NCBI RefSeq assembly: GCF_002201535.1
Contig: NZ_NIWW01000001.1
Coordinates: 456,933 to 520,932, forward strand
DNA length: 64,000 nt
Source of the DNA: Lacimicrobium sp. SS2-24
GTDB lineage: Bacteria; Pseudomonadota; Gammaproteobacteria; Enterobacterales; Alteromonadaceae
Reading direction: 5' to 3'
Part shown: piece after piece, positions 1 to 64,000 of the stretch
Position numbering within the stretch: the stretch's first letter is position 1
How the letters are laid out: each line of letters starts with the position of its first letter
The notes under the pieces: generated by a model
Seen by the model: the letters and a program-made list of their open reading frames with translations, nothing else
Databases searched by the model: none
What the model was told of the DNA's origin: nothing
Program-made: the position numbers and the translations under genes

Positions 1-1347
1 CGCCAGGGTGCTGCTTCGATACAGAAAACCCTCAAGGCTGAGTACGCTGTTCTCTTTGACATATTGGGTATATTTTCTGGGAAAGGAAGCATACTTGCGA
101 GGATGTCCGCTACTGCCATCGGAGGAGGTCATGGTCCAGTCCTGCATCATAAAATGCTTCACATCCTGCTGTTGCATATTAAAACTGGCGACCCCGTCAC
201 CTTTTCCTTCTTTTACGATGGCAATGGCCATATCCACAGCACTGCGTTGAGATTCCAAAGCCAGTTGCTTAAGTGTTTTACCCTGATACTGAGGCATTGT
301 CGCATCGGTGAACAGCAATGCATCAGCTCCCCCGCGACGACGCAGGTTATCCTGCACCTGAGCTTTAATGGTTTTATGGTGTGCGGGATCTTCTAAGCGC
401 CGTATCAAGGCCTCATGGCCATCAGCTCTGGCCCATGCTGGTATTAGCGCTGCCGTGATGCTTGACCCCGAAGCTAGCCAGGGATATTGGTCTGCAGTGA
501 TTCGCAGGCCTCTTTCACGGGCCTGGTTAATCAGTGCAACCACCTCTTTGCTTTGCCCCCATACATCCACACCCAATGCCTTGATATGGGAGATATTTGC
601 TGCGATACCGGCCTGCTCCGCCACAGTAATCACCTCGTTAACTGAGGCTAGTAGCCCAACAGAGTAACTACTTTCATCACGAATATGGCTGTCGTAGTGC
701 CCGCCATATTGTTGGACCACTTCTGCCAGTGCGATAACTTCATTAATTTGCGCGTAACTACCCGGCACATAATACAATCCGGAAGACAGTCCCATGGCGC
801 CATGTTTCATAGCCAGTGCAACCTTTTCCCGCATTTGCTCAAGCTCTGCTTCTGTGGGTGGCCGATTTGCCATCCCTATCACCGCCTTGCGGACACTATT
901 ATGTCCTACATACAACGCGACATTCGTGCCCACACCCTGCCTCTGATAGCGGGACATCTGTGTCACAACATCCGCCGGGCCCCCGCCATCATTGTTGCAA
1001 AATACCGAGGTCACCCCCTGGGTCAGATAGTTGGCATTGAGGTTACCCGGACCACCATTAAAATCACGACAGGCATGAGTATGCGGATCAATAAATCCTG
1101 CGCTCACCACCAGGCCAGTGGCATCTATGCTCTCAAGGGGGTGAATATTTTCCGGCAGGTGTGGACCAACGTGTGTAATAAGGCCTTTATCTATGACCAC
1201 TACACCTTGATAAGGCCCTTGTCGGTCGCCGGTATAGATGCGATCAGATTGAATCAGCCAATCAACCTGTTTCGCCATCACTGACCAGGACATGGCCCAC
1301 ATTACCCCCAAAAAGAGCAGTAAGTAGTGTTTTGTAAGCTGCCCCAT
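1..1347 (-). CDS. N-acyl-D-amino-acid deacylase family amidohydrolase, secreted (3' end beyond window)
   Basis: I read this gene by reverse translation: 449 codons are open from an ATG at 1347 to the window edge, so the C-terminus is missing. An AGGAG box lies just upstream of the ATG. The first ~25 residues are hydrophobic and end MSWSVMAKQ, a likely Sec signal peptide. The amidohydrolase signature follows: HTH at residues 89-91, His221 in DSHIRDE, His254 in SHIKALG and Asp410 in SSDGSSGHPR. These match the metal and catalytic positions of D-aminoacylases and dihydroorotase-like enzymes, which hydrolyse N-acyl-D-amino acids. The family usually has HTHDD, whereas here it is HTHAC. The gene is divergent from the exopolysaccharide operon with a ~218 bp gap. 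Exact substrate is not determined. Confidence 0.85.
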   Translation of the reverse strand, partial: MGQLTKHYLLLFLGVMWAMSWSVMAKQVDWLIQSDRIYTGDRQGPYQGVVVIDKGLITHVGPHLPENIHPLESIDATGLVVSAGFIDPHTHACRDFNGGPGNLNANYLTQGVTSVFCNNDGGGPADVVTQMSRYQRQGVGTNVALYVGHNSVRKAVIGMANRPPTEAELEQMREKVALAMKHGAMGLSSGLYYVPGSYAQINEVIALAEVVQQYGGHYDSHIRDESSYSVGLLASVNEVITVAEQAGIAANISHIKALGVDVWGQSKEVVALINQARERGLRITADQYPWLASGSSITAALIPAWARADGHEALIRRLEDPAHHKTIKAQVQDNLRRRGGADALLFTDATMPQYQGKTLKQLALESQRSAVDMAIAIVKEGKGDGVASFNMQQQDVKHFMMQDWTMTSSDGSSGHPRKYASFPRKYTQYVKENSVLSLEGFLYRSSTLA

Positions 1348-1443
1348 GAGGACTCCTGTTTGAACGTATTCCTTGTCGTGCATCATACCTTAGCCTGAGC
1401 TTGCAGCCCATTTATCTGGATATGCCCGTGTCTTAATATTAAA

Positions 1444-1485
1444 ACAACACGTGGCAGCATCTGATGCCTCGCCGAAGCGTGTTGT
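1444..1485. promoter_or_regulatory. Inverted repeat in the leader of the exopolysaccharide operon
   Basis: Perfect 8-bp arms ACAACACG (1444-1451) and CGTGTTGT (1478-1485) enclose a second small palindrome, GCATCTGATGC. It sits ~80 bp upstream of the first EPS gene and ~100 bp upstream of the divergent deacylase. It could be an operator or an RNA hairpin. A TACAAT hexamer at 1534-1539 could be a -10 box, but no good -35 is seen. No clear ops/JUMPstart element was found. Confidence 0.3.
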
Positions 1486-1565
1486 CTTGCCCACGGAGAT
1501 TGTCTTTAACACCAGATTAACGCATCATTACCGTACAATAATCATAAAAACATTACCCGTATCTG

Positions 1566-2831
1566 ATGCCCCTGAGGTTTCCTTTTGCCACACATGCCTT
1601 GCTGACACTTACTGCCAATCTCTGTATGGCAGCCAGCAATTGGCTGTTGCTGGTGATCATTGCCAAGGTATTCGGCGATTATTCTCTGGGCGAGGTAGCA
1701 CTCTCGCTGTCTGTTCTTTCCCCCCTATTTTTACTCAGCAGCTTCAAGCTGCGCACACTATTGATTACGGATACACACAACGAATACCCTATCGCCCAGT
1801 ACTTTCATGCACGTTTTATCGCCAATACGGTTTTACTTCTTTGCTTACCGCTGGTGTGCTGGGCACTGCTGAGTGAGATCGATGCGATAATTGTAATACT
1901 CATCGCATTGTATAAATGGTGCGACGCCTGGTTTGAACTGAATATCAGCCTGCGTCACCGTTTAAGAGCCTTTTCAGCCTCCGCTGCCTGGTTAATTTGC
2001 CGTGCGCTGGTCACGGTGATGGCATTAGCGCTGGCGTTTTTATCAGATAATCTGCTTCTGACGCTAATACTGTGGGTCTGTGTAACTGCCACCTTTGCCC
2101 TTTTGGCTACACTGAAAAGCAGTGCGCTGATTCTGGCCCACTTTCAGCAAACTTTTTCGCTGGGGATCTGGCGTTGGCAGAGGCTGCGGGTGTCGTTAGC
2201 GTTATTTAAAAAATATCATACCCTGAGCATCGCCCTGATGTTCTCCTCGCTGTTTGTCTATCTTCCAAATCTGTTTTTACAGCATTTGCAGGGCGTCAGT
2301 GATGCGGGCCGCTTTGCCGCGATCAGCTACTTCCTGGTGGCAGGCAGCATGCTCATAACCAGCATTGCACAAACCGCTCAACCTCTTCTTAGTCGCTTGC
2401 AAGCAGAGCGTGATTACCAAAAACTACGGCGAACCAGCGCTGTGCTGTGCGCCCTGGGCCTTGCAATCGGACTGTTGGCTCTGTTGATAACCCTGGGGTT
2501 GGGGCCACAACTGTTGAGTTGGGTCTACCATCCTGGCTTTATACAGATGGCTGATGAGCTCAACTGGATTATGGCTGCAGCCATGATCCGCTACGCCTAT
2601 ATCTTCTTAGGGACCACCCTCAATGCCTTTCGTGAGTTTGCTGTGCAAACTCGTATTGCCGGGGCCGGCACACTGGCCATGGCATTGAGCTGCGCTCTGC
2701 TTATTCCCAGTCATGGAACGATGGGCGCAGCCTACGCCATGTTTATCGCCACCAGCCTGGAATTGCTGTTATATATCCTTTTCTTGTTGCGCTGGCCCCC
2801 CTTGAGTAAAGAGGCGATCAATGACCACTAG
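1566..2831 (+). CDS. wzx: Polysaccharide flippase, Wzx-like membrane protein
   Basis: A 421-residue, very hydrophobic protein with about 12 predicted membrane helices, in the size range of Wzx/MOP-family O-unit flippases. It begins with a helix followed by the pattern NWLLLVIIAKVFGDYSLGEV, typical of the first helix pair of polysaccharide biosynthesis flippases. The expected role is to move undecaprenyl-diphosphate-linked repeat units from the cytoplasmic to the periplasmic face of the inner membrane. It is the first gene of a 12-gene same-strand locus. Its end overlaps the next glycosyltransferase by 11 bases, so translation is probably coupled. Wzx proteins diverge strongly, so the call rests on topology, length and context more than on motifs. 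Confidence 0.8.
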   Translation: MPLRFPFATHALLTLTANLCMAASNWLLLVIIAKVFGDYSLGEVALSLSVLSPLFLLSSFKLRTLLITDTHNEYPIAQYFHARFIANTVLLLCLPLVCWALLSEIDAIIVILIALYKWCDAWFELNISLRHRLRAFSASAAWLICRALVTVMALALAFLSDNLLLTLILWVCVTATFALLATLKSSALILAHFQQTFSLGIWRWQRLRVSLALFKKYHTLSIALMFSSLFVYLPNLFLQHLQGVSDAGRFAAISYFLVAGSMLITSIAQTAQPLLSRLQAERDYQKLRRTSAVLCALGLAIGLLALLITLGLGPQLLSWVYHPGFIQMADELNWIMAAAMIRYAYIFLGTTLNAFREFAVQTRIAGAGTLAMALSCALLIPSHGTMGAAYAMFIATSLELLLYILFLLRWPPLSKEAINDH

Positions 2832-3918
2832 GGTATTGCACGTATTCGGTATCATGAACCGTGGAGGAGCAGAGCTGCGCACGCTGGCACTCATGCCCTC
2901 TATGCAGGCGCTGGGTTATGAATTCCATTTTTGTGTGTTAAGTGGCGCTGAAGGCGCCCTGGACGACGATATCCGCGCGATGGGCGGTCAGATCCATTAT
3001 TTGAAACTTGGCCCTGCGTTTATCTGGCGCTTTGTGCGGCTGTTAAAGCATCAGCATATCAGTATCCTCCACACACATGTGGCGCTGGTGTCCGGCTTGC
3101 TGGTATTGCTGGGTGCCATTGCTGGTGTGAAAAAGCGTATCAGCCATTTGCGCTCCACACTGGACACACGATCCTCATCGATACTGCGGATATGGCGTAA
3201 TGCCTTGCTACGACGCTGTTTATACCGGTTCAGCCATCACGTTCTTGGGGTCTGTCAGGGCGCATTGCAATGTCAGTGGCCTGACTATGCGCAGCGTCCG
3301 AAGTGCCAGGTAATCTACAATGGCATGGCGCTGCCTCCTATTGAGGAGAAAGCGGATTTTTGGTCTGCATGGATTGAAGGCTATGCTGGCCAGCCCGTAG
3401 TGGTTCATCTGGCACGGATGAATCCGGCTAAAAACCATACTGCTGTTATAGCGATATTTAATGCGTACCTGAGCGCACATGAGGATGCATTCCTGGTTCT
3501 AATTGGAAAAGAAGACCCTCTTATCAAAACGCAACTCAATCAGTTTATAGCGGAAAAAGGTATTGCAGATCGTGTGATATTTCTGTCTGAACAAGCACAA
3601 CCGCTGGCCTTTCTGCGTCACGCTCAGGCGCTGCTGTTTCCCTCGCTATGGGAGGGCTTGCCGGGCGCTGTGCTCGAATCTGCCAGCGTCGGCACTCCTG
3701 TTCTAGCATCAGCTATCCCCGGTTGCCAGGAAATTGCAAAGCAGCTTAAGGCGGTAGAGACCGCTGAGCTCAAGCAAAGCCCGCATGAATGGGCAGAACA
3801 CCTGGCTATGCTGCTGAAAAAAGGTAATGGCCGGGCATCGCTTATAGAAGACTTTAAGCACAGTGACTTTTTACTCGATAAAAATATACGGGCGCTGAAT
3901 GCAGTTTACGCAAACTAA
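2821..3918 (+). CDS. Glycosyltransferase family 4 (GT4)
   Basis: A 365-residue GT-B fold enzyme. The N-terminal domain starts VLHVFGIMNRGGAELRTL, the usual glycine-rich acceptor loop of GT4 proteins. The C-terminal domain carries the EX7E nucleotide-sugar signature in PSLWEGLPGAVLESAS and ends with a conserved SAIPG-type segment. It should transfer one sugar from a nucleotide donor onto the growing lipid-linked repeat unit at the cytoplasmic face of the inner membrane. The gene overlaps the flippase upstream (11 bases) and the Wzy-like gene downstream (20 bases), showing tight operon packing. Donor and linkage cannot be read from the sequence. Confidence 0.9.
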   Translation: MTTRVLHVFGIMNRGGAELRTLALMPSMQALGYEFHFCVLSGAEGALDDDIRAMGGQIHYLKLGPAFIWRFVRLLKHQHISILHTHVALVSGLLVLLGAIAGVKKRISHLRSTLDTRSSSILRIWRNALLRRCLYRFSHHVLGVCQGALQCQWPDYAQRPKCQVIYNGMALPPIEEKADFWSAWIEGYAGQPVVVHLARMNPAKNHTAVIAIFNAYLSAHEDAFLVLIGKEDPLIKTQLNQFIAEKGIADRVIFLSEQAQPLAFLRHAQALLFPSLWEGLPGAVLESASVGTPVLASAIPGCQEIAKQLKAVETAELKQSPHEWAEHLAMLLKKGNGRASLIEDFKHSDFLLDKNIRALNAVYAN

Positions 3919-5260
3919 TCCACTCATGGGCAAAACGCTGGCCATCTGGTTTTTACTGATGGCTATCACCCTTTACTTAGGTGTCTCTGCCAAGGCGCTT
4001 GAGCTGAGCCGCCTGCAGCTTGAATGGGTTGCCAGTGCCAGCTGGTTAATACTGTTGCTGATACTGGCCAATACTCTGCCCCGTGGAATCTGGTCTATCA
4101 GCTTCATCTTTTTTGCCTCCCTGGGTGTTTTCCATGTCGGCCTCATTCTCACCAGCAGCCTGGGCGCGATCACCGATGAAGATATTCTTTATCATATTGC
4201 CTACTGGTTTTATCGCGATGAGACGACGCTAGCCATTGAAATGGTCAACCTGGCATTGCTCAGTTTTGCGTTAGGGGCCTTACTGACCTCTAAAGCCTAT
4301 CTTCCGACCTATAAAGCCCGGGGCGGCAGTTTTAATCAGCGCGTATACCATTTTGGTGGGGTATTGCTGATTACCAGCATGCTAGGCTTTTTCGCCTTAT
4401 CCACCTTTACCGGCGTATTAAGCTCTTATGGCGCGTATCTGAACCTGCTGTCTCAGGTTCCGTTGCTGGGTGTCGTTTATGCTTATCTTTACTTTTTTAT
4501 CGGACTGGGTCTGGTGATGGTCAGTGCAACCTATCGCCGCGGTTTTACCCTGTTTTATTTTGCGCTGTTTGGTTTATGGGCGCTGGTGGCATTCAGGCTC
4601 GGATTACGGGGCGAGGTAATGTTTCCTCTGATGGTATCCGGAGCCATGTTTGGGCGCCGCAACCTGACCCTTGGCCTGCCTCTTATTCTGCTTTTACTGG
4701 TCTTGTTTCTCACCGTCACGACCATCGTTAAAAATGCCCGGGTCAGTGGTGACTACACCGACATCCCAACCGTCAATCCATTAAATGGTGTCGCTGAAAT
4801 GGGCGCCAGTTTGCGTCCGGTGCAGGAAGTCATCAAATGGCGGGCGCAAGGGGACTCGATGTTATATGGCGGCAGTTACTGGGCGCCATTCGAACGGCAA
4901 ATAGCCTTGTTAGTTCCGGGCATGCAACGGGTACCAGCCGCCAGTGACCCAAGAATGTTAAATGTCGTGGTGGCAGACCGGGCCGGACCCATCGGGTTTT
5001 CCCCTGTTGCGGAGGCTTATGCCAATTTTGGTAAAGGCGGGGTGGTGCTGATCATGATGCTGCTCGGCGCTGTTATGGGGAAACTGGACAACGTGCCCCC
5101 TTCAACCCGCAAAGACATTGTTATCGGAGCCGCACTGCTCCCGGTTTTTATCATGATCCGTAACAGCTTCACCCATGTTCCGGTGCAGGTTATTCTGGGT
5201 ATCACCATCAGCCTGCTTGTCATTTTCCTCGCATCCACAAAGGGCAACGCTGAATCATGA
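3899..5260 (+). CDS. wzy: Wzy-like O-antigen/EPS polymerase (multi-pass membrane protein)
   Basis: A 453-residue membrane protein with about 10-12 hydrophobic helices and a large soluble loop around residues 270-380 containing conserved-looking Arg and Gly residues (GLRGEVMFPL near the middle; SPVAEAYANFG in the loop). This topology, and its place between glycosyltransferases behind a flippase, fit an oligosaccharide repeat-unit polymerase that joins repeat units in the periplasm. Wzy proteins share little sequence identity, so the assignment leans on topology and context. The start overlaps the preceding gene by 20 bases and the stop overlaps the next start (ATGA). Confidence 0.75.
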   Translation: MQFTQTNPLMGKTLAIWFLLMAITLYLGVSAKALELSRLQLEWVASASWLILLLILANTLPRGIWSISFIFFASLGVFHVGLILTSSLGAITDEDILYHIAYWFYRDETTLAIEMVNLALLSFALGALLTSKAYLPTYKARGGSFNQRVYHFGGVLLITSMLGFFALSTFTGVLSSYGAYLNLLSQVPLLGVVYAYLYFFIGLGLVMVSATYRRGFTLFYFALFGLWALVAFRLGLRGEVMFPLMVSGAMFGRRNLTLGLPLILLLLVLFLTVTTIVKNARVSGDYTDIPTVNPLNGVAEMGASLRPVQEVIKWRAQGDSMLYGGSYWAPFERQIALLVPGMQRVPAASDPRMLNVVVADRAGPIGFSPVAEAYANFGKGGVVLIMMLLGAVMGKLDNVPPSTRKDIVIGAALLPVFIMIRNSFTHVPVQVILGITISLLVIFLASTKGNAES

Positions 5261-6429
5261 GAGTGATCGTTTGTTGTGAGTACCGGTTTATGCAAACTCC
5301 AGACGGCCAGGTCTGGACAAGCAGTGCCTTTTCCCGCGCCTTCTGGCAGCGTTACCTGCAGGTATTCAGTGAAGTGACGATCCTGGCCAGGGTCACACCG
5401 GTTGACGTAAGTGAATCTAACTGGCACCCGGTGACCGGTTCTGGTGTGAATCTGAGTCCACTGCCCTACTACCTGGGACTGGCAGGACTTATCAGAAAAC
5501 TTCCGGCGCTGATAAAAACACTTTACCGTGCTTTAGACAATCACGACGCCGTGATTTTCAGAGTGCCGTCCCAAACCGCGATGCTAGCCCGACTCCTGCA
5601 CCCCCGCCGCCCTTTTGCTCTGGAGGTGGTTGGCGATCCTGCCGATGTATTTGCCGCGGGAATCACGAGGCCTTTGCTGGATAAACTATTGGGACGGTTC
5701 AGTGCCTGGCAGTTGAGACGCATGACAAAAAAAGCCGTGGCGGTCAGTTATGTTACCCGCGGGTATCTGCAACAGCGTTACCCGCCTCACCCAGACCGTC
5801 CCGCGATAGCCTGTTCCAGTATTGCATTAAGCGATGAGTGGTTTGTATCAGCGCCACGTCATTACGAAAAACGCGCTTCCAGCTTGCTTTTCGTGGGCTC
5901 ATTTGCCCAGCTTTACAAGGGCCAGGACGTGTTATTACAGGCACTGCACCTGCTCAAACGACAAGGCCATCACTATCAGTTAACCATGGTTGGTGATGGC
6001 AAACATCTTAAGGATATGCAAACCCTGGCTAACGAGCTTGAATTGTCCGACTCCGTGGTATTTACCGGCGAACAACCTCATCAGAAAATACTCAGTTGCA
6101 TGCAGCGCAATGACGTATTTGTCCTACCCTCAAGAACCGAAGGACTACCCCGGGTTATGATTGAAGCCATGGCAACGGGGATGCCTGCAATAGGCAGTGA
6201 TGCAGGCGGCATTCCAGAGTTGCTGCCTGAGGAGTGCCTGGCAAAAGCCGGAAGCACTGCGCTACTAGCACAGCGTATCCATCAGTTGTGTTCCCATGAA
6301 GACATGCTGAACCAATGCTCTGCCCGTAATCTGAAGGTCGCTGGCGACTACCACCAGGACAAGCTGAATGCGCTTCGCCAATCCTTTTATCAGTCCGTGT
6401 ATCAACAGTTTCGTAAGGAAACCTCATGA
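5257..6429 (+). CDS. Glycosyltransferase family 4 (GT4)
   Basis: A 390-residue GT-B enzyme. The C-terminal donor-binding half is clear: LLFVGSFAQLYKGQDVLL opens the second Rossmann domain, and PSRTEGLPRVMIEAMATG is the EX7E signature, followed by GSDAGGIPELL. The N-terminal acceptor domain is less conserved, as expected. The role is sugar transfer onto the lipid-linked repeat unit in the cytoplasm. ATGA overlaps with both neighbours (5257-5260 and 6426-6429) indicate translational coupling with wzy and with the next GT4. The sugar donor is unknown. Confidence 0.9.
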   Translation: MRVIVCCEYRFMQTPDGQVWTSSAFSRAFWQRYLQVFSEVTILARVTPVDVSESNWHPVTGSGVNLSPLPYYLGLAGLIRKLPALIKTLYRALDNHDAVIFRVPSQTAMLARLLHPRRPFALEVVGDPADVFAAGITRPLLDKLLGRFSAWQLRRMTKKAVAVSYVTRGYLQQRYPPHPDRPAIACSSIALSDEWFVSAPRHYEKRASSLLFVGSFAQLYKGQDVLLQALHLLKRQGHHYQLTMVGDGKHLKDMQTLANELELSDSVVFTGEQPHQKILSCMQRNDVFVLPSRTEGLPRVMIEAMATGMPAIGSDAGGIPELLPEECLAKAGSTALLAQRIHQLCSHEDMLNQCSARNLKVAGDYHQDKLNALRQSFYQSVYQQFRKETS

Positions 6430-7583
6430 CCGTATTACATTTGCTCAAGACAGCCATCGGCGCGAAATGGGCACTGAACCAGATCAAGGAACTGATAAAA
6501 CGTGGCGTTGATGTCCATGTCGCCATGCCTGATGGTCCGATGAACGCCGGTTACGAGGCCCTTGGAGTAACCGTACATAAGATGCAGCCCGAGTTCAGTT
6601 TTTCTCATCCGCTTAAGACAATGACTCGCGCCAGAGCGCTTCATCAACTGGTGGATGAACTCAAACCCGATCTGATACACAGTCATTTTGTCAGTACCAC
6701 CTTATTGATGCGTCTGGCGCTAAGAAAAACCCGGATTCCCCGAATATTCCAGGTGCCGGGGCCATTGCATCTCGAACATGCCCTGCTGCGTGGACTGGAA
6801 ATTGCCAGCAGTAATAAAGAAGACTACTGGCTGGCCTCCTGCAAATGGACGCAGCAACGCTATATAAAAAGTGGCGTGGCGGCCAAACGCACCGGTCTTG
6901 CTTACTATGGTGTTCCCCCGGGTGTATTCACTGCCCCTGAGCCGGGTAGTTTTCGGCTAAAGCAACAGTTAAAGATGCAGGAGGAGGATCTGCTGATTGG
7001 CATGGTGGCGTATTTTTATGCGCCCAAGCGCTTTTTGGGACAAACACGCGGTCTTAAAGGCCATGAAGACCTTATTGATGCACTCGCGCTGGTCCTAAAA
7101 CAGTATCCCACGGCGCGCTGTGTTTTTGTTGGGGGCCCCTGGGACAACGCGTTGTCTTACTACGACCAGGTACAAGCCTACGCCAGTGAAAAAGTAGGCG
7201 ATGCCGCTGTTTTCCTGGGTACCCGTACCGATGTGCCACAGCTATATCCGCAGTTTGATTTAGCGGTTCACCCGTCACACTCGGAAAATGTGGGCGGCGC
7301 GGTTGAATCATTATTTGCCGGCGTGAGTACCATTACCAGTGATGTGGGAGGCTTTCCGGATTTGATTATCGAAGGAGAAACAGGGTATCTCTGCCCGCCA
7401 AAAGATCCCCAGGCGCTGGCCGCCGCCATTTGCCGGGCGTGGCAAAACCCTGCTGAGCGCCAGAAACGGATAGTTGCCGGTCTCAAACAGGTAACCGAGC
7501 TTATGGACATTGAGCATAATGCCAGGCAGGTCATGACATTCTACGAGCATGTCCTCAACACCTATAGCGGGAGTCTGAAATGA
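6426..7583 (+). CDS. Glycosyltransferase family 4 (GT4), SENVGGAVESL subtype
   Basis: A 385-residue GT-B enzyme. The acceptor domain carries PDLIHSHFVSTTLLMRLAL, and the donor domain has PSHSENVGGAVESLFAG followed by TSDVGGFPDLI and EGETGYLCPP. The usual EX7E spacing is one residue shorter here (E-x6-E), a variant I associate with a distinct GT4 subgroup rather than a defect. It overlaps its neighbours by 4 bases on each side. It is the last glycosyltransferase before the initiating phosphoglycosyl transferase, so the locus supplies three GT4 enzymes plus the initiator. That would build a repeat unit of about four sugars if each acts once. Confidence 0.88.
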   Translation: MTVLHLLKTAIGAKWALNQIKELIKRGVDVHVAMPDGPMNAGYEALGVTVHKMQPEFSFSHPLKTMTRARALHQLVDELKPDLIHSHFVSTTLLMRLALRKTRIPRIFQVPGPLHLEHALLRGLEIASSNKEDYWLASCKWTQQRYIKSGVAAKRTGLAYYGVPPGVFTAPEPGSFRLKQQLKMQEEDLLIGMVAYFYAPKRFLGQTRGLKGHEDLIDALALVLKQYPTARCVFVGGPWDNALSYYDQVQAYASEKVGDAAVFLGTRTDVPQLYPQFDLAVHPSHSENVGGAVESLFAGVSTITSDVGGFPDLIIEGETGYLCPPKDPQALAAAICRAWQNPAERQKRIVAGLKQVTELMDIEHNARQVMTFYEHVLNTYSGSLK

Positions 7584-8188
7584 TGAAACGTCTGCTTGAT
7601 ATCCTGGCTTCTTTGCTGGGGTTGATTATTCTGAGCCCTTTATTGCTGGTACTCGCAATATTAGTCAGAATGCGTCTTGGCGCACCGGTCTTGTTCAGGC
7701 AACAGCGTCCGGGACGTAATGGTAAACCCTTCAATATGATTAAGTTTCGCAGCATGACGGATAAGAAAGACGCTCAGGGACAGCTATTGCCCGATAACCA
7801 GCGTCTGACTCGCTTTGGCCGATTATTGCGCGCGAGCAGCCTGGATGAATTGCCAGAGCTGTGGAATGTCCTTAAAGGTGATATGAGCCTGGTAGGCCCG
7901 CGTCCGTTGTTGATGGAATATCTGCCCCGTTATTCGGCCTTTCAGTATCGGCGCCACGAGGTACGTCCGGGCATTACCGGGTGGGCACAGGTAAACGGTC
8001 GCAACACCCTCAGTTGGGAAGAAAAGTTTAAGCTGGACGTCTGGTATGTAGATCATCACAATTTGCTACTTGATCTGAGAATTATATTCATGACCCTGTA
8101 TAAAGTGTTACAGCGAAAAGACATCAACCAGCAACAGCGTGCCACCATGGAAAAATTTACCGGTAACAAGGAAAAGTCATGCGACTAG
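7580..8188 (+). CDS. pglC: PglC-like monotopic phosphoglycosyl transferase (initiating sugar transferase)
   Basis: A 202-residue protein with one N-terminal hydrophobic re-entrant helix (residues ~5-30) and the bacterial sugar transferase core. The catalytic Asp-Glu dyad is at residues 89-90 in [27 protein letters not shown] and [14 protein letters not shown] follow. The size and the C-terminal TMEKFTGNK segment resemble the minimal PglC enzymes that transfer phospho-N,N'-diacetylbacillosamine to undecaprenyl phosphate, rather than the longer WbaP/WcaJ type. It should start repeat-unit assembly at the inner-membrane cytoplasmic face. It is followed by PglD-, DegT- and PglF-like genes that would make that sugar. 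The exact sugar is inferred. Confidence 0.88.
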
Positions 8189-8808
8189 TGATTCTTGGCG
8201 CCGGCGGTCATGGAAAAGTGGTCGCAGAGTGCGCCAGTTTAAGTCAGGCCTATACCGAAATCCTGTTTCTCGACGATGCCTGTAACCACATGGAAGACTA
8301 TCCCTGGCCTGTGGTTAACAAGCTCAGCAGCTTTGGACAATATCAAACTCAGCAGACCCAATTTTTTGTGGCAATGGGCAACAACCAGCTCCGTGCTGAC
8401 TGGCAAAAGTCACTCATTGAAAATGGGGGCAGACTGACCACTCTGGTTCACCCCAGTGCCATCATTAGTGTACACAGCACGCTGGGTGCGGGCACACTCA
8501 TCAGTGCCGGCGCCATTGTTAATCCATTTACCTCGATCGGAAATGGTTGTATTGTTAACACTGGTGCGATAATTGAACATGATTGTACGGTGAACGACTT
8601 TGTTCACGTCGCACCCGGTAGTGTTGTTGCAGGAAATGTCAGACTGGGAGAAGGAAGTTTCCTGGGTGCCGGAACCAAAATTATTCCGGGTATCAGCCTG
8701 GGTGCATGGAGTCAGACCGGGGCCGGTGCCACTGTCACCCGAGATATTGCTGCAAACAACCTTGCTGTGGGAGTTCCGGCGGTAGTGATCAAATCCACAG
8801 GGGCGTGA
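8179..8808 (+). CDS. pglD: PglD-like sugar O/N-acetyltransferase
   Basis: A 209-residue protein in two parts. An N-terminal Rossmann-like domain ([29 protein letters not shown]) binds the nucleotide sugar. A C-terminal left-handed beta-helix of hexapeptide repeats (residues ~90-200) includes IIEHDCTVNDFVHVAPGS, which holds the putative catalytic His, and ends AVGVPAVVI. This architecture is that of PglD/NeuD acetyltransferases, which use acetyl-CoA to acetylate UDP-4-amino sugars. It overlaps the PglC-like gene by 10 bases, and the matching aminotransferase and dehydratase follow. Together they suggest synthesis of UDP-N,N'-diacetylbacillosamine or a close relative. Confidence 0.85.
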   Translation: MRLVILGAGGHGKVVAECASLSQAYTEILFLDDACNHMEDYPWPVVNKLSSFGQYQTQQTQFFVAMGNNQLRADWQKSLIENGGRLTTLVHPSAIISVHSTLGAGTLISAGAIVNPFTSIGNGCIVNTGAIIEHDCTVNDFVHVAPGSVVAGNVRLGEGSFLGAGTKIIPGISLGAWSQTGAGATVTRDIAANNLAVGVPAVVIKSTGA

Positions 8809-8887
8809 GCAGAACACAACGTAGCGGTTTTTTCACAAGCATAATCATCAGCTGATAAAAACAACAATAATAACGAAGGATGCCACT

Positions 8888-10063
8888 ATGCTTAACGGGC
8901 CTTTCTCGCCCTGGCCTTGCTATACCCAAGAGGAAAAGCAGGCCGTACTTGCGGTAATGGATTCAAACCAGGTCAATTACTGGACAGGCACCCAAGCGCG
9001 GGAATTTGAAAAAGAATTTGCACGCTTTTGTGAAACAGACCACGCCATTGCCCTGGCAAATGGTACGGTGGCTCTGGATCTGTGTTTCAGGGTGCTGGAG
9101 CTGCCAGCAGGCAGCGAGGTAATTGTTACATCCCGTACCTTTATTGCATCGGTATCCTCCATTGTACTGGCTGGTCTGGTGCCCGTTTTTGCCGATGTGG
9201 ATGCCGACTCACAAAATATCACTGCTCACACCATTGCCCCGCTGATTAATGAAAAAACCGCAGCCATTGTTTGTGTGCACCTTGCTGGCTGGCCCTGTGA
9301 CATGGACCCAATAAATGAACTGGCAAAAGAGCACGATTTAGCGGTGATTGAAGACTGCGCCCAGGCTCATGGTGCTCAATACAAAGGCAAGCCGGTTGGC
9401 GGACTGGGTGATATGGCTGCCTGGTCATTTTGCCAGGACAAAATCATGACCACTGCTGGTGAGGGCGGTATGTTGACCACCTCAAATACCCGCTTATGGG
9501 AAAAAGCCTGGGCCTTTAAGGATCATGGAAAATCCTATTCAGCTGTATATGAAAAATCTCATCCTCCGGGCTTTCGCTGGCTGCATGAGTCTTTTGGCAC
9601 CAATTGGCGTATGACTGAAATTCAGGCTGCTGTCGGACGTATCCAACTGAGTCGTATGACACAATGGCAGCAACAACGCCAACAGAACAGTCAGCGTTTA
9701 TTAAAAACCGCATCCACTTTGCCTGCTCTGAGGGTACCTGACATACCGGAGTTTATTCGCCATGCCTGGTACAAATGCTATGTTTTTATTGAGCCTGCTC
9801 AGCTTGCCGAGGGCTGGAATCGCGATCGCATTATGGCCTGCCTGAACGAAGCAGGTGTACCCTGTTTCAGTGGCAGCTGCTCTGAAGTGTATAAAGAAAA
9901 AGCCTTCGATGGCACCCACTGGCGACCGGAACATGCCCTTAACACCGCCAAAGAGCTGGGGGAGACCAGTCTCATGTTTCTTGTACACCCGGGTATCACT
10001 GTTTCAGAAATGGATAAAGCCTGCGAAAGTTTGCGTCTGGTGATGCAAGAGGCAAGCGCATGA
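8888..10063 (+). CDS. DegT/DnrJ/EryC1/StrS PLP-dependent sugar aminotransferase
   Basis: A 391-residue fold-type I PLP enzyme. The Schiff-base lysine is Lys185 in SFCQDKIMTT, followed by AGEGGM. Asp156 in IEDCAQAHG should contact the pyridine nitrogen of PLP, and TFIASVSSI lies in the early part of the cofactor domain. The enzyme should transfer an amino group, probably from glutamate, to a 4-keto sugar nucleotide made by the neighbouring dehydratase. A 79-bp gap precedes it, the only sizeable gap in the EPS locus. It holds the palindrome ATCAGCTGAT (8847-8856) and a purine-rich ribosome site. Its end overlaps the dehydratase start by 4 bases. Confidence 0.9.
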   Translation: MLNGPFSPWPCYTQEEKQAVLAVMDSNQVNYWTGTQAREFEKEFARFCETDHAIALANGTVALDLCFRVLELPAGSEVIVTSRTFIASVSSIVLAGLVPVFADVDADSQNITAHTIAPLINEKTAAIVCVHLAGWPCDMDPINELAKEHDLAVIEDCAQAHGAQYKGKPVGGLGDMAAWSFCQDKIMTTAGEGGMLTTSNTRLWEKAWAFKDHGKSYSAVYEKSHPPGFRWLHESFGTNWRMTEIQAAVGRIQLSRMTQWQQQRQQNSQRLLKTASTLPALRVPDIPEFIRHAWYKCYVFIEPAQLAEGWNRDRIMACLNEAGVPCFSGSCSEVYKEKAFDGTHWRPEHALNTAKELGETSLMFLVHPGITVSEMDKACESLRLVMQEASA

Positions 10064-12003
10064 AGTATCTGCTGTTTCTCAACCGTATGTTTGCTCTGCA
10101 CAACCGCACCAAAATGGTTATTACCATGAGTTGGGACAGCTTATGCCTGCTTTTTGCATTTCTGGGAAGTTACTGGATACGCCTTGGCATTGGAACCGAT
10201 GTACTGGGATTCAAAGAGATCTCTTTAGGCGCAACGGTGCTGATATTTCACCTTTCAATGCTGATTTTTGTGGGAAATTATCGCCACATGGTCAGGCATT
10301 TGAGTCAAGAAGCGGTATTAATGTCGCTGTTGGTCAGTATGCTGGCCAGTTGTTATCTGTATTTTGCGCGTTGGCCCCTGGATGCCTTTGTACCCAACAG
10401 CATGCCTATCATTTATTTTGTATTAAGCAGTATTGGCATATTAGGCCCCAGAATTCTGGTCATGCTGAGTGTACAGAGTCAGAGTTTCAGACTCAGAGAA
10501 AAGTGCCTGATTTATGGCGCAGGGGAAACCGGTCGTGCGCTGGCGCTGTCGCTGCGTCAAAGCTCAGATATGGTTCCGGTAGCCTTTATTGATGATAAGC
10601 GCAGCTTTCAGGGAAAGACCATTCTCGGACTGGACGTGTATTCACGAGCCTCCATTCCGCAACTGGTTGAGCGTTACAGCATCAGTAAACTGTTATTAGC
10701 AGTCAGCGACTCAGGGCCCGAACGCCATCGCGAATTACTTAGCGAACTGGAACCCTATGCCATAGAACTGCTCAGTGTTCCCGACGTTAAAGACGTGCTG
10801 TATGGACGCAAAAAAATCAATGAACTGCGGGAAGTCAGTATCGAGGAATTACTGGGTCGGGACCCGGTACCTCCCAAACCCAAACTGATGCGCCCGGATA
10901 TCCGTGATAAAAATGTGCTGGTCACCGGTGCCGGAGGCTCTATTGGCAGTGAGCTGTGCCGTCAGATTGCTGTTGAGCGACCCGCCATGCTGGTGCTACT
11001 GGAACTGTCTGAGTACAACCTCTATCAGATTGAAGCGGAGCTCAGTGCCGCCCACCCTACCCTGAAGATTGAAACCCGCCTTGGGGACGTTAAGGATGAA
11101 CGTCAGATAAGACATCTGCTGTCATCGCACCAGATCAATACCATTTATCATGCTGCCGCCTACAAACATGTCCCCATTGTCGAGCACAATCTGTTAGCCG
11201 GGGTGCAAAACAATGTTCTGGGAACCGCCATATTGGCGCGACTGGCCGCTGAATCCGGGGTTGAAAAGTTTCTACTGATTTCTACCGATAAAGCGGTACG
11301 GCCCACCAATATTATGGGTGCTTCCAAACGTATGGCTGAACTCTGTGTGCAGGCTATGCAGGATATGTCCTCAAAAACCCATTTTGCCATTGTCCGCTTT
11401 GGCAATGTATTGGGCTCTTCCGGTTCTGTTGTGCCACTGTTTAAAAAGCAGATTGCTGCAGGAGGGCCTATTACGGTCACTCATCCTGACATTATTCGCT
11501 ATTTCATGACCATTCCCGAAGCCGCTCAGCTGGTTATCCAGGCTGGCGCGATGGGTAAACAGGGCGAGGTCTTTGTGTTGGATATGGGCGAACCGGTGAA
11601 AATAGCGGATATGGCCCACAAAATGGCGCACCTGATGGGACGTAGTATTCGCAACGAGGCGAATCCCGATGGCGATATTGAACTGCATTTTACGGGTCTC
11701 AGACCAGGCGAGAAGCTCTACGAAGAGTTACTCACCGGAGACACCAGCAGCAAAACCCCGCATCCGCGCATTATGAGTGAAGCAGAGCCTCGTCTCTCTT
11801 TACCCGAGGTTCATCAGTTACTCGATAAACTGACGATCGCAATTCATAACAATGACGAGCACACCGCTACCCAGCTTTTACTGAGCGCCCCTTTGGCCTA
11901 TAAGCCAGCTGAACATGCCACTGACGAAAAAAAAACAGTGGCGAATACCCCAGGTGATGCCGATAACAAGGCTGTCATGTCAAAACTGGCGTTTAACAGA
12001 TAA
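10060..12003 (+). CDS. pglF: PglF/WbpM-like UDP-N-acetylglucosamine 4,6-dehydratase, membrane-anchored
   Basis: A 647-residue protein. Four N-terminal membrane helices (~20-145) are followed by a first nucleotide-binding fold (IYGAGETGRAL) and a C-terminal extended SDR domain with TGAGGSIGSELCRQ. Its catalytic segment reads STDKAVRPTNIMGASKRMAE, where the usual SDR Tyr is replaced by Met as in PglF/WbpM/FlaA1-type dehydratases. The reaction converts UDP-GlcNAc to the 4-keto-6-deoxy sugar, the substrate for the DegT aminotransferase upstream. The last ~40 residues are polar and low in complexity. The enzyme acts at the cytoplasmic side of the inner membrane. Strong family match; the sugar identity is inferred. 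Confidence 0.9.
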   Translation: MKYLLFLNRMFALHNRTKMVITMSWDSLCLLFAFLGSYWIRLGIGTDVLGFKEISLGATVLIFHLSMLIFVGNYRHMVRHLSQEAVLMSLLVSMLASCYLYFARWPLDAFVPNSMPIIYFVLSSIGILGPRILVMLSVQSQSFRLREKCLIYGAGETGRALALSLRQSSDMVPVAFIDDKRSFQGKTILGLDVYSRASIPQLVERYSISKLLLAVSDSGPERHRELLSELEPYAIELLSVPDVKDVLYGRKKINELREVSIEELLGRDPVPPKPKLMRPDIRDKNVLVTGAGGSIGSELCRQIAVERPAMLVLLELSEYNLYQIEAELSAAHPTLKIETRLGDVKDERQIRHLLSSHQINTIYHAAAYKHVPIVEHNLLAGVQNNVLGTAILARLAAESGVEKFLLISTDKAVRPTNIMGASKRMAELCVQAMQDMSSKTHFAIVRFGNVLGSSGSVVPLFKKQIAAGGPITVTHPDIIRYFMTIPEAAQLVIQAGAMGKQGEVFVLDMGEPVKIADMAHKMAHLMGRSIRNEANPDGDIELHFTGLRPGEKLYEELLTGDTSSKTPHPRIMSEAEPRLSLPEVHQLLDKLTIAIHNNDEHTATQLLLSAPLAYKPAEHATDEKKTVANTPGDADNKAVMSKLAFNR

Positions 12004-12021
12004 CAATAACAAGGCAATCTG

Positions 12022-13197
12022 ATGCATAAATCTTTGATAGCAGCTGCTGCATGGCTGCTGCCGTTCACTTGTTCGGCACAGAGCTACACAGAATATGACA
12101 AGAACACCGATAAACTGGTGCTGAGCAATGCCCTGCTGGCAACCGATAATATCAACCCGCTGAAAAGCGAGGATAAATCGGCCCTGGGATGGCAGTTAGA
12201 TGCCCATGGCGCACTGGTGGCGCTGGGCGAAGGGCAGCAATACAAGCTGCTTTACGGCGCCACGCTCAATCAATGGCAACAACAGCCAGCATCCCTGCTG
12301 CAGGATAATAGCTTTTTTCAGGGCGAGATTGCCGCCCATGGCAGATGGCACCTGAGTCAGGCATGGCAACTTAATGGTTCAGCAGGTTATCAGCATACCG
12401 ATCAAATGCCAGGCACCGGCCTTTCCAGGCTAAGAGAAGACATTGTTGCAACGGATAGCCGAAAGTACAGCGACGCGCAATTGGGATTATCTTATGGGCA
12501 CGATGCCAGCGCCCGACGCCTGTCACTCAACTACCACCACGGGGCGGTACGTTACTCTGGTGATAATGCTTACCTGGACGAGTTCGAACTGGACCAGACC
12601 ACGCTTACTGGCACCATTGCGTTTCGTTTATCTGCTGCCACGCGTTTTATTCTGGAATTGGAAAATCAACAGGACGACTACCTGGCTGTGACCCGTTTTG
12701 ACAGCGACAAAAACAAAGTACTTGCAGGGATTGAATGGGATTATTCCGGCCTGACCCGCATAAAAGCACTGGTGGGTGCATACAAGCGGGAAACCGAACA
12801 AAGACCGGATACCGACGGCAGTGCCTGGCAATTATCACTGAATTATCGTCCCAGGGAAGATACCGGTATCCGCATAGAATCTTCCCAGGACTCTGTTGCC
12901 GGTGATAGTGAACTGGCCAGCGACAGTCGCATGCGTAGCCTGTTGTTGGAATTGACCTATCGTTACAGTCAGCTATGGCAATGGGGATTACTGCTAAACA
13001 CATCAGAAACGCGCTTTGAGGAGGCCGTACAGGTAAGATTTCTCGATGAGAAACTGGCGCGCGTTTGGGTAGCCCTGGCGCTACAGCAACAACATCAGTT
13101 CCGTTTATCCCTGCAATATAAGGACAATCAGTTAAGCGATAACACCGTCGACTATCAGCAGTCGCAGATAATGGCATCATGGCAATACAGATTCTGA
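12022..13197 (+). CDS. Outer-membrane beta-barrel protein of the EPS locus (porin partner for export)
   Basis: A 391-residue protein with a signal peptide (MHKSLIAAAAWLLPFTCSAQ). After it come many amphipathic strands rich in Tyr, Trp, Gln and Leu alternation, ending QYRF with the C-terminal Phe expected for BamA-dependent barrels. It lies 18 bases after the dehydratase and overlaps the OPX gene by 19 bases. Barrels in this position occur in EPS loci and are proposed to form the outer-membrane pore when the Wza-type protein is too short to do so. I estimate 16-18 strands by eye, which is not a firm number. It could also be called an EpsL-like protein. Confidence 0.7.
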   Translation: MHKSLIAAAAWLLPFTCSAQSYTEYDKNTDKLVLSNALLATDNINPLKSEDKSALGWQLDAHGALVALGEGQQYKLLYGATLNQWQQQPASLLQDNSFFQGEIAAHGRWHLSQAWQLNGSAGYQHTDQMPGTGLSRLREDIVATDSRKYSDAQLGLSYGHDASARRLSLNYHHGAVRYSGDNAYLDEFELDQTTLTGTIAFRLSAATRFILELENQQDDYLAVTRFDSDKNKVLAGIEWDYSGLTRIKALVGAYKRETEQRPDTDGSAWQLSLNYRPREDTGIRIESSQDSVAGDSELASDSRMRSLLLELTYRYSQLWQWGLLLNTSETRFEEAVQVRFLDEKLARVWVALALQQQHQFRLSLQYKDNQLSDNTVDYQQSQIMASWQYRF

Positions 13198-13700
13198 TTC
13201 GCGCCTGTCTGCTTAGCAGCGTTTTCGTCACATGGTTAGCGATTGCCAATGATGACCGTTACCAGATCGGTGCCGGTGACACGCTGGCGATCAGTGTGTT
13301 TGATGAGCCTGAATTAGCGGTGCGCACCAAAGTACCACAATCCGGCTACATTCAGTTCCCGCTGATCGGCCAGGTTGCAGTTTTGAATAAAACACCGGGT
13401 GCCATTGCCACTGAAGTTGAACATGCCCTACTGGACGGCTACCTGGTTCATCCGGAAGTGACGGTAACCATAGAGGCCTACCGGCCCATTTTTATTAAAG
13501 GGGCCGTCAATCGCTCAGGCCGTCACGAGTTTTTATTTGATCTGGATGTGGAACAAGCCATCGCCATTGCTGGCGGCTTAACAGACAGAGCCTCACGTAA
13601 AGCGTGGTTTATTGTGCGAGACAGCGAAAAGATCCCGGCCACCGCAAGTACCCCCGTGATGCCCGGTGATGTGATCATTGTGGAAGAGAGTATCTTCTGA
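13179..13700 (+). CDS. Short polysaccharide export protein (OPX/Wza-like, PES + SLBB only)
   Basis: A 173-residue periplasmic protein with a signal sequence ending near WLAIANDD. The poly-export domain follows (YQIGAGDTLAISVFDEPEL, residues ~27-100), then one SLBB-like domain (FIKGAVNRSGRHEF to the end). Canonical Wza is ~380 residues with a C-terminal amphipathic helix that makes the outer-membrane pore. That helix and the extra ring domains are absent here, and I see no lipobox Cys after the signal peptide. It therefore probably forms a periplasmic conduit that docks onto the separate barrel encoded just upstream. The stop overlaps the start of the Wzc-like gene. Confidence 0.85.
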   Translation: MAIQILIRACLLSSVFVTWLAIANDDRYQIGAGDTLAISVFDEPELAVRTKVPQSGYIQFPLIGQVAVLNKTPGAIATEVEHALLDGYLVHPEVTVTIEAYRPIFIKGAVNRSGRHEFLFDLDVEQAIAIAGGLTDRASRKAWFIVRDSEKIPATASTPVMPGDVIIVEESIF

Positions 13701-15745
13701 TGCTAGCCCTTGAAAAGCCACAGGAACAGCAGCTCTACCAATCCAGCAGTTTCAGTGCTGGTCAGCTGCTGTTGTTTATGTGGAACCAGAAGTGGCGCAT
13801 TATTATCATGACCATCGCTATCACGGTGTTGCTTGGCTACTTTATTCTGCAATTACCCAAGGTCTATCAGGCCTCCAGCACCTTACTTTTGGGTGGCGCC
13901 GATAAAGGCATGCCTCTGAGCAACCTTAACCTGTTGCCCAACGCCAAAGACGCCAAAATGGAGACCTACATAGAGTTTATGCACTCCAGGGCCTTCGCAC
14001 AGATCCTGATTGATGAGCTCACCCTGCGTCAAAAGCCTGAGTATGGCGGTAGCGATGCAGATGTTCTGCGCCGCTTTCAGGCAAACCTGAGTATCAATCA
14101 GGTTCGCAATACTGATATGCTCAAAGTCAGTTTTTCTTCCTATTCCCCCAAATTAGCACAGCGGGTCGCAAATAGTATCGGCCCCGCATTTTTTGCCTTT
14201 CATGCCAGATTGCAGCAACAGAAAGTGCTCAACAGTTCAGAGCGCTTAAACATACAGCTGGTAGAGATACAGGCACGTCTGTCTGAGACAGAACAGAACT
14301 TTCAGCAATACCTGGATAACAACAACATTGTCGATTTACGTGCACAAATGGGCATGCTGCAAGATCAGGTCAGTGAACTGGTCAAAGAGCAGCTAAAACA
14401 GCAGCAACAGCTGTCAGAAGCGCGTATTCATCTGAGTCAAATTAAGGCCTCAGGCGATGATTATCGCGCTATTCTGAGCCACCCCTGGGTCATTAAAAGT
14501 CCCCAGGTAGAGCAATCCAGACGACATTACATCACCCAAAGTAATCTCATGGCTCAGGTCACACAGCGTTACAAACACAAACACCCGAAATACCAGCGGG
14601 CGGCGCGCAATCTGGCCGAAGCCGAACAGGAGTTACACAAACGGGTCGACGAGCAGGTCATTGCATTGAGTCAGTTTATTCAGGCACTGGAATCGCGCAA
14701 TCAGGAGCTGTCGGCGGCCATCGCACAAAATAAAAAGGAGATACGTGAACTGGGAGAGCATCAATTGACCATGGCCAGATTAGAGCAGGAAATGACTGGC
14801 ACACAGAAGATCCATGAAGCCTTTATGGCCAAGCTTCAGGAAATGGAGATGCTCAAGGATATGGGAGACAACAAAGAATTCGCCGTGGTTGATAAAGCGC
14901 CGCTTCCTGATGTTCCCAGCAAACCCAACACCCGCGGCCTGATATTCTTTGCCGCTTGTTTTGCCTGCGTGTTTAGTACTGGTTTTTGGTTCGTGGTGTC
15001 TTTGATTGGCGATCAGCATGCCCGCCTTTTACACGAGGTAAAGCTCCTGGATCTACCGGTACTGGCCATGCTACCAAAGATTGGCAAAGTACACCGCAAG
15101 CGTAAAAACAGTCCACTTAGGGCCAGACTGGGCGAAACCGATTATCATTACTCTGAAGGCATAAGGGCGCTGCGTACTGCCATTTTGATTAATCACAACC
15201 TGCCCAAGAAAAGCATTATTGCCATCACATCCGTCAAACCTCGCCAGGGTAAAGCCAGCATCGTCAGCAATCTTGCCGACTCATTGAGTAACATCGAACC
15301 CGTACTCCTTGCCGATATAGATTTACGCGCCCCATCTATGGCCAAAGCCTACAACCTTGAGCCTCATCAACCCGGCTTAACTGAGCTGTTAGATGGCAAA
15401 GCCAGGATCAACCGTTGCTTATACCGTCGTAATAATAACCGTCTGACGCTCCTACCCTCAGGTGCCATCCCTGCGGATCCACTCGCTTTAATTTCCACCA
15501 ACCGTTTCCGGGATTTTCTGCGACGATTAAACGACACCTTCCCCAGGATATTGATGGAAGCCCCACCTGTACAATCCGTCAGCGATGCCCTGATGCTGTC
15601 GCGACTGGCCAACGGCGTTATCGTGGTATGCGACATGGAAAATACCCAGAGCGGAGAGCTCACACAGATGGTGCAGAACCTGCGTGAAACCAACACCCTC
15701 TTGCTGGGTGTGGTATTAAACAAAGTGAAAAAGGTCACCTCCTGA
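13700..15745 (+). CDS. Wzc/GumC-like polysaccharide co-polymerase with degenerate BY-kinase domain
   Basis: A 681-residue inner-membrane protein. The Wzz domain includes the first membrane helix (~residues 30-50), followed by a long periplasmic coiled coil (~170-400). A second membrane helix lies near 415-440, and a cytoplasmic ParA/BY-kinase-like domain follows. Lys518 in the P-loop (PRQGKAS) and the Walker A' Asp539/Asp541 (ADIDLRAP) are present. The Walker B Asp is Glu620 (ILMEAPP), and no Tyr cluster exists at the C-terminus, which ends NKVKKVTS. It should control chain length and couple polymerisation to export. Autokinase activity is doubtful. It is the last gene of the locus, and no Wzb-type phosphatase is nearby. 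Confidence 0.85.
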   Translation: MLALEKPQEQQLYQSSSFSAGQLLLFMWNQKWRIIIMTIAITVLLGYFILQLPKVYQASSTLLLGGADKGMPLSNLNLLPNAKDAKMETYIEFMHSRAFAQILIDELTLRQKPEYGGSDADVLRRFQANLSINQVRNTDMLKVSFSSYSPKLAQRVANSIGPAFFAFHARLQQQKVLNSSERLNIQLVEIQARLSETEQNFQQYLDNNNIVDLRAQMGMLQDQVSELVKEQLKQQQQLSEARIHLSQIKASGDDYRAILSHPWVIKSPQVEQSRRHYITQSNLMAQVTQRYKHKHPKYQRAARNLAEAEQELHKRVDEQVIALSQFIQALESRNQELSAAIAQNKKEIRELGEHQLTMARLEQEMTGTQKIHEAFMAKLQEMEMLKDMGDNKEFAVVDKAPLPDVPSKPNTRGLIFFAACFACVFSTGFWFVVSLIGDQHARLLHEVKLLDLPVLAMLPKIGKVHRKRKNSPLRARLGETDYHYSEGIRALRTAILINHNLPKKSIIAITSVKPRQGKASIVSNLADSLSNIEPVLLADIDLRAPSMAKAYNLEPHQPGLTELLDGKARINRCLYRRNNNRLTLLPSGAIPADPLALISTNRFRDFLRRLNDTFPRILMEAPPVQSVSDALMLSRLANGVIVVCDMENTQSGELTQMVQNLRETNTLLLGVVLNKVKKVTS

Positions 15746-15885
15746 TACCAATCCTTTTAGTGTGTTCAGCACTTTTCCTGCATGCGAATTACGTTTAATC
15801 AGAGCCTAATAGCCTGCTTTTTCAGCGTCACGGCATTCTCTACAATTCCCGCTATGCTTAAGGGGTTGAAATCAGGAGCCAAAAC

Positions 15886-17430
15886 ATGACAAAGCCCATC
15901 GTAGCGGACAATAAACCTGTTAAGGTCAGCGTAGAGCAAGATAAAGAATATCATTTTTGCGCCTGTGGGCGTTCGTCTAAACAGCCTTTTTGTGACGGCT
16001 CCCATACCGGTACGCCCTTTAAACCCAAGTCCTTTGTGGCAGAGAAAAGTGAGGACGTGTATCTGTGTCAGTGTAAACACACCGCCAATCCCCCCTTTTG
16101 TGACGGTACCCATAAACAGTTTCAACAGGATGATGTGGGCAAACCCGGACCCGGTGTCAAGGATAATGATGAGAAGGCACCAACTGCCAGGGCCACTGTG
16201 GAAGAGCCTACCGTTGAGCTGATTCATCAACTCGCCCGTGAGGGACTGAGCAAGATGGGACATCATGGACCCATGACATCCATGGGTGTGCCCCGTCATA
16301 CTCTGCCTCACTGGGATGATATTCAGATCATGGTGGCGCAGATGGCCACCAAACCCTTAATGGAACAAGACGATGTGGAAACCGAATTGGTCGTCGGGCC
16401 ACAAGCCCAAAAGCCCCTCACACTAAAAATTCCCCTGCTGGTGTCAGACATGAGCTTTGGCGCCCTCTCAGAAGAGGCAAAGGTTGCGCTGGCAAGGGGG
16501 GCTGAGAAAGCCGGCACCGGTATCTGTTCCGGTGAAGGTGGTATGCTTGCAGAAGAGCAGGCTGAAAACAGCCGCTACTTCTATGAATTGGCCAGCGCAC
16601 AGTTTGGCTACCAGGAAGCCTTGTTAGAACAGGTTCAGTGTTTCCATTTCAAAGGGGGACAGGGAGCCAAAACCGGTACCGGTGGCCACCTGCCCGGCAA
16701 CAAAAATACGGCGAAGATCGCCAGTGTCAGGGGGATTCCCGAAGGCCAGCCTGCCATTTCTCCCCCCACCTTTAAGGACCTGTATAGCGCTAAGGACTTT
16801 AAACGCTTTGCCGATCGCGTCAGAGAGATCACCGGCGGCATTCCTGTCGGGTTCAAGCTCAGTGCCAATCATATTGAACGGGATATTCAGTTTGCCCTCG
16901 ATGCCAGTGCCGATTACATCATTCTGGATGGTCGCGGCGGTGGCACCGGTGCTGCCCCCAGCCTGTTTCGGGACCACATCAGCGTACCCACACTACCAGC
17001 CCTGGCCAGAGCCCGTCATTATCTGGATCAGCAAGGTGCCAGTGGCAGAGTGACGCTTATCATCACAGGAGGCCTGCGGGTACCGGCTGATTTTATCAAA
17101 GCCCTGGCACTGGGTGCAGACGGCATCGCGATATCCAATAGCGCCATGCAAGCCATAGGATGTGTGGCTGCCAGAATGTGTAATACCAACAATTGCCCCG
17201 CCGGCATTGCGACTCAAAAAGCAGACCTGCGCCAACGCATCAATATCGACAAATCGGCTGAGCAGTTGTACAACTTTTTTTGTGCCTCTACAGAATTGAT
17301 GAAAGTCATGGCTCGGGCCTGCGGCCATGATGCGCTGAGTAAATTTAATCAGCACGATCTGGCTACCTGGAATCGCGATATCGCCCTTTTGACCGGCGTC
17401 AGTTATGCTGGATTACTGCCACCCCATTAA
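15886..17430 (+). CDS. CDGSH iron-sulfur domains fused to FMN-binding glutamate synthase-like domain
   Basis: A 514-residue fusion. Residues ~20-95 hold two CDGSH-type [2Fe-2S] motifs, CACGRSSKQPFCDGSH and CQCKHTANPPFCDGTH. A polar linker leads into a glutamate-synthase alpha-subunit FMN/Fe-S domain with GEGGMLAEEQ, KGGQGAKTGTGGHLPG, LDGRGGGTGAAP and the 3Fe-4S cysteines CNTNNCPAGIATQ. The glutaminase (GATase) and C-terminal GXGXG domains of full GltB are absent, so it may use ammonia or another substrate, or act as an FMN oxidoreductase. No GltD neighbour is present. A leader ATG with a GGAG-like site at 15873-15876 supports this start. Function is inferred; the domain composition is clear. 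Confidence 0.88.
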   Translation: MTKPIVADNKPVKVSVEQDKEYHFCACGRSSKQPFCDGSHTGTPFKPKSFVAEKSEDVYLCQCKHTANPPFCDGTHKQFQQDDVGKPGPGVKDNDEKAPTARATVEEPTVELIHQLAREGLSKMGHHGPMTSMGVPRHTLPHWDDIQIMVAQMATKPLMEQDDVETELVVGPQAQKPLTLKIPLLVSDMSFGALSEEAKVALARGAEKAGTGICSGEGGMLAEEQAENSRYFYELASAQFGYQEALLEQVQCFHFKGGQGAKTGTGGHLPGNKNTAKIASVRGIPEGQPAISPPTFKDLYSAKDFKRFADRVREITGGIPVGFKLSANHIERDIQFALDASADYIILDGRGGGTGAAPSLFRDHISVPTLPALARARHYLDQQGASGRVTLIITGGLRVPADFIKALALGADGIAISNSAMQAIGCVAARMCNTNNCPAGIATQKADLRQRINIDKSAEQLYNFFCASTELMKVMARACGHDALSKFNQHDLATWNRDIALLTGVSYAGLLPPH

Positions 17431-17456
17431 TCCTCAAAAAGCGAGGGGGGAGTTCG

Positions 17457-18314
17457 TCACGCTTCAGCGCTATGCTTCGGGGGGCCGTTAAGCAATAGCG
17501 CCAGAATGATAATGCCGCCCCCCAGGGCCAGTCGGAACAAATCCGCATCACGATTCCAGATCAGCACATTGACCAGGATCCCGGCTGGGATAAGAAGGTT
17601 ATTCATCACTGCCAGAGTACCCACATTGACCATTGTGGCCCCTTTGTTCCATGCAAAATACCCCAGCCCGGACGCGATAAGCCCCAGATACACCAATATC
17701 CCCCATTGCATCGAGGTTTGGGGCAAAGCGGCACGGTCACCAAAGAGCCCATAACAGATCACCGCGACCAACAGCGCCCCGATAAAAAACCAGCCAAACA
17801 CCTGATGCTGCGACTGTATCTGGTTATCTTTAATCAACCTTTTATAAAAGACCTGTCCACTGGCAAAGCAAAGGTTCGCCCCCTGCACAATGACAAAGCC
17901 CTGAATAAAACCGGCATCGATGCCATCATAACGGATGGCTGCCGCGCCGATGATGGCCAGCAGGGCTGCGGCCAGAAAACGGGGGTGAAAACGGTGACTC
18001 AATCCATCGTTCAACAGCGTAATGTACAATGGCGTCATCACCGTGAATAACAGCACCTCCGGTACGCTAAGGTACAAAAAGCTGTGATAATAAAAGCTGT
18101 ACATCAAGCCCAGCTGCACAGCGCCGATGGCCATAAGTTGTCCTGCCAGCCTCAATGGCATTCCCCGCAGGCGCAAAAACGGCAGAAACAGGCACGTGGC
18201 CAGCGCAATCCGGGTCAGCACTGAGAACCATGCATCTACCTGGCCGGCCAGATACACGCCAATCAAGCTAAAGGAAAATGCCCACAGCAACGTGGTGGCA
18301 AGCAAGTAGATCAT
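17457..18314 (-). CDS. EamA/DMT-family exporter
   Basis: A 285-residue membrane protein with ten hydrophobic helices arranged as two repeats of five, the drug/metabolite transporter (EamA) layout. It starts MIYLLATTLLWAFSFSLIGV, typical of the first helix of this family, and includes YFAWNKGATMVNVGTLAVMNN in the second repeat, close to the usual EamA signature. Members export amino acids, metabolites or drugs; the substrate here is unknown. It converges on the glutamate synthase-like gene with only a 26-base gap, which contains a small CCTC...GAGG hairpin. It is divergent from the helicase gene. Confidence 0.85.
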   Translation of the reverse strand: MIYLLATTLLWAFSFSLIGVYLAGQVDAWFSVLTRIALATCLFLPFLRLRGMPLRLAGQLMAIGAVQLGLMYSFYYHSFLYLSVPEVLLFTVMTPLYITLLNDGLSHRFHPRFLAAALLAIIGAAAIRYDGIDAGFIQGFVIVQGANLCFASGQVFYKRLIKDNQIQSQHQVFGWFFIGALLVAVICYGLFGDRAALPQTSMQWGILVYLGLIASGLGYFAWNKGATMVNVGTLAVMNNLLIPAGILVNVLIWNRDADLFRLALGGGIIILALLLNGPPKHSAEA

Positions 18315-18412
18315 ACTGAAATGTTAGTCAGGTGATGTAAAAAATACGCTGAGGTTACCGTTGTGAAGAACACTTTGCCAGTGGCTTTAGTGTATACTTG
18401 CCACAAATCATT

Positions 18413-19771
18413 ATGCCGGGTTATATCTTGCTATTTACCGATCTTCCCATTGATCAGCGATTGCTGCACAAACTTGAACAAAAAGGCTTTACTCAGACTA
18501 CGGATATCCAGGCCCAGGCCCTACCCCATGGTCTGTTAGGTAAAGATCTCATTGCCTCCTCCAAAACCGGCTCCGGGAAAACCCTAGCCTACCTTGTCCC
18601 GGCCATTAACCGGGTATTACGTACAAAAGCACTGAGCAAAAAAGACCCTCGCGTGCTGATCCTAGCCCCCACCCGGGAACTGGCAAAACAGGTATTCCTG
18701 CAGCTTAAAGCGTTGTTGGAGGGCACCCCCAATAAATCGGTGCTGATTCTTGGCGGTGAGAACTTCAATGATCAGGTCAAAGCACTCAGACGTTACCCAC
18801 AGTTTGTAGTGGGTACGGCCGGGCGTATTGCAGACCACCTGATGGATAAATCGCTGTTTCTGGATGGACTGGAAATGCTGATCCTGGACGAAGCCGATCG
18901 CATGCTTGATCTGGGTTTTGCCGCACAACTCAAGCAAATTGATGCCGCTGCCAGCCACCGTAAGCGCCAGAGTATGATGTTTTCCGCCACGCTGGATAAT
19001 GCAGAGTTGCATTATCTTACCGCCACACTGCTAAAAGATCCCAAGCGCATCAGTATCGGCAGTGCCGGTGAAGAGCATGTGGACATTAGTCAGCGTTTTA
19101 TTCTAGCGGATCACATTGAGCATAAAGAAGCACTCCTTAAACACCTCCTTGCCCAGCAGGATTATCAGCAGGTCATTCTGTTTACCGCCACCCGTGATGA
19201 TACTGATCGTCTTGCCCGTCTGATGACTGACTGGGGGCTGAGCAGTGTTGCCCTCTCAGGAGAACTGAGCCAGTCGCAACGAAGCAATATCATGAATGCA
19301 TTTGGCCGAGGCCAGCATCAGATTCTGGTGACAACCGACGTCGCTTCCAGAGGGCTCGATTTACTCAAGGTGTCGCTGGTCATCAACTTTGACCTGCCCA
19401 AGCAGGCAGAGGAATATGTGCATCGAATTGGCAGAACGGGACGAGCCGGTAATCAGGGACATGCCATTTCGCTGGTAGGACCGAAAGACTGGAACAGTTT
19501 TGTCGCCATTAAAGCGCTGCTCGAACAAGAAATCGAATTTACAAGCCTGGCCGGCCTGGAAGGTAAATTTAAAGGTTTTCGCAAGCAAACGGGTAAGCCA
19601 CATCAATCCCGACACCAGCAAGATGATGCCAAAGCAACGGACAAACCCCTGAAGCCACGCAAAAAACGGGTCAACACCATGGCCGGTGAAGAGGTGGGCG
19701 ATAAGGTGCTGGTGCGTAAAAAGCCCAGACCAAAGGCTTCTGAAGCGTCCCCTGACGTTGAAGAAGAATAA
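18413..19771 (+). CDS. DEAD-box ATP-dependent RNA helicase
   Basis: A helicase of ~452 residues with all core motifs in order: Q-motif phenylalanine and FTQTTDIQAQAL, motif I SKTGSGKT, Ia PTRELA, II DEAD (ILDEADRML), III SAT, IV-V TTDVASRGLDL and VI HRIGRTGRAG. A basic C-terminal tail (~residues 390-452, many Lys/Arg) probably helps RNA binding. It should remodel RNA, for example in ribosome assembly or RNA decay. It is not clearly SrmB, RhlB, RhlE or DeaD by eye. I chose ATG 18413; an in-frame TTG at 18398 and a TTG at 18428 are alternatives. A TATACT hexamer at 18393-18398 may be a -10, implying a very short leader. Confidence 0.92.
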   Translation: MPGYILLFTDLPIDQRLLHKLEQKGFTQTTDIQAQALPHGLLGKDLIASSKTGSGKTLAYLVPAINRVLRTKALSKKDPRVLILAPTRELAKQVFLQLKALLEGTPNKSVLILGGENFNDQVKALRRYPQFVVGTAGRIADHLMDKSLFLDGLEMLILDEADRMLDLGFAAQLKQIDAAASHRKRQSMMFSATLDNAELHYLTATLLKDPKRISIGSAGEEHVDISQRFILADHIEHKEALLKHLLAQQDYQQVILFTATRDDTDRLARLMTDWGLSSVALSGELSQSQRSNIMNAFGRGQHQILVTTDVASRGLDLLKVSLVINFDLPKQAEEYVHRIGRTGRAGNQGHAISLVGPKDWNSFVAIKALLEQEIEFTSLAGLEGKFKGFRKQTGKPHQSRHQQDDAKATDKPLKPRKKRVNTMAGEEVGDKVLVRKKPRPKASEASPDVEEE

Positions 19772-19798
19772 AAAGGGGCTCTTCACCACCTTGGTGTG

Positions 19799-20404
19799 TT
19801 AAAGGAAGTACATCGCAAAGCCGATCACAAATACCATCAGCAGTGAAACCCCCACTGCTCTGGCGTGCTTTTTCCACAGTTCGGCAGCGGTGTCGCCGAA
19901 TAACAAAACCAATAGCGCCAGGCCGTAGTAGCGGATCCCGCGGGACAGTGCCGATGCCAGTAAAAACAGCATCAAGGGGTAACCTGTGGCGCCTGCCCCA
20001 AGCATGGCAAACTGGAAAGGAACGGGCGTGATCCCCACCATAAAGATAGCAACAAACCCTTCTTCCTCAAGACTGGCAACGTACCGTTCGAATGACTCAG
20101 CACCACCGAGCGTGTTAATCAACCACTGCCCCAGGCTATCAAAGAGACTAACACCAACCCAATAGCCAAACAGCGCCCCCACCAGACACCCCAGCAATGC
20201 GACTGAACTGACTAACCAGATACGTTGGCGCTCAATCATCATGTAAGGGATCAACACCAGTTCAAGCGGAATGGGGATCAGAGTCGCTTCCAGTGACGAT
20301 AGAAAAAACAATAATACCAGCGCATAGGGACTCTGACGCAAGCGCTCCAGCCAATAATCAGCAGCGCCCTTTCCGGCCATTTTGGATACAGCTTTCAATC
20401 TCAA
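19799..20404 (-). CDS. YqaA/DedA-family (VTT domain) membrane protein
   Basis: A 201-residue inner-membrane protein with 4-5 helices. It shows the VTT/DedA-type half-helix with prolines (FLSSLEATLIPIPLELVLIP), an internal G-rich helix (GCLVGALFGYWVG) and GITPVPFQFAMLGAGATGYP. DedA-superfamily proteins are linked to lipid (undecaprenyl phosphate or phospholipid) scrambling and membrane homeostasis. This one is of the short YqaA type and its exact substrate is unknown. The start could also be the Met at residue 9. It converges on the helicase gene (27-base gap) and follows the ketopantoate reductase-like gene by 15 bases, so the two probably form an operon. Confidence 0.82.
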   Translation of the reverse strand: MRLKAVSKMAGKGAADYWLERLRQSPYALVLLFFLSSLEATLIPIPLELVLIPYMMIERQRIWLVSSVALLGCLVGALFGYWVGVSLFDSLGQWLINTLGGAESFERYVASLEEEGFVAIFMVGITPVPFQFAMLGAGATGYPLMLFLLASALSRGIRYYGLALLVLLFGDTAAELWKKHARAVGVSLLMVFVIGFAMYFL

Positions 20405-20419
20405 TACTCTCTGTTGGTA

Positions 20420-21439
20420 TTATTGCGGGCCGTTGCAGACCAGACGTAACAGCTCATCACCTGTGATCCCAGGCTGGCGAATCCCCTGCTCCACTTCTTT
20501 AATCAATTGATGAATGACCTGGTTTGCAGTGCAGACCAGTCCAAGGCTCAAGGCCTCTTCAACAACAGCGCCGTTTAGAAAAGCGACTTCGGTTTTTCGG
20601 TTTTGATGTAAATCCCACCACATAGAAGTGCGAACCTGCGGATCAATCTCCAGCATTTTATTGGCTATGCGCACGAAAAGCCAATCAGGTAATTTCAGAA
20701 CCCTGGGGACCCAGTGACCTGGCAAAGCCGTTAACCGGGGCAAATGCAGGCCTTTGGCCTTGACCACCGCCAGGAGCTCTTCCATCAGCGTCGCCAACAC
20801 TTTGCGGTAACACCTTTGACGCAGCATGGACTGCACCGGAATATCGGCCAGGGCATTCACCGCATTGCCCAGGTTGAGTTGCAGCTTGGACCACTGTAGC
20901 TCTGTCATGGCATCGCTGAATTCCACACTGAGTAGCTTACAATTGAGTTGCGCGCCCCACTGCGCCATCGAAGCACAGCGCGCATCTTTTTCCAGTACTA
21001 GGCTACCCTGAGAGCCACAATGCAGCGTCCCCTGAGAGGTCTGTGTGACATTAAATCCGACCACGCCCCTTAGCACTCTGTTGTTGGGAAACGCTTCACG
21101 CACCAAGGCGTCAGCTCCCAAACCATTCTGACAACACAGGATACAGGTAGCAGGCCTTATAAGCGGTGCCATATCCCGAATTGCCTGCTCTATACTGGTG
21201 CACTTCACGGTCAGCCACAGTACATCTGTCGGAGGAATTGCCTGTGCGTTCTGTGAGTCGAACCACTTGAGTGTAACTGGCCCCAGCGTGCCTCCCTGAT
21301 AATGGCTCAGACGAATTTCCTGCTCAGTCTTTACTGATGCCTTTGCACGCCCCACCAAACAGACATTCAGTCCCTGAGATGCCATCACGGCACCCACATA
21401 GCGACCGATAAGGCCAGCGCCAAAAATAATATGCTGCAT
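20420..21439 (-). CDS. Ketopantoate reductase family NADPH oxidoreductase (PanE/ApbA-like)
   Basis: A 339-residue two-domain dehydrogenase. The N-terminal Rossmann fold begins IIFGAGLIGRYVGAVMASQG, and CQNGLGADALV and RGVVGFNV match the usual PanE pattern. The helical C-terminal domain contains the KLQLNLGNAVNALADIP segment typical of the family (Lys near 185). PanE reduces ketopantoate to pantoate in coenzyme A synthesis, but the superfamily includes other 2-oxoacid reductases, so I leave the symbol blank. At ~339 residues it is a little longer than E. coli PanE (~303). It shares an operon with the YqaA-like gene downstream. Confidence 0.82.
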   Translation of the reverse strand: MQHIIFGAGLIGRYVGAVMASQGLNVCLVGRAKASVKTEQEIRLSHYQGGTLGPVTLKWFDSQNAQAIPPTDVLWLTVKCTSIEQAIRDMAPLIRPATCILCCQNGLGADALVREAFPNNRVLRGVVGFNVTQTSQGTLHCGSQGSLVLEKDARCASMAQWGAQLNCKLLSVEFSDAMTELQWSKLQLNLGNAVNALADIPVQSMLRQRCYRKVLATLMEELLAVVKAKGLHLPRLTALPGHWVPRVLKLPDWLFVRIANKMLEIDPQVRTSMWWDLHQNRKTEVAFLNGAVVEEALSLGLVCTANQVIHQLIKEVEQGIRQPGITGDELLRLVCNGPQ

Positions 21440-21684
21440 CTTATCACTCCTTTAATATGTGGCCCGTTCTGACAGCGATTAAGGCCGGGGCAGCCAATAA
21501 AAAGGCTCCTCTGTGAGGCACACATCGCTGATATGTTGTGACTGACATGCACACAGCAGACAGGGGTGCATATGTATTTGTAAGCTTACCTTGCCTGAGG
21601 CGGAACAGGCTATTAAAAAGCAGGATTTATATTCAGTCTCTGAGGTAGAATAGCCTGCTAATAATGACAACGGGAAACGTCTTT

Positions 21685-23313
21685 ATGCATGTATTTTGTC
21701 ACCGTACTTTGGTGCTTAGCAGTCTGCTGCTCATACTCATCACAGGATGTGCTGCTAACACGTCGCCGTCTACACAACCCGTCTCTATCACTATTTTGCA
21801 TACCAATGATCATCACGGGCGGTTCTGGCGAAATGATGCCGGTGAGTACGGGCTGGCAGCCCGAAAAACCCTGATAGACGGGATTCGGGAGGAAGTAGAA
21901 GGCAAAGGTGGCGTTGTACTGTTGCTCTCTGGCGGTGATATCAATACCGGTGTGCCGGAATCAGATTTACAGCAGGCAGAGCCAGATTTTAAAGGCATGC
22001 GCTTGCTCGGCTACGATGCCATGGCACTGGGTAATCACGAATTCGACAACCCGCTCAGTGTATTAGACAGACAACACACCTGGGCGGGCTTTCCCCTGCT
22101 CTCTGCCAACATCTATGATCGCAATACCCAGCATCGGCGATATCAGCCCTACGCTGTGCTTAAACGCCAGGGATTAACGATTGTCGTGATTGGCCTGACA
22201 ACCGAAGATACGGAAAAAGTCGGCAATCCCGAGTACATCAAAGAGCTGGAGTTTCGCGATGCAGCGGCTGAGGCCAAAGCACTGATTGCTGATGTCCGCC
22301 GTCGTTATGCCGTTGACATGGTGATCGCGGTAACTCACATGGGCCACTATGATAATGGCGAGTCCGGTATCAATGCGCCTGGCGATGTAACACTGGCCAG
22401 AGCCCAGGTCCCAGGCAGTCTGGATATGATTATCGGTGGCCATTCTCAGGAGCCGGTATGCATGCTCAGCGCCCATATCAATCAACAGGCATATTCACCG
22501 GGCCAGCCTTGCCAGCCTGACTACCAAAACGGTACCTGGATTATGCAGGCCCATGAGTGGGGAAAATATGTTGGCCGGGCAGATTTCATCCTGCGTAACG
22601 GCGAGCTTGAACTGCAAGAGTATCAGCTGATACCGGTCAATCTGAGGAATCAGCCGGCTGCCATGCCCCCTCTCAACGAAGATGCGCAAATGCTTGCGTT
22701 GCTGCAACCCTTTCAGCAAATGGGGGCGCAAAAGCTGAATGTCAAAATTGCTGAACTGAACGGCAGGCTGGAGGGCGATCGCAGTGAAGTCAGGTTCAGA
22801 CAAACCAATCTCGGCAGGTTGATTGCCGCCGCACAAATGCACAAAACCCATTCCGATTTCGGCCTTATCAGTGGTGGTGGTGTCCGTGATTCTATTAATC
22901 CGGGTGATGTCACCTACAAAGACGTACTCCGCGTGCAACCCTTTGGTAATACCGTCGGCTATGTACAAATGTCCGGACAGGAAGTGCTGGACTACCTTTC
23001 TCAGGTGGCCACCAAGCCAACAGACTCGGGCGCGTATGCCCAGTTTTATAATTTGTCTTTCAGACTGGTAAAGGGTCGGCTTGAGGATGTGAAAATTGGC
23101 GGTTCTCCCCTTCAACCACAGAGTCAGTATCGCTTTTCTCTGGCAGCTTTTTATGCCTCAGGTGGTGACGGGTATCCCAGGTTGACCGACCACCCTGGAT
23201 ACGTAGACACCGGCTTTGTGGATGCAGAGGTGCTGCGGCTGTATATGCAGCAGAACAGCCCTATCGATGCCAGCGATTACGCCCCCTCCGGAGAGATCAT
23301 CAACGCCGGATAA
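21685..23313 (+). CDS. ushA: 5'-nucleotidase/UDP-sugar hydrolase, lipoprotein
   Basis: About 542 residues from ATG 21685; an in-frame upstream ATG at 21664 is less likely because it would delay the signal peptide. The signal peptide ends in a lipobox LITGC, so the protein should be lipid-anchored like the Vibrio 5'-nucleotidase. The metallophosphatase domain shows TNDHHGRFW, GGDINTG, GNHEFDNPL, VTHMGHY and GGHSQEP. The C-terminal nucleotide-binding domain shows SGGGVRDSI and VQPFGNTV. It hydrolyses extracellular nucleotides and UDP-sugars to scavenge nucleosides and phosphate in the periplasm or at the surface. It stands as a single gene. Confidence 0.92.
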   Translation: MHVFCHRTLVLSSLLLILITGCAANTSPSTQPVSITILHTNDHHGRFWRNDAGEYGLAARKTLIDGIREEVEGKGGVVLLLSGGDINTGVPESDLQQAEPDFKGMRLLGYDAMALGNHEFDNPLSVLDRQHTWAGFPLLSANIYDRNTQHRRYQPYAVLKRQGLTIVVIGLTTEDTEKVGNPEYIKELEFRDAAAEAKALIADVRRRYAVDMVIAVTHMGHYDNGESGINAPGDVTLARAQVPGSLDMIIGGHSQEPVCMLSAHINQQAYSPGQPCQPDYQNGTWIMQAHEWGKYVGRADFILRNGELELQEYQLIPVNLRNQPAAMPPLNEDAQMLALLQPFQQMGAQKLNVKIAELNGRLEGDRSEVRFRQTNLGRLIAAAQMHKTHSDFGLISGGGVRDSINPGDVTYKDVLRVQPFGNTVGYVQMSGQEVLDYLSQVATKPTDSGAYAQFYNLSFRLVKGRLEDVKIGGSPLQPQSQYRFSLAAFYASGGDGYPRLTDHPGYVDTGFVDAEVLRLYMQQNSPIDASDYAPSGEIINAG

Positions 23314-23380
23314 AAAATAAGGTAATTCTGATAAATCTGGACTAGCTTTAGCACAGGCCAAACTCAGCAAGGAGCTCGCT

Positions 23381-24409
23381 ATGCCTGTCCAGTTTCGTAA
23401 TCTCGTGTTTGAAGGCGGTGGTGTTAAAGGTATTGCCTATATCGGTGCCATGCAGACTCTGGAGCAACGTCAGCAACTAAAGAGCATTCGCCGGGTCGGA
23501 GGTACCAGTGCTGGCGCCATCAATGCGCTGATTTTTGCCCTGGGTTTTGATATCCCCCGCCAGTTACAGATCCTGCGCTCAACCGACTTTGCCGCCTTTA
23601 TGGATGATTCTTTTGGTGTGATCCGTGATATTCGGCGTCTGGCTAAAGATTTTGGCTGGCACAAAGGCGATTATTTTTCCACCTGGCTGGCCTCACTGGT
23701 AAAAGAAAAACTTGGCAATGAAAAAGCCACATTTCGCGATCTCAAAAATTCCGGTCTCAGAGATCTGTACGTCACCGGTACCAATCTTTCCACCGGTTAT
23801 GGAGAGGTGTTTTCCTTTGAACGCCACGCTGATATGCCGCTGGTGCAGGCGATTCGTATCAGCATGTCAATACCCCTGTTCTTTGCCGCGATGCGTCTGG
23901 GCCGTTTTGACGATGTTTATGTGGATGGTGGGGTTATGCGTAACTATCCGATAAAACTGTTTGACCGCGATAAGTACATCGATATTCAGGAACAACAGGC
24001 CATACGACAAACCGAGTATTACAACCAGGAGAATGCCCGCTTCCTGCTCAACCAGCCTGGCCGTAGCCCCTATGTCTATAATCGCCAGACCCTGGGTTTA
24101 AGGCTGGATACCGCCGAAGAAATTGCGCTGTATCGATACAATCAGGCGCCAAAGAGTAAACCCATAAAAAACTTTACCGACTATGCCAAAGCGCTGCTAT
24201 CGGCCATGTTACTGGTGCAGGAAAATCAGCATTTGCATGGCGATGACTGGCAGCGCACCGTGTATATCAACACCCTTGATGTCAACACGACCGATTTCGA
24301 TCTTTCTGAGGAAAAGAAAAATGCCCTGCTTGAGCAAGGCATTAAGGGCGCGGAGGCCTATTTTCAGTGGTTTGAAGACCCGGCAAATCAGCCGGTCAAT
24401 CGGTTGTAG
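23381..24409 (+). CDS. Patatin-like phospholipase
   Basis: A 342-residue patatin-fold lipase. The oxyanion loop is GGGVKGIAYIGAM, the nucleophile elbow is GGTSAGAINAL (Ser in GTSAG) and the catalytic Asp is in YVDGGVMRNYPI, so the Ser-Asp dyad is complete. No signal peptide is seen, so it would act in the cytoplasm unless secreted by another route. Expected activity is acyl hydrolysis of phospholipids. The C-terminal part (residues ~200-342) is rich in Gln, Asn and Tyr. An AAGGAGC ribosome site lies just before the ATG. It is a single gene between ushA and the convergent phnA. Confidence 0.9.
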   Translation: MPVQFRNLVFEGGGVKGIAYIGAMQTLEQRQQLKSIRRVGGTSAGAINALIFALGFDIPRQLQILRSTDFAAFMDDSFGVIRDIRRLAKDFGWHKGDYFSTWLASLVKEKLGNEKATFRDLKNSGLRDLYVTGTNLSTGYGEVFSFERHADMPLVQAIRISMSIPLFFAAMRLGRFDDVYVDGGVMRNYPIKLFDRDKYIDIQEQQAIRQTEYYNQENARFLLNQPGRSPYVYNRQTLGLRLDTAEEIALYRYNQAPKSKPIKNFTDYAKALLSAMLLVQENQHLHGDDWQRTVYINTLDVNTTDFDLSEEKKNALLEQGIKGAEAYFQWFEDPANQPVNRL

Positions 24410-24427
24410 TTAAAGGACAACCCGTAT

Positions 24428-24991
24428 TCAGGACTTTTTCAGATAGTCCGCCACTAATACTATACGAACCCCGTTAACCTTGCCTTCCACGTGTTTGGGG
24501 TTATCAGTGAGACTGATGCCGCGCACAGCTGTACCACGTTTGGCGGTAAAACCTGCGCCTTTTACATCCAGGTCTTTAATTAACGTCACATTGTCGCCCG
24601 TAGCCAGAGCCGCACCATTACTGTCCAGCGTTGGCTCACGATCAGAGTCATCACCCGCCTGCGCCCACACCAGCACATCAGGCTCAAGATACAGCATATC
24701 CAATAAATCCTGCGCCCATATTTCTGCTGACAGGCGCTTCAACATGCGCCAGGCTGCCACCTGCACAGCAGGAACCTGTGACCACATGGTGTCATTCAGA
24801 CAACGCCAATGATTGGGCTCAAGCTCTACCTCGTTGGAAAACTGCTGACGGCATTCTGAGCACATCAGTACATGGTTATCCAGACCAGGCTGTTCAGCTG
24901 GCGGTACGGCTACCGGAGCCAGTCCGTCAGGGCTGTTACACAGCTCGCATTTATCCCCTGCTCGCTCACTCAGGGCCGGTTGTAAAGACAT
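24428..24991 (-). CDS. phnA: PhnA/YjdM family zinc-ribbon protein
   Basis: A 187-residue protein. The N-terminal zinc ribbon has two Cys pairs, CELCNS and CSECRQ. The C-terminal PhnA domain (~residues 120-187) contains DSNGAALATGDNVTLIKDLDVKGAG and GISLTDNPKHVEGKVNGVRIVL, which are strongly characteristic. The historic name refers to alkylphosphonate uptake, but the E. coli homologue YjdM is not required for phosphonate use, so the function is unknown. At 187 residues it is longer than E. coli YjdM (~111), with an inserted helical segment between the two domains. It is a single gene converging on the patatin. Confidence 0.88.
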   Translation of the reverse strand: MSLQPALSERAGDKCELCNSPDGLAPVAVPPAEQPGLDNHVLMCSECRQQFSNEVELEPNHWRCLNDTMWSQVPAVQVAAWRMLKRLSAEIWAQDLLDMLYLEPDVLVWAQAGDDSDREPTLDSNGAALATGDNVTLIKDLDVKGAGFTAKRGTAVRGISLTDNPKHVEGKVNGVRIVLVADYLKKS

Positions 24992-25148
24992 GCACTATTC
25001 CATGGGTCAGTAAAAGGTCGATTATAGCCTGAAACCAAAAGGAAAAACGGATGAAAAAGCAGCATTTGACCGGCTCAGATCACCCTATTCATTGCCACTT
25101 GGGTTACTATTGTTGGCGTAACCACAACAACCCCACTGAAGTTAAGGA

Positions 25149-25739
25149 TTGAGTATGTGTGCATCATCGCAGAGCCCACAACTGCAGGTAGCGATCCGAT
25201 TGCCGGATTGGATTCATGAGATTGCAGACTGGCAAGGTGTCTACCACAGTGATGAAGAAAAAATGGCGTTGGCGATTACATTGGCGGACGAAAACGTGAA
25301 ACGCCAGACCGGTGGCCCGTTTGGCTCGGCCATTTTCGATATGGACAGTGGAAAGCTACTTGGGGTGGGCGTCAATCAGGTCGTAGCGCAAAATAACTCA
25401 ACCCTGCACGGTGAAGTGACTGCCATTATGCTGAGCCAGAAGCGAATTGAGAATTTCACCCTCGGTGCACAAGGCGCCAGGCGAGAGCTGTTTACCTCCT
25501 GCGAGCCCTGTGCCATGTGCATGGGAGCAACTCTATGGAGTGGTGTGAAACGCCTGGTGTGCGCCGCTACCGGTGAAGATGCACGGGCCATTGGCTTTGA
25601 CGAAGGGCCGGTATTTGAACAATCCTATGCGTATCTTAAAAAAGCGGGGCTGGACGTGGTGCGGGAGCTGATGCGCGAACAAGGCAGACAAGTGTTGCAG
25701 GATTACCGACTAAATGGCGGAGAGATCTATAACGGCTAG
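25149..25739 (+). CDS. Nucleoside/guanine deaminase-like zinc cytidine deaminase-fold protein
   Basis: A 196-residue protein of the cytidine/deoxycytidylate deaminase superfamily. The zinc site is HGEVTAIM (His ligand and catalytic Glu) with SCEPCAMCMG (two Cys ligands), and GPFGSAIFD precedes it. The overall pattern and the C-terminal LKKAGLDVVRELMREQG extension resemble guanine-deaminase or tRNA adenosine-deaminase-like enzymes. It probably deaminates a free purine or nucleoside in the cytoplasm. The substrate cannot be fixed from sequence alone. A strong bidirectional terminator follows at 25765-25790. Confidence 0.88.
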   Translation: MSMCASSQSPQLQVAIRLPDWIHEIADWQGVYHSDEEKMALAITLADENVKRQTGGPFGSAIFDMDSGKLLGVGVNQVVAQNNSTLHGEVTAIMLSQKRIENFTLGAQGARRELFTSCEPCAMCMGATLWSGVKRLVCAATGEDARAIGFDEGPVFEQSYAYLKKAGLDVVRELMREQGRQVLQDYRLNGGEIYNG

Positions 25740-25764
25740 CTAACAGCATCCCCCGCCAGGACAA

Positions 25765-25790
25765 AAAAAGCTCACCGAAGTGAGCTTTTT
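25765..25790. terminator. Bidirectional Rho-independent terminator
   Basis: A perfect 11-bp stem, AAAAAGCTCAC / GTGAGCTTTTT, with a CGAA tetraloop and T-runs on both strands. It lies between the convergent deaminase and PEP-CTERM genes and can serve both. Confidence 0.9.
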
Positions 25791-25806
25791 CAGGTTTATT
25801 GACAGG

Positions 25807-26574
25807 TTAGCTTCTGCGGCGCTGCGCAAACAATCCAGCCAGTCCCAGACCAAAGGTCATCCACATCGCTGGCTCAGGAATATCTGCCGCGGTAAAGGTT
25901 ACATTTGGCGTAACATTACTGTAGACACCATAGGTGTCACTGTATTGCTGAAGTCCCAGCTGATAAGACGCCATGTCCAGACGCTGAACTTCCAGCGTAT
26001 TGATATCCGCACCAAATTCTGACACCCAGTCACCAAAGATAAAATCGAATTCGTTATTGCTGCCGATCTGGGCTTGTGCCAGAGATTCATCTTCGCTTTG
26101 TTCAGAGTTGGTTAACTGCCCGGCCATATTCCAATTAGTACCGCCGTTATTGTTAAGCACGGAAATGGTGTAGATAAAACGCTCAGAAACGTCCACTGAA
26201 GGCAGCATGATATCCACAAAAGTTCTTACCGGACCACCCTCGCCGCCAGCCAGGAAATGTGTCGATGTCTGGCTGAAGATCAAATCACCTAATGCCGGAA
26301 ACCCTTGTGAGAGATCCACATTGTAAAACTCAACCTGAATATCGGCATCGTAATCACTGCCATAGTTAGAGGTATCCCAGGTCATGCCTGTCAGGGTTGC
26401 GGCACCACCCGCCAGTGAAATATCATCGCCCATGGTAGTGGATGTACCCGCACAGGTTGGGCAATATCCACCCACGACATTTTCCGGCGCCTGATAAACC
26501 ACGGTAGCACTGGCCATGCCCGCCGCAGTCAATGCGGATACAGCAACCGCAGTCTTGATCACATTCTTAAGCAT
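25807..26574 (-). CDS. PEP-CTERM sorting domain protein (secreted/surface)
   Basis: A 255-residue exported protein. The N-terminal signal peptide ends near MASATVVYQ. The C-terminus is IPEPAMWMTFGLGLAGLFAQRRRS: a PEP motif, a hydrophobic helix and a basic RRR tail, the exosortase recognition signal. The middle (~25-225) is rich in Asp, Asn, Gly, Ser and Thr, with short beta-like segments and one CPTC pair near the N-terminus. Its function is unknown. PEP-CTERM proteins are processed by exosortase and commonly accompany exopolysaccharide production. An EPS locus lies ~10 kb away, but no exosortase gene is in this window. It shares a bidirectional terminator with the deaminase gene. Confidence 0.85.
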   Translation of the reverse strand: MLKNVIKTAVAVSALTAAGMASATVVYQAPENVVGGYCPTCAGTSTTMGDDISLAGGAATLTGMTWDTSNYGSDYDADIQVEFYNVDLSQGFPALGDLIFSQTSTHFLAGGEGGPVRTFVDIMLPSVDVSERFIYTISVLNNNGGTNWNMAGQLTNSEQSEDESLAQAQIGSNNEFDFIFGDWVSEFGADINTLEVQRLDMASYQLGLQQYSDTYGVYSNVTPNVTFTAADIPEPAMWMTFGLGLAGLFAQRRRS

Positions 26575-26784
26575 TGTTATCCCTCTTGTTTAAAAAGATA
26601 TATCAGCGTGACGTCATGCTGTTAGAGTCCGCACTGTTGCCACAATAATGTATGTAAGCACTTTCAATGCCAAAATATATTATCTATATTTATCAATATG
26701 TTAACCGTCATATCGGGAAATGCGATGTAAATTTTTAGAACAATAGGTTTTTACGATATGTTAAGCAGAAAGTCGAACCCCAAG

Positions 26785-26809
26785 AAAAAAGCCCGGACTA
26801 GTGCCGGGC
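26785..26809 (-). terminator. Terminator of ahpF
   Basis: Read on the minus strand: GCCCGG, a 7-base loop and CCGGGC followed by TTTTTT. It lies ~50 bp beyond the ahpF stop codon. Confidence 0.75.
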
Positions 26810-26861
26810 AAACAGGGTTAGACAAAAGAAAGCAGGCGTGATGGTTAAAATTAGCCTTCCT

Positions 26862-28439
26862 TTAGGCTGCTTCACTGCCCTGTTCAGGTGCCGATGACCG
26901 CATCAGGTAGTCAAACGCTCCTAATGCCGCTGTTGCACCGCTCCCCATGGCGATAATGATCTGCTTGAAGGGCACCTCGGTGGCATCACCTGCAGCAAAT
27001 ACCCCTTTAATATTGGTCTCGCCATTGGGTTTGGTGATAATCTCGCCACGGGAGGTCATCGCCACGCCACTGTCTTTGAGCCATTCGGTATTGGGTACCA
27101 GACCAATCTGTACAAAGATCCCGGCCAGTTCCACCTGTTTGGATTCACCACTTTTACGGTCTGTGTAAGTGAGACCAGTAACCTTTTTGCCATCGCCATT
27201 AACTTCAGTGGTCTGGGCATCGGTAATAATCTCGATATTAGGCATTGAACGGGCCTTGCGTTGCAGTACGTCATCTGCTCGCAGTTTGCTGTCAAATTCC
27301 AACACAGTAACCTGTTCGACAATATTAGCCAGATCAATAGCCGCTTCGATACCCGAATTGCCGCCACCTATTACCGCCACCTTTTTTCCTTTGTACAAAG
27401 GCCCGTCACAGTGCGGGCAATAGGCCACACCGGCACCGCGGTATTCACGTTCACCGGGCACATTCATTTCGCGCCAGCGGGCACCGGTGGCCAGCACGAT
27501 ACTTTTTGATTTCAGTACCGCACCGTTTTCCAGCGTAATCTCAAGCATATTGCCTTCGCGCAGGCTGGTAACCCGCTGGTTATTCATAATATCCACGTCG
27601 TAATCACGCACATGCTCTTCGAGACTGGCCACCAGTTTTGGACCTTCTGTGGCTTTTACCGAGATAAAGTTTTCAATCCCAACAGTGTCAGCTACCTGGC
27701 CGCCGAAACGGTCAGTTACCAGGCCGGTGCGGATACCTTTTCGGGCCGAGTATATGGCCGAGGACGCCCCTGCCGGACCGGCGCCTATCACCAGCATATC
27801 GAAAGCCGCTTTACTGGAAAGTGCAGCAGCCTGTTTTTCAGCCGCGCCGTCATCCACTTTATTCAGGATCTTCTCCAGGGTGATGGCACCTTGTGAGAAC
27901 GGTTGGCCATTGAGGAAAACCGAAGGAACAGCCATAACATCCCGCTCATTCACTTCATCCTGAAATAACGAGCCATCGATCATCACGTTGGTGATATTGG
28001 GATTCACTGCCGCCATCACATTCAGCGCCTGCACCACGCCCGGGCAGGTCTGGCAACTGAGTGACACATAGGTTTCAAAACGGTATTCACCGGGCAGATT
28101 TTTGATCTGCTCAAGGATTTCGGCTTCCTGCTTAATCGGATGACCGCCAGTGTGCAACAGCGCCAGTACCAGTGAGGTAAATTCGTGGCCCATGGGCAAG
28201 CCGGAGAAAATAATATTACTGCCCGTGTCGGGGCTGCTTACCTTCATACTGGGAATACGCAGCTCACTATCATTGCTTTGCTTAACACTGACCAGTTCAG
28301 AGAGCTCACTGATATCAGTCGCCAGGCTCAGTAGTTCCTGAGACTTTTTACTCTGGTCTGCGGCAACCGTCAGTTCAACGGGCCGTTTCAGATTGGCCAG
28401 ATAAGTTTTTAAATCGCTTTTTACTTTGTTGTCTAACAT
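26862..28439 (-). CDS. ahpF: Alkyl hydroperoxide reductase subunit F
   Basis: A 525-residue flavoprotein of the standard AhpF length. The N-terminal double thioredoxin-fold domain (~1-200) contains the redox pair CQTCPG. The FAD domain begins [18 protein letters not shown], and the NADH domain carries [23 protein letters not shown], including the active-site CxxC. The FAD-binding C-terminal segment [11 protein letters not shown] is present. It reduces AhpC with electrons from NADH. It lies 147 bp downstream of ahpC on the same strand. The gap holds two strong hairpins that may lower ahpF expression relative to ahpC. A terminator follows. Confidence 0.97.
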
Positions 28440-28483
28440 GGTGACCTCAGACGAAATGTATTTTTTACAGGCAACACAAAACC

Positions 28484-28504
28484 AGGGCCGGGCGTACCGG
28501 CCTT
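28484..28504 (-). terminator. Hairpin in ahpC-ahpF gap, possible attenuator
   Basis: Arms AGGGCCGG (28484-28491) and CCGGCCTT (28497-28504) form an 8-bp stem with a GCGTA loop. On the minus strand the stem is followed by TGGTTTTG, a weak T-run. It could partly stop ahpC transcripts before ahpF. Confidence 0.45.
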
Positions 28505-28524
28505 GATTTTACCTGCGCTTATTG

Positions 28525-28569
28525 TGGATCTGCTGACAAGCGTCTGACCAAAGTCTGGTCGCAGATCCA
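28525..28569 (-). other. Long nested hairpin 3' of ahpC
   Basis: Outer perfect 9-bp arms TGGATCTGC (28525-28533) and GCAGATCCA (28561-28569) enclose an inner GACCA/TGGTC hairpin (28546-28560). It lies 18 bases beyond the ahpC stop on the same transcript. It has no T-run, so it is more likely an RNA-stability or processing element than a terminator. Confidence 0.55.
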
Positions 28570-28586
28570 ATCAGAGTCTTGCGGGT

Positions 28587-29156
28587 TTAGATCTTGCCGA
28601 CCAGGTCCAGTGATGGAGACAGGGTTTCTTCACCTGGCTGCCATTTAGCAGGACAGACTTCCCCGTCGTGGCTGGCAACATACTGAGCAGCCTGTACTTT
28701 GCGGAATAGCTCGGCAGCGCTGCGACCAATACCCAAATCGTGGATTTCCGCCACTTTGATTTCCCCTTCCGGGTTGATCACAAAGGTGCCACGCAAGGCC
28801 AGACCGTCTTCTTCGATCATGACACCAAAATTACGTGAAATACGACCTGTGGGGTCACCGATCATCGGGAATTTGATTTTGCCAATGGTTTCAGACGTAT
28901 CGTGCCACGCCTTGTGTGTGAAATGCGTGTCAGTGGACACAGAATACACTTCCACACCCATGTCTTTGAGTCTGTCGTAGTAATCGGCCAGATCGCCCAG
29001 CTCAGTTGGACAAACGAAGGTAAAGTCAGCTGGGTAAAACATCACTACAGCCCATTTGCCTAACACGTCCTTTTCAGACAGCTCAACAAATTCACCATTG
29101 TGGTAAGCCGTCGCATTGAAGGGTTGGATCTTGGTGTTGATTAACGATTGTGTCAT
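28587..29156 (-). CDS. ahpC: Alkyl hydroperoxide reductase subunit C (peroxiredoxin)
   Basis: A 189-residue typical 2-Cys peroxiredoxin. The peroxidatic Cys is in DFTFVCPTELGDL and the resolving Cys in GEVCPAKWQPGE, and the C-terminus ends LDLVGKI as in standard AhpC. It reduces hydrogen peroxide and organic hydroperoxides in the cytoplasm and is recycled by AhpF encoded downstream. The minus-strand leader has AAGGAGAAACACTTC before the ATG, a strong ribosome site. The upstream region carries a possible OxyR-type four-element site (see separate entry). Confidence 0.97.
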   Translation of the reverse strand: MTQSLINTKIQPFNATAYHNGEFVELSEKDVLGKWAVVMFYPADFTFVCPTELGDLADYYDRLKDMGVEVYSVSTDTHFTHKAWHDTSETIGKIKFPMIGDPTGRISRNFGVMIEEDGLALRGTFVINPEGEIKVAEIHDLGIGRSAAELFRKVQAAQYVASHDGEVCPAKWQPGEETLSPSLDLVGKI

Positions 29157-29233
29157 GAAGTGTTTCTCCTTGATTAAAAGTGGTTTGCCTTTAAGACGAG
29201 GAGAAGTTTAGACAATTGAGGTAAATCTTTATA

Positions 29234-29270
29234 ATTGATTGGTCTGATTGTTGTGATTTGAAAATACGAT
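29234..29270 (-). promoter_or_regulatory. Possible OxyR-type site and promoter for ahpC
   Basis: On the minus strand four tetramers lie with exact 7-base gaps: ATCG, AAAT, ATCA, CAAT, reminiscent of the OxyR ATAG-N7-CTAT pattern. A TATAAA-like -10 follows. The match to consensus is partial (2-3 of 4 bases per element), so this is tentative. Confidence 0.3.
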
Positions 29271-29302
29271 TAGATGTCGGCTAACTCTGATAAAAAAGCA
29301 AG

Positions 29303-29400
29303 AATAACCACAGAGGCACGAAGGACACAGAGAATCACTATTTAAGTAGTCATTTGTCAGCTATCAGGTGTCAGGTGTCAGTTTCCGCAGGCTGAAAGCT
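29303..29400. repeat. Direct repeat copy 1 (CACAGAGG-type intergenic repeat)
   Basis: It begins AATAACCACAGAGGCAC and contains ACACAGAGAATCAC, GTAGTC, TGTCAGCTATCAGGTGTCAGG and GGCTGAAA. It is about 85% similar to the copy at 29559 by eye. Confidence 0.8.
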
Positions 29401-29558
29401 ACTAGCTTAGATTTTCTTTTGCCCCTGCGATCTCAGCACAGCTTCGAGATGTCAGGCTTTCATTCGTTTATTCTTGATGAGGCACAAAGACAATGGAATG
29501 ACAGACCGTCATGCCCGAATGCCGTTATCGCGCATCCAGCGACCTTTGTGAAAGGCGA

Positions 29559-29650
29559 AAATAACCACAGAGGCACACAGAACACAGAGAATCACCATTT
29601 ACGTAGTCGGTTGTCAGCTATCAGGTGTCAGGTTCTGAAGGCTGAAAACG
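29559..29650. repeat. Direct repeat copy 2 (CACAGAGG-type intergenic repeat)
   Basis: Second copy of the repeat at 29303, in the same orientation. It keeps the AATAACCACAGAGGCAC start, the TGTCAGCTATCAGGTGTCAGG core and the GGCTGAAA end. Confidence 0.8.
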
Positions 29651-29741
29651 GCTAACTGAAAACTTTTCTGGCTCAGCGTCCTCTGCGACTGCGCGGTGAA
29701 ATATTTCTTTTCGCGCTTTTCATGAGGTTGGTGGTAAAGCA

Positions 29742-30350
29742 TCAGGCCGAGGCGCTGGGCCTGGCGCTGACCGCCTGATGCCAGCGCTTTAGATGGGTTT
29801 GTTCTTCGTCAATACGAATTTTCACGACCCGGGCAAAATCAATGGCACACAGGGCGGTAATATCGGCAATAGAAAAACGCTCTCCGGCAATAAACTCACT
29901 ATCTGCCAGACGCTTATCCAGTATTTTCAAAAAAGCCAAAGCATTCTTGCCGGCCTCTTCGCCAAATTCCGGCACTGGTTTCATTCGGTCTTTAAAATAG
30001 CCGCTGGTATGCTGGAAACATAACCCCACCTGCATGAACAGACCAAATTCTACCTGGCGTTGCCACATCTCGGTACGGGCCTGCTCCAGTGTTGAGGTCC
30101 CCATTAATGGTGGCTCAGGTTGGAGCAACTCAAAATAGCGGCAAATGGCCACAGATTCACTGATACATTCACCATCATCCAGTTCCAGAATCGGCACTTT
30201 TGCCATAGGGTTTCTCGCCCGCATTTGAGGTGACAGGTTTTCCCCTGCCCCGAGATCCACCTGCACATAGTCCATCGGGATCTGCTTTTCCGCCAAAAAG
30301 ATCCTGACCCGACGCGGTCCGGGTGCGCTTTTCGTATCATAGATTTTCAT
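29742..30350 (-). CDS. Glutathione S-transferase family protein
   Basis: A 202-residue GST. The N-terminal thioredoxin-fold domain has KSAPGPRRVRIFLAEKQIP, NPMAKVPILELDDGECISESVAICRY (cis-Pro loop and the SES glutathione-binding turn). The helical C-terminal domain (~90-202) contains GERFSIADITALCAIDFA, the conserved N-capping/hydrophobic staple region. It probably conjugates or reduces electrophiles or peroxides using glutathione in the cytoplasm; its class and substrate are unknown. The start overlaps the upstream small membrane protein by 4 bases (ATGA), so the two are co-translated. Confidence 0.9.
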   Translation of the reverse strand: MKIYDTKSAPGPRRVRIFLAEKQIPMDYVQVDLGAGENLSPQMRARNPMAKVPILELDDGECISESVAICRYFELLQPEPPLMGTSTLEQARTEMWQRQVEFGLFMQVGLCFQHTSGYFKDRMKPVPEFGEEAGKNALAFLKILDKRLADSEFIAGERFSIADITALCAIDFARVVKIRIDEEQTHLKRWHQAVSARPSASA

Positions 30351-30793
30351 GAGGAGGCCTTATCCTGTTCGGGTTGAGTGCGTTGCAATACTTCTGCAAG
30401 AGTATGAGGCTGATCCGTTCCCAACCGAATCCTGGTACCATCCACAAGATGCAGCTCGACTGCAGACAAGCCCGAAACATTGTATAACCAGCCTGAGGGC
30501 GTAAGACGAATGCCCCAACCATACCACCAACGGTTAGTCACAGCTGATGCGCTGTGCAACTGGCTCAATGATAACGATTTTTTCCAGAATCCCGGACCAA
30601 AGAACCAACGTAGTTGCATGTCATCCACCTCGATGGTCATAGACCAGAATAACCAGGCCACCAACAAAAGAGGAGTCACCACCATCACCACGACCGCCAA
30701 ACCGAACTCCCGAAATACCACTGCCAGGATCAGAGTCAGTGGCAAAACAATACTCAGAATAGTTTTAGCTGGTTGTCGGTGTTGATATTGCAT
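30347..30793 (-). CDS. Small membrane protein with bacterial PH-like domain
   Basis: A 148-residue protein of unknown function. Two N-terminal membrane helices (~12-50) are followed by a beta-rich soluble region (~52-135) with WWYGWGIRLTPSGWLYNVSG and VELHLVDGTRIRLGTDQP. I read this as a bacterial pleckstrin-homology-like fold in small integral membrane proteins. The C-terminus is polar. It is the upstream gene of an operon with the GST (4-base overlap). A role in the membrane or envelope is plausible, but nothing specific can be claimed. Confidence 0.72.
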   Translation of the reverse strand: MQYQHRQPAKTILSIVLPLTLILAVVFREFGLAVVVMVVTPLLLVAWLFWSMTIEVDDMQLRWFFGPGFWKKSLSLSQLHSASAVTNRWWYGWGIRLTPSGWLYNVSGLSAVELHLVDGTRIRLGTDQPHTLAEVLQRTQPEQDKASS

Positions 30794-31044
30794 AAGCCCG
30801 TCTCATCGTGATTGTCTTATCCACTATAAGCATTTCTGCCTAAAAACCAATCACCAACGACGTATTTTGTGGCCTACAAAAGCGTAAAACAAAATATATG
30901 CATAACAAGGCAATAGCATCAGATAGGCAAACATAGGTAAGTTTTTTGTGCACTAATAGCGAAAATATGCTGAGGGCCTAAAGCATTGCAATTGCTCAGG
31001 GTTGGGCCTAGCATGGGGAAACTATCGATAAATTAGAAACATCC

Positions 31045-31971
31045 ATGTATCGGCCAAAAACAACCCTTGAGCAATGGCGCATACTGCAGGCAGTAGTGGA
31101 TTATGGCGGTTATGCTCATGCAGCCAGCCAGCTGAACAAGAGCCAATCGTCCTTAAACCATGCAGTGGCCAAACTACAGAACCAGTTGGGCGTTCAGCTG
31201 CTCGAGGTGAGAGGCCGCAAAGCCTACCTTACCGAAGCCGGTGAGGTGATGCTGCGACGCTCCAGGCACCTGACCCAAAATGTGCAGGATCTGGAAGTTT
31301 TGGCAGAGAGCATTAATCAGGACTGGGAGCCAGAAATTACCCTTGCCGTTGATTTAGCCTATCCCAAAGAACAATTATATCCGGTACTCAAAGAGTTCTA
31401 CCCAGACAGTCGCGGAAGTCGTCTGAAAATACTGGATACGGTGCTCACCGGTACCGAAGAAGCCATTACGCAGGGGTGGGCCGATATTGTGCTGACGGGC
31501 CAGGTACCTAAAGGCTATCTGGGTGAACCCATTGCAGAAACCCAGTTTATCGTCGTGTGTCACCCACAACACCCATTGGCAGCAATGCCCTCTCCCATCG
31601 ATCCCAATGAGTTAATGCATCATCTGCAACTGGTGATAAAAGACACCTCACAGTCACCCGATGAGAAACAGGGTTGGCTGAAATCAGAGCTACGGTGGAC
31701 CGTCAGTCAGTTCGCTACTGCCATTGATTTGATGGGCCAGGGCCTCGGTTTCTGTTGGTTACCCGAACATGTGGTGTGCCAGGAACTAGGCAAGGGATCA
31801 CTGGTAAAACTTGACGTTAAAGGCAGCAGTTTCAGAAAGCTGGTAATGTGGATGGTTCATCCCCGCCCCGATACGCTTGGGCCTGGAAGCCAGCTGCTGA
31901 GTGACTGTATACTCACCCATCGGCAGATACAACATACTCATCAAACGACAGAGGAACCACCATGCACATGA
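31045..31971 (+). CDS. LysR-family transcriptional regulator
   Basis: A 308-residue LysR regulator. The N-terminal winged helix-turn-helix is LEQWRILQAVVDYGGYAHAASQLNKSQSSLNHAVAKLQNQLG, with the recognition helix around SQSSLNHAVAKL. The C-terminal part (~90-295) is the two-lobed effector-binding domain (ADIVLTGQVP, VVCHPQHPLA, GLGFCWLPEH). It binds DNA as a tetramer and responds to an unknown small molecule. The stop overlaps the next gene by 10 bases, so that small protein may work with the regulator. The ~250-bp upstream gap to the divergent PH-like gene shows no clear T-N11-A operator that I can defend. Confidence 0.92.
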   Translation: MYRPKTTLEQWRILQAVVDYGGYAHAASQLNKSQSSLNHAVAKLQNQLGVQLLEVRGRKAYLTEAGEVMLRRSRHLTQNVQDLEVLAESINQDWEPEITLAVDLAYPKEQLYPVLKEFYPDSRGSRLKILDTVLTGTEEAITQGWADIVLTGQVPKGYLGEPIAETQFIVVCHPQHPLAAMPSPIDPNELMHHLQLVIKDTSQSPDEKQGWLKSELRWTVSQFATAIDLMGQGLGFCWLPEHVVCQELGKGSLVKLDVKGSSFRKLVMWMVHPRPDTLGPGSQLLSDCILTHRQIQHTHQTTEEPPCT

Positions 31972-32375
31972 CACGGGAAGAACTTGAAAACCTGATGGCC
32001 GATAGCGCCCATAATGCCATTGTGGCGACCCGGGAAGAGTTTGGTATTGAACTGGACAACAGTGTTGAGAGTATCGCCATGGTGGATGAGGTCATCCTTA
32101 AGTGGCTGCAGAGGTACAAGGATCAAAGTCTGGAAAACAATGCCGTATTTACCCTGTGCAACCTTTACGGCGCCTATGTCGGTGAGATTTTCAGAAAACG
32201 GGTGGGCGGCCACTGGCACTATGACCAGAGTAATCCGGATACACCCTATGTAGTGCTTGAATACGCGGGCCACACCTATGCATTTGCGGGTATTTGCTAC
32301 CAGCGCCTGGTGAATGACAGCCAGATCAGCGTTAAAAATTACTTTGAGCAGGCGTTAGAGAACAATGCCCAATAG
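31962..32375 (+). CDS. Conserved-looking protein of unknown function
   Basis: A 137-residue acidic cytoplasmic protein with no signal peptide or membrane segment. An N-terminal helical region (to ~60) is followed by the pattern LCNLYGAYVGEIFRKRVGGHWHYDQ and a likely beta-rich end (PYVVLEYAGHTYAFAGICYQRL). I do not recognise a named family with certainty. It overlaps the LysR stop by 10 bases and is probably translated by coupling; ATG 31968 is an alternative start. Confidence 0.75.
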   Translation: MHMTREELENLMADSAHNAIVATREEFGIELDNSVESIAMVDEVILKWLQRYKDQSLENNAVFTLCNLYGAYVGEIFRKRVGGHWHYDQSNPDTPYVVLEYAGHTYAFAGICYQRLVNDSQISVKNYFEQALENNAQ

Positions 32376-32488
32376 ATGTGAATAAACGCCTCATAAGCTT
32401 GCCCTGGCAGCTGCTAACGACGGGTTACTACTCGCGGTGAAGGTTTTCGGACTACACTCAACAGACAGGGCAATCATGACATGCAGCA

Positions 32489-33421
32489 ATGAGTGGTTTT
32501 GTCACAACCTTTTGTCGTTTCAGCGGGCTGCGCAGGCGCATAGCCTGTGCTGGCCTATGCGTTCTGAGCACACTCTGTTTGGCGGCAGACAACGTCCGCT
32601 ACGTCGATGTCAATCACATCCTGGGTACCCGCAATAACAGTTACTTTCCTGAACTTTTGAACCTGGCCCTGAGCAAAACGCAGCAGGAATATGGGTCTTA
32701 TAAACTTGAAGCGGTCACGGCTCCCATTACCCAGAACAGACAGTTCAAAGAAATCGACAAAGGCACGGTAGATGTATTCTGGACCATGACCACCACGGCC
32801 AGAGAACAACAAGCCATAGCCGTACCGGTGCCACTGATGAAAGGCCTCTATGGTATGCGCCTGCTGGCCATAAATCGACATGACCAGAGCGTGTTTGACA
32901 CCATCAAGGACCTCCCGGATTTTAACGGGTATATCGCATTACAAGGTGCAGACTGGCCTGATGTCACTATATTGCAGGCTGCGGGCCTGAAAGTCAGTAC
33001 CGAGGTTGAGGAGAGATACCGCTACACTTTTTTACATCTCAACCAGGGGTTCTATTATCCTCGCGGATTGACAGAAATCTTCGCGGAGATGGAGCGCCAT
33101 CCCCATGCAGACTTAAGCGTCGAGCGCAAACATTTGTTTGTGTATCCGGCGGCCATATATTTTTTCGTCAGTCATGCACGACCCAATTTGGCAGAGCGCC
33201 TCACCACTGGTTTGAACAAGGCCATTGCCGATGGCAGTTTTGACCGTGTTTTCTTTGATTTTGAGGGCCACCAAAGTTGGATTTCACAGGCCAGATTGTC
33301 ACAACGCACGGTGCACTGGATGGATAACCCGCTGATCAGCGACATCCCGCAAAAAACGCGGATTCGTGCGCTGCAACAACAACTGCTCGATAGTGCTAAC
33401 AGAGTGGATAACAGACCCTGA
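32489..33421 (+). CDS. Solitary periplasmic substrate-binding-like protein
   Basis: A 310-residue exported protein. A basic N-terminus and hydrophobic helix end near LCLAADN, a Sec signal peptide. The mature part looks like a class II periplasmic binding fold: VRYVDVNHILGTRNNSYFPELLNLALS, DVFWTMTTTAREQQAIAVPVPL and RLTTGLNKAIADGSFDRVFF. The last is the typical C-terminal helix of amino-acid-binding-like proteins. No transporter permease or ATPase is adjacent, so it may feed a distant transporter or act as a sensor, as is common in marine Gammaproteobacteria. The ligand is unknown. Confidence 0.75.
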   Translation: MSGFVTTFCRFSGLRRRIACAGLCVLSTLCLAADNVRYVDVNHILGTRNNSYFPELLNLALSKTQQEYGSYKLEAVTAPITQNRQFKEIDKGTVDVFWTMTTTAREQQAIAVPVPLMKGLYGMRLLAINRHDQSVFDTIKDLPDFNGYIALQGADWPDVTILQAAGLKVSTEVEERYRYTFLHLNQGFYYPRGLTEIFAEMERHPHADLSVERKHLFVYPAAIYFFVSHARPNLAERLTTGLNKAIADGSFDRVFFDFEGHQSWISQARLSQRTVHWMDNPLISDIPQKTRIRALQQQLLDSANRVDNRP

Positions 33422-33554
33422 GCGACGGTTACTGCAATTGATCGATTATGCCGGGGAAATCAAAGCCTTTGTTTATTCTTTCGCAGACGAAAAAGGTTAT
33501 TCAAGACTCGGAAACAGGAATCGCAGATTCCGATTAGCCAGAAATCACCTCAAA

Positions 33555-34052
33555 CTAAATAACGGGAGGACGATACCAGTCGCGTAGCATTAACCTGAGC
33601 GTTTGACTGCGATACCAGTACAGCACAAACAGCAGGTCTAATAACAAGGTCAGCGCAATCAGCCAGGAAAACTGCCAGTGGCCATGGTGCGCCATTAAGA
33701 CATGAAAGGCAGCATCAACAACCAGACTGAGTATCACCAGCACACGAACGGCACTGAAGAGTCTTCGTGCCCGCGTATCAAACAGCTTATGACGCCAGAA
33801 CACCATGCCTATGATGATCAGTGCCGGCAGGCCCAGCAACAAACTAAAATAGAAATAGCCTTTATCAGGGTAAAACAATGACAAAATGAGGCTGGGATCC
33901 TGGCGATAAGACAGTGACGCAATGAACACCAGATAGCCGCGCATCAGAAACAGCAAGCTCAGATACAACAGCCGATTGGGTTGGATCCTGCCCTGAGCGT
34001 CGTAATATTTAAGTGGCAGTATGGCCCGGTGTTTAGACATCGGCGCTGACAA
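33555..34052 (-). CDS. DUF2919 family inner-membrane protein
   Basis: A 165-residue protein with four predicted membrane helices. It begins RAILPLKYYDAQGRIQPN, then LLYLSLLFLMRGYLVFIASLS, the pattern I associate with DUF2919 (YfeZ-like) proteins. The C-terminus is LRLMLRDWYRPPVI. The function is unknown. It lies 3 bases downstream of the DUF3392 gene on the same strand, at the end of the smc-zipA-ligA block. Confidence 0.75.
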   Translation of the reverse strand: MSAPMSKHRAILPLKYYDAQGRIQPNRLLYLSLLFLMRGYLVFIASLSYRQDPSLILSLFYPDKGYFYFSLLLGLPALIIIGMVFWRHKLFDTRARRLFSAVRVLVILSLVVDAAFHVLMAHHGHWQFSWLIALTLLLDLLFVLYWYRSQTLRLMLRDWYRPPVI

Positions 34053-34055
34053 CCT

Positions 34056-34379
34056 TCATATGTAGCGCCGCCGCTCTGCCATATACCCTAACAGCAAAAA
34101 AACACTGACAATGCTAATACCCTGATAGACCGAGGGAATCATCAGAATCAGTTGCCTGAAAAACGGTGTCACAAACAAAATAAACGCCCCGTAACCGAAG
34201 GCACACACCAGCACGAATACCAGGGTGCGTACCACAAAAGGATACGGCACCAGCATACGCTTGATATGCTTATTCACCACATCGCCATACACCACCAATA
34301 ACGTAGCCACAAAGGTCATCGCTACCTCGCTGTAGTATGGCTGTAACCACTGCGTCAGCTTATACAGGACATCATGCAT
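34056..34379 (-). CDS. DUF3392 family small membrane protein
   Basis: A 107-residue protein with three hydrophobic helices. The sequence VAMTFVATLLVVYGDVVNKHIKRML followed by the FVVRTLVFVLVCAFGYG helix is typical of DUF3392, a family found mainly in marine Gammaproteobacteria. The function is unknown. It is downstream of ligA on the same strand and directly upstream of the DUF2919 gene. The gap to ligA contains a 27-bp tandem repeat and a possible 33-codon ORF. Confidence 0.75.
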   Translation of the reverse strand: MHDVLYKLTQWLQPYYSEVAMTFVATLLVVYGDVVNKHIKRMLVPYPFVVRTLVFVLVCAFGYGAFILFVTPFFRQLILMIPSVYQGISIVSVFLLLGYMAERRRYI

Positions 34380-34428
34380 GTTACCCGTGCATCCTCTTAC
34401 GTAGAATCAATATCGATTGGGCGACTTT

Positions 34429-36553
<2,125 letters not shown>

Positions 36554-36629
36554 CTAGCCCCGCTGATCAGTAGGATGAGCATGCTTGGCATAAAAGATAG
36601 GGCTTAGCAGTCGAAGGGCCAGGCATAAC

Positions 36630-36648
36630 GCGGGCCTAATTGGCCCGC
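36630..36648 (-). other. Hairpin over the zipA stop codon
   Basis: Perfect 7-bp arms GCGGGCC / GGCCCGC with a 5-base loop overlap the zipA TAG stop. No T-run follows, so it is not a typical Rho-independent terminator. Confidence 0.5.
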
Positions 36649-37967
36649 TTTATCATACGCTGTCGTTCAAATTCGCGGATCTTCTCCACATACTGTTGCA
36701 GGCTCTGTTTGGTCAGTGCGCTGCGCCGTCCGTCCAGTACCTGTGCGCCGAATTCATCGGCCAGCTTACGTGCGGCATTGTGCATCATGTTGAAGACCTG
36801 ATGCGGATCCCCCTCAATGGGCAAAATCATAAACAATGACACGCCCTGAGTAGTAAAAGTTTCCATGTTGTCGATGTCAAACACACCGGGCTTGAACATA
36901 TTGGCCAGACTGAATAACACCGGTCCTTTGCCATTGCTGTTCACATGCCGGTGGAAGATATCCTGATCGCCGAACTTGAACCCCAAAGTTAATAATGACG
37001 GCAACAGCGCTGAACCCGGAATCGGCTTGCCATCGGGTGCTTTTACGTTGAGTACCAGCACTTCCTGCGAAGGTGGTTTGCTTGGGGCCGCTTGCTCACT
37101 GCGCGGTGCCGTCTGCTGCTGCGACTCTGGCTGAGGTTCTGGCTCATCAAAGTCGATGCGCATCTGATCTTCTGCCAGTCGGGCACCGCTAAGACGCGGC
37201 TCCTTGCGTTTAGGCTCGGCTTTGGTGATATCTGGCTTTTTACGTTTCACCAGTTTTCGTGCCTGTTCTGCAAAAATGCCGCCAGCACCGGACACCTGCG
37301 GTTCGCTTTTTGTTGAGGCGTCAGAGGCTGGCTCTTGGGTTTCTATGTGCGGCTTTTCTGACGCTGCCTCAGTCGGATTTTTAACGGCATCACGGGCGCT
37401 GGCAGTGAATGCCTCGCTGGTATCAGCCTCACGGGGCGTGTCAGATATCGCGGTGTCAGTGCTGCCAATCACCGGCTCTTTGCGCCCGGCAGGTGAACCG
37501 GCAGAGGTCTGATAGTGTTCTGTTCTGAGTAAGAATGATGGTGGTTCAGGCACATCGGCGCTATCGCTATCACTGCGCTCGTCATTGACTGAGGAGGCCT
37601 TAAAGCTACTTGTCGTCGCCCGTGACGGATTAAATTCTTCAGGCTCTGATGCCTGAGCACTGAATTCTGCGCTTGCGGTGGAGGCATCCATAGCGGCAAC
37701 CGTATCGGCGCTGTCATCGGTCTGTTCAGATCTGCTGCTGACCACCCTGACGGGCCCGACTCCGAGATCGTCAAAATCTTCATCAGGCGCTTTGTCACCC
37801 AGTTCAAAGTCCGCATCGTGGCGTGAATCACGATAATGCAAATGGGCCGTTTGCGGTTTTTCGCGTTCGCTGCTGCGCTTTTTGCGCACCGTCCACAGAC
37901 CATGGGCAAGGATTGCGACGATGGCCACGGCTCCGAATATAAGAAAGGTCAGGCGTAATTCTTCCAT
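36636..37967 (-). CDS. zipA: Cell division protein ZipA
   Basis: A 443-residue protein. A single N-terminal membrane helix (LTFLIFGAVAIVAILAHGLWTV) is followed by a long low-complexity, acidic and Ser/Pro/Glu-rich linker (~30-300). The C-terminal FtsZ-binding domain (~305-443) includes VLNVKAPDGKPIPGSALLPSLLTLGFKFGDQDIFHRH and FTTQGVSLFMILP. It anchors FtsZ to the inner membrane at the division site. The linker is longer than in E. coli ZipA (328 residues total). It lies 19 bases after smc on the same strand, so it is probably co-transcribed. Confidence 0.95.
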   Translation of the reverse strand: MEELRLTFLIFGAVAIVAILAHGLWTVRKKRSSEREKPQTAHLHYRDSRHDADFELGDKAPDEDFDDLGVGPVRVVSSRSEQTDDSADTVAAMDASTASAEFSAQASEPEEFNPSRATTSSFKASSVNDERSDSDSADVPEPPSFLLRTEHYQTSAGSPAGRKEPVIGSTDTAISDTPREADTSEAFTASARDAVKNPTEAASEKPHIETQEPASDASTKSEPQVSGAGGIFAEQARKLVKRKKPDITKAEPKRKEPRLSGARLAEDQMRIDFDEPEPQPESQQQTAPRSEQAAPSKPPSQEVLVLNVKAPDGKPIPGSALLPSLLTLGFKFGDQDIFHRHVNSNGKGPVLFSLANMFKPGVFDIDNMETFTTQGVSLFMILPIEGDPHQVFNMMHNAARKLADEFGAQVLDGRRSALTKQSLQQYVEKIREFERQRMIKRAN

Positions 37968-37986
37968 TTTATAATTTTAATTCAGC

Positions 37987-40900
37987 TTATAGTTCAGCAA
38001 GGGCAATTGCCTCATCCACATCGACCGCTACCATCCGAGACACTCCGGGCTCGGCCATGGTAACGCCGGTAAGATGCTTAGCCATTTCCATTGCGATTTT
38101 GTTATGGGTGATATAAATAAATTGTACCGTATTGGACATCTCGGAAACCAGATTACAAAAGCGTCCTACATTGGCATCGTCCAACGGTGCGTCCACCTCA
38201 TCCAGCAAACAAAAGGGTGCCGGGTTGAGCCTGAAAATCGCGAACACCAATGATAAAGCGGTCAGGGCTTTTTCTCCACCACTTAACAGGTGAATGGTGC
38301 TGTTTTTCTTGCCTGGCGGCCTCGCCATAATGGTCACACCGGTTTCCAGCAAGTCATCGTCGGTCAGCTCCAGATAGGCAGAGCCGCCACCAAAGACTTT
38401 CGGAAATAATGTTTTAAGATCGTCATTGACCCGCTCAAAGGTATCACGAAAACGGCTTCGGGTTTCTCTGTCTATCTTGCGAATGGCATTATCTAACGTC
38501 TCCAGCGCTTCTGTCAGATCCTGATATTGATCATCCAGGTGCTGTTTACGTTCGGCCTGCACTTCATATTCTTCCACCGCCGCAAGATTCACCGCACCAA
38601 GGCGTGATACCGCTGCGCTGATTTTATCCAGCTCCTGTTGCCAATGATTTTCCTCAGCGTTTTCGTCAATATTCTCGAGTATGACTTTAACACTTTGCCG
38701 CATCTCATCGAGTTGTTCGATAAAGCTGCTGGCACGTACCCGACACCCCTCGCATTCCAGCTGCAGACTCTGCTGTGCTTCGCGTAACTGATTGATTTGC
38801 TCCTGCAACTGATGCTGACCCGATTGTGCCTTATGCAGGTAGTCTTCCACTTCACCGAGTTGCTCAGACAGCTCGGCTTGCTGATTTTCCAGAACCAGGC
38901 GCTGCTCCAGCAGGATCTGCAATTGCTCAGACTGCGCTTCGGCGGGCTGTTGCCAGGCTTCTTTTTCTTCTGTCAGGCGCGCCCTGTCCTGTTGTTTATC
39001 GTGCAGACGTTGGCGGTGTCGCTCCATAGCCTGCTGTGCATTGTCTTTTTGATTATTCAACCCCTGTACCCTCAGCGCCATATCATGCTGCTGTGTCCGC
39101 AACTGCTCTGCCTGCGCCCGCAACTCACTGAGTTGTCGCTGTTGTTCATCCGCACTGGCCTGCACCTGTTGATGGTCACTTTGCAGGTTTTCCAGTTGCA
39201 TCTCTAACTCTTGCTGCTCAGCCACCATCAATTCCAGATCCATGGCATCCTGCTCAAGCTGCTCCTGTTGCCCATGAACCTGTTCACGCAAGCGCTGATA
39301 TTGCTGTTCCCGAACCTTGCTATCCCGTTCAATTGCGTCCCGCTGCTGTTCAAGCTGCATCAGTTCGCGTTCTGCCTGCCTGAGCTGTTGTTGCTGCGCT
39401 TCGCTGTCAGCTGCGCTTTGTTGCAATACATCTCTGGCCTGGGCTAACTGACTTTCCAATTCCTGTTGTTGCTGGCGCTGTTCATGCAGCTTTTGTTGCA
39501 AAGCCGTAATGTCGGCGGCCCGGTCCAGCATGCCGGCGCGGTTATGAGCACCGCCCTGAATCTGCCAGTCACGGCCGAACCACAAGCCTTCACGATTGAT
39601 GACACTGTGACCCGGCGCCAGTGTCGCGCGCTGCTCAGCCATTTCTGCAGGCTCTTCCACCACTTTAATACAACACAAAAACGACGGAACCTGATCAGAT
39701 ACCACTTTTTGCGCCAGGGTTCCTGGTGGTTTCTCACTCGTCATATACTCTTTCAGCAGCCATTGGCTGCCCGGTAATGTTGGGGGGGCAATCCCCTCTA
39801 AAACCGGTGTGCTTAACCAGCTTTGCAGCGCCGACTCGAGCGCCGTTTCCCAACCAGGCTGAGCTTTGAGGCTCTGCCATGCCGCTAAGGGTGGCTGTGA
39901 TTGCGAGGCAAGCCAGTCCTTTAGCGTATTGTCATGATCCTGAGAGGACTGTTGCAAGGTTTCTAAGGAGGCCAGTTTGCCCTGCCCTTGCTGAAGTTCG
40001 CCATTGAGTTGCAGTAGCGCATCCTGTTTTTGCTGCACCTGCTGCTGATGGTCCTGATGCTGGCGACGTGTCTCTTCACAGCGCGACCTTAAGTCCTCAA
40101 CCCGATGTTGTTGCTGGCTTAAGCGCTGGCTGAGCTGCTCGGTTTCATCCTCTATGTCGGGATGATCACATTGCTGCAATTCATCCTGCAGTTCACGTAC
40201 ACGTTGCTCGGCACGGGCAATCATCGCCTGCTGCCCTTCAATACGGGTTTGCTGGCTTTGGCATTGCTGGCGCACCTGATAATACTGTTGTTCCTGTTCG
40301 CGCCACACAGATTGCTGCCCGGCAAAACGCTGTTCTGTCTCAGACAGCTGTGCCATTGCCTGCTCACTCTGCTCTGCCAGTAGCGCCAGTTCCGGCTCTT
40401 CAGTGCTTAGTTGCGCATCCAGATCGTCTAAGGCCTGCTGTTCCTGCGCCAGCTGGCTGTCACTTTCGCTGATATCCTGTTGCAAGCGCGCCAGCTGTTC
40501 GTCAATTTGCTGCTTGCGCTGTCGGGCATGAATTTGGGTTTGCTCAAGCCGGGTAATGTCATTACCCACCTGAAATACCTGATTCTGTACATCACCAAGA
40601 CGTTGTTTAAGATCCTGCTGGCGCTCCTGATACTCAAGCATCCCTTTCTCATCACCACGCTGGCGGGCAATCAGACTCTCAATTTTACTTTCCTGTTCAC
40701 GAATCTGTTGCTCGAGCTGACTAATGTGCTGGCTCTGCTTTAACCAGCGCAGTGCGGCCAGTTCGGCTTTTAAGCGGCGTTCACTGGCTTTGAGTTCTTT
40801 ATAGCGGCGCGCGGCTGCCGCCTGGCGTTGCAATTTATCCAGTTGCTTAGCCAGTTCATCGCGCACATCTTCGAGACGCTCCAGATTGTCGCGGCTGTGA

Positions 40901-41454
40901 CGGATACGGTTCTCTGTTTCCCGGCGGCGTTCTTTATATTTTGATATGCCTGCCGCTTCTTCGATAAAAACCCGCAGTTCCTGAGGTTTAGACTCGATCA
41001 GGCGGGATATCATGCCCTGTTCGATAATGGCATAGCTACGCGGGCCCAATCCTGTGCCCAAAAAGAGATCGGTGACATCGCGGCGGCGGCACTTGCTGCC
41101 ATTGAGAAAATAATGGGACTGGGCTTCTCGGGTGACCAGTCGTTTGACCGACAGCTCATTGTAATTGGCATATTCGCCCTGAATACGCCCACTGGCGTTA
41201 TCAAACACCAGTTCTACGCTACATTGAGAGACAGGCTTACGTGCCGATGAACCATTAAATATGACATCGGTCATGGCATCGCCACGCAGGTTCTTGGCCG
41301 AACTCTCTCCTAACACCCAGCGCACGGCATCAATGACATTAGACTTGCCACAGCCATTTGGGCCGACGATTGCCGTCATGTCATCGGGAAAAGGAATACT
41401 GGTGGGGTCGACAAAAGACTTAAACCCTGCCAGTTTGATCTTTTTAAGCCGCAT
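37987..41454 (-). CDS. smc: Chromosome segregation protein SMC
   Basis: A 1155-residue SMC. The N-terminal ATPase half has Walker A GPNGCGKSN and the KIKLAGFKSFVDPT start. Two long Gln/Glu-rich coiled coils (~170-490 and ~660-1000) flank the hinge (~500-650). The C-terminal half holds the ABC signature LLSGGEKALTALSL and the Walker B segment CLLDEVDAPLDDANV. It condenses and organises the chromosome with ScpA/ScpB-type partners (not in this window). The coiled coil is very rich in Gln. It is the first gene of smc-zipA-ligA and divergent from cysZ. Confidence 0.98.
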   Translation of the reverse strand: MRLKKIKLAGFKSFVDPTSIPFPDDMTAIVGPNGCGKSNVIDAVRWVLGESSAKNLRGDAMTDVIFNGSSARKPVSQCSVELVFDNASGRIQGEYANYNELSVKRLVTREAQSHYFLNGSKCRRRDVTDLFLGTGLGPRSYAIIEQGMISRLIESKPQELRVFIEEAAGISKYKERRRETENRIRHSRDNLERLEDVRDELAKQLDKLQRQAAAARRYKELKASERRLKAELAALRWLKQSQHISQLEQQIREQESKIESLIARQRGDEKGMLEYQERQQDLKQRLGDVQNQVFQVGNDITRLEQTQIHARQRKQQIDEQLARLQQDISESDSQLAQEQQALDDLDAQLSTEEPELALLAEQSEQAMAQLSETEQRFAGQQSVWREQEQQYYQVRQQCQSQQTRIEGQQAMIARAEQRVRELQDELQQCDHPDIEDETEQLSQRLSQQQHRVEDLRSRCEETRRQHQDHQQQVQQKQDALLQLNGELQQGQGKLASLETLQQSSQDHDNTLKDWLASQSQPPLAAWQSLKAQPGWETALESALQSWLSTPVLEGIAPPTLPGSQWLLKEYMTSEKPPGTLAQKVVSDQVPSFLCCIKVVEEPAEMAEQRATLAPGHSVINREGLWFGRDWQIQGGAHNRAGMLDRAADITALQQKLHEQRQQQQELESQLAQARDVLQQSAADSEAQQQQLRQAERELMQLEQQRDAIERDSKVREQQYQRLREQVHGQQEQLEQDAMDLELMVAEQQELEMQLENLQSDHQQVQASADEQQRQLSELRAQAEQLRTQQHDMALRVQGLNNQKDNAQQAMERHRQRLHDKQQDRARLTEEKEAWQQPAEAQSEQLQILLEQRLVLENQQAELSEQLGEVEDYLHKAQSGQHQLQEQINQLREAQQSLQLECEGCRVRASSFIEQLDEMRQSVKVILENIDENAEENHWQQELDKISAAVSRLGAVNLAAVEEYEVQAERKQHLDDQYQDLTEALETLDNAIRKIDRETRSRFRDTFERVNDDLKTLFPKVFGGGSAYLELTDDDLLETGVTIMARPPGKKNSTIHLLSGGEKALTALSLVFAIFRLNPAPFCLLDEVDAPLDDANVGRFCNLVSEMSNTVQFIYITHNKIAMEMAKHLTGVTMAEPGVSRMVAVDVDEAIALAEL

Positions 41455-41642
41455 GTGTCCTTATTATTGTTATCAGGAAGCCGGGTCCAGCGACTGAATG
41501 TATCAAAAGTCATCAGGTGTAACAATTGAGTTATGAACCTGCCATCAATTTACATTAAGCTACCCAAGATTAACGTGAATTATTTTCAGCCGGATGATCC
41601 TGTAAACTGTTTTTGCCCCTTGCAACTGGCATTTTCAGCCCA

Positions 41643-41663
41643 AACACCTTAGAACAAGGTGTC
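41643..41663. other. Hairpin in the smc-cysZ intergenic region
   Basis: The inverted repeat ACACCTT-AGAAC-AAGGTGT lies ~80 bp before cysZ. It could be an operator or leader hairpin; nothing more can be said. Confidence 0.35.
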
Positions 41664-41741
41664 TGACTTTTAACAAGGGCGCATGTTGTTTTAAATGTCA
41701 CTAAACAGTGTCCAGCTATTTTAATCTTATTAAGGAGCCTT

Positions 41742-42494
41742 ATGTCAGCAACACAACCCAAAAGTGGCGTCGGATATTTTATGCAGGGTTTTGATCTGAT
41801 CCGGGTCAAAGGTCTCAGACGCTTTGTTTTTGTTCCCCTGCTGGTCAATCTGATCCTGTTTTCAGTGGCGTTTTATTTTTTGCTTCAGCAAATCGACGTG
41901 GCCATCGTATGGCTGATGGACAGCATTCCAAACTGGCTCAGTTGGCTCAAAGACTGGCTGGCTGTCATCATATGGCCGCTGGCCGTCATCATTGTTCTGG
42001 TGACGTTTTCCTTTTTATTTAACAGCGTGGCCAACTGGATAGCGGCACCCTTTAACGGTCTACTGGCTGAAAAAGTGGAACAGCATCTTACCGGACAAAG
42101 CCTTGGCGACAGCGGGGTCATGGCGCTGCTTAAAGATATTCCGCGCACACTGGGCCGGGAGTGGACCAAACTGGTGTATTACATTCCCCGCGCACTGGGC
42201 TTTCTGATTATCTTTTTCCTGCTGCCGGTATTCGGTCAGGTGATCTGGTTTTGTTTCACTGCATGGATGATGGCGATTCAGTATGCCGACTACCCCTTTG
42301 ATAACCATAAAGTCAGCTTTATACATATGCGTGACGTGCTCGGCAGCCAGAAGGCCGCCAGTTTTGGTTTTGGCGTAACCGTCACCCTGTTTGCCATGAT
42401 CCCGGTCATCAACTTTTTAGTGATGCCGGTGGCCATCTGCGGCGCTACCGCCATGTGGGTGGACCGCTTTAAACAACCGGCACTGCAGAGATAA
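41742..42494 (+). CDS. cysZ: Sulfate transporter CysZ
   Basis: A 250-residue inner-membrane protein with the CysZ/EI24 pattern: GVGYFMQGFDLIRVKGLRRFVFVPLLVN at the start, DYPFDNHKVSF in the second half and GFGVTVTLFAMIPVINFLVMPVAICGATAMW near the end. It admits sulfate for cysteine synthesis. An AAGGAG site lies just upstream. The gene is intact. Its last 137 bp (42351-42487) recur almost exactly at 53078-53213, the left boundary of the putative island. A Rho-independent terminator follows directly. Confidence 0.95.
   Translation: MSATQPKSGVGYFMQGFDLIRVKGLRRFVFVPLLVNLILFSVAFYFLLQQIDVAIVWLMDSIPNWLSWLKDWLAVIIWPLAVIIVLVTFSFLFNSVANWIAAPFNGLLAEKVEQHLTGQSLGDSGVMALLKDIPRTLGREWTKLVYYIPRALGFLIIFFLLPVFGQVIWFCFTAWMMAIQYADYPFDNHKVSFIHMRDVLGSQKAASFGFGVTVTLFAMIPVINFLVMPVAICGATAMWVDRFKQPALQR
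42351..42487 (+). repeat. Left copy of a long direct repeat (3' end of cysZ)
   Basis: Starts AAGGCCGCCAG and ends CACTGCA within the cysZ coding region. It matches 53078-53213 with about 5 substitutions and a 1-base length difference, so about 96% identity by eye. Confidence 0.9.
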
Positions 42495-42503
42495 CCTATC
42501 GAC

Positions 42504-42529
42504 AGGGGCCCGTGAGGGCCTCTTTTTTT
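42504..42529 (+). terminator. Rho-independent terminator of cysZ
   Basis: Stem AGGGGCCC / GGGCCTCT (one G-T pair) with a GTGA loop, followed by TTTTTT. It lies 10 bases after the cysZ stop. Confidence 0.85.
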
Positions 42530-42822
42530 ATTTGTTGCTATCACTTACCAGTAAAGAGAATCCTTCCTTTGCCCTTCACCATCGAATGCTTCACATCCTG
42601 TCCTGCAAGTGCGCTTTATTAGCGTGACGCTTTGTGTAGTTGAGTGGGCCAGCGAACAGACAGGAGTGTTCCATCGGCGTACTTTATCACTTCATCCTGA
42701 ATTCCATCTTTCATGGCGATTCAGACCCTTCCGGGTAATTAAGCCCGGGAAGAAAAGCTGTGATGAAGCGGTAATAACGGACATGTCGTCCGATTATCAT
42801 ATTCGATTTGAAGGAGATTCAA
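42530..42822. other. Non-coding leader before the first PRC-barrel gene
   Basis: No gene is supported. It holds an imperfect hairpin CTTCCGGG / CCCGGGAAG (42728-42752) and the palindrome CGGAC-ATGTC-GTCCG (42778-42792). The latter lies ~30 bp upstream of the PRC-barrel start and could be an operator or leader hairpin. No convincing -10/-35 pair was found. Confidence 0.4.
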
Positions 42823-43356
42823 ATGAACAAGTTAAATACTATTGCTTTATGTGCGTTGATCACACCTGTTCTGACCTTAAGTGCAGGTTCTGTGCAGGCG
42901 CATCAATCAAATGCTCAGGACAAAGATCGTGAACAGAAAAGTGCTCAGCATGAATACACTAAAAAGCATGAAAACCAATCAGACACCAGGACTATGGCAC
43001 AGCATAAAAATATGCAGAATACGTCTCTGATGCAGCACCGTGGTTTTATGAGTTCAGCTCCGGTTAATGGTCTGCAAGCGAGTAATCTGCTCGGTGCCGA
43101 GGTTAAAACCACTAATAATGAAGAAGTGGGTACGGTAAATGAGCTGATTATTAACGAAAGCGGTCAGATTGTCGCCGTTGTGGTTGGTGTTGGCGGATTC
43201 CTTGGCATGGGTGAAAAAGACGTAGCGATTGGCTGGAACGACGTAACCAGAACTGGCACTAATGACGATAAGGAACTTAAAATTGCTATGACGCGTGATC
43301 AGTTAAGTTCCGCACCAAAGTTTGAAATTAAAGACAGCAAAGAAACCAAGTACTGA
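42823..43356 (+). CDS. Exported PRC-barrel domain protein
   Basis: A 177-residue protein from ATG 42823. I prefer this start because AAGGAG sits at the right distance and a signal peptide (MNKLNTIALCALITPVLTLSAGSVQA) begins there. The next ~50 residues are polar and rich in Gln, His and Lys. The C-terminal PRC-barrel (~85-165) has ASNLLGAEVKTTNNEEVGTVNELIINESGQIVAVVVGVGGFLG. PRC-barrel proteins of this exported type are common in stress gene sets and probably bind surfaces or partners; no enzyme activity is known. A terminator follows. Confidence 0.82.
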   Translation: MNKLNTIALCALITPVLTLSAGSVQAHQSNAQDKDREQKSAQHEYTKKHENQSDTRTMAQHKNMQNTSLMQHRGFMSSAPVNGLQASNLLGAEVKTTNNEEVGTVNELIINESGQIVAVVVGVGGFLGMGEKDVAIGWNDVTRTGTNDDKELKIAMTRDQLSSAPKFEIKDSKETKY

Positions 43357-43389
43357 TCTTAAGTACTTCACACTTTCGGTGAGATAACT

Positions 43390-43417
43390 GGCAGGGGCAT
43401 CCGCCTCTGCCATTTTT
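43390..43417 (+). terminator. Rho-independent terminator after PRC-barrel gene
   Basis: Stem GGCAGGGGC / GCCTCTGCC (9 bp, one G-T) with an ATCC loop, followed by ATTTTTA. Confidence 0.75.
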
Positions 43418-43511
43418 ATATTCAGCTTAAAGACGCCATTCCCAGGCCTAATTGCCCTGACAGCTCCTTTATTAATTCTGCCCTGTCTATATCAGTAAAT
43501 GATGCCTAAAA

Positions 43512-44351
43512 CTATGGCTTCGACTCCGCCATGCCGTTGAATGCTGCCATATCTGATTCAGCCACACCCAGCTTCGACTGACTGCCCCGAGTGTCAACCT
43601 TATTCACCCTGTTTGGCCCTTGTGCTGTATGAATATCCACGATGCCAGCCTGATTATTATCAGCGGCATTGCCATAGAGCAATTGCACCCCACGCAGATC
43701 TCCTGATTGAAGGCCTGTAAAAGCTTCCGTATAGCGAAATGCCATAACCTGTCCCGAAGGGCCGGGATGGTCGAGGCCGATGGCGTGTCCGATTTCGTGA
43801 ATCAGGGTATAACGGATATCGTAAACATCCTCATCACCGTCGAATCCGATCTTCCACTTGTGCTCAGGGTTCAGACATACAAGCGACTGCTCGATGGCAC
43901 GTATGCCCTCTTCGGCTTGGTTACCATATGCCACATTGGCAAAGGCGATTCCGCTGGGTTTCCCCTGGGCACCAAGAATAATATCCGCATTACGAGGGTC
44001 GTTAATCTCATAAAATGTTAATCCGGCAGCACGCTCCCATACACGAAAGGCCTCAGCGGTCTCATAGCTCAGCCTTTCCTTTGACAGTTCTTGTCCCGTA
44101 AGTGATTCAATTGATGCCAGTTCGCCACAGTTACGCGCATCTTCAAAGTGGAGCGCGCTGTCGGTAAAGGCATAACTGACGGTAGCCCCCACTCCCAAAC
44201 GCCGATCTCCCCACTTGACTTTGTAGCCCTCAAGTTCGAGCAGCCGATAGCCGCCCTCATCTGCATCAGCAAGTAGCGGGGTTAGCAATGAAACAATGCC
44301 GGCAAGGAATAATGCCGGAATAAGAAGGGTTGTACGAATAGATGAGCGCAT
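43512..44351 (-). CDS. Secreted matrixin-like zinc metalloprotease
   Basis: A 279-residue protein with a signal peptide (hydrophobic to ~LLTPLLADA). The metzincin zinc site is HEIGHAIGLDHPG (three His and catalytic Glu), and QVMAFRY downstream may be the Met-turn. The segment before it (YKVKWGDRRLGVGATVSYAFTD, AFRVWERAAGLTFYEI) is the usual matrixin beta-sheet start with the W/Y-rich edge. The C-terminal ~60 residues are polar and less conserved. It should cleave proteins in the periplasm or outside the cell. It is a single gene, convergent with the PRC-barrel gene. Confidence 0.85.
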   Translation of the reverse strand: MRSSIRTTLLIPALFLAGIVSLLTPLLADADEGGYRLLELEGYKVKWGDRRLGVGATVSYAFTDSALHFEDARNCGELASIESLTGQELSKERLSYETAEAFRVWERAAGLTFYEINDPRNADIILGAQGKPSGIAFANVAYGNQAEEGIRAIEQSLVCLNPEHKWKIGFDGDEDVYDIRYTLIHEIGHAIGLDHPGPSGQVMAFRYTEAFTGLQSGDLRGVQLLYGNAADNNQAGIVDIHTAQGPNRVNKVDTRGSQSKLGVAESDMAAFNGMAESKP

Positions 44352-44445
44352 CGCAGTCTCCTACAAAGGTACCTGGCAGCACAGGAGTCAACCAGCGAGA
44401 CATCCTTGAATACACATGGGGATCCGGTACAGGAAACGAGCAGAG

Positions 44446-44459
44446 GTGCGCTAGCGCAC
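44446..44459. repeat. Palindrome related to the TGCGCT-AGCGCA hairpins
   Basis: A perfect 14-bp palindrome followed by AGA, so the downstream AGCGCACAGA matches the two hairpins at 44641 and 46263. Confidence 0.55.
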
Positions 44460-44640
44460 AGACAATGCGTTCGTTTATGCTCAGTCATAGCTAAGTTTCG
44501 GACGTTACTGACAATCAAGTGGGATGTCAATCAATCAGCGGGATACAGGGAAAGCATTCGGTACCCATCAGGACACAGGGATACCTATCACTTGTTTATT
44601 TGAGTTTGAATCGGTGGACAGTCGCTTTTTCCTGCCGGCG

Positions 44641-44668
44641 AGGCTTTGCGCTGTAGCGCACAGAGCCT
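44641..44668. repeat. REP-like hairpin copy A
   Basis: AGGCT-t-TGCGCT-GT-AGCGCA-cag-AGCCT forms a hairpin. A 22-bp core (CTTTGCGCTGTAGCGCACAGAG) is shared with 46266-46287, with one difference. Confidence 0.65.
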
Positions 44669-44733
44669 ATACGGATCCGCCTGATCTCAGGCTGGACATA
44701 CCATTAAACACATCTCGCACAAAGGTACATATT

Positions 44734-46056
44734 TTATGGCAGGTCTTTTGAGCCCCCACCATTTCGGCGATGGGTAAAATGACTCATCAGGGGTTTGACA
44801 CTGACCCCATGGACAAGGATAGAGAGCGTCACAACGATCAGTGTCAGAGAAATCAGTTCCAGAGCGAATTTTTCAGGCAAACCATGCTGGATGGCATACA
44901 TCAGATAGTACAATGAGCCAATACCACGAACACCAAACCACGCCACCATGCTGCGCAATGGCAAAGATGTTTGTGTTCCCAGCATGCCTATAAAGACACT
45001 AACAGGACGTACAAACAGGAACAGAAACAGCGCCAGCCACACAGCTCTGAGACTCCAGGAATCAAGAAATAGCGTGCCACCGATAAGCAGCACTAGCATC
45101 ATTTCTGACAAGCGCTCGAGCTGTTCTTTGAAGAGCAGTGCGCCACCGCTGACTGACGTAGGAGATTGTTCATCCGCCCTTAACCACGGCACTTTCGGTT
45201 CCGTTGAGCCCAGATGTGACCGATACGGATTTTGCACGGGGCCGGCAAGTTTGAGCTCAGTCTGACGCAGACTGACCGCAGCAAAAAATACCGCCAGAAA
45301 CCCCCAGGCATCGACAAGCAGGCTCAGTCCATACGTGACCCCGATAAGGCCCAGTCCTATAAAATTGTCCATCAGGTTGTGATGTGGCAATGCGCCGCGC
45401 ACTCTGCGTGCCGCGAGAGCCAGTACAGTGCCGGCCGTCAGGCCTATTGCCACTCCGGAGACCGTTGCCCACAGCACATCGTATAGCCACCAGTTGACAC
45501 CGAATTCGCCAAGATCATGTAAGCCCAACATGCCCAGACCTAACAACACAAAAGGGAATGCACTGCCATCATTCATGCCGGCTTCGCAGGTCAGGGTAAA
45601 TCGCAGCGGTTCACGATCACCTGCATGGCGGGTCTGAACATCAGTGGCCAGCACCGGGTCAGTCGGTGCAAGAATCGCCCCCAGCAGCACGCCAACCCCT
45701 AGGGGAAGGCCAAGCATATAGTAGGCAAATGCAGCGACCATTCCGACACTCAGCGCCAAAGACAGCGACGCCAGCAATATCGGCGCCCGCCAACGACGAA
45801 ATTCTATGGGCGCTGGCATCTTAACGCCTGCAGAGAATAACGAGATCAACACAACTATTTCAGTAAGCACCTCAAGTAATGCGGATTCCTCAAGGGGGTT
45901 GAAATGAAACTGATTTAGCACAGTGGGCCCTAGCAGAATCCCGATAGCCAGGTAAAACATGGCCGGCGTAATAGGTGAACGCTCGAGTACATTGACCGTC
46001 AGCCCACGGGCTAGCATCAGGCCGCCTGCCAGCAAAAACCATAACCAGTCAGACAT
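44734..46056 (-). CDS. NhaP-type cation/proton antiporter (CPA1 family)
   Basis: A 440-residue membrane protein with 12-13 helices. The CPA1 signatures are ILAPTDPVLATDVQ (TDP in helix 4-5) and CEAGMNDGSAFPFVLLGL (ND motif), which carry the cation and proton sites; WFGVRGIGSLYY resembles the conserved Arg segment. It exchanges Na+ or K+ for protons across the inner membrane and would help with salt or pH stress. The C-terminus is short, with no large regulatory domain. It is a single gene in the putative island, transcribed towards the matrixin gene. Confidence 0.92.
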   Translation of the reverse strand: MSDWLWFLLAGGLMLARGLTVNVLERSPITPAMFYLAIGILLGPTVLNQFHFNPLEESALLEVLTEIVVLISLFSAGVKMPAPIEFRRWRAPILLASLSLALSVGMVAAFAYYMLGLPLGVGVLLGAILAPTDPVLATDVQTRHAGDREPLRFTLTCEAGMNDGSAFPFVLLGLGMLGLHDLGEFGVNWWLYDVLWATVSGVAIGLTAGTVLALAARRVRGALPHHNLMDNFIGLGLIGVTYGLSLLVDAWGFLAVFFAAVSLRQTELKLAGPVQNPYRSHLGSTEPKVPWLRADEQSPTSVSGGALLFKEQLERLSEMMLVLLIGGTLFLDSWSLRAVWLALFLFLFVRPVSVFIGMLGTQTSLPLRSMVAWFGVRGIGSLYYLMYAIQHGLPEKFALELISLTLIVVTLSILVHGVSVKPLMSHFTHRRNGGGSKDLP

Positions 46057-46403
46057 GTCTTATTCTCAGCATTGAAGGTTCATCCCGACGGCCATGTTTA
46101 TTATTACTATTAGACAGCAGTATGGTTTGTACATGCTGCCCCTCTGTTGTGAAAAACCTGAGCGCATGCACAAAACGCGTCATATAAGCCTATACCATCG
46201 CAGAAAACCAGATTGACCTCCGTTCGCTGAGCCTCATACAAGAAAATCCCGACTTGTGGATTAGCCTTTGTGCTGTAGCGCACAGAGCAGCATTCAGACC
46301 GACGTCATACTTACCATCATGGTGGCTGGTAAAAAGAGACGACGCTCGTCTCTATTCAACCAACCTCAGCCAGAACACAACCTATCAGTACAGGAAGCAC
46401 TTC
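46057..46403. other. Non-coding gap upstream of the transglutaminase-like gene
   Basis: No gene is supported. It holds a REP-like hairpin (46263-46288) and a perfect 8-bp inverted repeat AGAGACGA-CGC-TCGTCTCT (46335-46353), ~50 bp before the start at 46404. The inverted repeat may be an operator or a leader hairpin. Confidence 0.45.
46263..46288. repeat. REP-like hairpin copy B
   Basis: Shares CTTTGTGCTGTAGCGCACAGAG with the hairpin at 44641, and has the same TGYGCT-GT-AGCGCA core. Confidence 0.65.
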
Positions 46404-47243
46404 ATGAAGATTCGCATTGGTTATGAACTGGTATTCCACTGCCCCCGACCGACCCAGATGCTCCTGGTGCTGAATATTCACCCCTCAAGGGTTGCTGATC
46501 TCATTATTGCCGAACAGATATTTTCAGAACCGAGAATCCCCGTTCGCTCCTATTTTGACAGTTACGGTAATCATTGCACTCGCATCATTGCCCCGAAAGG
46601 ATTGTTGCAACTGTCAACGGATACCGTCATTGAAGAAAATGGGGTGTCCGATACAGTAAATCCCAAGGTAAGACACATCCCGGTTGAACATCTCCCAGAC
46701 GAGACATTGATTTTCCTGCTTGGCAGCCGATACTGCGAGACGGACAGGTTGGTCGATATTGCCTGGCAACTGTTCGGCAATGAGGTGACCGATTGCTACA
46801 GAGTGCAGGCCATCTGCAACTATGTTCATAACCATATTGCGTTTAGCTGCCAGGACGCTCGAAAAACGAAAACCGCGTGGGAGGTCTTTAAGGAGAAAAA
46901 GGGGGTATATCGTGATTATGCCCACCTTGCTATCACTCTATGCCGCTGTATGAATATCCCTGCCCGTTATTGTACCGGCTACCTGGTTGATACGGGCTTT
47001 CCCCAGCCCCATGCAGAAATGGATTTCGCTGCCTGGTTTGAAGTCTATTTGGATGGCCATTGGCACCTGTTTAATCCACGTAATAATGCGCCCCGCAGTG
47101 GGCATATACTAATCGCCCGTGGTCGTGATGCTGCCGATGTCGCTATTACCACCGCATTCGGACCCAATACCCTGGAATACTTCAAGGTACACACCGATGA
47201 AATTCAGGAGAGCAGCCCAAGCCATCAAAAAGAAATTAGCTGA
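46404..47243 (+). CDS. Transglutaminase-like protein lacking the usual catalytic residues
   Basis: A 279-residue protein from ATG 46404, preceded by AGGAAG at a suitable distance; the open frame continues upstream but with no site. It has the N-terminal domain and the transglutaminase core of a large bacterial subfamily. Where relatives have GVCRDFAHLAI the sequence is GVYRDYAHLAI (Tyr169 for the nucleophile Cys). Where they have FDAR/FDP it is LFNPRNN (Asn224 for Asp). The rest (LCRCMNIPARYCTGYL, ILIARGRDAADVAITTAFGP) is well kept. It is thus probably a non-catalytic member, perhaps binding peptides. No signal peptide, so cytoplasmic. It is part of the putative island. Confidence 0.85.
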   Translation: MKIRIGYELVFHCPRPTQMLLVLNIHPSRVADLIIAEQIFSEPRIPVRSYFDSYGNHCTRIIAPKGLLQLSTDTVIEENGVSDTVNPKVRHIPVEHLPDETLIFLLGSRYCETDRLVDIAWQLFGNEVTDCYRVQAICNYVHNHIAFSCQDARKTKTAWEVFKEKKGVYRDYAHLAITLCRCMNIPARYCTGYLVDTGFPQPHAEMDFAAWFEVYLDGHWHLFNPRNNAPRSGHILIARGRDAADVAITTAFGPNTLEYFKVHTDEIQESSPSHQKEIS

Positions 47244-47362
47244 CTACGTTAGCCAACGCACGGAACCCTTTTCACATTTCAATTACCTTGTGAGTTGGGC
47301 GTCCCCTTGAGTTTATGTTCTTGGGCGAAACCTAAATCTAACTATCTTATGGAGATCAGCTC

Positions 47363-47545
47363 ATGAATAAGAATCAAACCCCAGACCAGAAGAATGAAAA
47401 CAAAGGAAATGTAAAGCAGGACGCCAACAAGGCGGGCGTCGATAAAAGCCGCGAAAAACAAGGCACATCTGAGAAGCATGGCGACAGTCGTGAAGCAGTG
47501 TTAGAAGAACTCAATGACAGCCAAAAAAAACAACAACGATCATAA
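47363..47545 (+). CDS. Small, highly hydrophilic protein
   Basis: A 60-residue protein composed almost wholly of Lys, Glu, Asp, Gln, Asn and Ser, with no hydrophobic core, so probably disordered. A GGAG site lies ~10 bases before the ATG. It is 16 bases upstream of a PRC-barrel gene on the same strand, so it is likely co-transcribed. Tiny hydrophilic proteins of this kind often accompany desiccation or osmotic stress genes, but no family is recognised. Confidence 0.65.
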   Translation: MNKNQTPDQKNENKGNVKQDANKAGVDKSREKQGTSEKHGDSREAVLEELNDSQKKQQRS

Positions 47546-47561
47546 CTAAGAGGGAATTGAA

Positions 47562-47954
47562 ATGAACTACACAACCAAAGAAGCTCAAAGCAAGTATGAC
47601 CGCCCGGATAGCACAAAGGCCTCAGCCACGTTGCTGAGTGCGGCCACCATTACCGGTGACGAAGTTTGTAATATGCAGGATGAAAAACTGGGAAAGATTG
47701 AGGATATTATGCTCGATCTGACGGCCGGGAAAATTCGTTACGCTGTGTTGTCAGCAGGTGGTTTTCTGGGGTTGGGCGATCATCTTTACGCAGTTCCATG
47801 GACTGCGCTGAAGCTGGATAAAAAGAACAAGCGTTTTATGCTCGACGTCGATGTCGAACGCTTAAAAAAAGCCCCTGGGTTCGATAAAGATAACTGGCCG
47901 GATATGGCTGATACCACCTGGAATTCGACCATTGAGTCTTACTACGCGCGATGA
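47562..47954 (+). CDS. PRC-barrel domain protein (cytoplasmic)
   Basis: A 130-residue protein with one PRC-barrel (~20-105): LLSAATITGDEVCNMQDEKLGKIEDIMLDLTAGKIRYAVLSAGGFLGLGDHLYAVPWTALKLD. The C-terminus (PGFDKDNWPDMADTTWNSTIESYY) is a conserved tail in this subfamily. No signal peptide is seen. It would be a soluble scaffold-like protein; its partner is unknown. A GAGGGAATT ribosome site precedes it. It shares the island with the exported PRC-barrel protein at 42823, but the two are different subtypes. Confidence 0.85.
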   Translation: MNYTTKEAQSKYDRPDSTKASATLLSAATITGDEVCNMQDEKLGKIEDIMLDLTAGKIRYAVLSAGGFLGLGDHLYAVPWTALKLDKKNKRFMLDVDVERLKKAPGFDKDNWPDMADTTWNSTIESYYAR

Positions 47955-47983
47955 TCTGATTATGCGCAAAGCTGAGCGCGCAA

Positions 47984-48011
47984 GGTCGGGACAGTATTAT
48001 CTGTCCCGACC
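47984..48011. other. Strong perfect hairpin between PRC-barrel and DUF3185-like genes
   Basis: Perfect 11-bp arms GGTCGGGACAG / CTGTCCCGACC with a TATTAT loop. It is not followed by a T-run on either strand, so it is more likely a processing or stabilising structure, or an operator, than a terminator. Confidence 0.6.
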
Positions 48012-48131
48012 AAACCCGCCAGGGCCTGCCATGGCGAACGAGCGTTGTTGCAGCCAATAGCGGTTTCACCTTCAACGTTACTTCTCTGGGCAAAGAAATA
48101 TTGCCCCCTGATTCACCAAAAGGAGATCAAC

Positions 48132-48335
48132 ATGGCTACTTATAAGATTGTGGCTTTAGTGTTACTTGTTGTAGGTTTTATCCTGCTTTTCTTAGCCTAT
48201 CAGTCATCACAAAGCATGGGCGATCAGGTGACAGAAGCCATTACCGGCCGATTTACTGACCCTACAATCTGGTATCTGATCCTAGGTGCAGCTTCGGTAG
48301 TGGCAGGGTTTGGCATGCTCTTATTCAGTAAATGA
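48132..48335 (+). CDS. DUF3185-like small membrane protein
   Basis: A 67-residue protein with two membrane helices (~5-22 and ~46-64) joined by a polar loop (YQSSQSMGDQVTEAITGRFTD), the layout of DUF3185 proteins. AAAGGAGATCAAC precedes ATG 48132, a strong ribosome site, so this start is preferred over longer frames. The function is unknown. It lies in the stress-type gene group between the PRC-barrel and AI-2E genes. Confidence 0.75.
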   Translation: MATYKIVALVLLVVGFILLFLAYQSSQSMGDQVTEAITGRFTDPTIWYLILGAASVVAGFGMLLFSK

Positions 48336-48423
48336 CAGGTAATGCTTACTAAAATCACAGCAACTGGAAGTGTTAGCTAAATACTCAGCAGATGCCATGG
48401 ATGGTGCAACACAGGAATTCGCA

Positions 48424-49611
48424 ATGTCCCAGGACGCGCAGGGATCCGAGGTTGGCAAACAGAAAACAGCAACGCTAAGCGCACCAGCATTGCGTTCGGG
48501 TAAATCACTGTTCAACGCGGTTGAGCTTCGCTTATTTCGCTACACGGCCGTTCTTTTTTCCCTGGTTATACTGACTACTCTGGCCGGTATTGTCCTGTGG
48601 GCATTCGGTTGGATACTGAGTGTATTTTACAACCTGCTGCTGTCACTTTCACTGGCTGGTATTCTGGCACTAGTACTTTACCCGGTGGTGGAGTTTCTCC
48701 AGAGACGAGTTCACTTACCTGCTTTGCTGGCCATCATTGTGGTACTGGTGATCTTCTTCGTCGGTATCAGCGGCCTGATTTTTCTGCTGGTTCCCGTTCT
48801 GGTCAGCCAAATTATTCAGTTGATGACGGTGCTTCCCGAAACGCTGGCAAACTGGCAGGAGCATTTCTCTATTTACTTTCCACAACTCAGCGCCATTATA
48901 ACCTCCGGCGTGCAAAGCAGTGATGCAAAGGAATCGATGTCTGTTATGCCAGATCTGGAAGAGTCTGGTGGAACCATCATGTCGTATATCGGACTATTAG
49001 GGGCGATCAGTTTTGTACCCTTGTTTTTATTCTTTACCCTGCGCTCCGGGAGTTTGCTGCGGGGCAAGGCCTCCGAACTGCTATCCGTGTTCCACAAGCC
49101 CACGCAGCAGAAGGTGTTGTATTTCCTGGACGTGTTTGTGGAGTACGTCACCACATTCTTTCAGGGGCAATTGATCATAGCCGTGTGCATGAGTGTCCTG
49201 TATGCCATTGGCTTTACCTTTGTCGGTCTGGGTTTCGGCATGCTTATCGGGCTGGTGTTAGGGCTGCTGAATATCGTCCCATTTCTGGGTACTCTGATCG
49301 GTCTGTTGATGGTCTTACCCATGGCCTATCTGCAGCCGGGTGGTGGTGTTGAGTTGCTGGCCCTGGCGACACTGGTGTTCGCGTTGGTCCAACTGATTGA
49401 AGGCTGGCTTCTGACACCTAAAATAATGGCTAACCGTTCGGGACTGCATCCCGCTCTTGTGGTTATCTCTCTGTTTTTCTGGGGCACAATCATAGGGGGC
49501 ATTATCGGCATGGTACTGGCCGTTCCCCTGACGGCTTTTTTCGTCGCTATCTGGGGTGAAGTCAAAGCTGGCCTGAAACATTCGTTAAACACTCAGGATG
49601 ACAGACAATAA
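48424..49611 (+). CDS. AI-2E family transporter (PerM-like)
   Basis: About 395 residues from ATG 48424, chosen because AGGA lies 7 bases upstream; in-frame starts at 48397 (ATG) and 48370 (GTG) are possible. It has 7-8 membrane helices and the AI-2E pattern: ALVLYPVVEFLQRRVHLP, VEYVTTFFQGQLIIAVCMSVLYAIGFTFVGL, LGLLNIVPFLGTLIGLL and NRSGLHPALVVISLFFWG. The family is linked to autoinducer-2 or ion export, with varied substrates. It sits in the putative island after the DUF3185-like gene, separated by ~90 bases. Confidence 0.88.
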   Translation: MSQDAQGSEVGKQKTATLSAPALRSGKSLFNAVELRLFRYTAVLFSLVILTTLAGIVLWAFGWILSVFYNLLLSLSLAGILALVLYPVVEFLQRRVHLPALLAIIVVLVIFFVGISGLIFLLVPVLVSQIIQLMTVLPETLANWQEHFSIYFPQLSAIITSGVQSSDAKESMSVMPDLEESGGTIMSYIGLLGAISFVPLFLFFTLRSGSLLRGKASELLSVFHKPTQQKVLYFLDVFVEYVTTFFQGQLIIAVCMSVLYAIGFTFVGLGFGMLIGLVLGLLNIVPFLGTLIGLLMVLPMAYLQPGGGVELLALATLVFALVQLIEGWLLTPKIMANRSGLHPALVVISLFFWGTIIGGIIGMVLAVPLTAFFVAIWGEVKAGLKHSLNTQDDRQ

Positions 49612-49689
49612 GCTAACACTAGATTGTTAACGGTGACAACGCGGCAGTATTGCGGAGCTAACTGAGCGCATTTCGATATTAACGAAGGA

Positions 49690-52251
49690 TTAGTCTTTTT
49701 TAGCTCGCGAGGATGAATCACTGCGCAGAACATGTTCCAGTTCCTTGGTTGCAGTGATATCGACCAGGGTAATCACCACTCCGTCTATAACATTATCCAG
49801 TCGCCGGTAGGGCATAATTTTTACCGTAAACCAGCGGCCATCGGTGGTAGAGATTTGCTTTTCACAAAACACCAGGGTGCTCAGAGTTGTCTGGGCATCG
49901 TCGTTGAGTTCAGGATATTCCAAGGTTGTAGTGAGATCGCTGAGGGGTCGGCCGATGTCGCCTTCGCGGATACTGATAATTCCTGAGGCCCGGTCAGTAA
50001 AACGACGAAGGTTTAAATTCTGATCAAGAAACAGAATGGCAATCTCAATGCTGTTGAGCAGGTTTTTCATATCGCTCTGCGCCAGGGCCAGGTCATCGAG
50101 CTTAGTCTGCATTTCCGCATTGATGGTTTGCAGCTCTTCGTTCATTGACTGCATTTCCTCTTTTGAGGTCGTCAGTTCTTCGTTGGTTGATTGCAATTCT
50201 TCATTGGTTGACTGCAGTTCCTCATTAGCAGACTGTAACTCCTCCCTGGAGGCGCGGTTTTCCTCACGCAGCATCTGGATTTCATCCTGGTACTGTTGTA
50301 ACTCCGCGGCATAAGCCTTGTGCGTGGCAGTTTTTGAGTTGCTTTTATCATCCTTTCTGACCATGGCAGCAGCAACATCGCGAAACACAATCATCTTCAT
50401 CCCGCGCAGAGCCGTGGGCTCACGCAGCGCCTGTACGGTAATATCAACGCTTTGCGTGGCGCCGCCGGGCAGCTCAACCTGTAACCCCTGCAAATGCAGT
50501 GGATCACTCGCATCAGCTGCCTGACACAGGGCTAAACCAATGGGCAACCGCAAGCCTTCACGCACCATCCCATGAAAATTCCAGTTAGCCTTACCGGCAG
50601 CCGGTTCCAGATACTTTCCGGTGCGTCCGCTGATATAGACGATATCCCCGTCCTGATTCACTACCACAGCAGCAGGCGCGTAAACCTGCAGCAACACCCG
50701 GTCGGCCGCGGCCTGCAGGTTATCATGGGTCGCAAGAGTTGTGTTGTGAGCAGACACGGGAAGCTCCTTAGCTATCCGGGACAGGGGTGGAAAAGATTTT
50801 ACCGTCGACAGGATATCGCCACTTTGGGCGTTATTCTGACGCTGATAAAGACGTAGTTTCGATTGAAGCGACATAAACAGCTTATCATAACGCCCAACTG
50901 TCTCCGAGCTTCCGAGTAACAATACCCCATCGTTGCGCAGACTATAGTGAAACAAAGGCATTAATTTACGTTGTAGACTCTGATCGAAGTAAATCAGTAA
51001 GTTTCGACAGGAAATCAGATCGAGACGGGTAAAGGGTGGATCAAGCACCACATCCTGCTGAGCAAATAACACCCGATCACGGATTTCCCGCTTAATCATA
51101 TAGCCATTGTCTTGCGCATTGAAAAAACGGGCCAGTCGCTCTGGCGAGACACTGTTACTGATTTCTGATGGATATCGGCCCCGACGGGCAGTGGCAATGG
51201 CATCAGGGCTCAGATCCGACGCGAAAATTTGAAGGGTGAACTTGTGATGCTGTGGTAATTTTTCCAGTACTTCGATGAAGATCATGGCGAGCGTGTAGGC
51301 CTCCTCACCGGTTGAACATCCAACTACCCAGGCCCTCAAGTTGGCGTCTCTTTCTGGCCGCGCTAACAACTGTGGTAGCGCCGTATCGGCCAGATACTGC
51401 CAGACCGTTGCATCGCGGAAAAAACTGGTTACCCCAATCAGCACTTCCTTGAACAGCAGGTCAATCTCCTGGGCATTGTGCTGCAAAAAGTCGGCATACA
51501 GTGTCAGGGTGGCAATTTCATGAATAGCCATACGCCGCTCAATGCGACGGTGCAATGTGCTGGGCTTATAAAGTGAGAAGTCATGACGGGTTCGCTGCTG
51601 CAGTAAACGCAAAATGCGCTGCAACGGCGTTGATTCACGCTCTGGTTCGGATTCAGTCTCTGCAGGCACTGGCTCCGCTGGCTCTGTCTCCCCGGTAATA
51701 CAGGCCAGAATACGCTCCGGCAAATCACCCGGCGGCGCAATGATATCGGCACAGTTTGCGGAGATGGCACTTTGGGGCATAGCATCGAACTGTGCGCTGT
51801 CTGGCTGTTGCACAGCGGTCAGGCCACCCACCGCCTTGATAGCCTGCAAACCTAAGGTGCCATCTGCGCCCATACCCGAGAGCACCACGCCGACGGCTTG
51901 ATCCCCATGAGCACTTGCCAGAGACGAAAACAGCACATTGATGGGCAGACGCATTCCCCGAGGTTCAGCAGGCTTTGTCAGATTAAGTTGACCGTCGACG
52001 ACGCTGATTTCGCTGTTCGGCGGAATTACATAGACGCAGTCAGGTTCAATCGACATGCCCTGAGTTGCTTCTTTTACCGACATTGAAGTCACGCGCTGGA
52101 GTAGTTCACAGAGCATGGCTTTATGGGTCGGATCGAGATGTTGCACCACCACATAGGCCATGTTGCTGTGCGACGGAATCGCAGCCAGAAATTGCTCCAG
52201 AGGCGCCAGACCACCGGCGGATGCCCCGATACCCAGAATACGTGGGCTCAC
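49690..52251 (-). CDS. CheB-CheR hybrid with coiled coil and PAS domain
   Basis: An 853-residue fusion. CheB methylesterase comes first (~1-185), with the catalytic triad in GIGASAGG, QHLDP and GMGADG. CheR methyltransferase follows (~210-480), with VVGCSTGEEAYTLAM as the SAM loop. Next is a PAS-like part and a coiled coil (~650-720) made of NEELQST-type heptads. A C-terminal PAS domain (~725-835) ends the protein. It lacks a CheB receiver domain and a histidine kinase domain, unlike the longest versions. It should methylate and demethylate receptor glutamates and sense a signal via PAS. It is in the putative island, downstream of the PAS gene on the same strand. Confidence 0.9.
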   Translation of the reverse strand: MSPRILGIGASAGGLAPLEQFLAAIPSHSNMAYVVVQHLDPTHKAMLCELLQRVTSMSVKEATQGMSIEPDCVYVIPPNSEISVVDGQLNLTKPAEPRGMRLPINVLFSSLASAHGDQAVGVVLSGMGADGTLGLQAIKAVGGLTAVQQPDSAQFDAMPQSAISANCADIIAPPGDLPERILACITGETEPAEPVPAETESEPERESTPLQRILRLLQQRTRHDFSLYKPSTLHRRIERRMAIHEIATLTLYADFLQHNAQEIDLLFKEVLIGVTSFFRDATVWQYLADTALPQLLARPERDANLRAWVVGCSTGEEAYTLAMIFIEVLEKLPQHHKFTLQIFASDLSPDAIATARRGRYPSEISNSVSPERLARFFNAQDNGYMIKREIRDRVLFAQQDVVLDPPFTRLDLISCRNLLIYFDQSLQRKLMPLFHYSLRNDGVLLLGSSETVGRYDKLFMSLQSKLRLYQRQNNAQSGDILSTVKSFPPLSRIAKELPVSAHNTTLATHDNLQAAADRVLLQVYAPAAVVVNQDGDIVYISGRTGKYLEPAAGKANWNFHGMVREGLRLPIGLALCQAADASDPLHLQGLQVELPGGATQSVDITVQALREPTALRGMKMIVFRDVAAAMVRKDDKSNSKTATHKAYAAELQQYQDEIQMLREENRASREELQSANEELQSTNEELQSTNEELTTSKEEMQSMNEELQTINAEMQTKLDDLALAQSDMKNLLNSIEIAILFLDQNLNLRRFTDRASGIISIREGDIGRPLSDLTTTLEYPELNDDAQTTLSTLVFCEKQISTTDGRWFTVKIMPYRRLDNVIDGVVITLVDITATKELEHVLRSDSSSRAKKD

Positions 52252-52314
52252 TGCTGGTTTTCCGATAACCTGACCGTCGTCCCCTTACCTATTTGACAAA
52301 ACGGCGAGGCAGAA

Positions 52315-52917
52315 TCAGGTAACATGTTGGCACTCACAGCAGACCAGCAGAATATGCTCACTGTTTGGCTCCAATGTTGCCTGAAATTGCAACAGCCTGC
52401 CCCCCTCTGCCCCAGCAGCCCTTTCGGCTATGCAGCAATCTCTGGCGCGGTTTTGTATGACGTGTTGCAACAAGCTGCGTAGCAAAGGCCGGCTTTGCGG
52501 GTTCACAAAGTGGTCAATACGCTGTCCCGGCAGATACGCCTGTGCAACGCCAAAAAGCCCCGCGGCTGCGAGGTTAGCCTGGATAACAACGGCGTCGCGA
52601 TCAACAACACAATATGCCATTGGCGCGCTGTCATAGATTGTCCGGTATAAATCCAGCTCCTCCACGAGTGCCTGTTCATTGGAAGCAATTTCCTCATTCT
52701 GTAGGTCGAGTTCCATCTGATGAACCTGCAATTCATGCAACAACGTTAACGCATCTGTGGCGTTTTCAGGATTAGATGAGAGTTTGTGCAGCAAACGCAA
52801 GGCATCAACGCCCATCGACCACTGACCTTTTGTCTGAGTTGTACCGGTCTCCAATTGTGCTTCAGCTTTGTCTCTCAGCTTCGTATAGACATTCGACTGT
52901 TCAAAGATTGCAGTCAT
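52315..52917 (-). CDS. PAS-domain signalling protein
   Basis: A 200-residue protein. An N-terminal helical region (~1-75) ends LLHELQVHQMELDLQNEEI, a segment commonly found before PAS domains in CheB/CheR-linked proteins. A PAS domain follows (~85-190: DLYRTIYDSAPMAYCVVDRDAVVIQANLAAAGLFG). No output domain is present. It lies 63 bases upstream of the CheB-CheR gene on the same strand, so it is probably its partner in one operon. The C-terminus (LLVCCECQHVT) has three Cys residues whose role is unknown. Confidence 0.82.
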   Translation of the reverse strand: MTAIFEQSNVYTKLRDKAEAQLETGTTQTKGQWSMGVDALRLLHKLSSNPENATDALTLLHELQVHQMELDLQNEEIASNEQALVEELDLYRTIYDSAPMAYCVVDRDAVVIQANLAAAGLFGVAQAYLPGQRIDHFVNPQSRPLLRSLLQHVIQNRARDCCIAERAAGAEGGRLLQFQATLEPNSEHILLVCCECQHVT

Positions 52918-53077
52918 TGCAGACTCCGGTTCCTACAGTGAGGTTATGGTGGCCATAGTAGCCTATAAGGACAGGGATTAGTACGCAGATTTAGGCTGAC
53001 TTGCAGCTAGACGTCATTTTTAGCGTGAGTGCCTCTGATGACTGAAGAATCCGGTGCATTTCGGCTTAAACCATGTA

Positions 53078-53213
53078 AAGGCCGCCAGTTTTGGTTTTGG
53101 CGTAACCGTCACCCTGTTTACCATGATCCCGGTCATCAACTTTCTGGTGATGCCGGTGGCCATCTGCGGCGCTACCGCCATGTGGGTGGACCGGTTTAAA
53201 CAGCCCCACTGCA
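53078..53213 (+). pseudogene. Fragment of cysZ 3' end (right copy of the direct repeat)
   Basis: This 136-bp segment repeats cysZ 42351-42487 at about 96% identity. In frame it reads KAASFGFGVTVTLFTMIPVINFLVMPVAIC, with Ala to Thr as the one amino-acid change there. It includes a double synonymous change in one Leu codon (TTA to CTG), so it is a diverged copy rather than a fresh duplication. No start or N-terminal part of cysZ precedes it. Confidence 0.88.
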
Positions 53214-53280
53214 ATCTCAGCCGCCGCAGGAGTAATGACGCCCTCTATTCCGCCTCAGCAGGCTTTCAATATTGGCCTGA

Positions 53281-53314
53281 AAAAGGCTGGCGTGTCTTAC
53301 GCCAGCCTTTTTTT
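53281..53314 (+). terminator. Rho-independent terminator after the cysZ fragment
   Basis: Stem GGCTGGCGT / ACGCCAGCC (9 bp) with a GTCTT loop, extended by AAAA/TTTT and followed by further T's. It may be the original terminator of the copied cysZ locus or of a lost gene. Confidence 0.85.
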
Positions 53315-53454
53315 ATTCGCTAGGCCCCAATTGTGATCTGCTTTTGACCTTTAAACGTTTAGTTAATCTATCAGCGCTGCTGTACCTGTGCTCAGCAACC
53401 CTCAAACGGATTTGCAACATCAATAAGTTTTCACCTTTTTATAAGGGGCTCATT

Positions 53455-55215
53455 TTGCTTAAAAATCTGTTTGCACGCTCAGGACATGACTACTATCGGG
53501 AAGTACTGGATCAAGCCATTGATGCGGTGGTCACCATCGATGAAAACAACCTGGTCACCTATTACAACACTGCTGCCCAATCCATCTGGGGGTATCAGGC
53601 CCACGAGGTCATCGGTAAAAACGTGAAGATGCTGGTTCCTCAGGCCATTCAGAGAAACCACGATGACTATGTCAATGCCAACCGGCGAACAGGTCAGGAC
53701 AAGATTGTCGGTAAATCCCGTGATGTACTGATAGAACGAAAAGACGGCAGCAAACTCTGGGGAAACCTTTCATTATCCAAGGTTAAAGTGGGTGACAAAA
53801 CCCACTACACGGCGTTTGTAAAAGACATCACTGAAGAAAAACAGGCTAAAGACCAGATTGATCAGGTGCTGGAGCAATGCATCGATGCGGTTGTGACCAT
53901 AGATGAGCATAACAACATCATCTTTTTCAACAAAGCCGCTGAAAACTTGTGGGGCACGACAAGAGAAGAAGTACTGGGTAAGAACGTAAAGATGCTGGTA
54001 CCCAGAATGTTTCAGTCACAGCATGACAATTTCGTAAATGCCAACCGGACTACCGGTGAGGATAAAATTGTTGGCACCTCAAGGGATGTCGAAATTGAAA
54101 CTCTGGACGGTCGACAGCTCTGGGGTAACCTGTCGCTATCAAAAGTCCATTCGGGCGATAAAATCCTCTACACCGCCTTTGTGAAAGACATCACCGAGGA
54201 GAAAAAAACCCGCGACGAGTTTGCTACCTTGTCGCTCGTGGCAAATGAAACCGATAATTCCGTCATCATTACCGACGCAGACGGTTTGATTGAATACGTC
54301 AACCCCGGTTTTATCCGCCTTACCGGATACAAGCGAGAAGAAGTAATGGGCAAGAAGCCCGGGCATGTGCTTCAGGGAAAGCACACCAGCGAAGAAACCA
54401 AAAAGCGTATTCGTGAAAAGCTGGATGCCAACGAAGCTTTCTACGAAGAAATCCTCAACTATGACAAAAATGGCCAGGCTTACTGGATCAGTCTGGCTAT
54501 TAATCCCGTCTTCGATAATGCGGGGCGGCTGCACAAATATATCTCTATTCAGACCAACATTGATGACACAAAGCGTCGATCGCTGGAAAATGATATCCGC
54601 ATGGAAGCCATCAGTGAGAGTAATATCCTGCTGGAATTTGATGCCAGCGGTAAGCTATCAGCGGCGAATACATTGGGGGTACAGATACTTAATGCATCCT
54701 CTCAGCAAGAACTGGTTAAACACCTGCCTTCCTTGTCAAACTTCCTGGAGCACTCAGAATGGGAAAAGCTGAAAAAAGGTGCATTTATTAACACTGAAGT
54801 TTCTCTGCCTCTGTGTAACCAGAAAAAGCAGGCGAGGCTGTCTGTTGCCATCGCTCCGGTTAATGACGAAGACGGCAACCTCAGCAAAGTACTCATCTAT
54901 GGTACGGACGTGTCCGAACGTAACGCCGTGATCGCCGAAACCCATGGTGCCATGTCGACGGTTCTCGGTCGAATAAGCAGTATGATCAGCACCATCAATG
55001 GCATTTCCGACCAGACCAACTTACTGGCGCTCAACGCAGCCATCGAGTCAGCACGGGCCGGTGAAGCCGGAAGAGGCTTCTCGGTGGTTGCAGACGAGGT
55101 ACGTAACCTGGCTAAACGAACCACCGAATCGGCCCATGAAATCACATCACTTATTGATGAAACCAAAAGCCATGTGGACAGATTATCCGCCTACATGGAT
55201 GACACCCAAACCTGA
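53455..55215 (+). CDS. Multi-PAS soluble methyl-accepting chemotaxis protein
   Basis: About 586 residues from TTG 53455, which has AAGGGG at ideal distance; the longer frame from 53344 lacks a site. Two PAS domains (~14-130 and ~135-255) are near copies, both containing [18 protein letters not shown] and [10 protein letters not shown] third PAS (~265-375: [20 protein letters not shown]) and a fourth, weaker one (~385-490) follow. A short MCP signalling hairpin closes the protein ([39 protein letters not shown]). There is no membrane helix and no full methylation helices. It likely senses redox or a ligand in the cytoplasm and controls CheA or biofilm dispersal, like BdlA-type receptors. Confidence 0.88.
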
Positions 55216-55220
55216 TAGCC

Positions 55221-55277
55221 GCTGCACACAAACCGGACCGGGGCACGCTTTTGTGCCAAACATGCGTTGTGTGCAGC
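55221..55277. other. Nested inverted repeat downstream of the chemoreceptor gene
   Basis: Perfect 11-bp outer arms GCTGCACACAA (55221-55231) and TTGTGTGCAGC (55267-55277) enclose an inner hairpin GGCAC-N6-GTGCC (55242-55257). No T-run follows, so it is not a simple terminator. It lies between convergent genes. Confidence 0.6.
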
Positions 55278-55420
55278 CCACCGGACCCCCTTTATTAACC
55301 TGGCAGATATATACCCTAAGAGCGGTTAATAGCAGTGTACAAAACCATCAACGCCAAAGTTCATTATTTAATTGGCGGCGCGACGGGTATTTCAGTTTTT
55401 GGGCTTACCTTTGATTGTTT

Positions 55421-56185
55421 TCACTGTGTTTTGGGCTGAAATGCCTCTTTCCACTTACTCTGTGCCACCGGATAGAAATAGGTCAGTTGCGATGTTGAAG
55501 CATGTTCAGAGAAAACCTGTAACAACATGTCTTTATAGGGAGAATTGGCAGAAATCGCATAGTAGGAATCGACACTGGCAAGAGGCAATCTGCTGATATC
55601 TTTTGGGCCTGCGTCGGTCAACATCGACAAACGGTGAACAAAAGGACCACGATAGGAGATCAGATGCTTTGTGCGCCCCTTTAAGAACATTTCCACAGCG
55701 TCCAGACCATCAGGTAAATCCACAAAACTGAATCCTCTGCGTTCCAGATCCTGGCGATAGCCGTGATAATCGTAGCCCCTGATTGCCGCCACCGAGTCGG
55801 GGCCTGTGTCTGCCTGATGGGTGTACAGGTCCACAAACAGGCGAGTAAATGGCTGTCCAGAGAACAGGGTGCCCGGGGGCATGGCCCGGGTAGATTTGAC
55901 GTTAACGGTGAGATCCACTTCTGCGGTTTCCATCAGACGAAAAATCCGTAGCGCCGAAGCACACACCACCTGAAGACTCAATCCATAATCAACCAGTATC
56001 TCCCTGGTGGTGGTTATGGCCTCGCCGGAACAGGTCTGGGTGTGAGCATCTTTGGTAACATAAGGCGGAAACACAACCGCACCAAAGGTTACCTGCTTCA
56101 GTGGTGCTGGCTCTGCGTTAACACAGGTAAAGACCAGCATCAGACAGAGTATCCCGTTTCTGTAGCATTGCCTGAATTTGCCCAT
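55421..56185 (-). CDS. Solitary periplasmic amino-acid-binding-like protein
   Basis: A 254-residue exported protein with a signal peptide ending near CVNAEPAPL. The mature part is a class II periplasmic binding fold: VTFGAVVFPPYVTKDAHTQTCSGEAITTTREILVDYGL and VDLTVNVKSTRAMPPGTLFSGQPF. It is smaller than typical transporter-linked proteins and has no permease neighbour, so a sensor role or a distant transporter is possible. It converges on the chemoreceptor gene. The ligand cannot be predicted. Confidence 0.75.
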   Translation of the reverse strand: MGKFRQCYRNGILCLMLVFTCVNAEPAPLKQVTFGAVVFPPYVTKDAHTQTCSGEAITTTREILVDYGLSLQVVCASALRIFRLMETAEVDLTVNVKSTRAMPPGTLFSGQPFTRLFVDLYTHQADTGPDSVAAIRGYDYHGYRQDLERRGFSFVDLPDGLDAVEMFLKGRTKHLISYRGPFVHRLSMLTDAGPKDISRLPLASVDSYYAISANSPYKDMLLQVFSEHASTSQLTYFYPVAQSKWKEAFQPKTQ

Positions 56186-56591
56186 AATTAATTTGCTAAC
56201 CGATATTGCCCACTGAACGACTCCGCTGAGCGTAGCTTAAGGGAATGTCAATCACAGGTAAAACCCTCAGGGGGCATTTGCCAGAAACCGTAGCCAAAAT
56301 ACGACCAATGGCATAGCCCATGATACGCGCTTTGTTCAATATCACCGTTGATCACACCTCCTGCTGACCGCTGTCGATCTTAGTAACGCCCTGCCCCGTT
56401 TCACTGCTATCCGGAATTCGTGAAAAAGTGTTTTCATAAAGTAACAAAATCCCTTCCCATGCCGCTGCGACTAAAACGTGACTGACACATTATAAGTGAG
56501 CAAGTTGTGTTCTAAGGGCTGACTACCAATTATCCGGTGCCTCAGGCACTATTAATTAAAATACAACGCGTTATAACAGGAGAACCCCATC
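56186..56591. other. Gap upstream of metY, no supported gene
   Basis: A minus-strand frame of 35 codons (56248-56355, GTG start) is rich in aromatic residues, ending in MPPEGFTCD, and may be a gene remnant. The ribosome site is badly placed, so I do not call it. Near metY the sequence is AT-rich (ATTAATTAAAATACAACGCG), probably promoter DNA. No MetJ-type AGACGTCT boxes or SAM riboswitch were seen. Confidence 0.45.
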
Positions 56592-57863
56592 ATGAAACTC
56601 GAGTCACTGGCGCTGCATCATGGCTATGAATCTGAACCCACCACCAAATCCGCGGCGGTTCCGATTTATCAGACCACGTCCTACACCTTTGATGACACCC
56701 AACATGGTGCAGACCTGTTTGATCTTAAAGTGCAGGGAAACATTTACACCCGCATCATGAACCCGACCACGGCGGTACTTGAGCAGCGCCTGGCAGAGAT
56801 GGAAGGTGGCATCGGCGGATTGGCGGTAGCCTCTGGCATGGCAGCCATCACCTACTCTATTCAGGCAATAGCCGGGGCCGGTGATAATATTCTCAGTACC
56901 AGTCAGCTTTATGGTGGCACCTATAACCTCTTTGCCCACACCTTTCCACGTCAGGGAATAGAGGTGCGGATGATTTCTCATGATGACTACGCAGGATTTG
57001 AAGGGGCCATTGATAGCAACACCAAAGCCATATTCTGCGAGTCTATCGGTAATCCGGCAGGTAATGTGGTGGATATTCAGAAACTCGCCGAGATTGCACA
57101 TCGTCACGGCATTCCCGTTATCGTTGATAATACCGTTGCCACACCCTATTTATGCCGTCCCTTTGATTTGGGTGCCGACATTGTGGTGCACTCGCTGACC
57201 AAATATATTGGCGGTCACGGAACGACCATCGGCGGCATGATTATCGATTCGGGTAAGTTTGACTGGAAGGCCCACGCGGATCGTTTTCCCGTGCTCAATG
57301 AACCCGATCCTTCCTACCATGGCGTGGTTTACACTGACGCCCTGGGACCGGCAGCCTATATTGGCCGGTGCCGGGTAGTACCTTTACGTAACACAGGCTC
57401 AGCGCTCTCCCCCCATAGCGCATTTTTACTGCTTCAGGGACTGGAAACCCTAGGATTGAGAATGGAGCGACATTGCGAAAACGCTGAAAAGGTGGCGGCA
57501 TTTTTACAGCAGCACGACAAAGTAAGCTGGGTCAATTACGCGGCATTACCAGACAGCCCTTATCATACAACGGCACAAAAAATTACCGGTGGCAAAGCCT
57601 CCGGCATCATCAGCTTTGGCATTAAAGGCGGTCGCGCCGCTGGCGGACGGTTTATCGATGCGCTGCAAATGATTTTGCGGTTGGTGAATATCGGTGATGC
57701 CAAATCATTGGCCTGCCACCCTGCATCCACTACCCACCGACAGCTTAATCCCGACGAGCTGAAAAAAGCCGGTGCCAGTGAGGAAATGGTACGTATCTCG
57801 GTGGGAATTGAGCATATCGACGATATTATCGCCGACATTCGCCAGGCTTTAGACAAGGCCTGA
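56592..57863 (+). CDS. metY: O-acetylhomoserine sulfhydrylase (aminocarboxypropyltransferase)
   Basis: A 423-residue Cys/Met-metabolism PLP enzyme. The Schiff-base Lys is in HSLTKYIGGHGTTIGG. TYTRIMNPTTAVLEQRLAEMEGG and AVASGMAAITYSIQAI are the N-terminal signatures, and DNTVATPYLCRPFDLGADIVVHS precedes the Lys. The large insertion (RFPVLNEPDPSYHGVVYTDALG) is typical of MetY rather than MetB/MetC. It converts O-acetylhomoserine plus sulfide to homocysteine (or uses other thiols), allowing direct sulfhydrylation in methionine synthesis. It is a single gene; CAGGAGAACCCC upstream is a good ribosome site. Confidence 0.93.
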   Translation: MKLESLALHHGYESEPTTKSAAVPIYQTTSYTFDDTQHGADLFDLKVQGNIYTRIMNPTTAVLEQRLAEMEGGIGGLAVASGMAAITYSIQAIAGAGDNILSTSQLYGGTYNLFAHTFPRQGIEVRMISHDDYAGFEGAIDSNTKAIFCESIGNPAGNVVDIQKLAEIAHRHGIPVIVDNTVATPYLCRPFDLGADIVVHSLTKYIGGHGTTIGGMIIDSGKFDWKAHADRFPVLNEPDPSYHGVVYTDALGPAAYIGRCRVVPLRNTGSALSPHSAFLLLQGLETLGLRMERHCENAEKVAAFLQQHDKVSWVNYAALPDSPYHTTAQKITGGKASGIISFGIKGGRAAGGRFIDALQMILRLVNIGDAKSLACHPASTTHRQLNPDELKKAGASEEMVRISVGIEHIDDIIADIRQALDKA

Positions 57864-57879
57864 AGGTTGGATTTAAAGG

Positions 57880-57912
57880 CCACAAATCCTCGCCATTTGG
57901 CAGGGTTTGTGG
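57880..57912 (+). terminator. Hairpin downstream of metY, possible terminator
   Basis: Arms CCACAAATCC / GGGTTTGTGG (10 bp, one G-T) surround a 13-base loop, 17 bases after the metY stop. No clear T-run follows. Confidence 0.4.
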
Positions 57913-58004
57913 ATTAATAGTCGCATCATAAAAGAGGACCTGAAAGCCGCACGCTTAGCGCGGGTAGCCGAGGTGTTATAAAGAACCAACAGGATGTATT
58001 GGTT

Positions 58005-59084
58005 ATGCAACTGGTTTTGCACAGCGTGTCTTTGGTGCACATCATCTTATTGGCGCAGGTGACATTGGGTATTGCCCTGCTTTATGATCAGCCGCGGGCC
58101 CGTGGTCTGGTTTACCTGCTGGCACTGGTGGGAATTCTCACCCTGTTTAACCTGCTCGAAGAAAACCAGATCACCCGGGATATTCATCTGGTCACCCCCG
58201 TTTTTTCACTACTCTGTGGTCCTTTATTCTACTGGTTTGTGTATCGGTTTCTGTTTGGAGAGGCTGAACTGACATCACGCCGACTGCTGCACCTGTTACC
58301 TGCTTTTCTGGCGCTTCCTGTTACAACCTGGCCTCAGGGTATTCTATTTGTCGGTACCATCAGTCAGTTGCTGTACTTTGCTGCCAGCATCAGTTTGCTC
58401 AAGCGTTATCATCACGCCACTGAAGAGCGCACCGCCTGCAGTGACCTGTATCGACTGGACTGGCTAAAACGACTGTTGGTGGCCGTTGCCATCATCGTGA
58501 TGGTCGATCTGATACGGCTCAATTTACAACCAGTTCTGAACTATACACTCGCCTATTGGTGGTACTTCAGCATGCAGCTGTTGTTCGCCTTTCTCTACGC
58601 TACTCTTATCTTCTTCGCCGTACGTCGCCCTGAGTTATTTGAGGAGGTCAGTGAAAACGATGTCGAAGCGCAAAAGCGGACCAAAACAACCTACTCTGAG
58701 AAAGAGCACGTGCAGGCTCAGCAGATTTTCACTCAGCTAGACGAACAGATACAACAACATAACTGGTATCAGCAGCCCAGACTCACCTTACGTAAACTTG
58801 CAGAGCATACCGGTATGCAGGAAAAAGACCTGTCCTGGGCCATTAATGTTGGCGGGCAAAAAAGTTTCAATGACTACATTAACCACTTACGCCTGCAGGC
58901 CTTTTCCCGTCAACTGCAAGCGACGCCCAAACACCAGCAGAACCTGCTGGCGATAGCACTGGATTGCGGGTTTAATTCCAAGTCTTCATTCAATGCCGTT
59001 TTCAAACAACAGTTGGGTGTGACCCCCAGCGAATATGCCAGAACACTGTCTCAACAGGTCCAGAATCCGGATTCGGGACGCTAA
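58005..59084 (+). CDS. AraC-family regulator with membrane sensor domain
   Basis: About 359 residues from ATG 58005; the preceding in-frame TTG at 57999 is an alternative. The N-terminal half has about seven hydrophobic helices (residues ~1-205). A polar linker leads to the AraC double helix-turn-helix (~265-350: LRKLAEHTGMQEKDLSWAINV and IALDCGFNSKSSFNAVFKQQLGVTPSEY). Membrane-sensor AraC proteins sense an extracytoplasmic or lipophilic signal and bind DNA directly. It is 55 bases upstream of the amidohydrolase gene on the same strand, so that gene is a likely target or partner. Confidence 0.88.
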   Translation: MQLVLHSVSLVHIILLAQVTLGIALLYDQPRARGLVYLLALVGILTLFNLLEENQITRDIHLVTPVFSLLCGPLFYWFVYRFLFGEAELTSRRLLHLLPAFLALPVTTWPQGILFVGTISQLLYFAASISLLKRYHHATEERTACSDLYRLDWLKRLLVAVAIIVMVDLIRLNLQPVLNYTLAYWWYFSMQLLFAFLYATLIFFAVRRPELFEEVSENDVEAQKRTKTTYSEKEHVQAQQIFTQLDEQIQQHNWYQQPRLTLRKLAEHTGMQEKDLSWAINVGGQKSFNDYINHLRLQAFSRQLQATPKHQQNLLAIALDCGFNSKSSFNAVFKQQLGVTPSEYARTLSQQVQNPDSGR

Positions 59085-59139
59085 TCTCGCACGTTGCACC
59101 CATAGTGGGGGCGATTATTAGCAACGAGGAATCCATCCC

Positions 59140-60573
59140 ATGAATCTGACTTATGCCAAAGGCCTACTGCGCCTTATACTGTTATTGTGCCTGGCTGTGC
59201 TATCAGGCATTGCCGCCTCAATCCCTTATGCCTATTTTAAGGGCCCTGCATATGACATACCGGGTAAATCGGCCCAGCAGGTGATTCTCGACAATGTGAC
59301 TATCTCGGGCAAAGATCCTTCTCAGAAAGGCCCTGTGAGCCTGCTAATCAGTAACGGCAAGATAGATCAAATCAGCACAGCGCCCATTGGGGATAAGAAA
59401 AATGCTCTGCGCATTGATGGGCAGGGCTATGTGGTATCACCGGGGCTTATTGACATGCATGTTCATATCTATGACCGGGTTGATTTGCTGATGAACCTTG
59501 CTTACGGGGTCACCACCGTGCGCAATATGCACGGTATGCCGCACCTGTTCACCTACCGCAACGAAATCAATAGCGGCAAAAGCCCCGGACCTGAACTGAT
59601 CATTTCTACCCCCATTGTGAACCAGCGCTCAAAATATGCTCATGGAAGTCATCATTGGTTTATAGAGTCCCCAGAACAGGCCAGACAATGGGTTCGGCGA
59701 CTCAATCGCCAGGGCTATAATCTGATCAAAGTCTATGATGGATTAAGCACAGAACTGTTTTCCGCCATTGCAGAAGAAGCTCACAATCTGGGCATGCCTA
59801 TTACCGGCCACCCGCCCTTTTCCGTGCCATTTGAGCGCTTTATTGAGGCAAAACCGCAAAGCATAGAACATGCGGAAATGCTGTTTCAGGCGCCGCTGCA
59901 ATATTCCTACGCCTATAAGCCCAGAGAGGCGCTGATTAATCAACTGAAGCAAGCTGGCATTGCCGTGACACCCACCTTGTATAATTTTCATGAACTGGCG
60001 TTACTCAGTCGTGATAAACACGCGTATCTGGATACGCTGATGGTGGATAAAATTAATCCCACCATGCAAACGCAGTTACGCGGCAGTGTGGACTGGGCAC
60101 TCTCGCAGTCAGATCCAGCCGTATGGATGAAGAAATCCCGCTACATGGGTGACATTACCCTGGCACTGTACCAGGCAGAAATCCCCTTGTTGCTGGGATC
60201 TGACGCCGGGGCGGGGTTTATTGTCAGTGGTGACGGCAGTATCCGCGAACTGAGTCGATTACAGGCCATCGGTATTCCTGCCCATGACGTTGTCACCATA
60301 GCCACTCAGCATGGCGCAAAGGCATTAGGCTTTGAGCAGCGTTTAGGCCAGATTAAACCTGGATTCGAAGCCGATCTGCTGCTGACAGAAGATGATCCTA
60401 TGCAAAACCTTAACAGTTACCGGCAACTCAAAGGAGTGTTTACCGATGGGATCTATTATGACGAGATGGCGATTAAACAAATGAAGCAACAGGCATCCCG
60501 GCATATGTCTTTTTATGAAATGTTGGGCTGGTATTTACTGACTCAATTAGAAAAACTATGGCTCACCTTGTAA
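59140..60573 (+). CDS. Membrane-anchored amidohydrolase
   Basis: A 477-residue protein. One N-terminal membrane helix (~10-32) is followed by the amidohydrolase barrel: DMHVHIY (metal HxH), GYNLIKVYDG (Lys), TGHPPFSVP (His), SIEHAEM (His) and LLGSDAGAG (Asp). This is the imidazolonepropionase/prolidase-like subclass of the superfamily. The N-terminal helix suggests the enzyme faces the periplasm. It would hydrolyse an amide or cyclic amide; the substrate is unknown. It follows the AraC-type regulator by 55 bases, suggesting a regulated pair. Confidence 0.88.
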   Translation: MNLTYAKGLLRLILLLCLAVLSGIAASIPYAYFKGPAYDIPGKSAQQVILDNVTISGKDPSQKGPVSLLISNGKIDQISTAPIGDKKNALRIDGQGYVVSPGLIDMHVHIYDRVDLLMNLAYGVTTVRNMHGMPHLFTYRNEINSGKSPGPELIISTPIVNQRSKYAHGSHHWFIESPEQARQWVRRLNRQGYNLIKVYDGLSTELFSAIAEEAHNLGMPITGHPPFSVPFERFIEAKPQSIEHAEMLFQAPLQYSYAYKPREALINQLKQAGIAVTPTLYNFHELALLSRDKHAYLDTLMVDKINPTMQTQLRGSVDWALSQSDPAVWMKKSRYMGDITLALYQAEIPLLLGSDAGAGFIVSGDGSIRELSRLQAIGIPAHDVVTIATQHGAKALGFEQRLGQIKPGFEADLLLTEDDPMQNLNSYRQLKGVFTDGIYYDEMAIKQMKQQASRHMSFYEMLGWYLLTQLEKLWLTL

Positions 60574-60648
60574 GGGTTGTAAGGGCGACTAAGGGAAAAG
60601 CCTGCCGCGGAACTTTGCTGGCAGCGCGCAGGCATGAGACCGAGAGGA

Positions 60649-62703
60649 TCAGGCGGAAGTCCCCACCCCTTTTTGCTCCAGTAGCAATGCAAATTCCTGT
60701 ACCGGGAGTGGATGGCTGAAATGATAGCCTTGCATCACATGGCAGCCCTGTTGTTTTAAAAACGTTACTTGCTCGGCATCCTCAACCCCCTGCGCCACCA
60801 CATCTATACCGAGTGTTTTAGACAGCTGGATAATGGCCTTGATGATAACTTTGTCCCGGGGATGGCTGGCCATGCCTGTGACGAATGAACTATCAATTTT
60901 AAGGCTGTCCAGGGGTAAATTCTGTAACTGACGCAAACTCGAATAGCCACTGCCAAAATGATCCAGTGCAATACTGAAACCGGCAGTTTTGACCCAACTC
61001 AACCGCTCAAGCAGATACTGACCATTATCCATCAGCGAACTTTCGGTGATTTCTGTTTTGAGCTTATCCGGGCTGACCCCGGAATCCTTAAGCATCTCAG
61101 ACATTTGCTGAATGTTATGTTGATCACAGAACTGATTTCCGGAAATGTTCACTGAAACCTGAAGATCAGCATCAAAACGTTTCTTCCAATCACCGATATC
61201 AGTAATAGCGCGGGCCAGTACCTGCATAAACATTTCCTGAATCAGTCCGGATTTTTCAGCCACGGCAATAAAATCTGCCGGAGAGATGACCCCTTTATCT
61301 TTATGTAGCCATCTGGCCAGACATTCCACTCCCACGATCTTGTCGGTACGACTGTCTATCTGGGGTTGGTAATAAGGCACGAACTCACTTCGGATTAAAG
61401 CGTCACGGATCTCCCGCTCAACCTGTTTAAAGCGCACCACCTCCTGATTCAGGTCTTCACAATAGAACACATGTTGGTTCTCACCCCGCTTTTTGGCGCG
61501 GTACATGGCAATATCGGCCTGGTTGATCAGTGTTTCAGGCTCGGCGCTGGTATCAGGATACATGCTGATACCAATACTGGTACTGATGTAAACCTGCTGT
61601 CCTTTTATTAAAAACGGCTGCTCAAGACATTGATGGATTTTCTGTGCCACCCGTGACACCGATTCAGCGCTGCGCACATCCGTCACCAGAATAACAAACT
61701 CATCGCCTCCAAGGCGGGCGACCGTGTCACTGTTTCTCAATACGGTACAGAAGCGGCCGGCCACCTCTTTTAGCATCAGATCACCGGCATCATGTCCCAT
61801 CATGTCATTAACAGGTTTGAATTTATCCAGATCCAAAAACATCAGAGCAAAGCCGCTCTCGGTTCGCTGACACTGACTGATCTGATGGGGTAATAACTGC
61901 ATCAGCAACGCCCGGTTGGGCAACCCGGTGAGATCGTCGTGATAGGCCATTTCCTCAAGGTGCAGCATTCGACTGTCTTTACTGTCGATGTCTGTATAGA
62001 CCCCGACGAAGTAGCTTGGCTTGCGATGTTCATCGACAATGGCACTCAGGCGAACCTGGCGGGGATTCTCTTCACCACTGCGACTTTTATCCCAGATTTC
62101 ACCAGCCCAGAAGCCCTTTTCTTCGAGATTTTGACGAATCTGCTCATAAAAAGGCTGTTCATGTTTAGATGAGCGGATCAGCCTAACATGATTGCCGGCA
62201 AGCTCACTCAGCGAATAGCCCAGCATCTCGCTGAAGGCACGATTGGCGTAAAGAATGGTTTCATTCGTATCGGTAATAATAATGGCGTCAGCAGCGCCAT
62301 CGAACATCTGTTGGTAGAGTTGCAACTGTACCTGTGCGCCCGGACCATGCTGTGAAACCTGCCGCAGGCAGCAGTGGACCAGCGGCTCAGGCGACTCACT
62401 CATTCGGGTTAAAAAGCACTCAGCTTCTATGGCCTTTTTTTCCGGTGTCAGCCAGATCCAGTTCGCTTTCCCTTGTCCTTTACGAGAGACATCGGAAAGG
62501 GTGAGCTCGGCGTTGTTTAACACCTCCACCGAAAGCCAGTCACGCAAATGCTGATGGCAGAGTTGCTCAGCACTATCGCACCCTAGCAAGTGTAGGGCTG
62601 CTGTATTGGCATCGACTATATTAAAGGCACTAAGCAGCAGCATCGGCTGCGCCGACGAGTGAAAAAAATTCGTAAACTGACTGGTATTTCCGGACTCGGC
62701 CAT
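60649..62703 (-). CDS. PAS-PAS-GGDEF-EAL protein with altered EAL active site
   Basis: A 684-residue cytoplasmic protein with no membrane helix. A weak PAS (~10-120) and a clear PAS-PAC (~125-245) precede a GGDEF domain (~255-420) with intact RLGGDEFVILV. The EAL domain (~430-680) starts VGVECLARW, which keeps the Glu. It carries DHFGSGYSS instead of DDFGTGYSS (His582) and AQGVED instead of AEGVE (Gln638). Diguanylate cyclase activity is likely. Phosphodiesterase activity is doubtful because two usually conserved acidic residues of the metal/catalytic site are changed. It is a single gene and probably a c-di-GMP sensor or synthase. Confidence 0.92.
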   Translation of the reverse strand: MAESGNTSQFTNFFHSSAQPMLLLSAFNIVDANTAALHLLGCDSAEQLCHQHLRDWLSVEVLNNAELTLSDVSRKGQGKANWIWLTPEKKAIEAECFLTRMSESPEPLVHCCLRQVSQHGPGAQVQLQLYQQMFDGAADAIIITDTNETILYANRAFSEMLGYSLSELAGNHVRLIRSSKHEQPFYEQIRQNLEEKGFWAGEIWDKSRSGEENPRQVRLSAIVDEHRKPSYFVGVYTDIDSKDSRMLHLEEMAYHDDLTGLPNRALLMQLLPHQISQCQRTESGFALMFLDLDKFKPVNDMMGHDAGDLMLKEVAGRFCTVLRNSDTVARLGGDEFVILVTDVRSAESVSRVAQKIHQCLEQPFLIKGQQVYISTSIGISMYPDTSAEPETLINQADIAMYRAKKRGENQHVFYCEDLNQEVVRFKQVEREIRDALIRSEFVPYYQPQIDSRTDKIVGVECLARWLHKDKGVISPADFIAVAEKSGLIQEMFMQVLARAITDIGDWKKRFDADLQVSVNISGNQFCDQHNIQQMSEMLKDSGVSPDKLKTEITESSLMDNGQYLLERLSWVKTAGFSIALDHFGSGYSSLRQLQNLPLDSLKIDSSFVTGMASHPRDKVIIKAIIQLSKTLGIDVVAQGVEDAEQVTFLKQQGCHVMQGYHFSHPLPVQEFALLLEQKGVGTSA

Positions 62704-63098
62704 AAGTCCTCCCGGGATATCTTTTTATTATAGTCGCCAATCGGCTCCTGCACGGCTCTCCTTGTCTGCGCAAACCCTTTATTTCTGGTTTTACAAAACC
62801 AAATATAACTCTACTGGAAAGCCAATTGTTATTGAATGTTTTTCATACATTTTTTGCAAAAACTCTATATACCAATAGCGCCCCTTGTTTAAGACTGGCA
62901 GCCGTTTACTGAAGGTGGGACAGACACAGTAAAAAATCCGCTGAATTGATGCAGATCTTTATTGCGCAGATTTGAATTTTACCTCTACACTAGAGCTGAC
63001 TGGTTGGATGGCATGGTTGCTATCCACACGACATCAGGTGATTCTGGCTGTTGGCTCCTTGATGACGTAGAAAGACAACAGCCGTGAGAAACGAAGCA
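62704..63098. other. Gap with probable long leader of the RRM gene
   Basis: No gene is supported. A TTGCGC (62962-62967), an 18-base spacer and a TACACT (62986-62991) could form the promoter, giving a ~100-base 5' leader before ATG 63099. Long leaders are common on RNA-binding and cold-shock-type genes. The upstream AT-rich part (62770-62880) holds no feature I can name. Confidence 0.4.
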
Positions 63099-63365
63099 AT
63101 GAAACTATATGTAGGAAACTTGTCATACCAAATGACGGATGCGGATTTGGAAGCGGCTTTTGCGGCTTTTGGTGCTGTCAGCTCCGCCAAAATCATCATG
63201 GATCGTGAAACCAACCGCTCAAAAGGATTTGGTTTTGTCGAATTTGCAGATAAGGCTGAAGCAGAAGCGGCTATTGAGAATCTGAACGGTAAAGAAGTTT
63301 CCGGTCGTGCCTTGGTAGTTAACGAAGCCCGTCCGCCTAAACCCAGGACCGGCGGCCGCTACTAA
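63099..63365 (+). CDS. RRM-type RNA-binding protein
   Basis: An 88-residue protein with a single RNA recognition motif: RNP2 is KLYVGNLSYQ (at the start) and RNP1 is SKGFGFVEF (~40-48). A short C-terminal tail ends PRTGGRY. Such single-RRM proteins bind single-stranded RNA and are often cold-inducible in bacteria. ATG 63099 is preferred to the upstream in-frame GTG 63084 because the RRM strand begins immediately. A strong terminator follows at 63406, so it is probably a single-gene transcript. Confidence 0.93.
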   Translation: MKLYVGNLSYQMTDADLEAAFAAFGAVSSAKIIMDRETNRSKGFGFVEFADKAEAEAAIENLNGKEVSGRALVVNEARPPKPRTGGRY

Positions 63366-63673
63366 GCGCTAAACGTACACTGATACTCGGTGTGAATGAA
63401 TTCCTAAAGCCCCGCAATCGCGGGGCTTTTTTTTCGTACAAAGAGGTTTACTCACACTCTATCGCCCCCCTCCATGCTTTTACCAAGACAAAGGTTGCCG
63501 GCTGTCCTTCTCCCGTATTCTCAGCATTTTTAACTATACTGTGAGCAGCCATATCCCAAGAAGAAAGGCTATAAGCTTATTCCAGATTAATTGATGAATA
63601 TTTGTGCATTACTGAGGTAACATTATCTTTCTGTAATTTTATTACATTTTTAGCCACCACCGGAGAAACCGTC
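63366..63673. other. Gap between the RRM and CBM48 genes
   Basis: It contains the RRM terminator (63406-63434). A 10-bp palindrome ATAAGCTTAT (63571-63580) and a TATACT (63535-63540) lie before the CBM48 gene. No convincing -35 was found and no gene is supported. Confidence 0.4.
63406..63434 (+). terminator. Rho-independent terminator of the RRM gene
   Basis: Stem AAAGCCCCGC / GCGGGGCTTT with an AATC loop and a long T-run, ~40 bases after the stop. Confidence 0.93.
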
Positions 63674-63982
63674 ATGAGCGTTAAAAAACAATACCTGAAA
63701 TCAAAACCTGTATGTAAAGTCACCTTTAAATTGTCCAAAGAAGAGGCCAGAACGGCCCATCAGGTCCGTCTTGTAGGTGATTTCAATGACTGGAACACTC
63801 AGGCTCCACCCATGAAGCGGCTAAAAAACGGGGCATTCACCGCCACACTGGACTTGCCAAAAGGCGGACAGTACCAGTTTCGTTACCTGCTTGATGACAA
63901 AGAATGGGAAAATGACTGGTGTGCTGATGATTATGTCCCCTCTCCTCTGTCATGGGATGATAACTCGGTGGTTCGGGTATAA
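63674..63982 (+). CDS. Small CBM48 (isoamylase early-set) domain protein
   Basis: A 102-residue protein consisting of one CBM48/E-set domain: VCKVTFKLSKEEARTAHQVRLVGDFNDWN, MKRLKNGAFTATLDLPKGGQYQFRYLLDDKEWENDW. This is the glycogen-binding module of AMPK-beta and branching enzymes, here without a catalytic domain. It probably binds glycogen or alpha-glucan in the cytoplasm and may regulate other enzymes. ATG 63674 is preceded by CGGAGAAACCGTC, a suitable ribosome site, which decides the start over a longer frame. It is the last gene in the window. Confidence 0.88.
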   Translation: MSVKKQYLKSKPVCKVTFKLSKEEARTAHQVRLVGDFNDWNTQAPPMKRLKNGAFTATLDLPKGGQYQFRYLLDDKEWENDWCADDYVPSPLSWDDNSVVRV

Positions 63983-64000
63983 GCTTTCACTGATCATCGC

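Follow-up and report, generated by a model that had tools for sequence, protein, structure and literature searches.

A block of predicted stress genes between an intact cysZ and a second cysZ 3' end in Lacimicrobium sp. SS2-24: possible docking by a single homologous crossover

Related systems

Integrative elements that insert at the 3' ends of genes such as guaA restore the gene by means of an incoming 3' end. The locus described here resembles them in that an incoming 3' end would restore the target gene and the old end would be moved to the far side; it differs from them in having no PF00589 integrase nearby, no constant att core and four different target genes. At the regulatory level, the closest relatives are the Crp/Fnr-family regulons, to which the locus is likened by a regulator (RegA) with a cNMP-binding-like domain and a Crp-type HTH domain and by a predicted operator of two-fold symmetry. 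Unlike the operators of those regulons, the 18-mer in question matches, to our knowledge, no Crp, Fnr or NtcA box. For the module combinations searched, no description of this cluster was found in the openly accessible literature.

Two experimental and comparative systems are related to the layout of the locus. A conjugation experiment in E. coli yielded the PCR product diagnostic of a partial lacZ duplication from 56 of 60 clones; the duplications in 14 sequenced clones (109-950 bp, compared with 78-807 bp here) were attributed to a single crossover with a circle in which part of the homologous stretch was missing, according to the accessible part of the report (PMC3240628). In both cases one homologous exchange would leave a partial duplication beside foreign DNA, whereas the E. 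coli case concerns a laboratory plasmid at lacZ under selection and the present one natural blocks at housekeeping genes, for which the mechanism is deduced. In T6SS effector-immunity arrays and Rhs loci, as far as the accessible text of PMC5361080 describes them, an incoming module likewise anchors on a shared upstream stretch and older downstream parts are left as orphans. The anchor there lies next to or in the replaced effector gene; here, in contrast, a housekeeping anchor keeps its product and the passengers are stress genes.

The duplicated 3' end of cysZ

The window, which is the whole stretch of 64,000 nucleotides analysed from contig C1 of this genome, contains an intact cysZ encoding 250 aa (41742..42494, + strand), whose product shares 91-92% of its amino acids with those of two congeners. 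A preliminary description had reported that a 136-bp copy of the cysZ 3' end recurs about 10.7 kb downstream in the same orientation, with about five substitutions and one small indel. The repeat is real. Copy 1 (42351..42487, +), which is the 3' end of the intact gene and lies within its last 144 bp, and copy 2 (53078..53213, +) align over 137 columns with 130 identities; the indel is a 1-base gap, and the substitutions number six rather than about five. The copies have the same orientation and a start-to-start spacing of 10,727 bp, their first 42 bp are identical, and they are the sole two matches genome-wide at E <= 0.001, with an E value for copy 2 (4.6e-56) that excludes chance. As copy 2 is without the first ~200 cysZ codons and carries a frameshift near its end, it is a 5'-truncated fragment. 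On its 3' side lies a terminator-like hairpin with a T-run, read directly from the sequence (53282..53314, +), unlike the one that follows the intact cysZ.

Copy 2 had been taken for the end of a foreign cysZ on account of a TTA to CTG change, a reading that is not sustained by comparison within the genus. CTG is the state in both other cysZ genes of the genus and the TTA of the intact gene is the odd one, and the two copies are about equally close to the congeners (87 and 87% for copy 1, 88 and 90% for copy 2). Mutually, the tails are 95% alike, against 87-90% of either to a congener. A simpler reading of copy 2 is that it ends a cysZ allele without the block and is still followed by that allele's terminator and downstream genes; three genomes of the genus are too few to tell which copy came from the donor and which from the recipient. 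The PAS-MCP gene that follows (53455..55215, +; PF00015 and PAS), which neither congener has in this interval, probably stood downstream of the block-free cysZ to begin with.

Gene content of the block and its flanks

The block between the two tails extends from 42495 to 53077 (about ten kb) and consists of predicted stress genes. On the + strand, these encode a first PRC-barrel protein (42823..43356; PF05239), a transglutaminase-like protein (46404..47243; PF01841), a small hydrophilic ORF product of 60 aa (47363..47545; no Pfam or NCBIfam match at E<=0.001), a second PRC-barrel protein (47562..47954; PF05239), a small DUF3185 protein (48132..48335; PF11381) and an AI-2E-family transporter (48370..49611; PF01594). 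On the - strand are a matrixin-like metallopeptidase (43512..44351; PF00413), a Na+/H+ exchanger-family antiporter (44734..46056; PF00999), a CheB-CheR-PAS fusion protein, designated CheBR (49690..52251; PF01339, PF01739 and PF13596), and its partner, a PAS-domain protein (52315..52917; PF08448/PF13188). These domains bear out the earlier statement that the genes between the copies are of accessory type; the housekeeping genes to the left are, to judge by their translations, smc and zipA-like and ligA-like genes. The antiporter occurs in 6 of 395 genomes of the family at E<=1e-140, the present genome included. Given the Na+/H+ exchanger and the AI-2E-type carrier, tolerance of salt or alkaline stress is the likely payoff. 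Farther to the right, a PLP-dependent sulfhydrylase-type gene (metY-like; 56592..57863, +; PF01053), is present in the same interval of Lacimicrobium alkaliphilum X13M-12 at 94% aa identity, and a GGDEF-EAL gene lies at 60649..62703 (-).

Several kinds of boundary and vehicle were considered for the block. A transposon or composite transposon finds no support, as no inverted repeat of at least 30 bp occurs in 41000-54500 and nine block proteins gave no Pfam transposase match. A tRNA or known-RNA boundary was rejected, since the window holds no tRNA and its Rfam scan at the gathering score gave no match. A plasmid origin was rejected as well: the relatives of CheBR on plasmids (E<=1e-100, 233 records) are all below 60% identity.

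Comparison with congeners and other cysZ neighbourhoods

The genus comparison comprised two other genomes, L. alkaliphilum X13M-12 (G002) and G001. In X13M-12, the same genes stand in the same order behind cysZ without a second cysZ tail, so that a cysZ-linked block does exist in another species, as the preliminary description had suggested looking for. In G001, the block is absent behind cysZ and CheBR and the antiporter are below threshold in the whole genome; the second tail is absent there as well. A state in which all close relatives share both block and second copy, named beforehand as speaking against a recent insertion, is not what is seen. The nucleotide identity to the X13M-12 block is 75-76% over most of its length and 84% over CheBR-PAS, compared with 75% in the smc region and 83% in cysZ. 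The block is thus neither confined to this genome nor very recent, for X13M-12 carries it at the corresponding position and the two versions have diverged about as far as core sequences. The proposal of an insertion at cysZ by recombination accordingly stands as to the joining at cysZ, with absence of the block in G001, and falls as to a recent, private event. Because most of the block diverges like core genes, the ancestor of the genus may already have had it and G001 may have lost it, in which case the arrival is older than the seam.

What is peculiar to this genome is the seam, not the block. On the left, similarity to the X13M-12 block starts at an 18-mer at 42643..42660; on the right, it stops at 53069 in local alignment and copy 2 begins at 53078, which places the seam at 53070..53080. 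As similarity to X13M-12 ends where the tail begins, the tail is interpreted as the mark of a recombination seam; the simplest reading is that an allele with the block was joined there to one without it. The right junction is non-homologous relative to X13M-12, and placing the left crossover would take the parental strains. To the right of the block, X13M-12 has two other genes and then metY, whereas here the cysZ tail, the MCP gene and one further gene precede metY. In a further relative (G016), cysZ directly adjoins the relative of the GGDEF-EAL gene, and the interval between cysZ and the EAL gene is therefore regarded as a variable slot, measuring 18 kb here, 4.7 kb in G001 and 24 kb in X13M-12. 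In the comparison of relatives at cysZ proposed earlier, the block is absent in one congener, and the sequence following copy 2 (53206-53455) was found in none of 41 cysZ neighbourhoods of relatives. A block-free allele of this species was not found among these 41 neighbourhoods and the three genus genomes.

The same layout at other genes

In three other genera, related blocks are likewise bordered by an intact gene on one side and the displaced 3' end of that gene on the other: guaA in Aliiglaciecola, a HAD gene in Nitrincola and ychJ in Marinospirillum. In the four cases including cysZ, the tails measure 137, 807, 78 and 80 bp at 95, 91, 94 and 98% identity. The layout occurs in 4 of 69 block loci and 0 of 81 control rows (41 of which include locus L057 twice, making 40 distinct loci), a rate that is biased, as the analysis started from the window and reached the guaA case by way of the motif described below. 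When the window is left out, the count of 3 in 68 block loci is not significant (p = 0.09). The scan of 3' ends gave nine matches in block loci, five of which (L092, L201 twice and L241 twice) were discounted as local repeats or paralogues.

Duplications of 5' ends, the mirror signature, gave five matches in 3 of the 69 block loci, all of them repeated stress genes, local repeats or paralogues, and one match in the 81 control rows, a paralogue. The resulting ratio of 3' tails to 5' duplications, 4 to 0, is not significant (p = 0.125). At the DNA level, a direct repeat was present in 3 of 38 control loci, none of them at a gene 3' end. The direct repeats in L079, L083, L092, L098, L104 and L109 are, by eye, repeated small stress genes or other repeats and not housekeeping tails. 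L109 has a second repeat pair at 82% identity, whose class is not assignable.

Origin of the block

On balance, we lean slightly towards the view that the block was horizontally acquired and entered behind cysZ by one homologous crossover within that gene, 53078-53213 being the displaced end of the block-free allele. The E. coli precedent and the position of CheBR in the tree described below also speak for this view. The observed steps are the two tails, the presence of the block here, its absence in G001 and its other junction in X13M-12, together with the end of block similarity at the second tail, the contig free of PF00589 and the layout at three other genes; from these, we infer the mechanism of insertion. 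The donor would be a near-conspecific strain with the block already behind its cysZ, since the tails are 95% alike and the congeners are 10-13% from either. Its DNA, a circle or circularised fragment with a 5'-truncated cysZ tail and the block, would integrate in the Campbell fashion, and a block between direct repeats with one intact gene and one truncated copy is indeed what is observed. cysZ would persist as a hybrid gene, and its former tail would end up on the far side together with the terminator and the former neighbours from MCP onwards. The resident RegA would then read the block via TGTRYGCYAGCGCACAGA, placing the newly docked module at once under stress control.

Against a single circle, a linear fragment with one illegitimate end would give an identical trace. 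In such homology-facilitated illegitimate recombination, one end would be homologous and the other joined without homology at 53077/53078. A mirror version, in which a block-bearing recipient imported the cysZ-tail/MCP side from a block-free donor with a crossover near metY, fits well with the replacement of the block-to-metY segment of X13M-12. The accessible text of PMC5361080 puts this mechanism forward to explain the displacement of T6SS effectors, and its authors state that it had also been hypothesised for Rhs loci that contain orphaned 3' regions. It predicts a deletion in the E. coli test, where, by the accessible part of PMC3240628, most events were single-crossover duplications. No microhomology is evident by eye at the seam either, and we regard a linear fragment as possible, though rather unlikely.

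Entry by one homologous crossover of a circle also has to be weighed against two explanations that we hold to be improbable. The block could be the remnant of a site-specific integrative element at the cysZ 3' end that has lost its integrase, with the tails as attL and attR. Elements of this kind often rebuild the 3' end of the gene they enter, guaA included, and the block does have direct repeats at both ends, one of them in the 3' end of the target gene and identical to the other over the first 42 bp. Four matches to PF00589 exist in the genome, all on contigs other than C1, in agreement with the earlier remark that no integrase is visible, and there is none on the block contigs of X13M-12 (C1) or G016 (C3). 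Moreover, the four tails at unrelated genes are too variable in length for one att site, the block of X13M-12 is without the repeat, and the antiporter (E<=1e-60) and the left block part gave no plasmid match. A second explanation, that slippage or end-joining placed a duplicate of the cysZ tail at 53078 once the block was present, would account for the closer resemblance of the tails to each other than to the congeners. It would hardly explain why copy 2 is followed by a separate terminator and by neighbours that the block-bearing allele of X13M-12 lacks, or why it keeps a genus-typical codon missing from copy 1, and the same layout at guaA, HAD and ychJ would demand a repeated coincidence; this local duplication is equally doubtful.

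A predicted regulon and its regulator

Tentatively, and with some reserve, the island may be read as one docking of an undescribed, integrase-free mobile stress regulon, in which interchangeable modules (antiporter, AI-2E carrier, PRC-barrel, transglutaminase-like, catalase and CheBR-PAS) with the operator of one Crp/Fnr-type regulator would pass between families of Gammaproteobacteria adapted to salt and alkali. They would settle downstream of arbitrary housekeeping genes (cysZ, guaA, ychJ and the HAD gene), each time through a single crossover with a displaced gene tail as its trace. Integrases and tRNA sites are the usual guides in the search for islands; for those that spread through ordinary homologous recombination, a displaced 3' tail beside an intact housekeeping gene would be a second, easily scanned signature. 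Should the pairing of operator and regulator be true, patchwork stress modules would work at once in a new host, the module bringing the switch (operator) and the host supplying the regulator. Both claims are testable in culturable environmental bacteria.

Relatives of the block are scattered through distant bacteria. In the CheBR tree, which took 32 of a set of 33 loci and 22 of 27 other family loci and speaks for CheBR alone, a clade with 100/100 support comprises 24 rows from Halomonas, Nitrincola, Saccharospirillum and others and holds none of the 22 other Alteromonadaceae rows.

The block genes carry an 18-bp near-palindrome, TGTRYGCYAGCGCACAGA, which also occurs upstream of the Crp/Fnr-type regulator gene. 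In the block, it lies on the + strand at 42643..42660 (3 mismatches, 162 bp before the PRC-barrel gene), 44445..44462 (1 mismatch, ~93 bp upstream of the metallopeptidase start), 44647..44664 (3 mismatches) and 46269..46286 (2 mismatches, ~117 bp upstream of the transglutaminase-like gene). At <=2 mismatches, 55 sites were counted in 1.22 Mb of block loci and 0 in 1.53 Mb of control windows, a partly circular comparison, as the consensus was taken from the window and the block loci; 38 of the 55 fall outside ORFs of 100 aa, even though such ORFs cover 85% of the sequence. In a first comparison at <=3 mismatches, which scored near-palindromes on both strands and did not match the two sets for GC, the counts were 109 sites (796 kb) and 2 sites (753 kb), respectively. 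For the 9-mer GCGCACAGA, the titles among the literature matches listed look unrelated to bacterial stress regulons.

From motif position and co-occurrence, the block genes are predicted to be modules of a regulon read by RegA via this putative operator. RegA, encoded on contig C15 of this genome, combines a Crp-type HTH domain (PF13545, 49.7 bits; cut-off 27) with a sensor domain (PF00027, 27.8 bits; cut-off 27.5), as a regulator of a Crp/Fnr regulon does. Within 450 bp upstream, the 18-mer (<=3 mismatches) is present at 29 of 45 regulator genes and 21 of 30 RegA genes; the nine RegA genes without it include all four betaproteobacterial ones. Among the sampled genomes of the family, all 21 that have close CheBR relatives also have RegA, versus 12 of 95 other relatives, counts from which eight genomes with CheBR at 46-52% were kept apart; three of those eight have a RegA match (E<=1e-30), one at only 37% identity. 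Among genomes found by the antiporter alone (G219, G287 and G318), one of three has RegA. In a less circular test, with motif and RegA searched separately and the genus left out, genomes with RegA had higher motif counts (mean 2.25, n=12) than those without (0.55, n=83; p = 6e-5). The nearest solved structures to RegA by sequence are NtcA proteins (E = 2e-4).

The repeated cysZ end

The block of accessory stress-type genes lies between an intact cysZ (41742-42494, 250 aa) and a second cysZ tail. As the preliminary description held, the 3′ part of the gene is duplicated: the segment at 42351-42487, within intact cysZ, recurs on the same strand at 53078-53213, with 130/137 columns identical (6 substitutions and one 1-base gap), and no third match is found in the genome at E ≤ 0.001. 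Copy 2 is a 5′-truncated and frameshifted cysZ fragment. Each tail is followed by its own terminator-like hairpin, and the two hairpins differ. The idea that copy 2 is foreign was not upheld. One Leu codon, TTA in intact cysZ, is CTG in copy 2 and in the two other Lacimicrobium genomes, G001 and G002 (L. alkaliphilum X13M-12), so that copy 2 carries the genus state. Identity to these congeners is 87 and 87% for copy 1 and 88 and 90% for copy 2; as both score about alike, neither copy is called foreign. The sequence after copy 2 was found in none of the 41 cysZ neighbourhoods searched. The best reading of copy 2 is that it once ended a block-free cysZ allele and was displaced; most simply, two alleles of one locus, with and without the block, would have been fused at cysZ.

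The slot behind cysZ

In Aliiglaciecola sp. CAU 1673 (G016), the gene map places a GGDEF-EAL gene directly 3′ of cysZ. Among the three Lacimicrobium genomes compared, the gap between these genes in G001 is 4.7 kb and filled by other genes, and in G002 the interval is 24 kb and includes the block in the gene order of the window, broken by ~6 kb in which catalase-like and ferritin-like genes were recognised by eye. Past the block, G002 carries an endonuclease-type gene, one more gene, metY and two GGDEF/EAL genes; the window carries the second cysZ tail, a PAS-MCP gene (53455..55215, +), one more gene, metY, an AraC-type regulator, an amidohydrolase and the GGDEF-EAL gene. Given these differing contents, the slot 3′ of cysZ is variable. 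Nucleotide similarity between the window and G002 is 75.0% at 42643-44544, 76.2% at 44733-49568 and 84.4% at 49705-53069, ends ≤10 bp from the second tail and resumes at 56492. By three genes, G001 and G002 are mutually closest (cysZ 96%, EAL 84%, smc 83% identity), and the window species stands apart from both (91-92%, 74-76% and 77-81%). Since the block occurs in the window genome and G002 and not in G001, it either arrived long ago and was lost in G001, or was transferred later.

Two further features were noted by eye: in the X13M-12 island (L034:12374-14263 and L078), which also has the catalase-like and ferritin-like genes, a ClpP-like ORF before PRC-barrel 1, and, in the window, a small, periplasmic-binding-like 254-aa protein adjoining the PAS-MCP gene (55421-56185), for which a Pfam search returned nothing at E ≤ 0.001.

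Displaced 3′ tails at other genes

The same seam is found at other genes. G016 has an AI-2E/DUF3185/antiporter block with full-length guaA on one side and, on the other, a second guaA 3′ part (807 bp, 90.6% identical), after which comes a gene that we take from its sequence to be tadA-like. This block may be decaying, because its antiporter gene is split into two frames (L247, contig C3, ~11547-12900). In Nitrincola alkalilacustris, the CheB-CheR-PAS fusion gene (CheBR; 49690..52251, -, in the window) and its PAS partner (52315..52917, -) stand alone between a HAD-family gene and its 3′-end copy (78 bp, 93.6%). In Marinospirillum alkaliphilum, 14.8 kb separate a ychJ-type gene from its 3′-end copy (80 bp, 97.5%). 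Nitrincola and Marinospirillum have sister CheBR genes in the tree, and their loci have just one 3.2-kb stretch in common, so the two blocks probably docked independently. A uniform protein-level scan gave four cases of this layout in 69 block loci and none in 41 block-free cysZ neighbourhood rows plus 40 windows from elsewhere in five of the genomes (one-sided Fisher p = 0.043; p = 0.09 with the window left out). The mirror signature, at 5′ ends, was not seen in block loci. Five further scan matches in block loci were local repeats or paralogues.

Mode of joining

No PF00589 match occurs on the block contigs of the window genome, G002 or G016, nor at the block's position on any Nitrincola contig; the sole match on the Marinospirillum contig is ~135 kb from the block. 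The four displaced tails range from 78 to 807 bp. The varying lengths and the lack of PF00589 nearby speak for joining by ordinary homologous recombination. The earlier observation stands, and the proposal of recombination at cysZ was right in kind; the block itself is older and wider than was supposed.

For E. coli conjugation, one report describes recombinants tested for an illegitimate event as mostly partial duplications of the homologous segment, of 109-950 bp, and attributes them to one crossover with a circle whose homology had been shortened (PMC3240628). By analogy, such a crossover at cysZ would leave a partial duplication, and we take this as the best model. A linear one-ended event, of the kind proposed for T6SS arrays (PMC5361080), comes close behind, and sister-chromatid bridging, described as yielding duplications in pneumococcal transformation (PMC3784515), would be a third route.

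Spread of the block genes

CheBR relatives in Halomonas, Billgrantia, Marinimicrobium, Saccharospirillum, Nitrincola and others are 75-82% identical, against ≤66% in other Alteromonadaceae. In the CheBR tree (55 rows), both Lacimicrobium sequences fall in a 24-row clade (support 100/100) that holds none of the 22 other Alteromonadaceae rows. CheBR matches at E ≤ 1e-200 occur in 29/395 sampled family genomes, two Lacimicrobium included, and at 1e-250 in 13/250 sampled genomes of the family of Halomonas alkalisoli; the antiporter is found at E ≤ 1e-140 in 6 of the 395, its own genome included. Around CheBR, several other genomes carry like modules in shuffled order, and in some CheBR and PAS are the sole matches. 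In a Porticoccus MAG (L084), 13 kb suffice for CheBR, PAS, antiporter, transglutaminase, PRC-barrel and AI-2E genes, an endonuclease-type gene and one more of the module genes, so that most of the set seen in the window is contiguous there, in a different order. We conclude that the block is part of a set of shuffled stress modules with a common mark.

A shared 18-mer and a Crp/Fnr-type regulator

The block's intergenic regions have in common an 18-bp near-palindrome, with four sites in the window. At ≤2 mismatches, 55 sites occur in 61 block or regulator loci (1.22 Mb) and none in 78 control windows (1.53 Mb). Thirty-eight of the 55 lie outside ORFs of 100 aa, though just 15% of the sequence does, and 38 lie ≤300 bp from an ORF start. 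Genome-wide, the pattern exceeded its reversed control in 12/12 genomes examined.

A second cluster, made up of several 18-mer sites, is present in all three Lacimicrobium genomes at two (or three) Crp/Fnr-type regulator genes, RegA among them (L190:5655-12141 on contig C15 of the window genome, L191 and L192). The window genome's cluster also encodes OmpA-family, BON-domain and GGDEF proteins. Sites lie ≤450 bp upstream of 21/30 RegA-type and 8/15 RegB-type genes. When motif and regulator were searched for separately in each of 98 relatives, the mean 18-mer count was 3.4 with RegA (15 genomes) versus 0.55 without (83) (p = 1e-6; p = 6e-5 with the genus left out), p values that overstate independence as the genomes are kin. 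A site lies ≤450 bp from RegA in G013, G018 and G059; G012 and G046, two of the 15, have RegA and no site. Of the family genomes sampled, those whose CheBR reaches ≥60% have RegA in 21/21 cases, versus 12/95 other relatives, and those with CheBR at 46-52% have a RegA match in 3/8; RegA is also present in 12/12 examined carriers from other families, often within a few kb of CheBR. In the putative recognition helix, the string LGVRREGVT is identical in 21/24 aligned RegA sequences (26 loci given). We infer from these patterns that the 18-mer is a putative RegA operator of the block genes.

The window seam at 53077 coincides with the start, in G002 (map position 23165), of the 18-mer that precedes the endonuclease-type gene; from this single case, operators may be favoured breakpoints.
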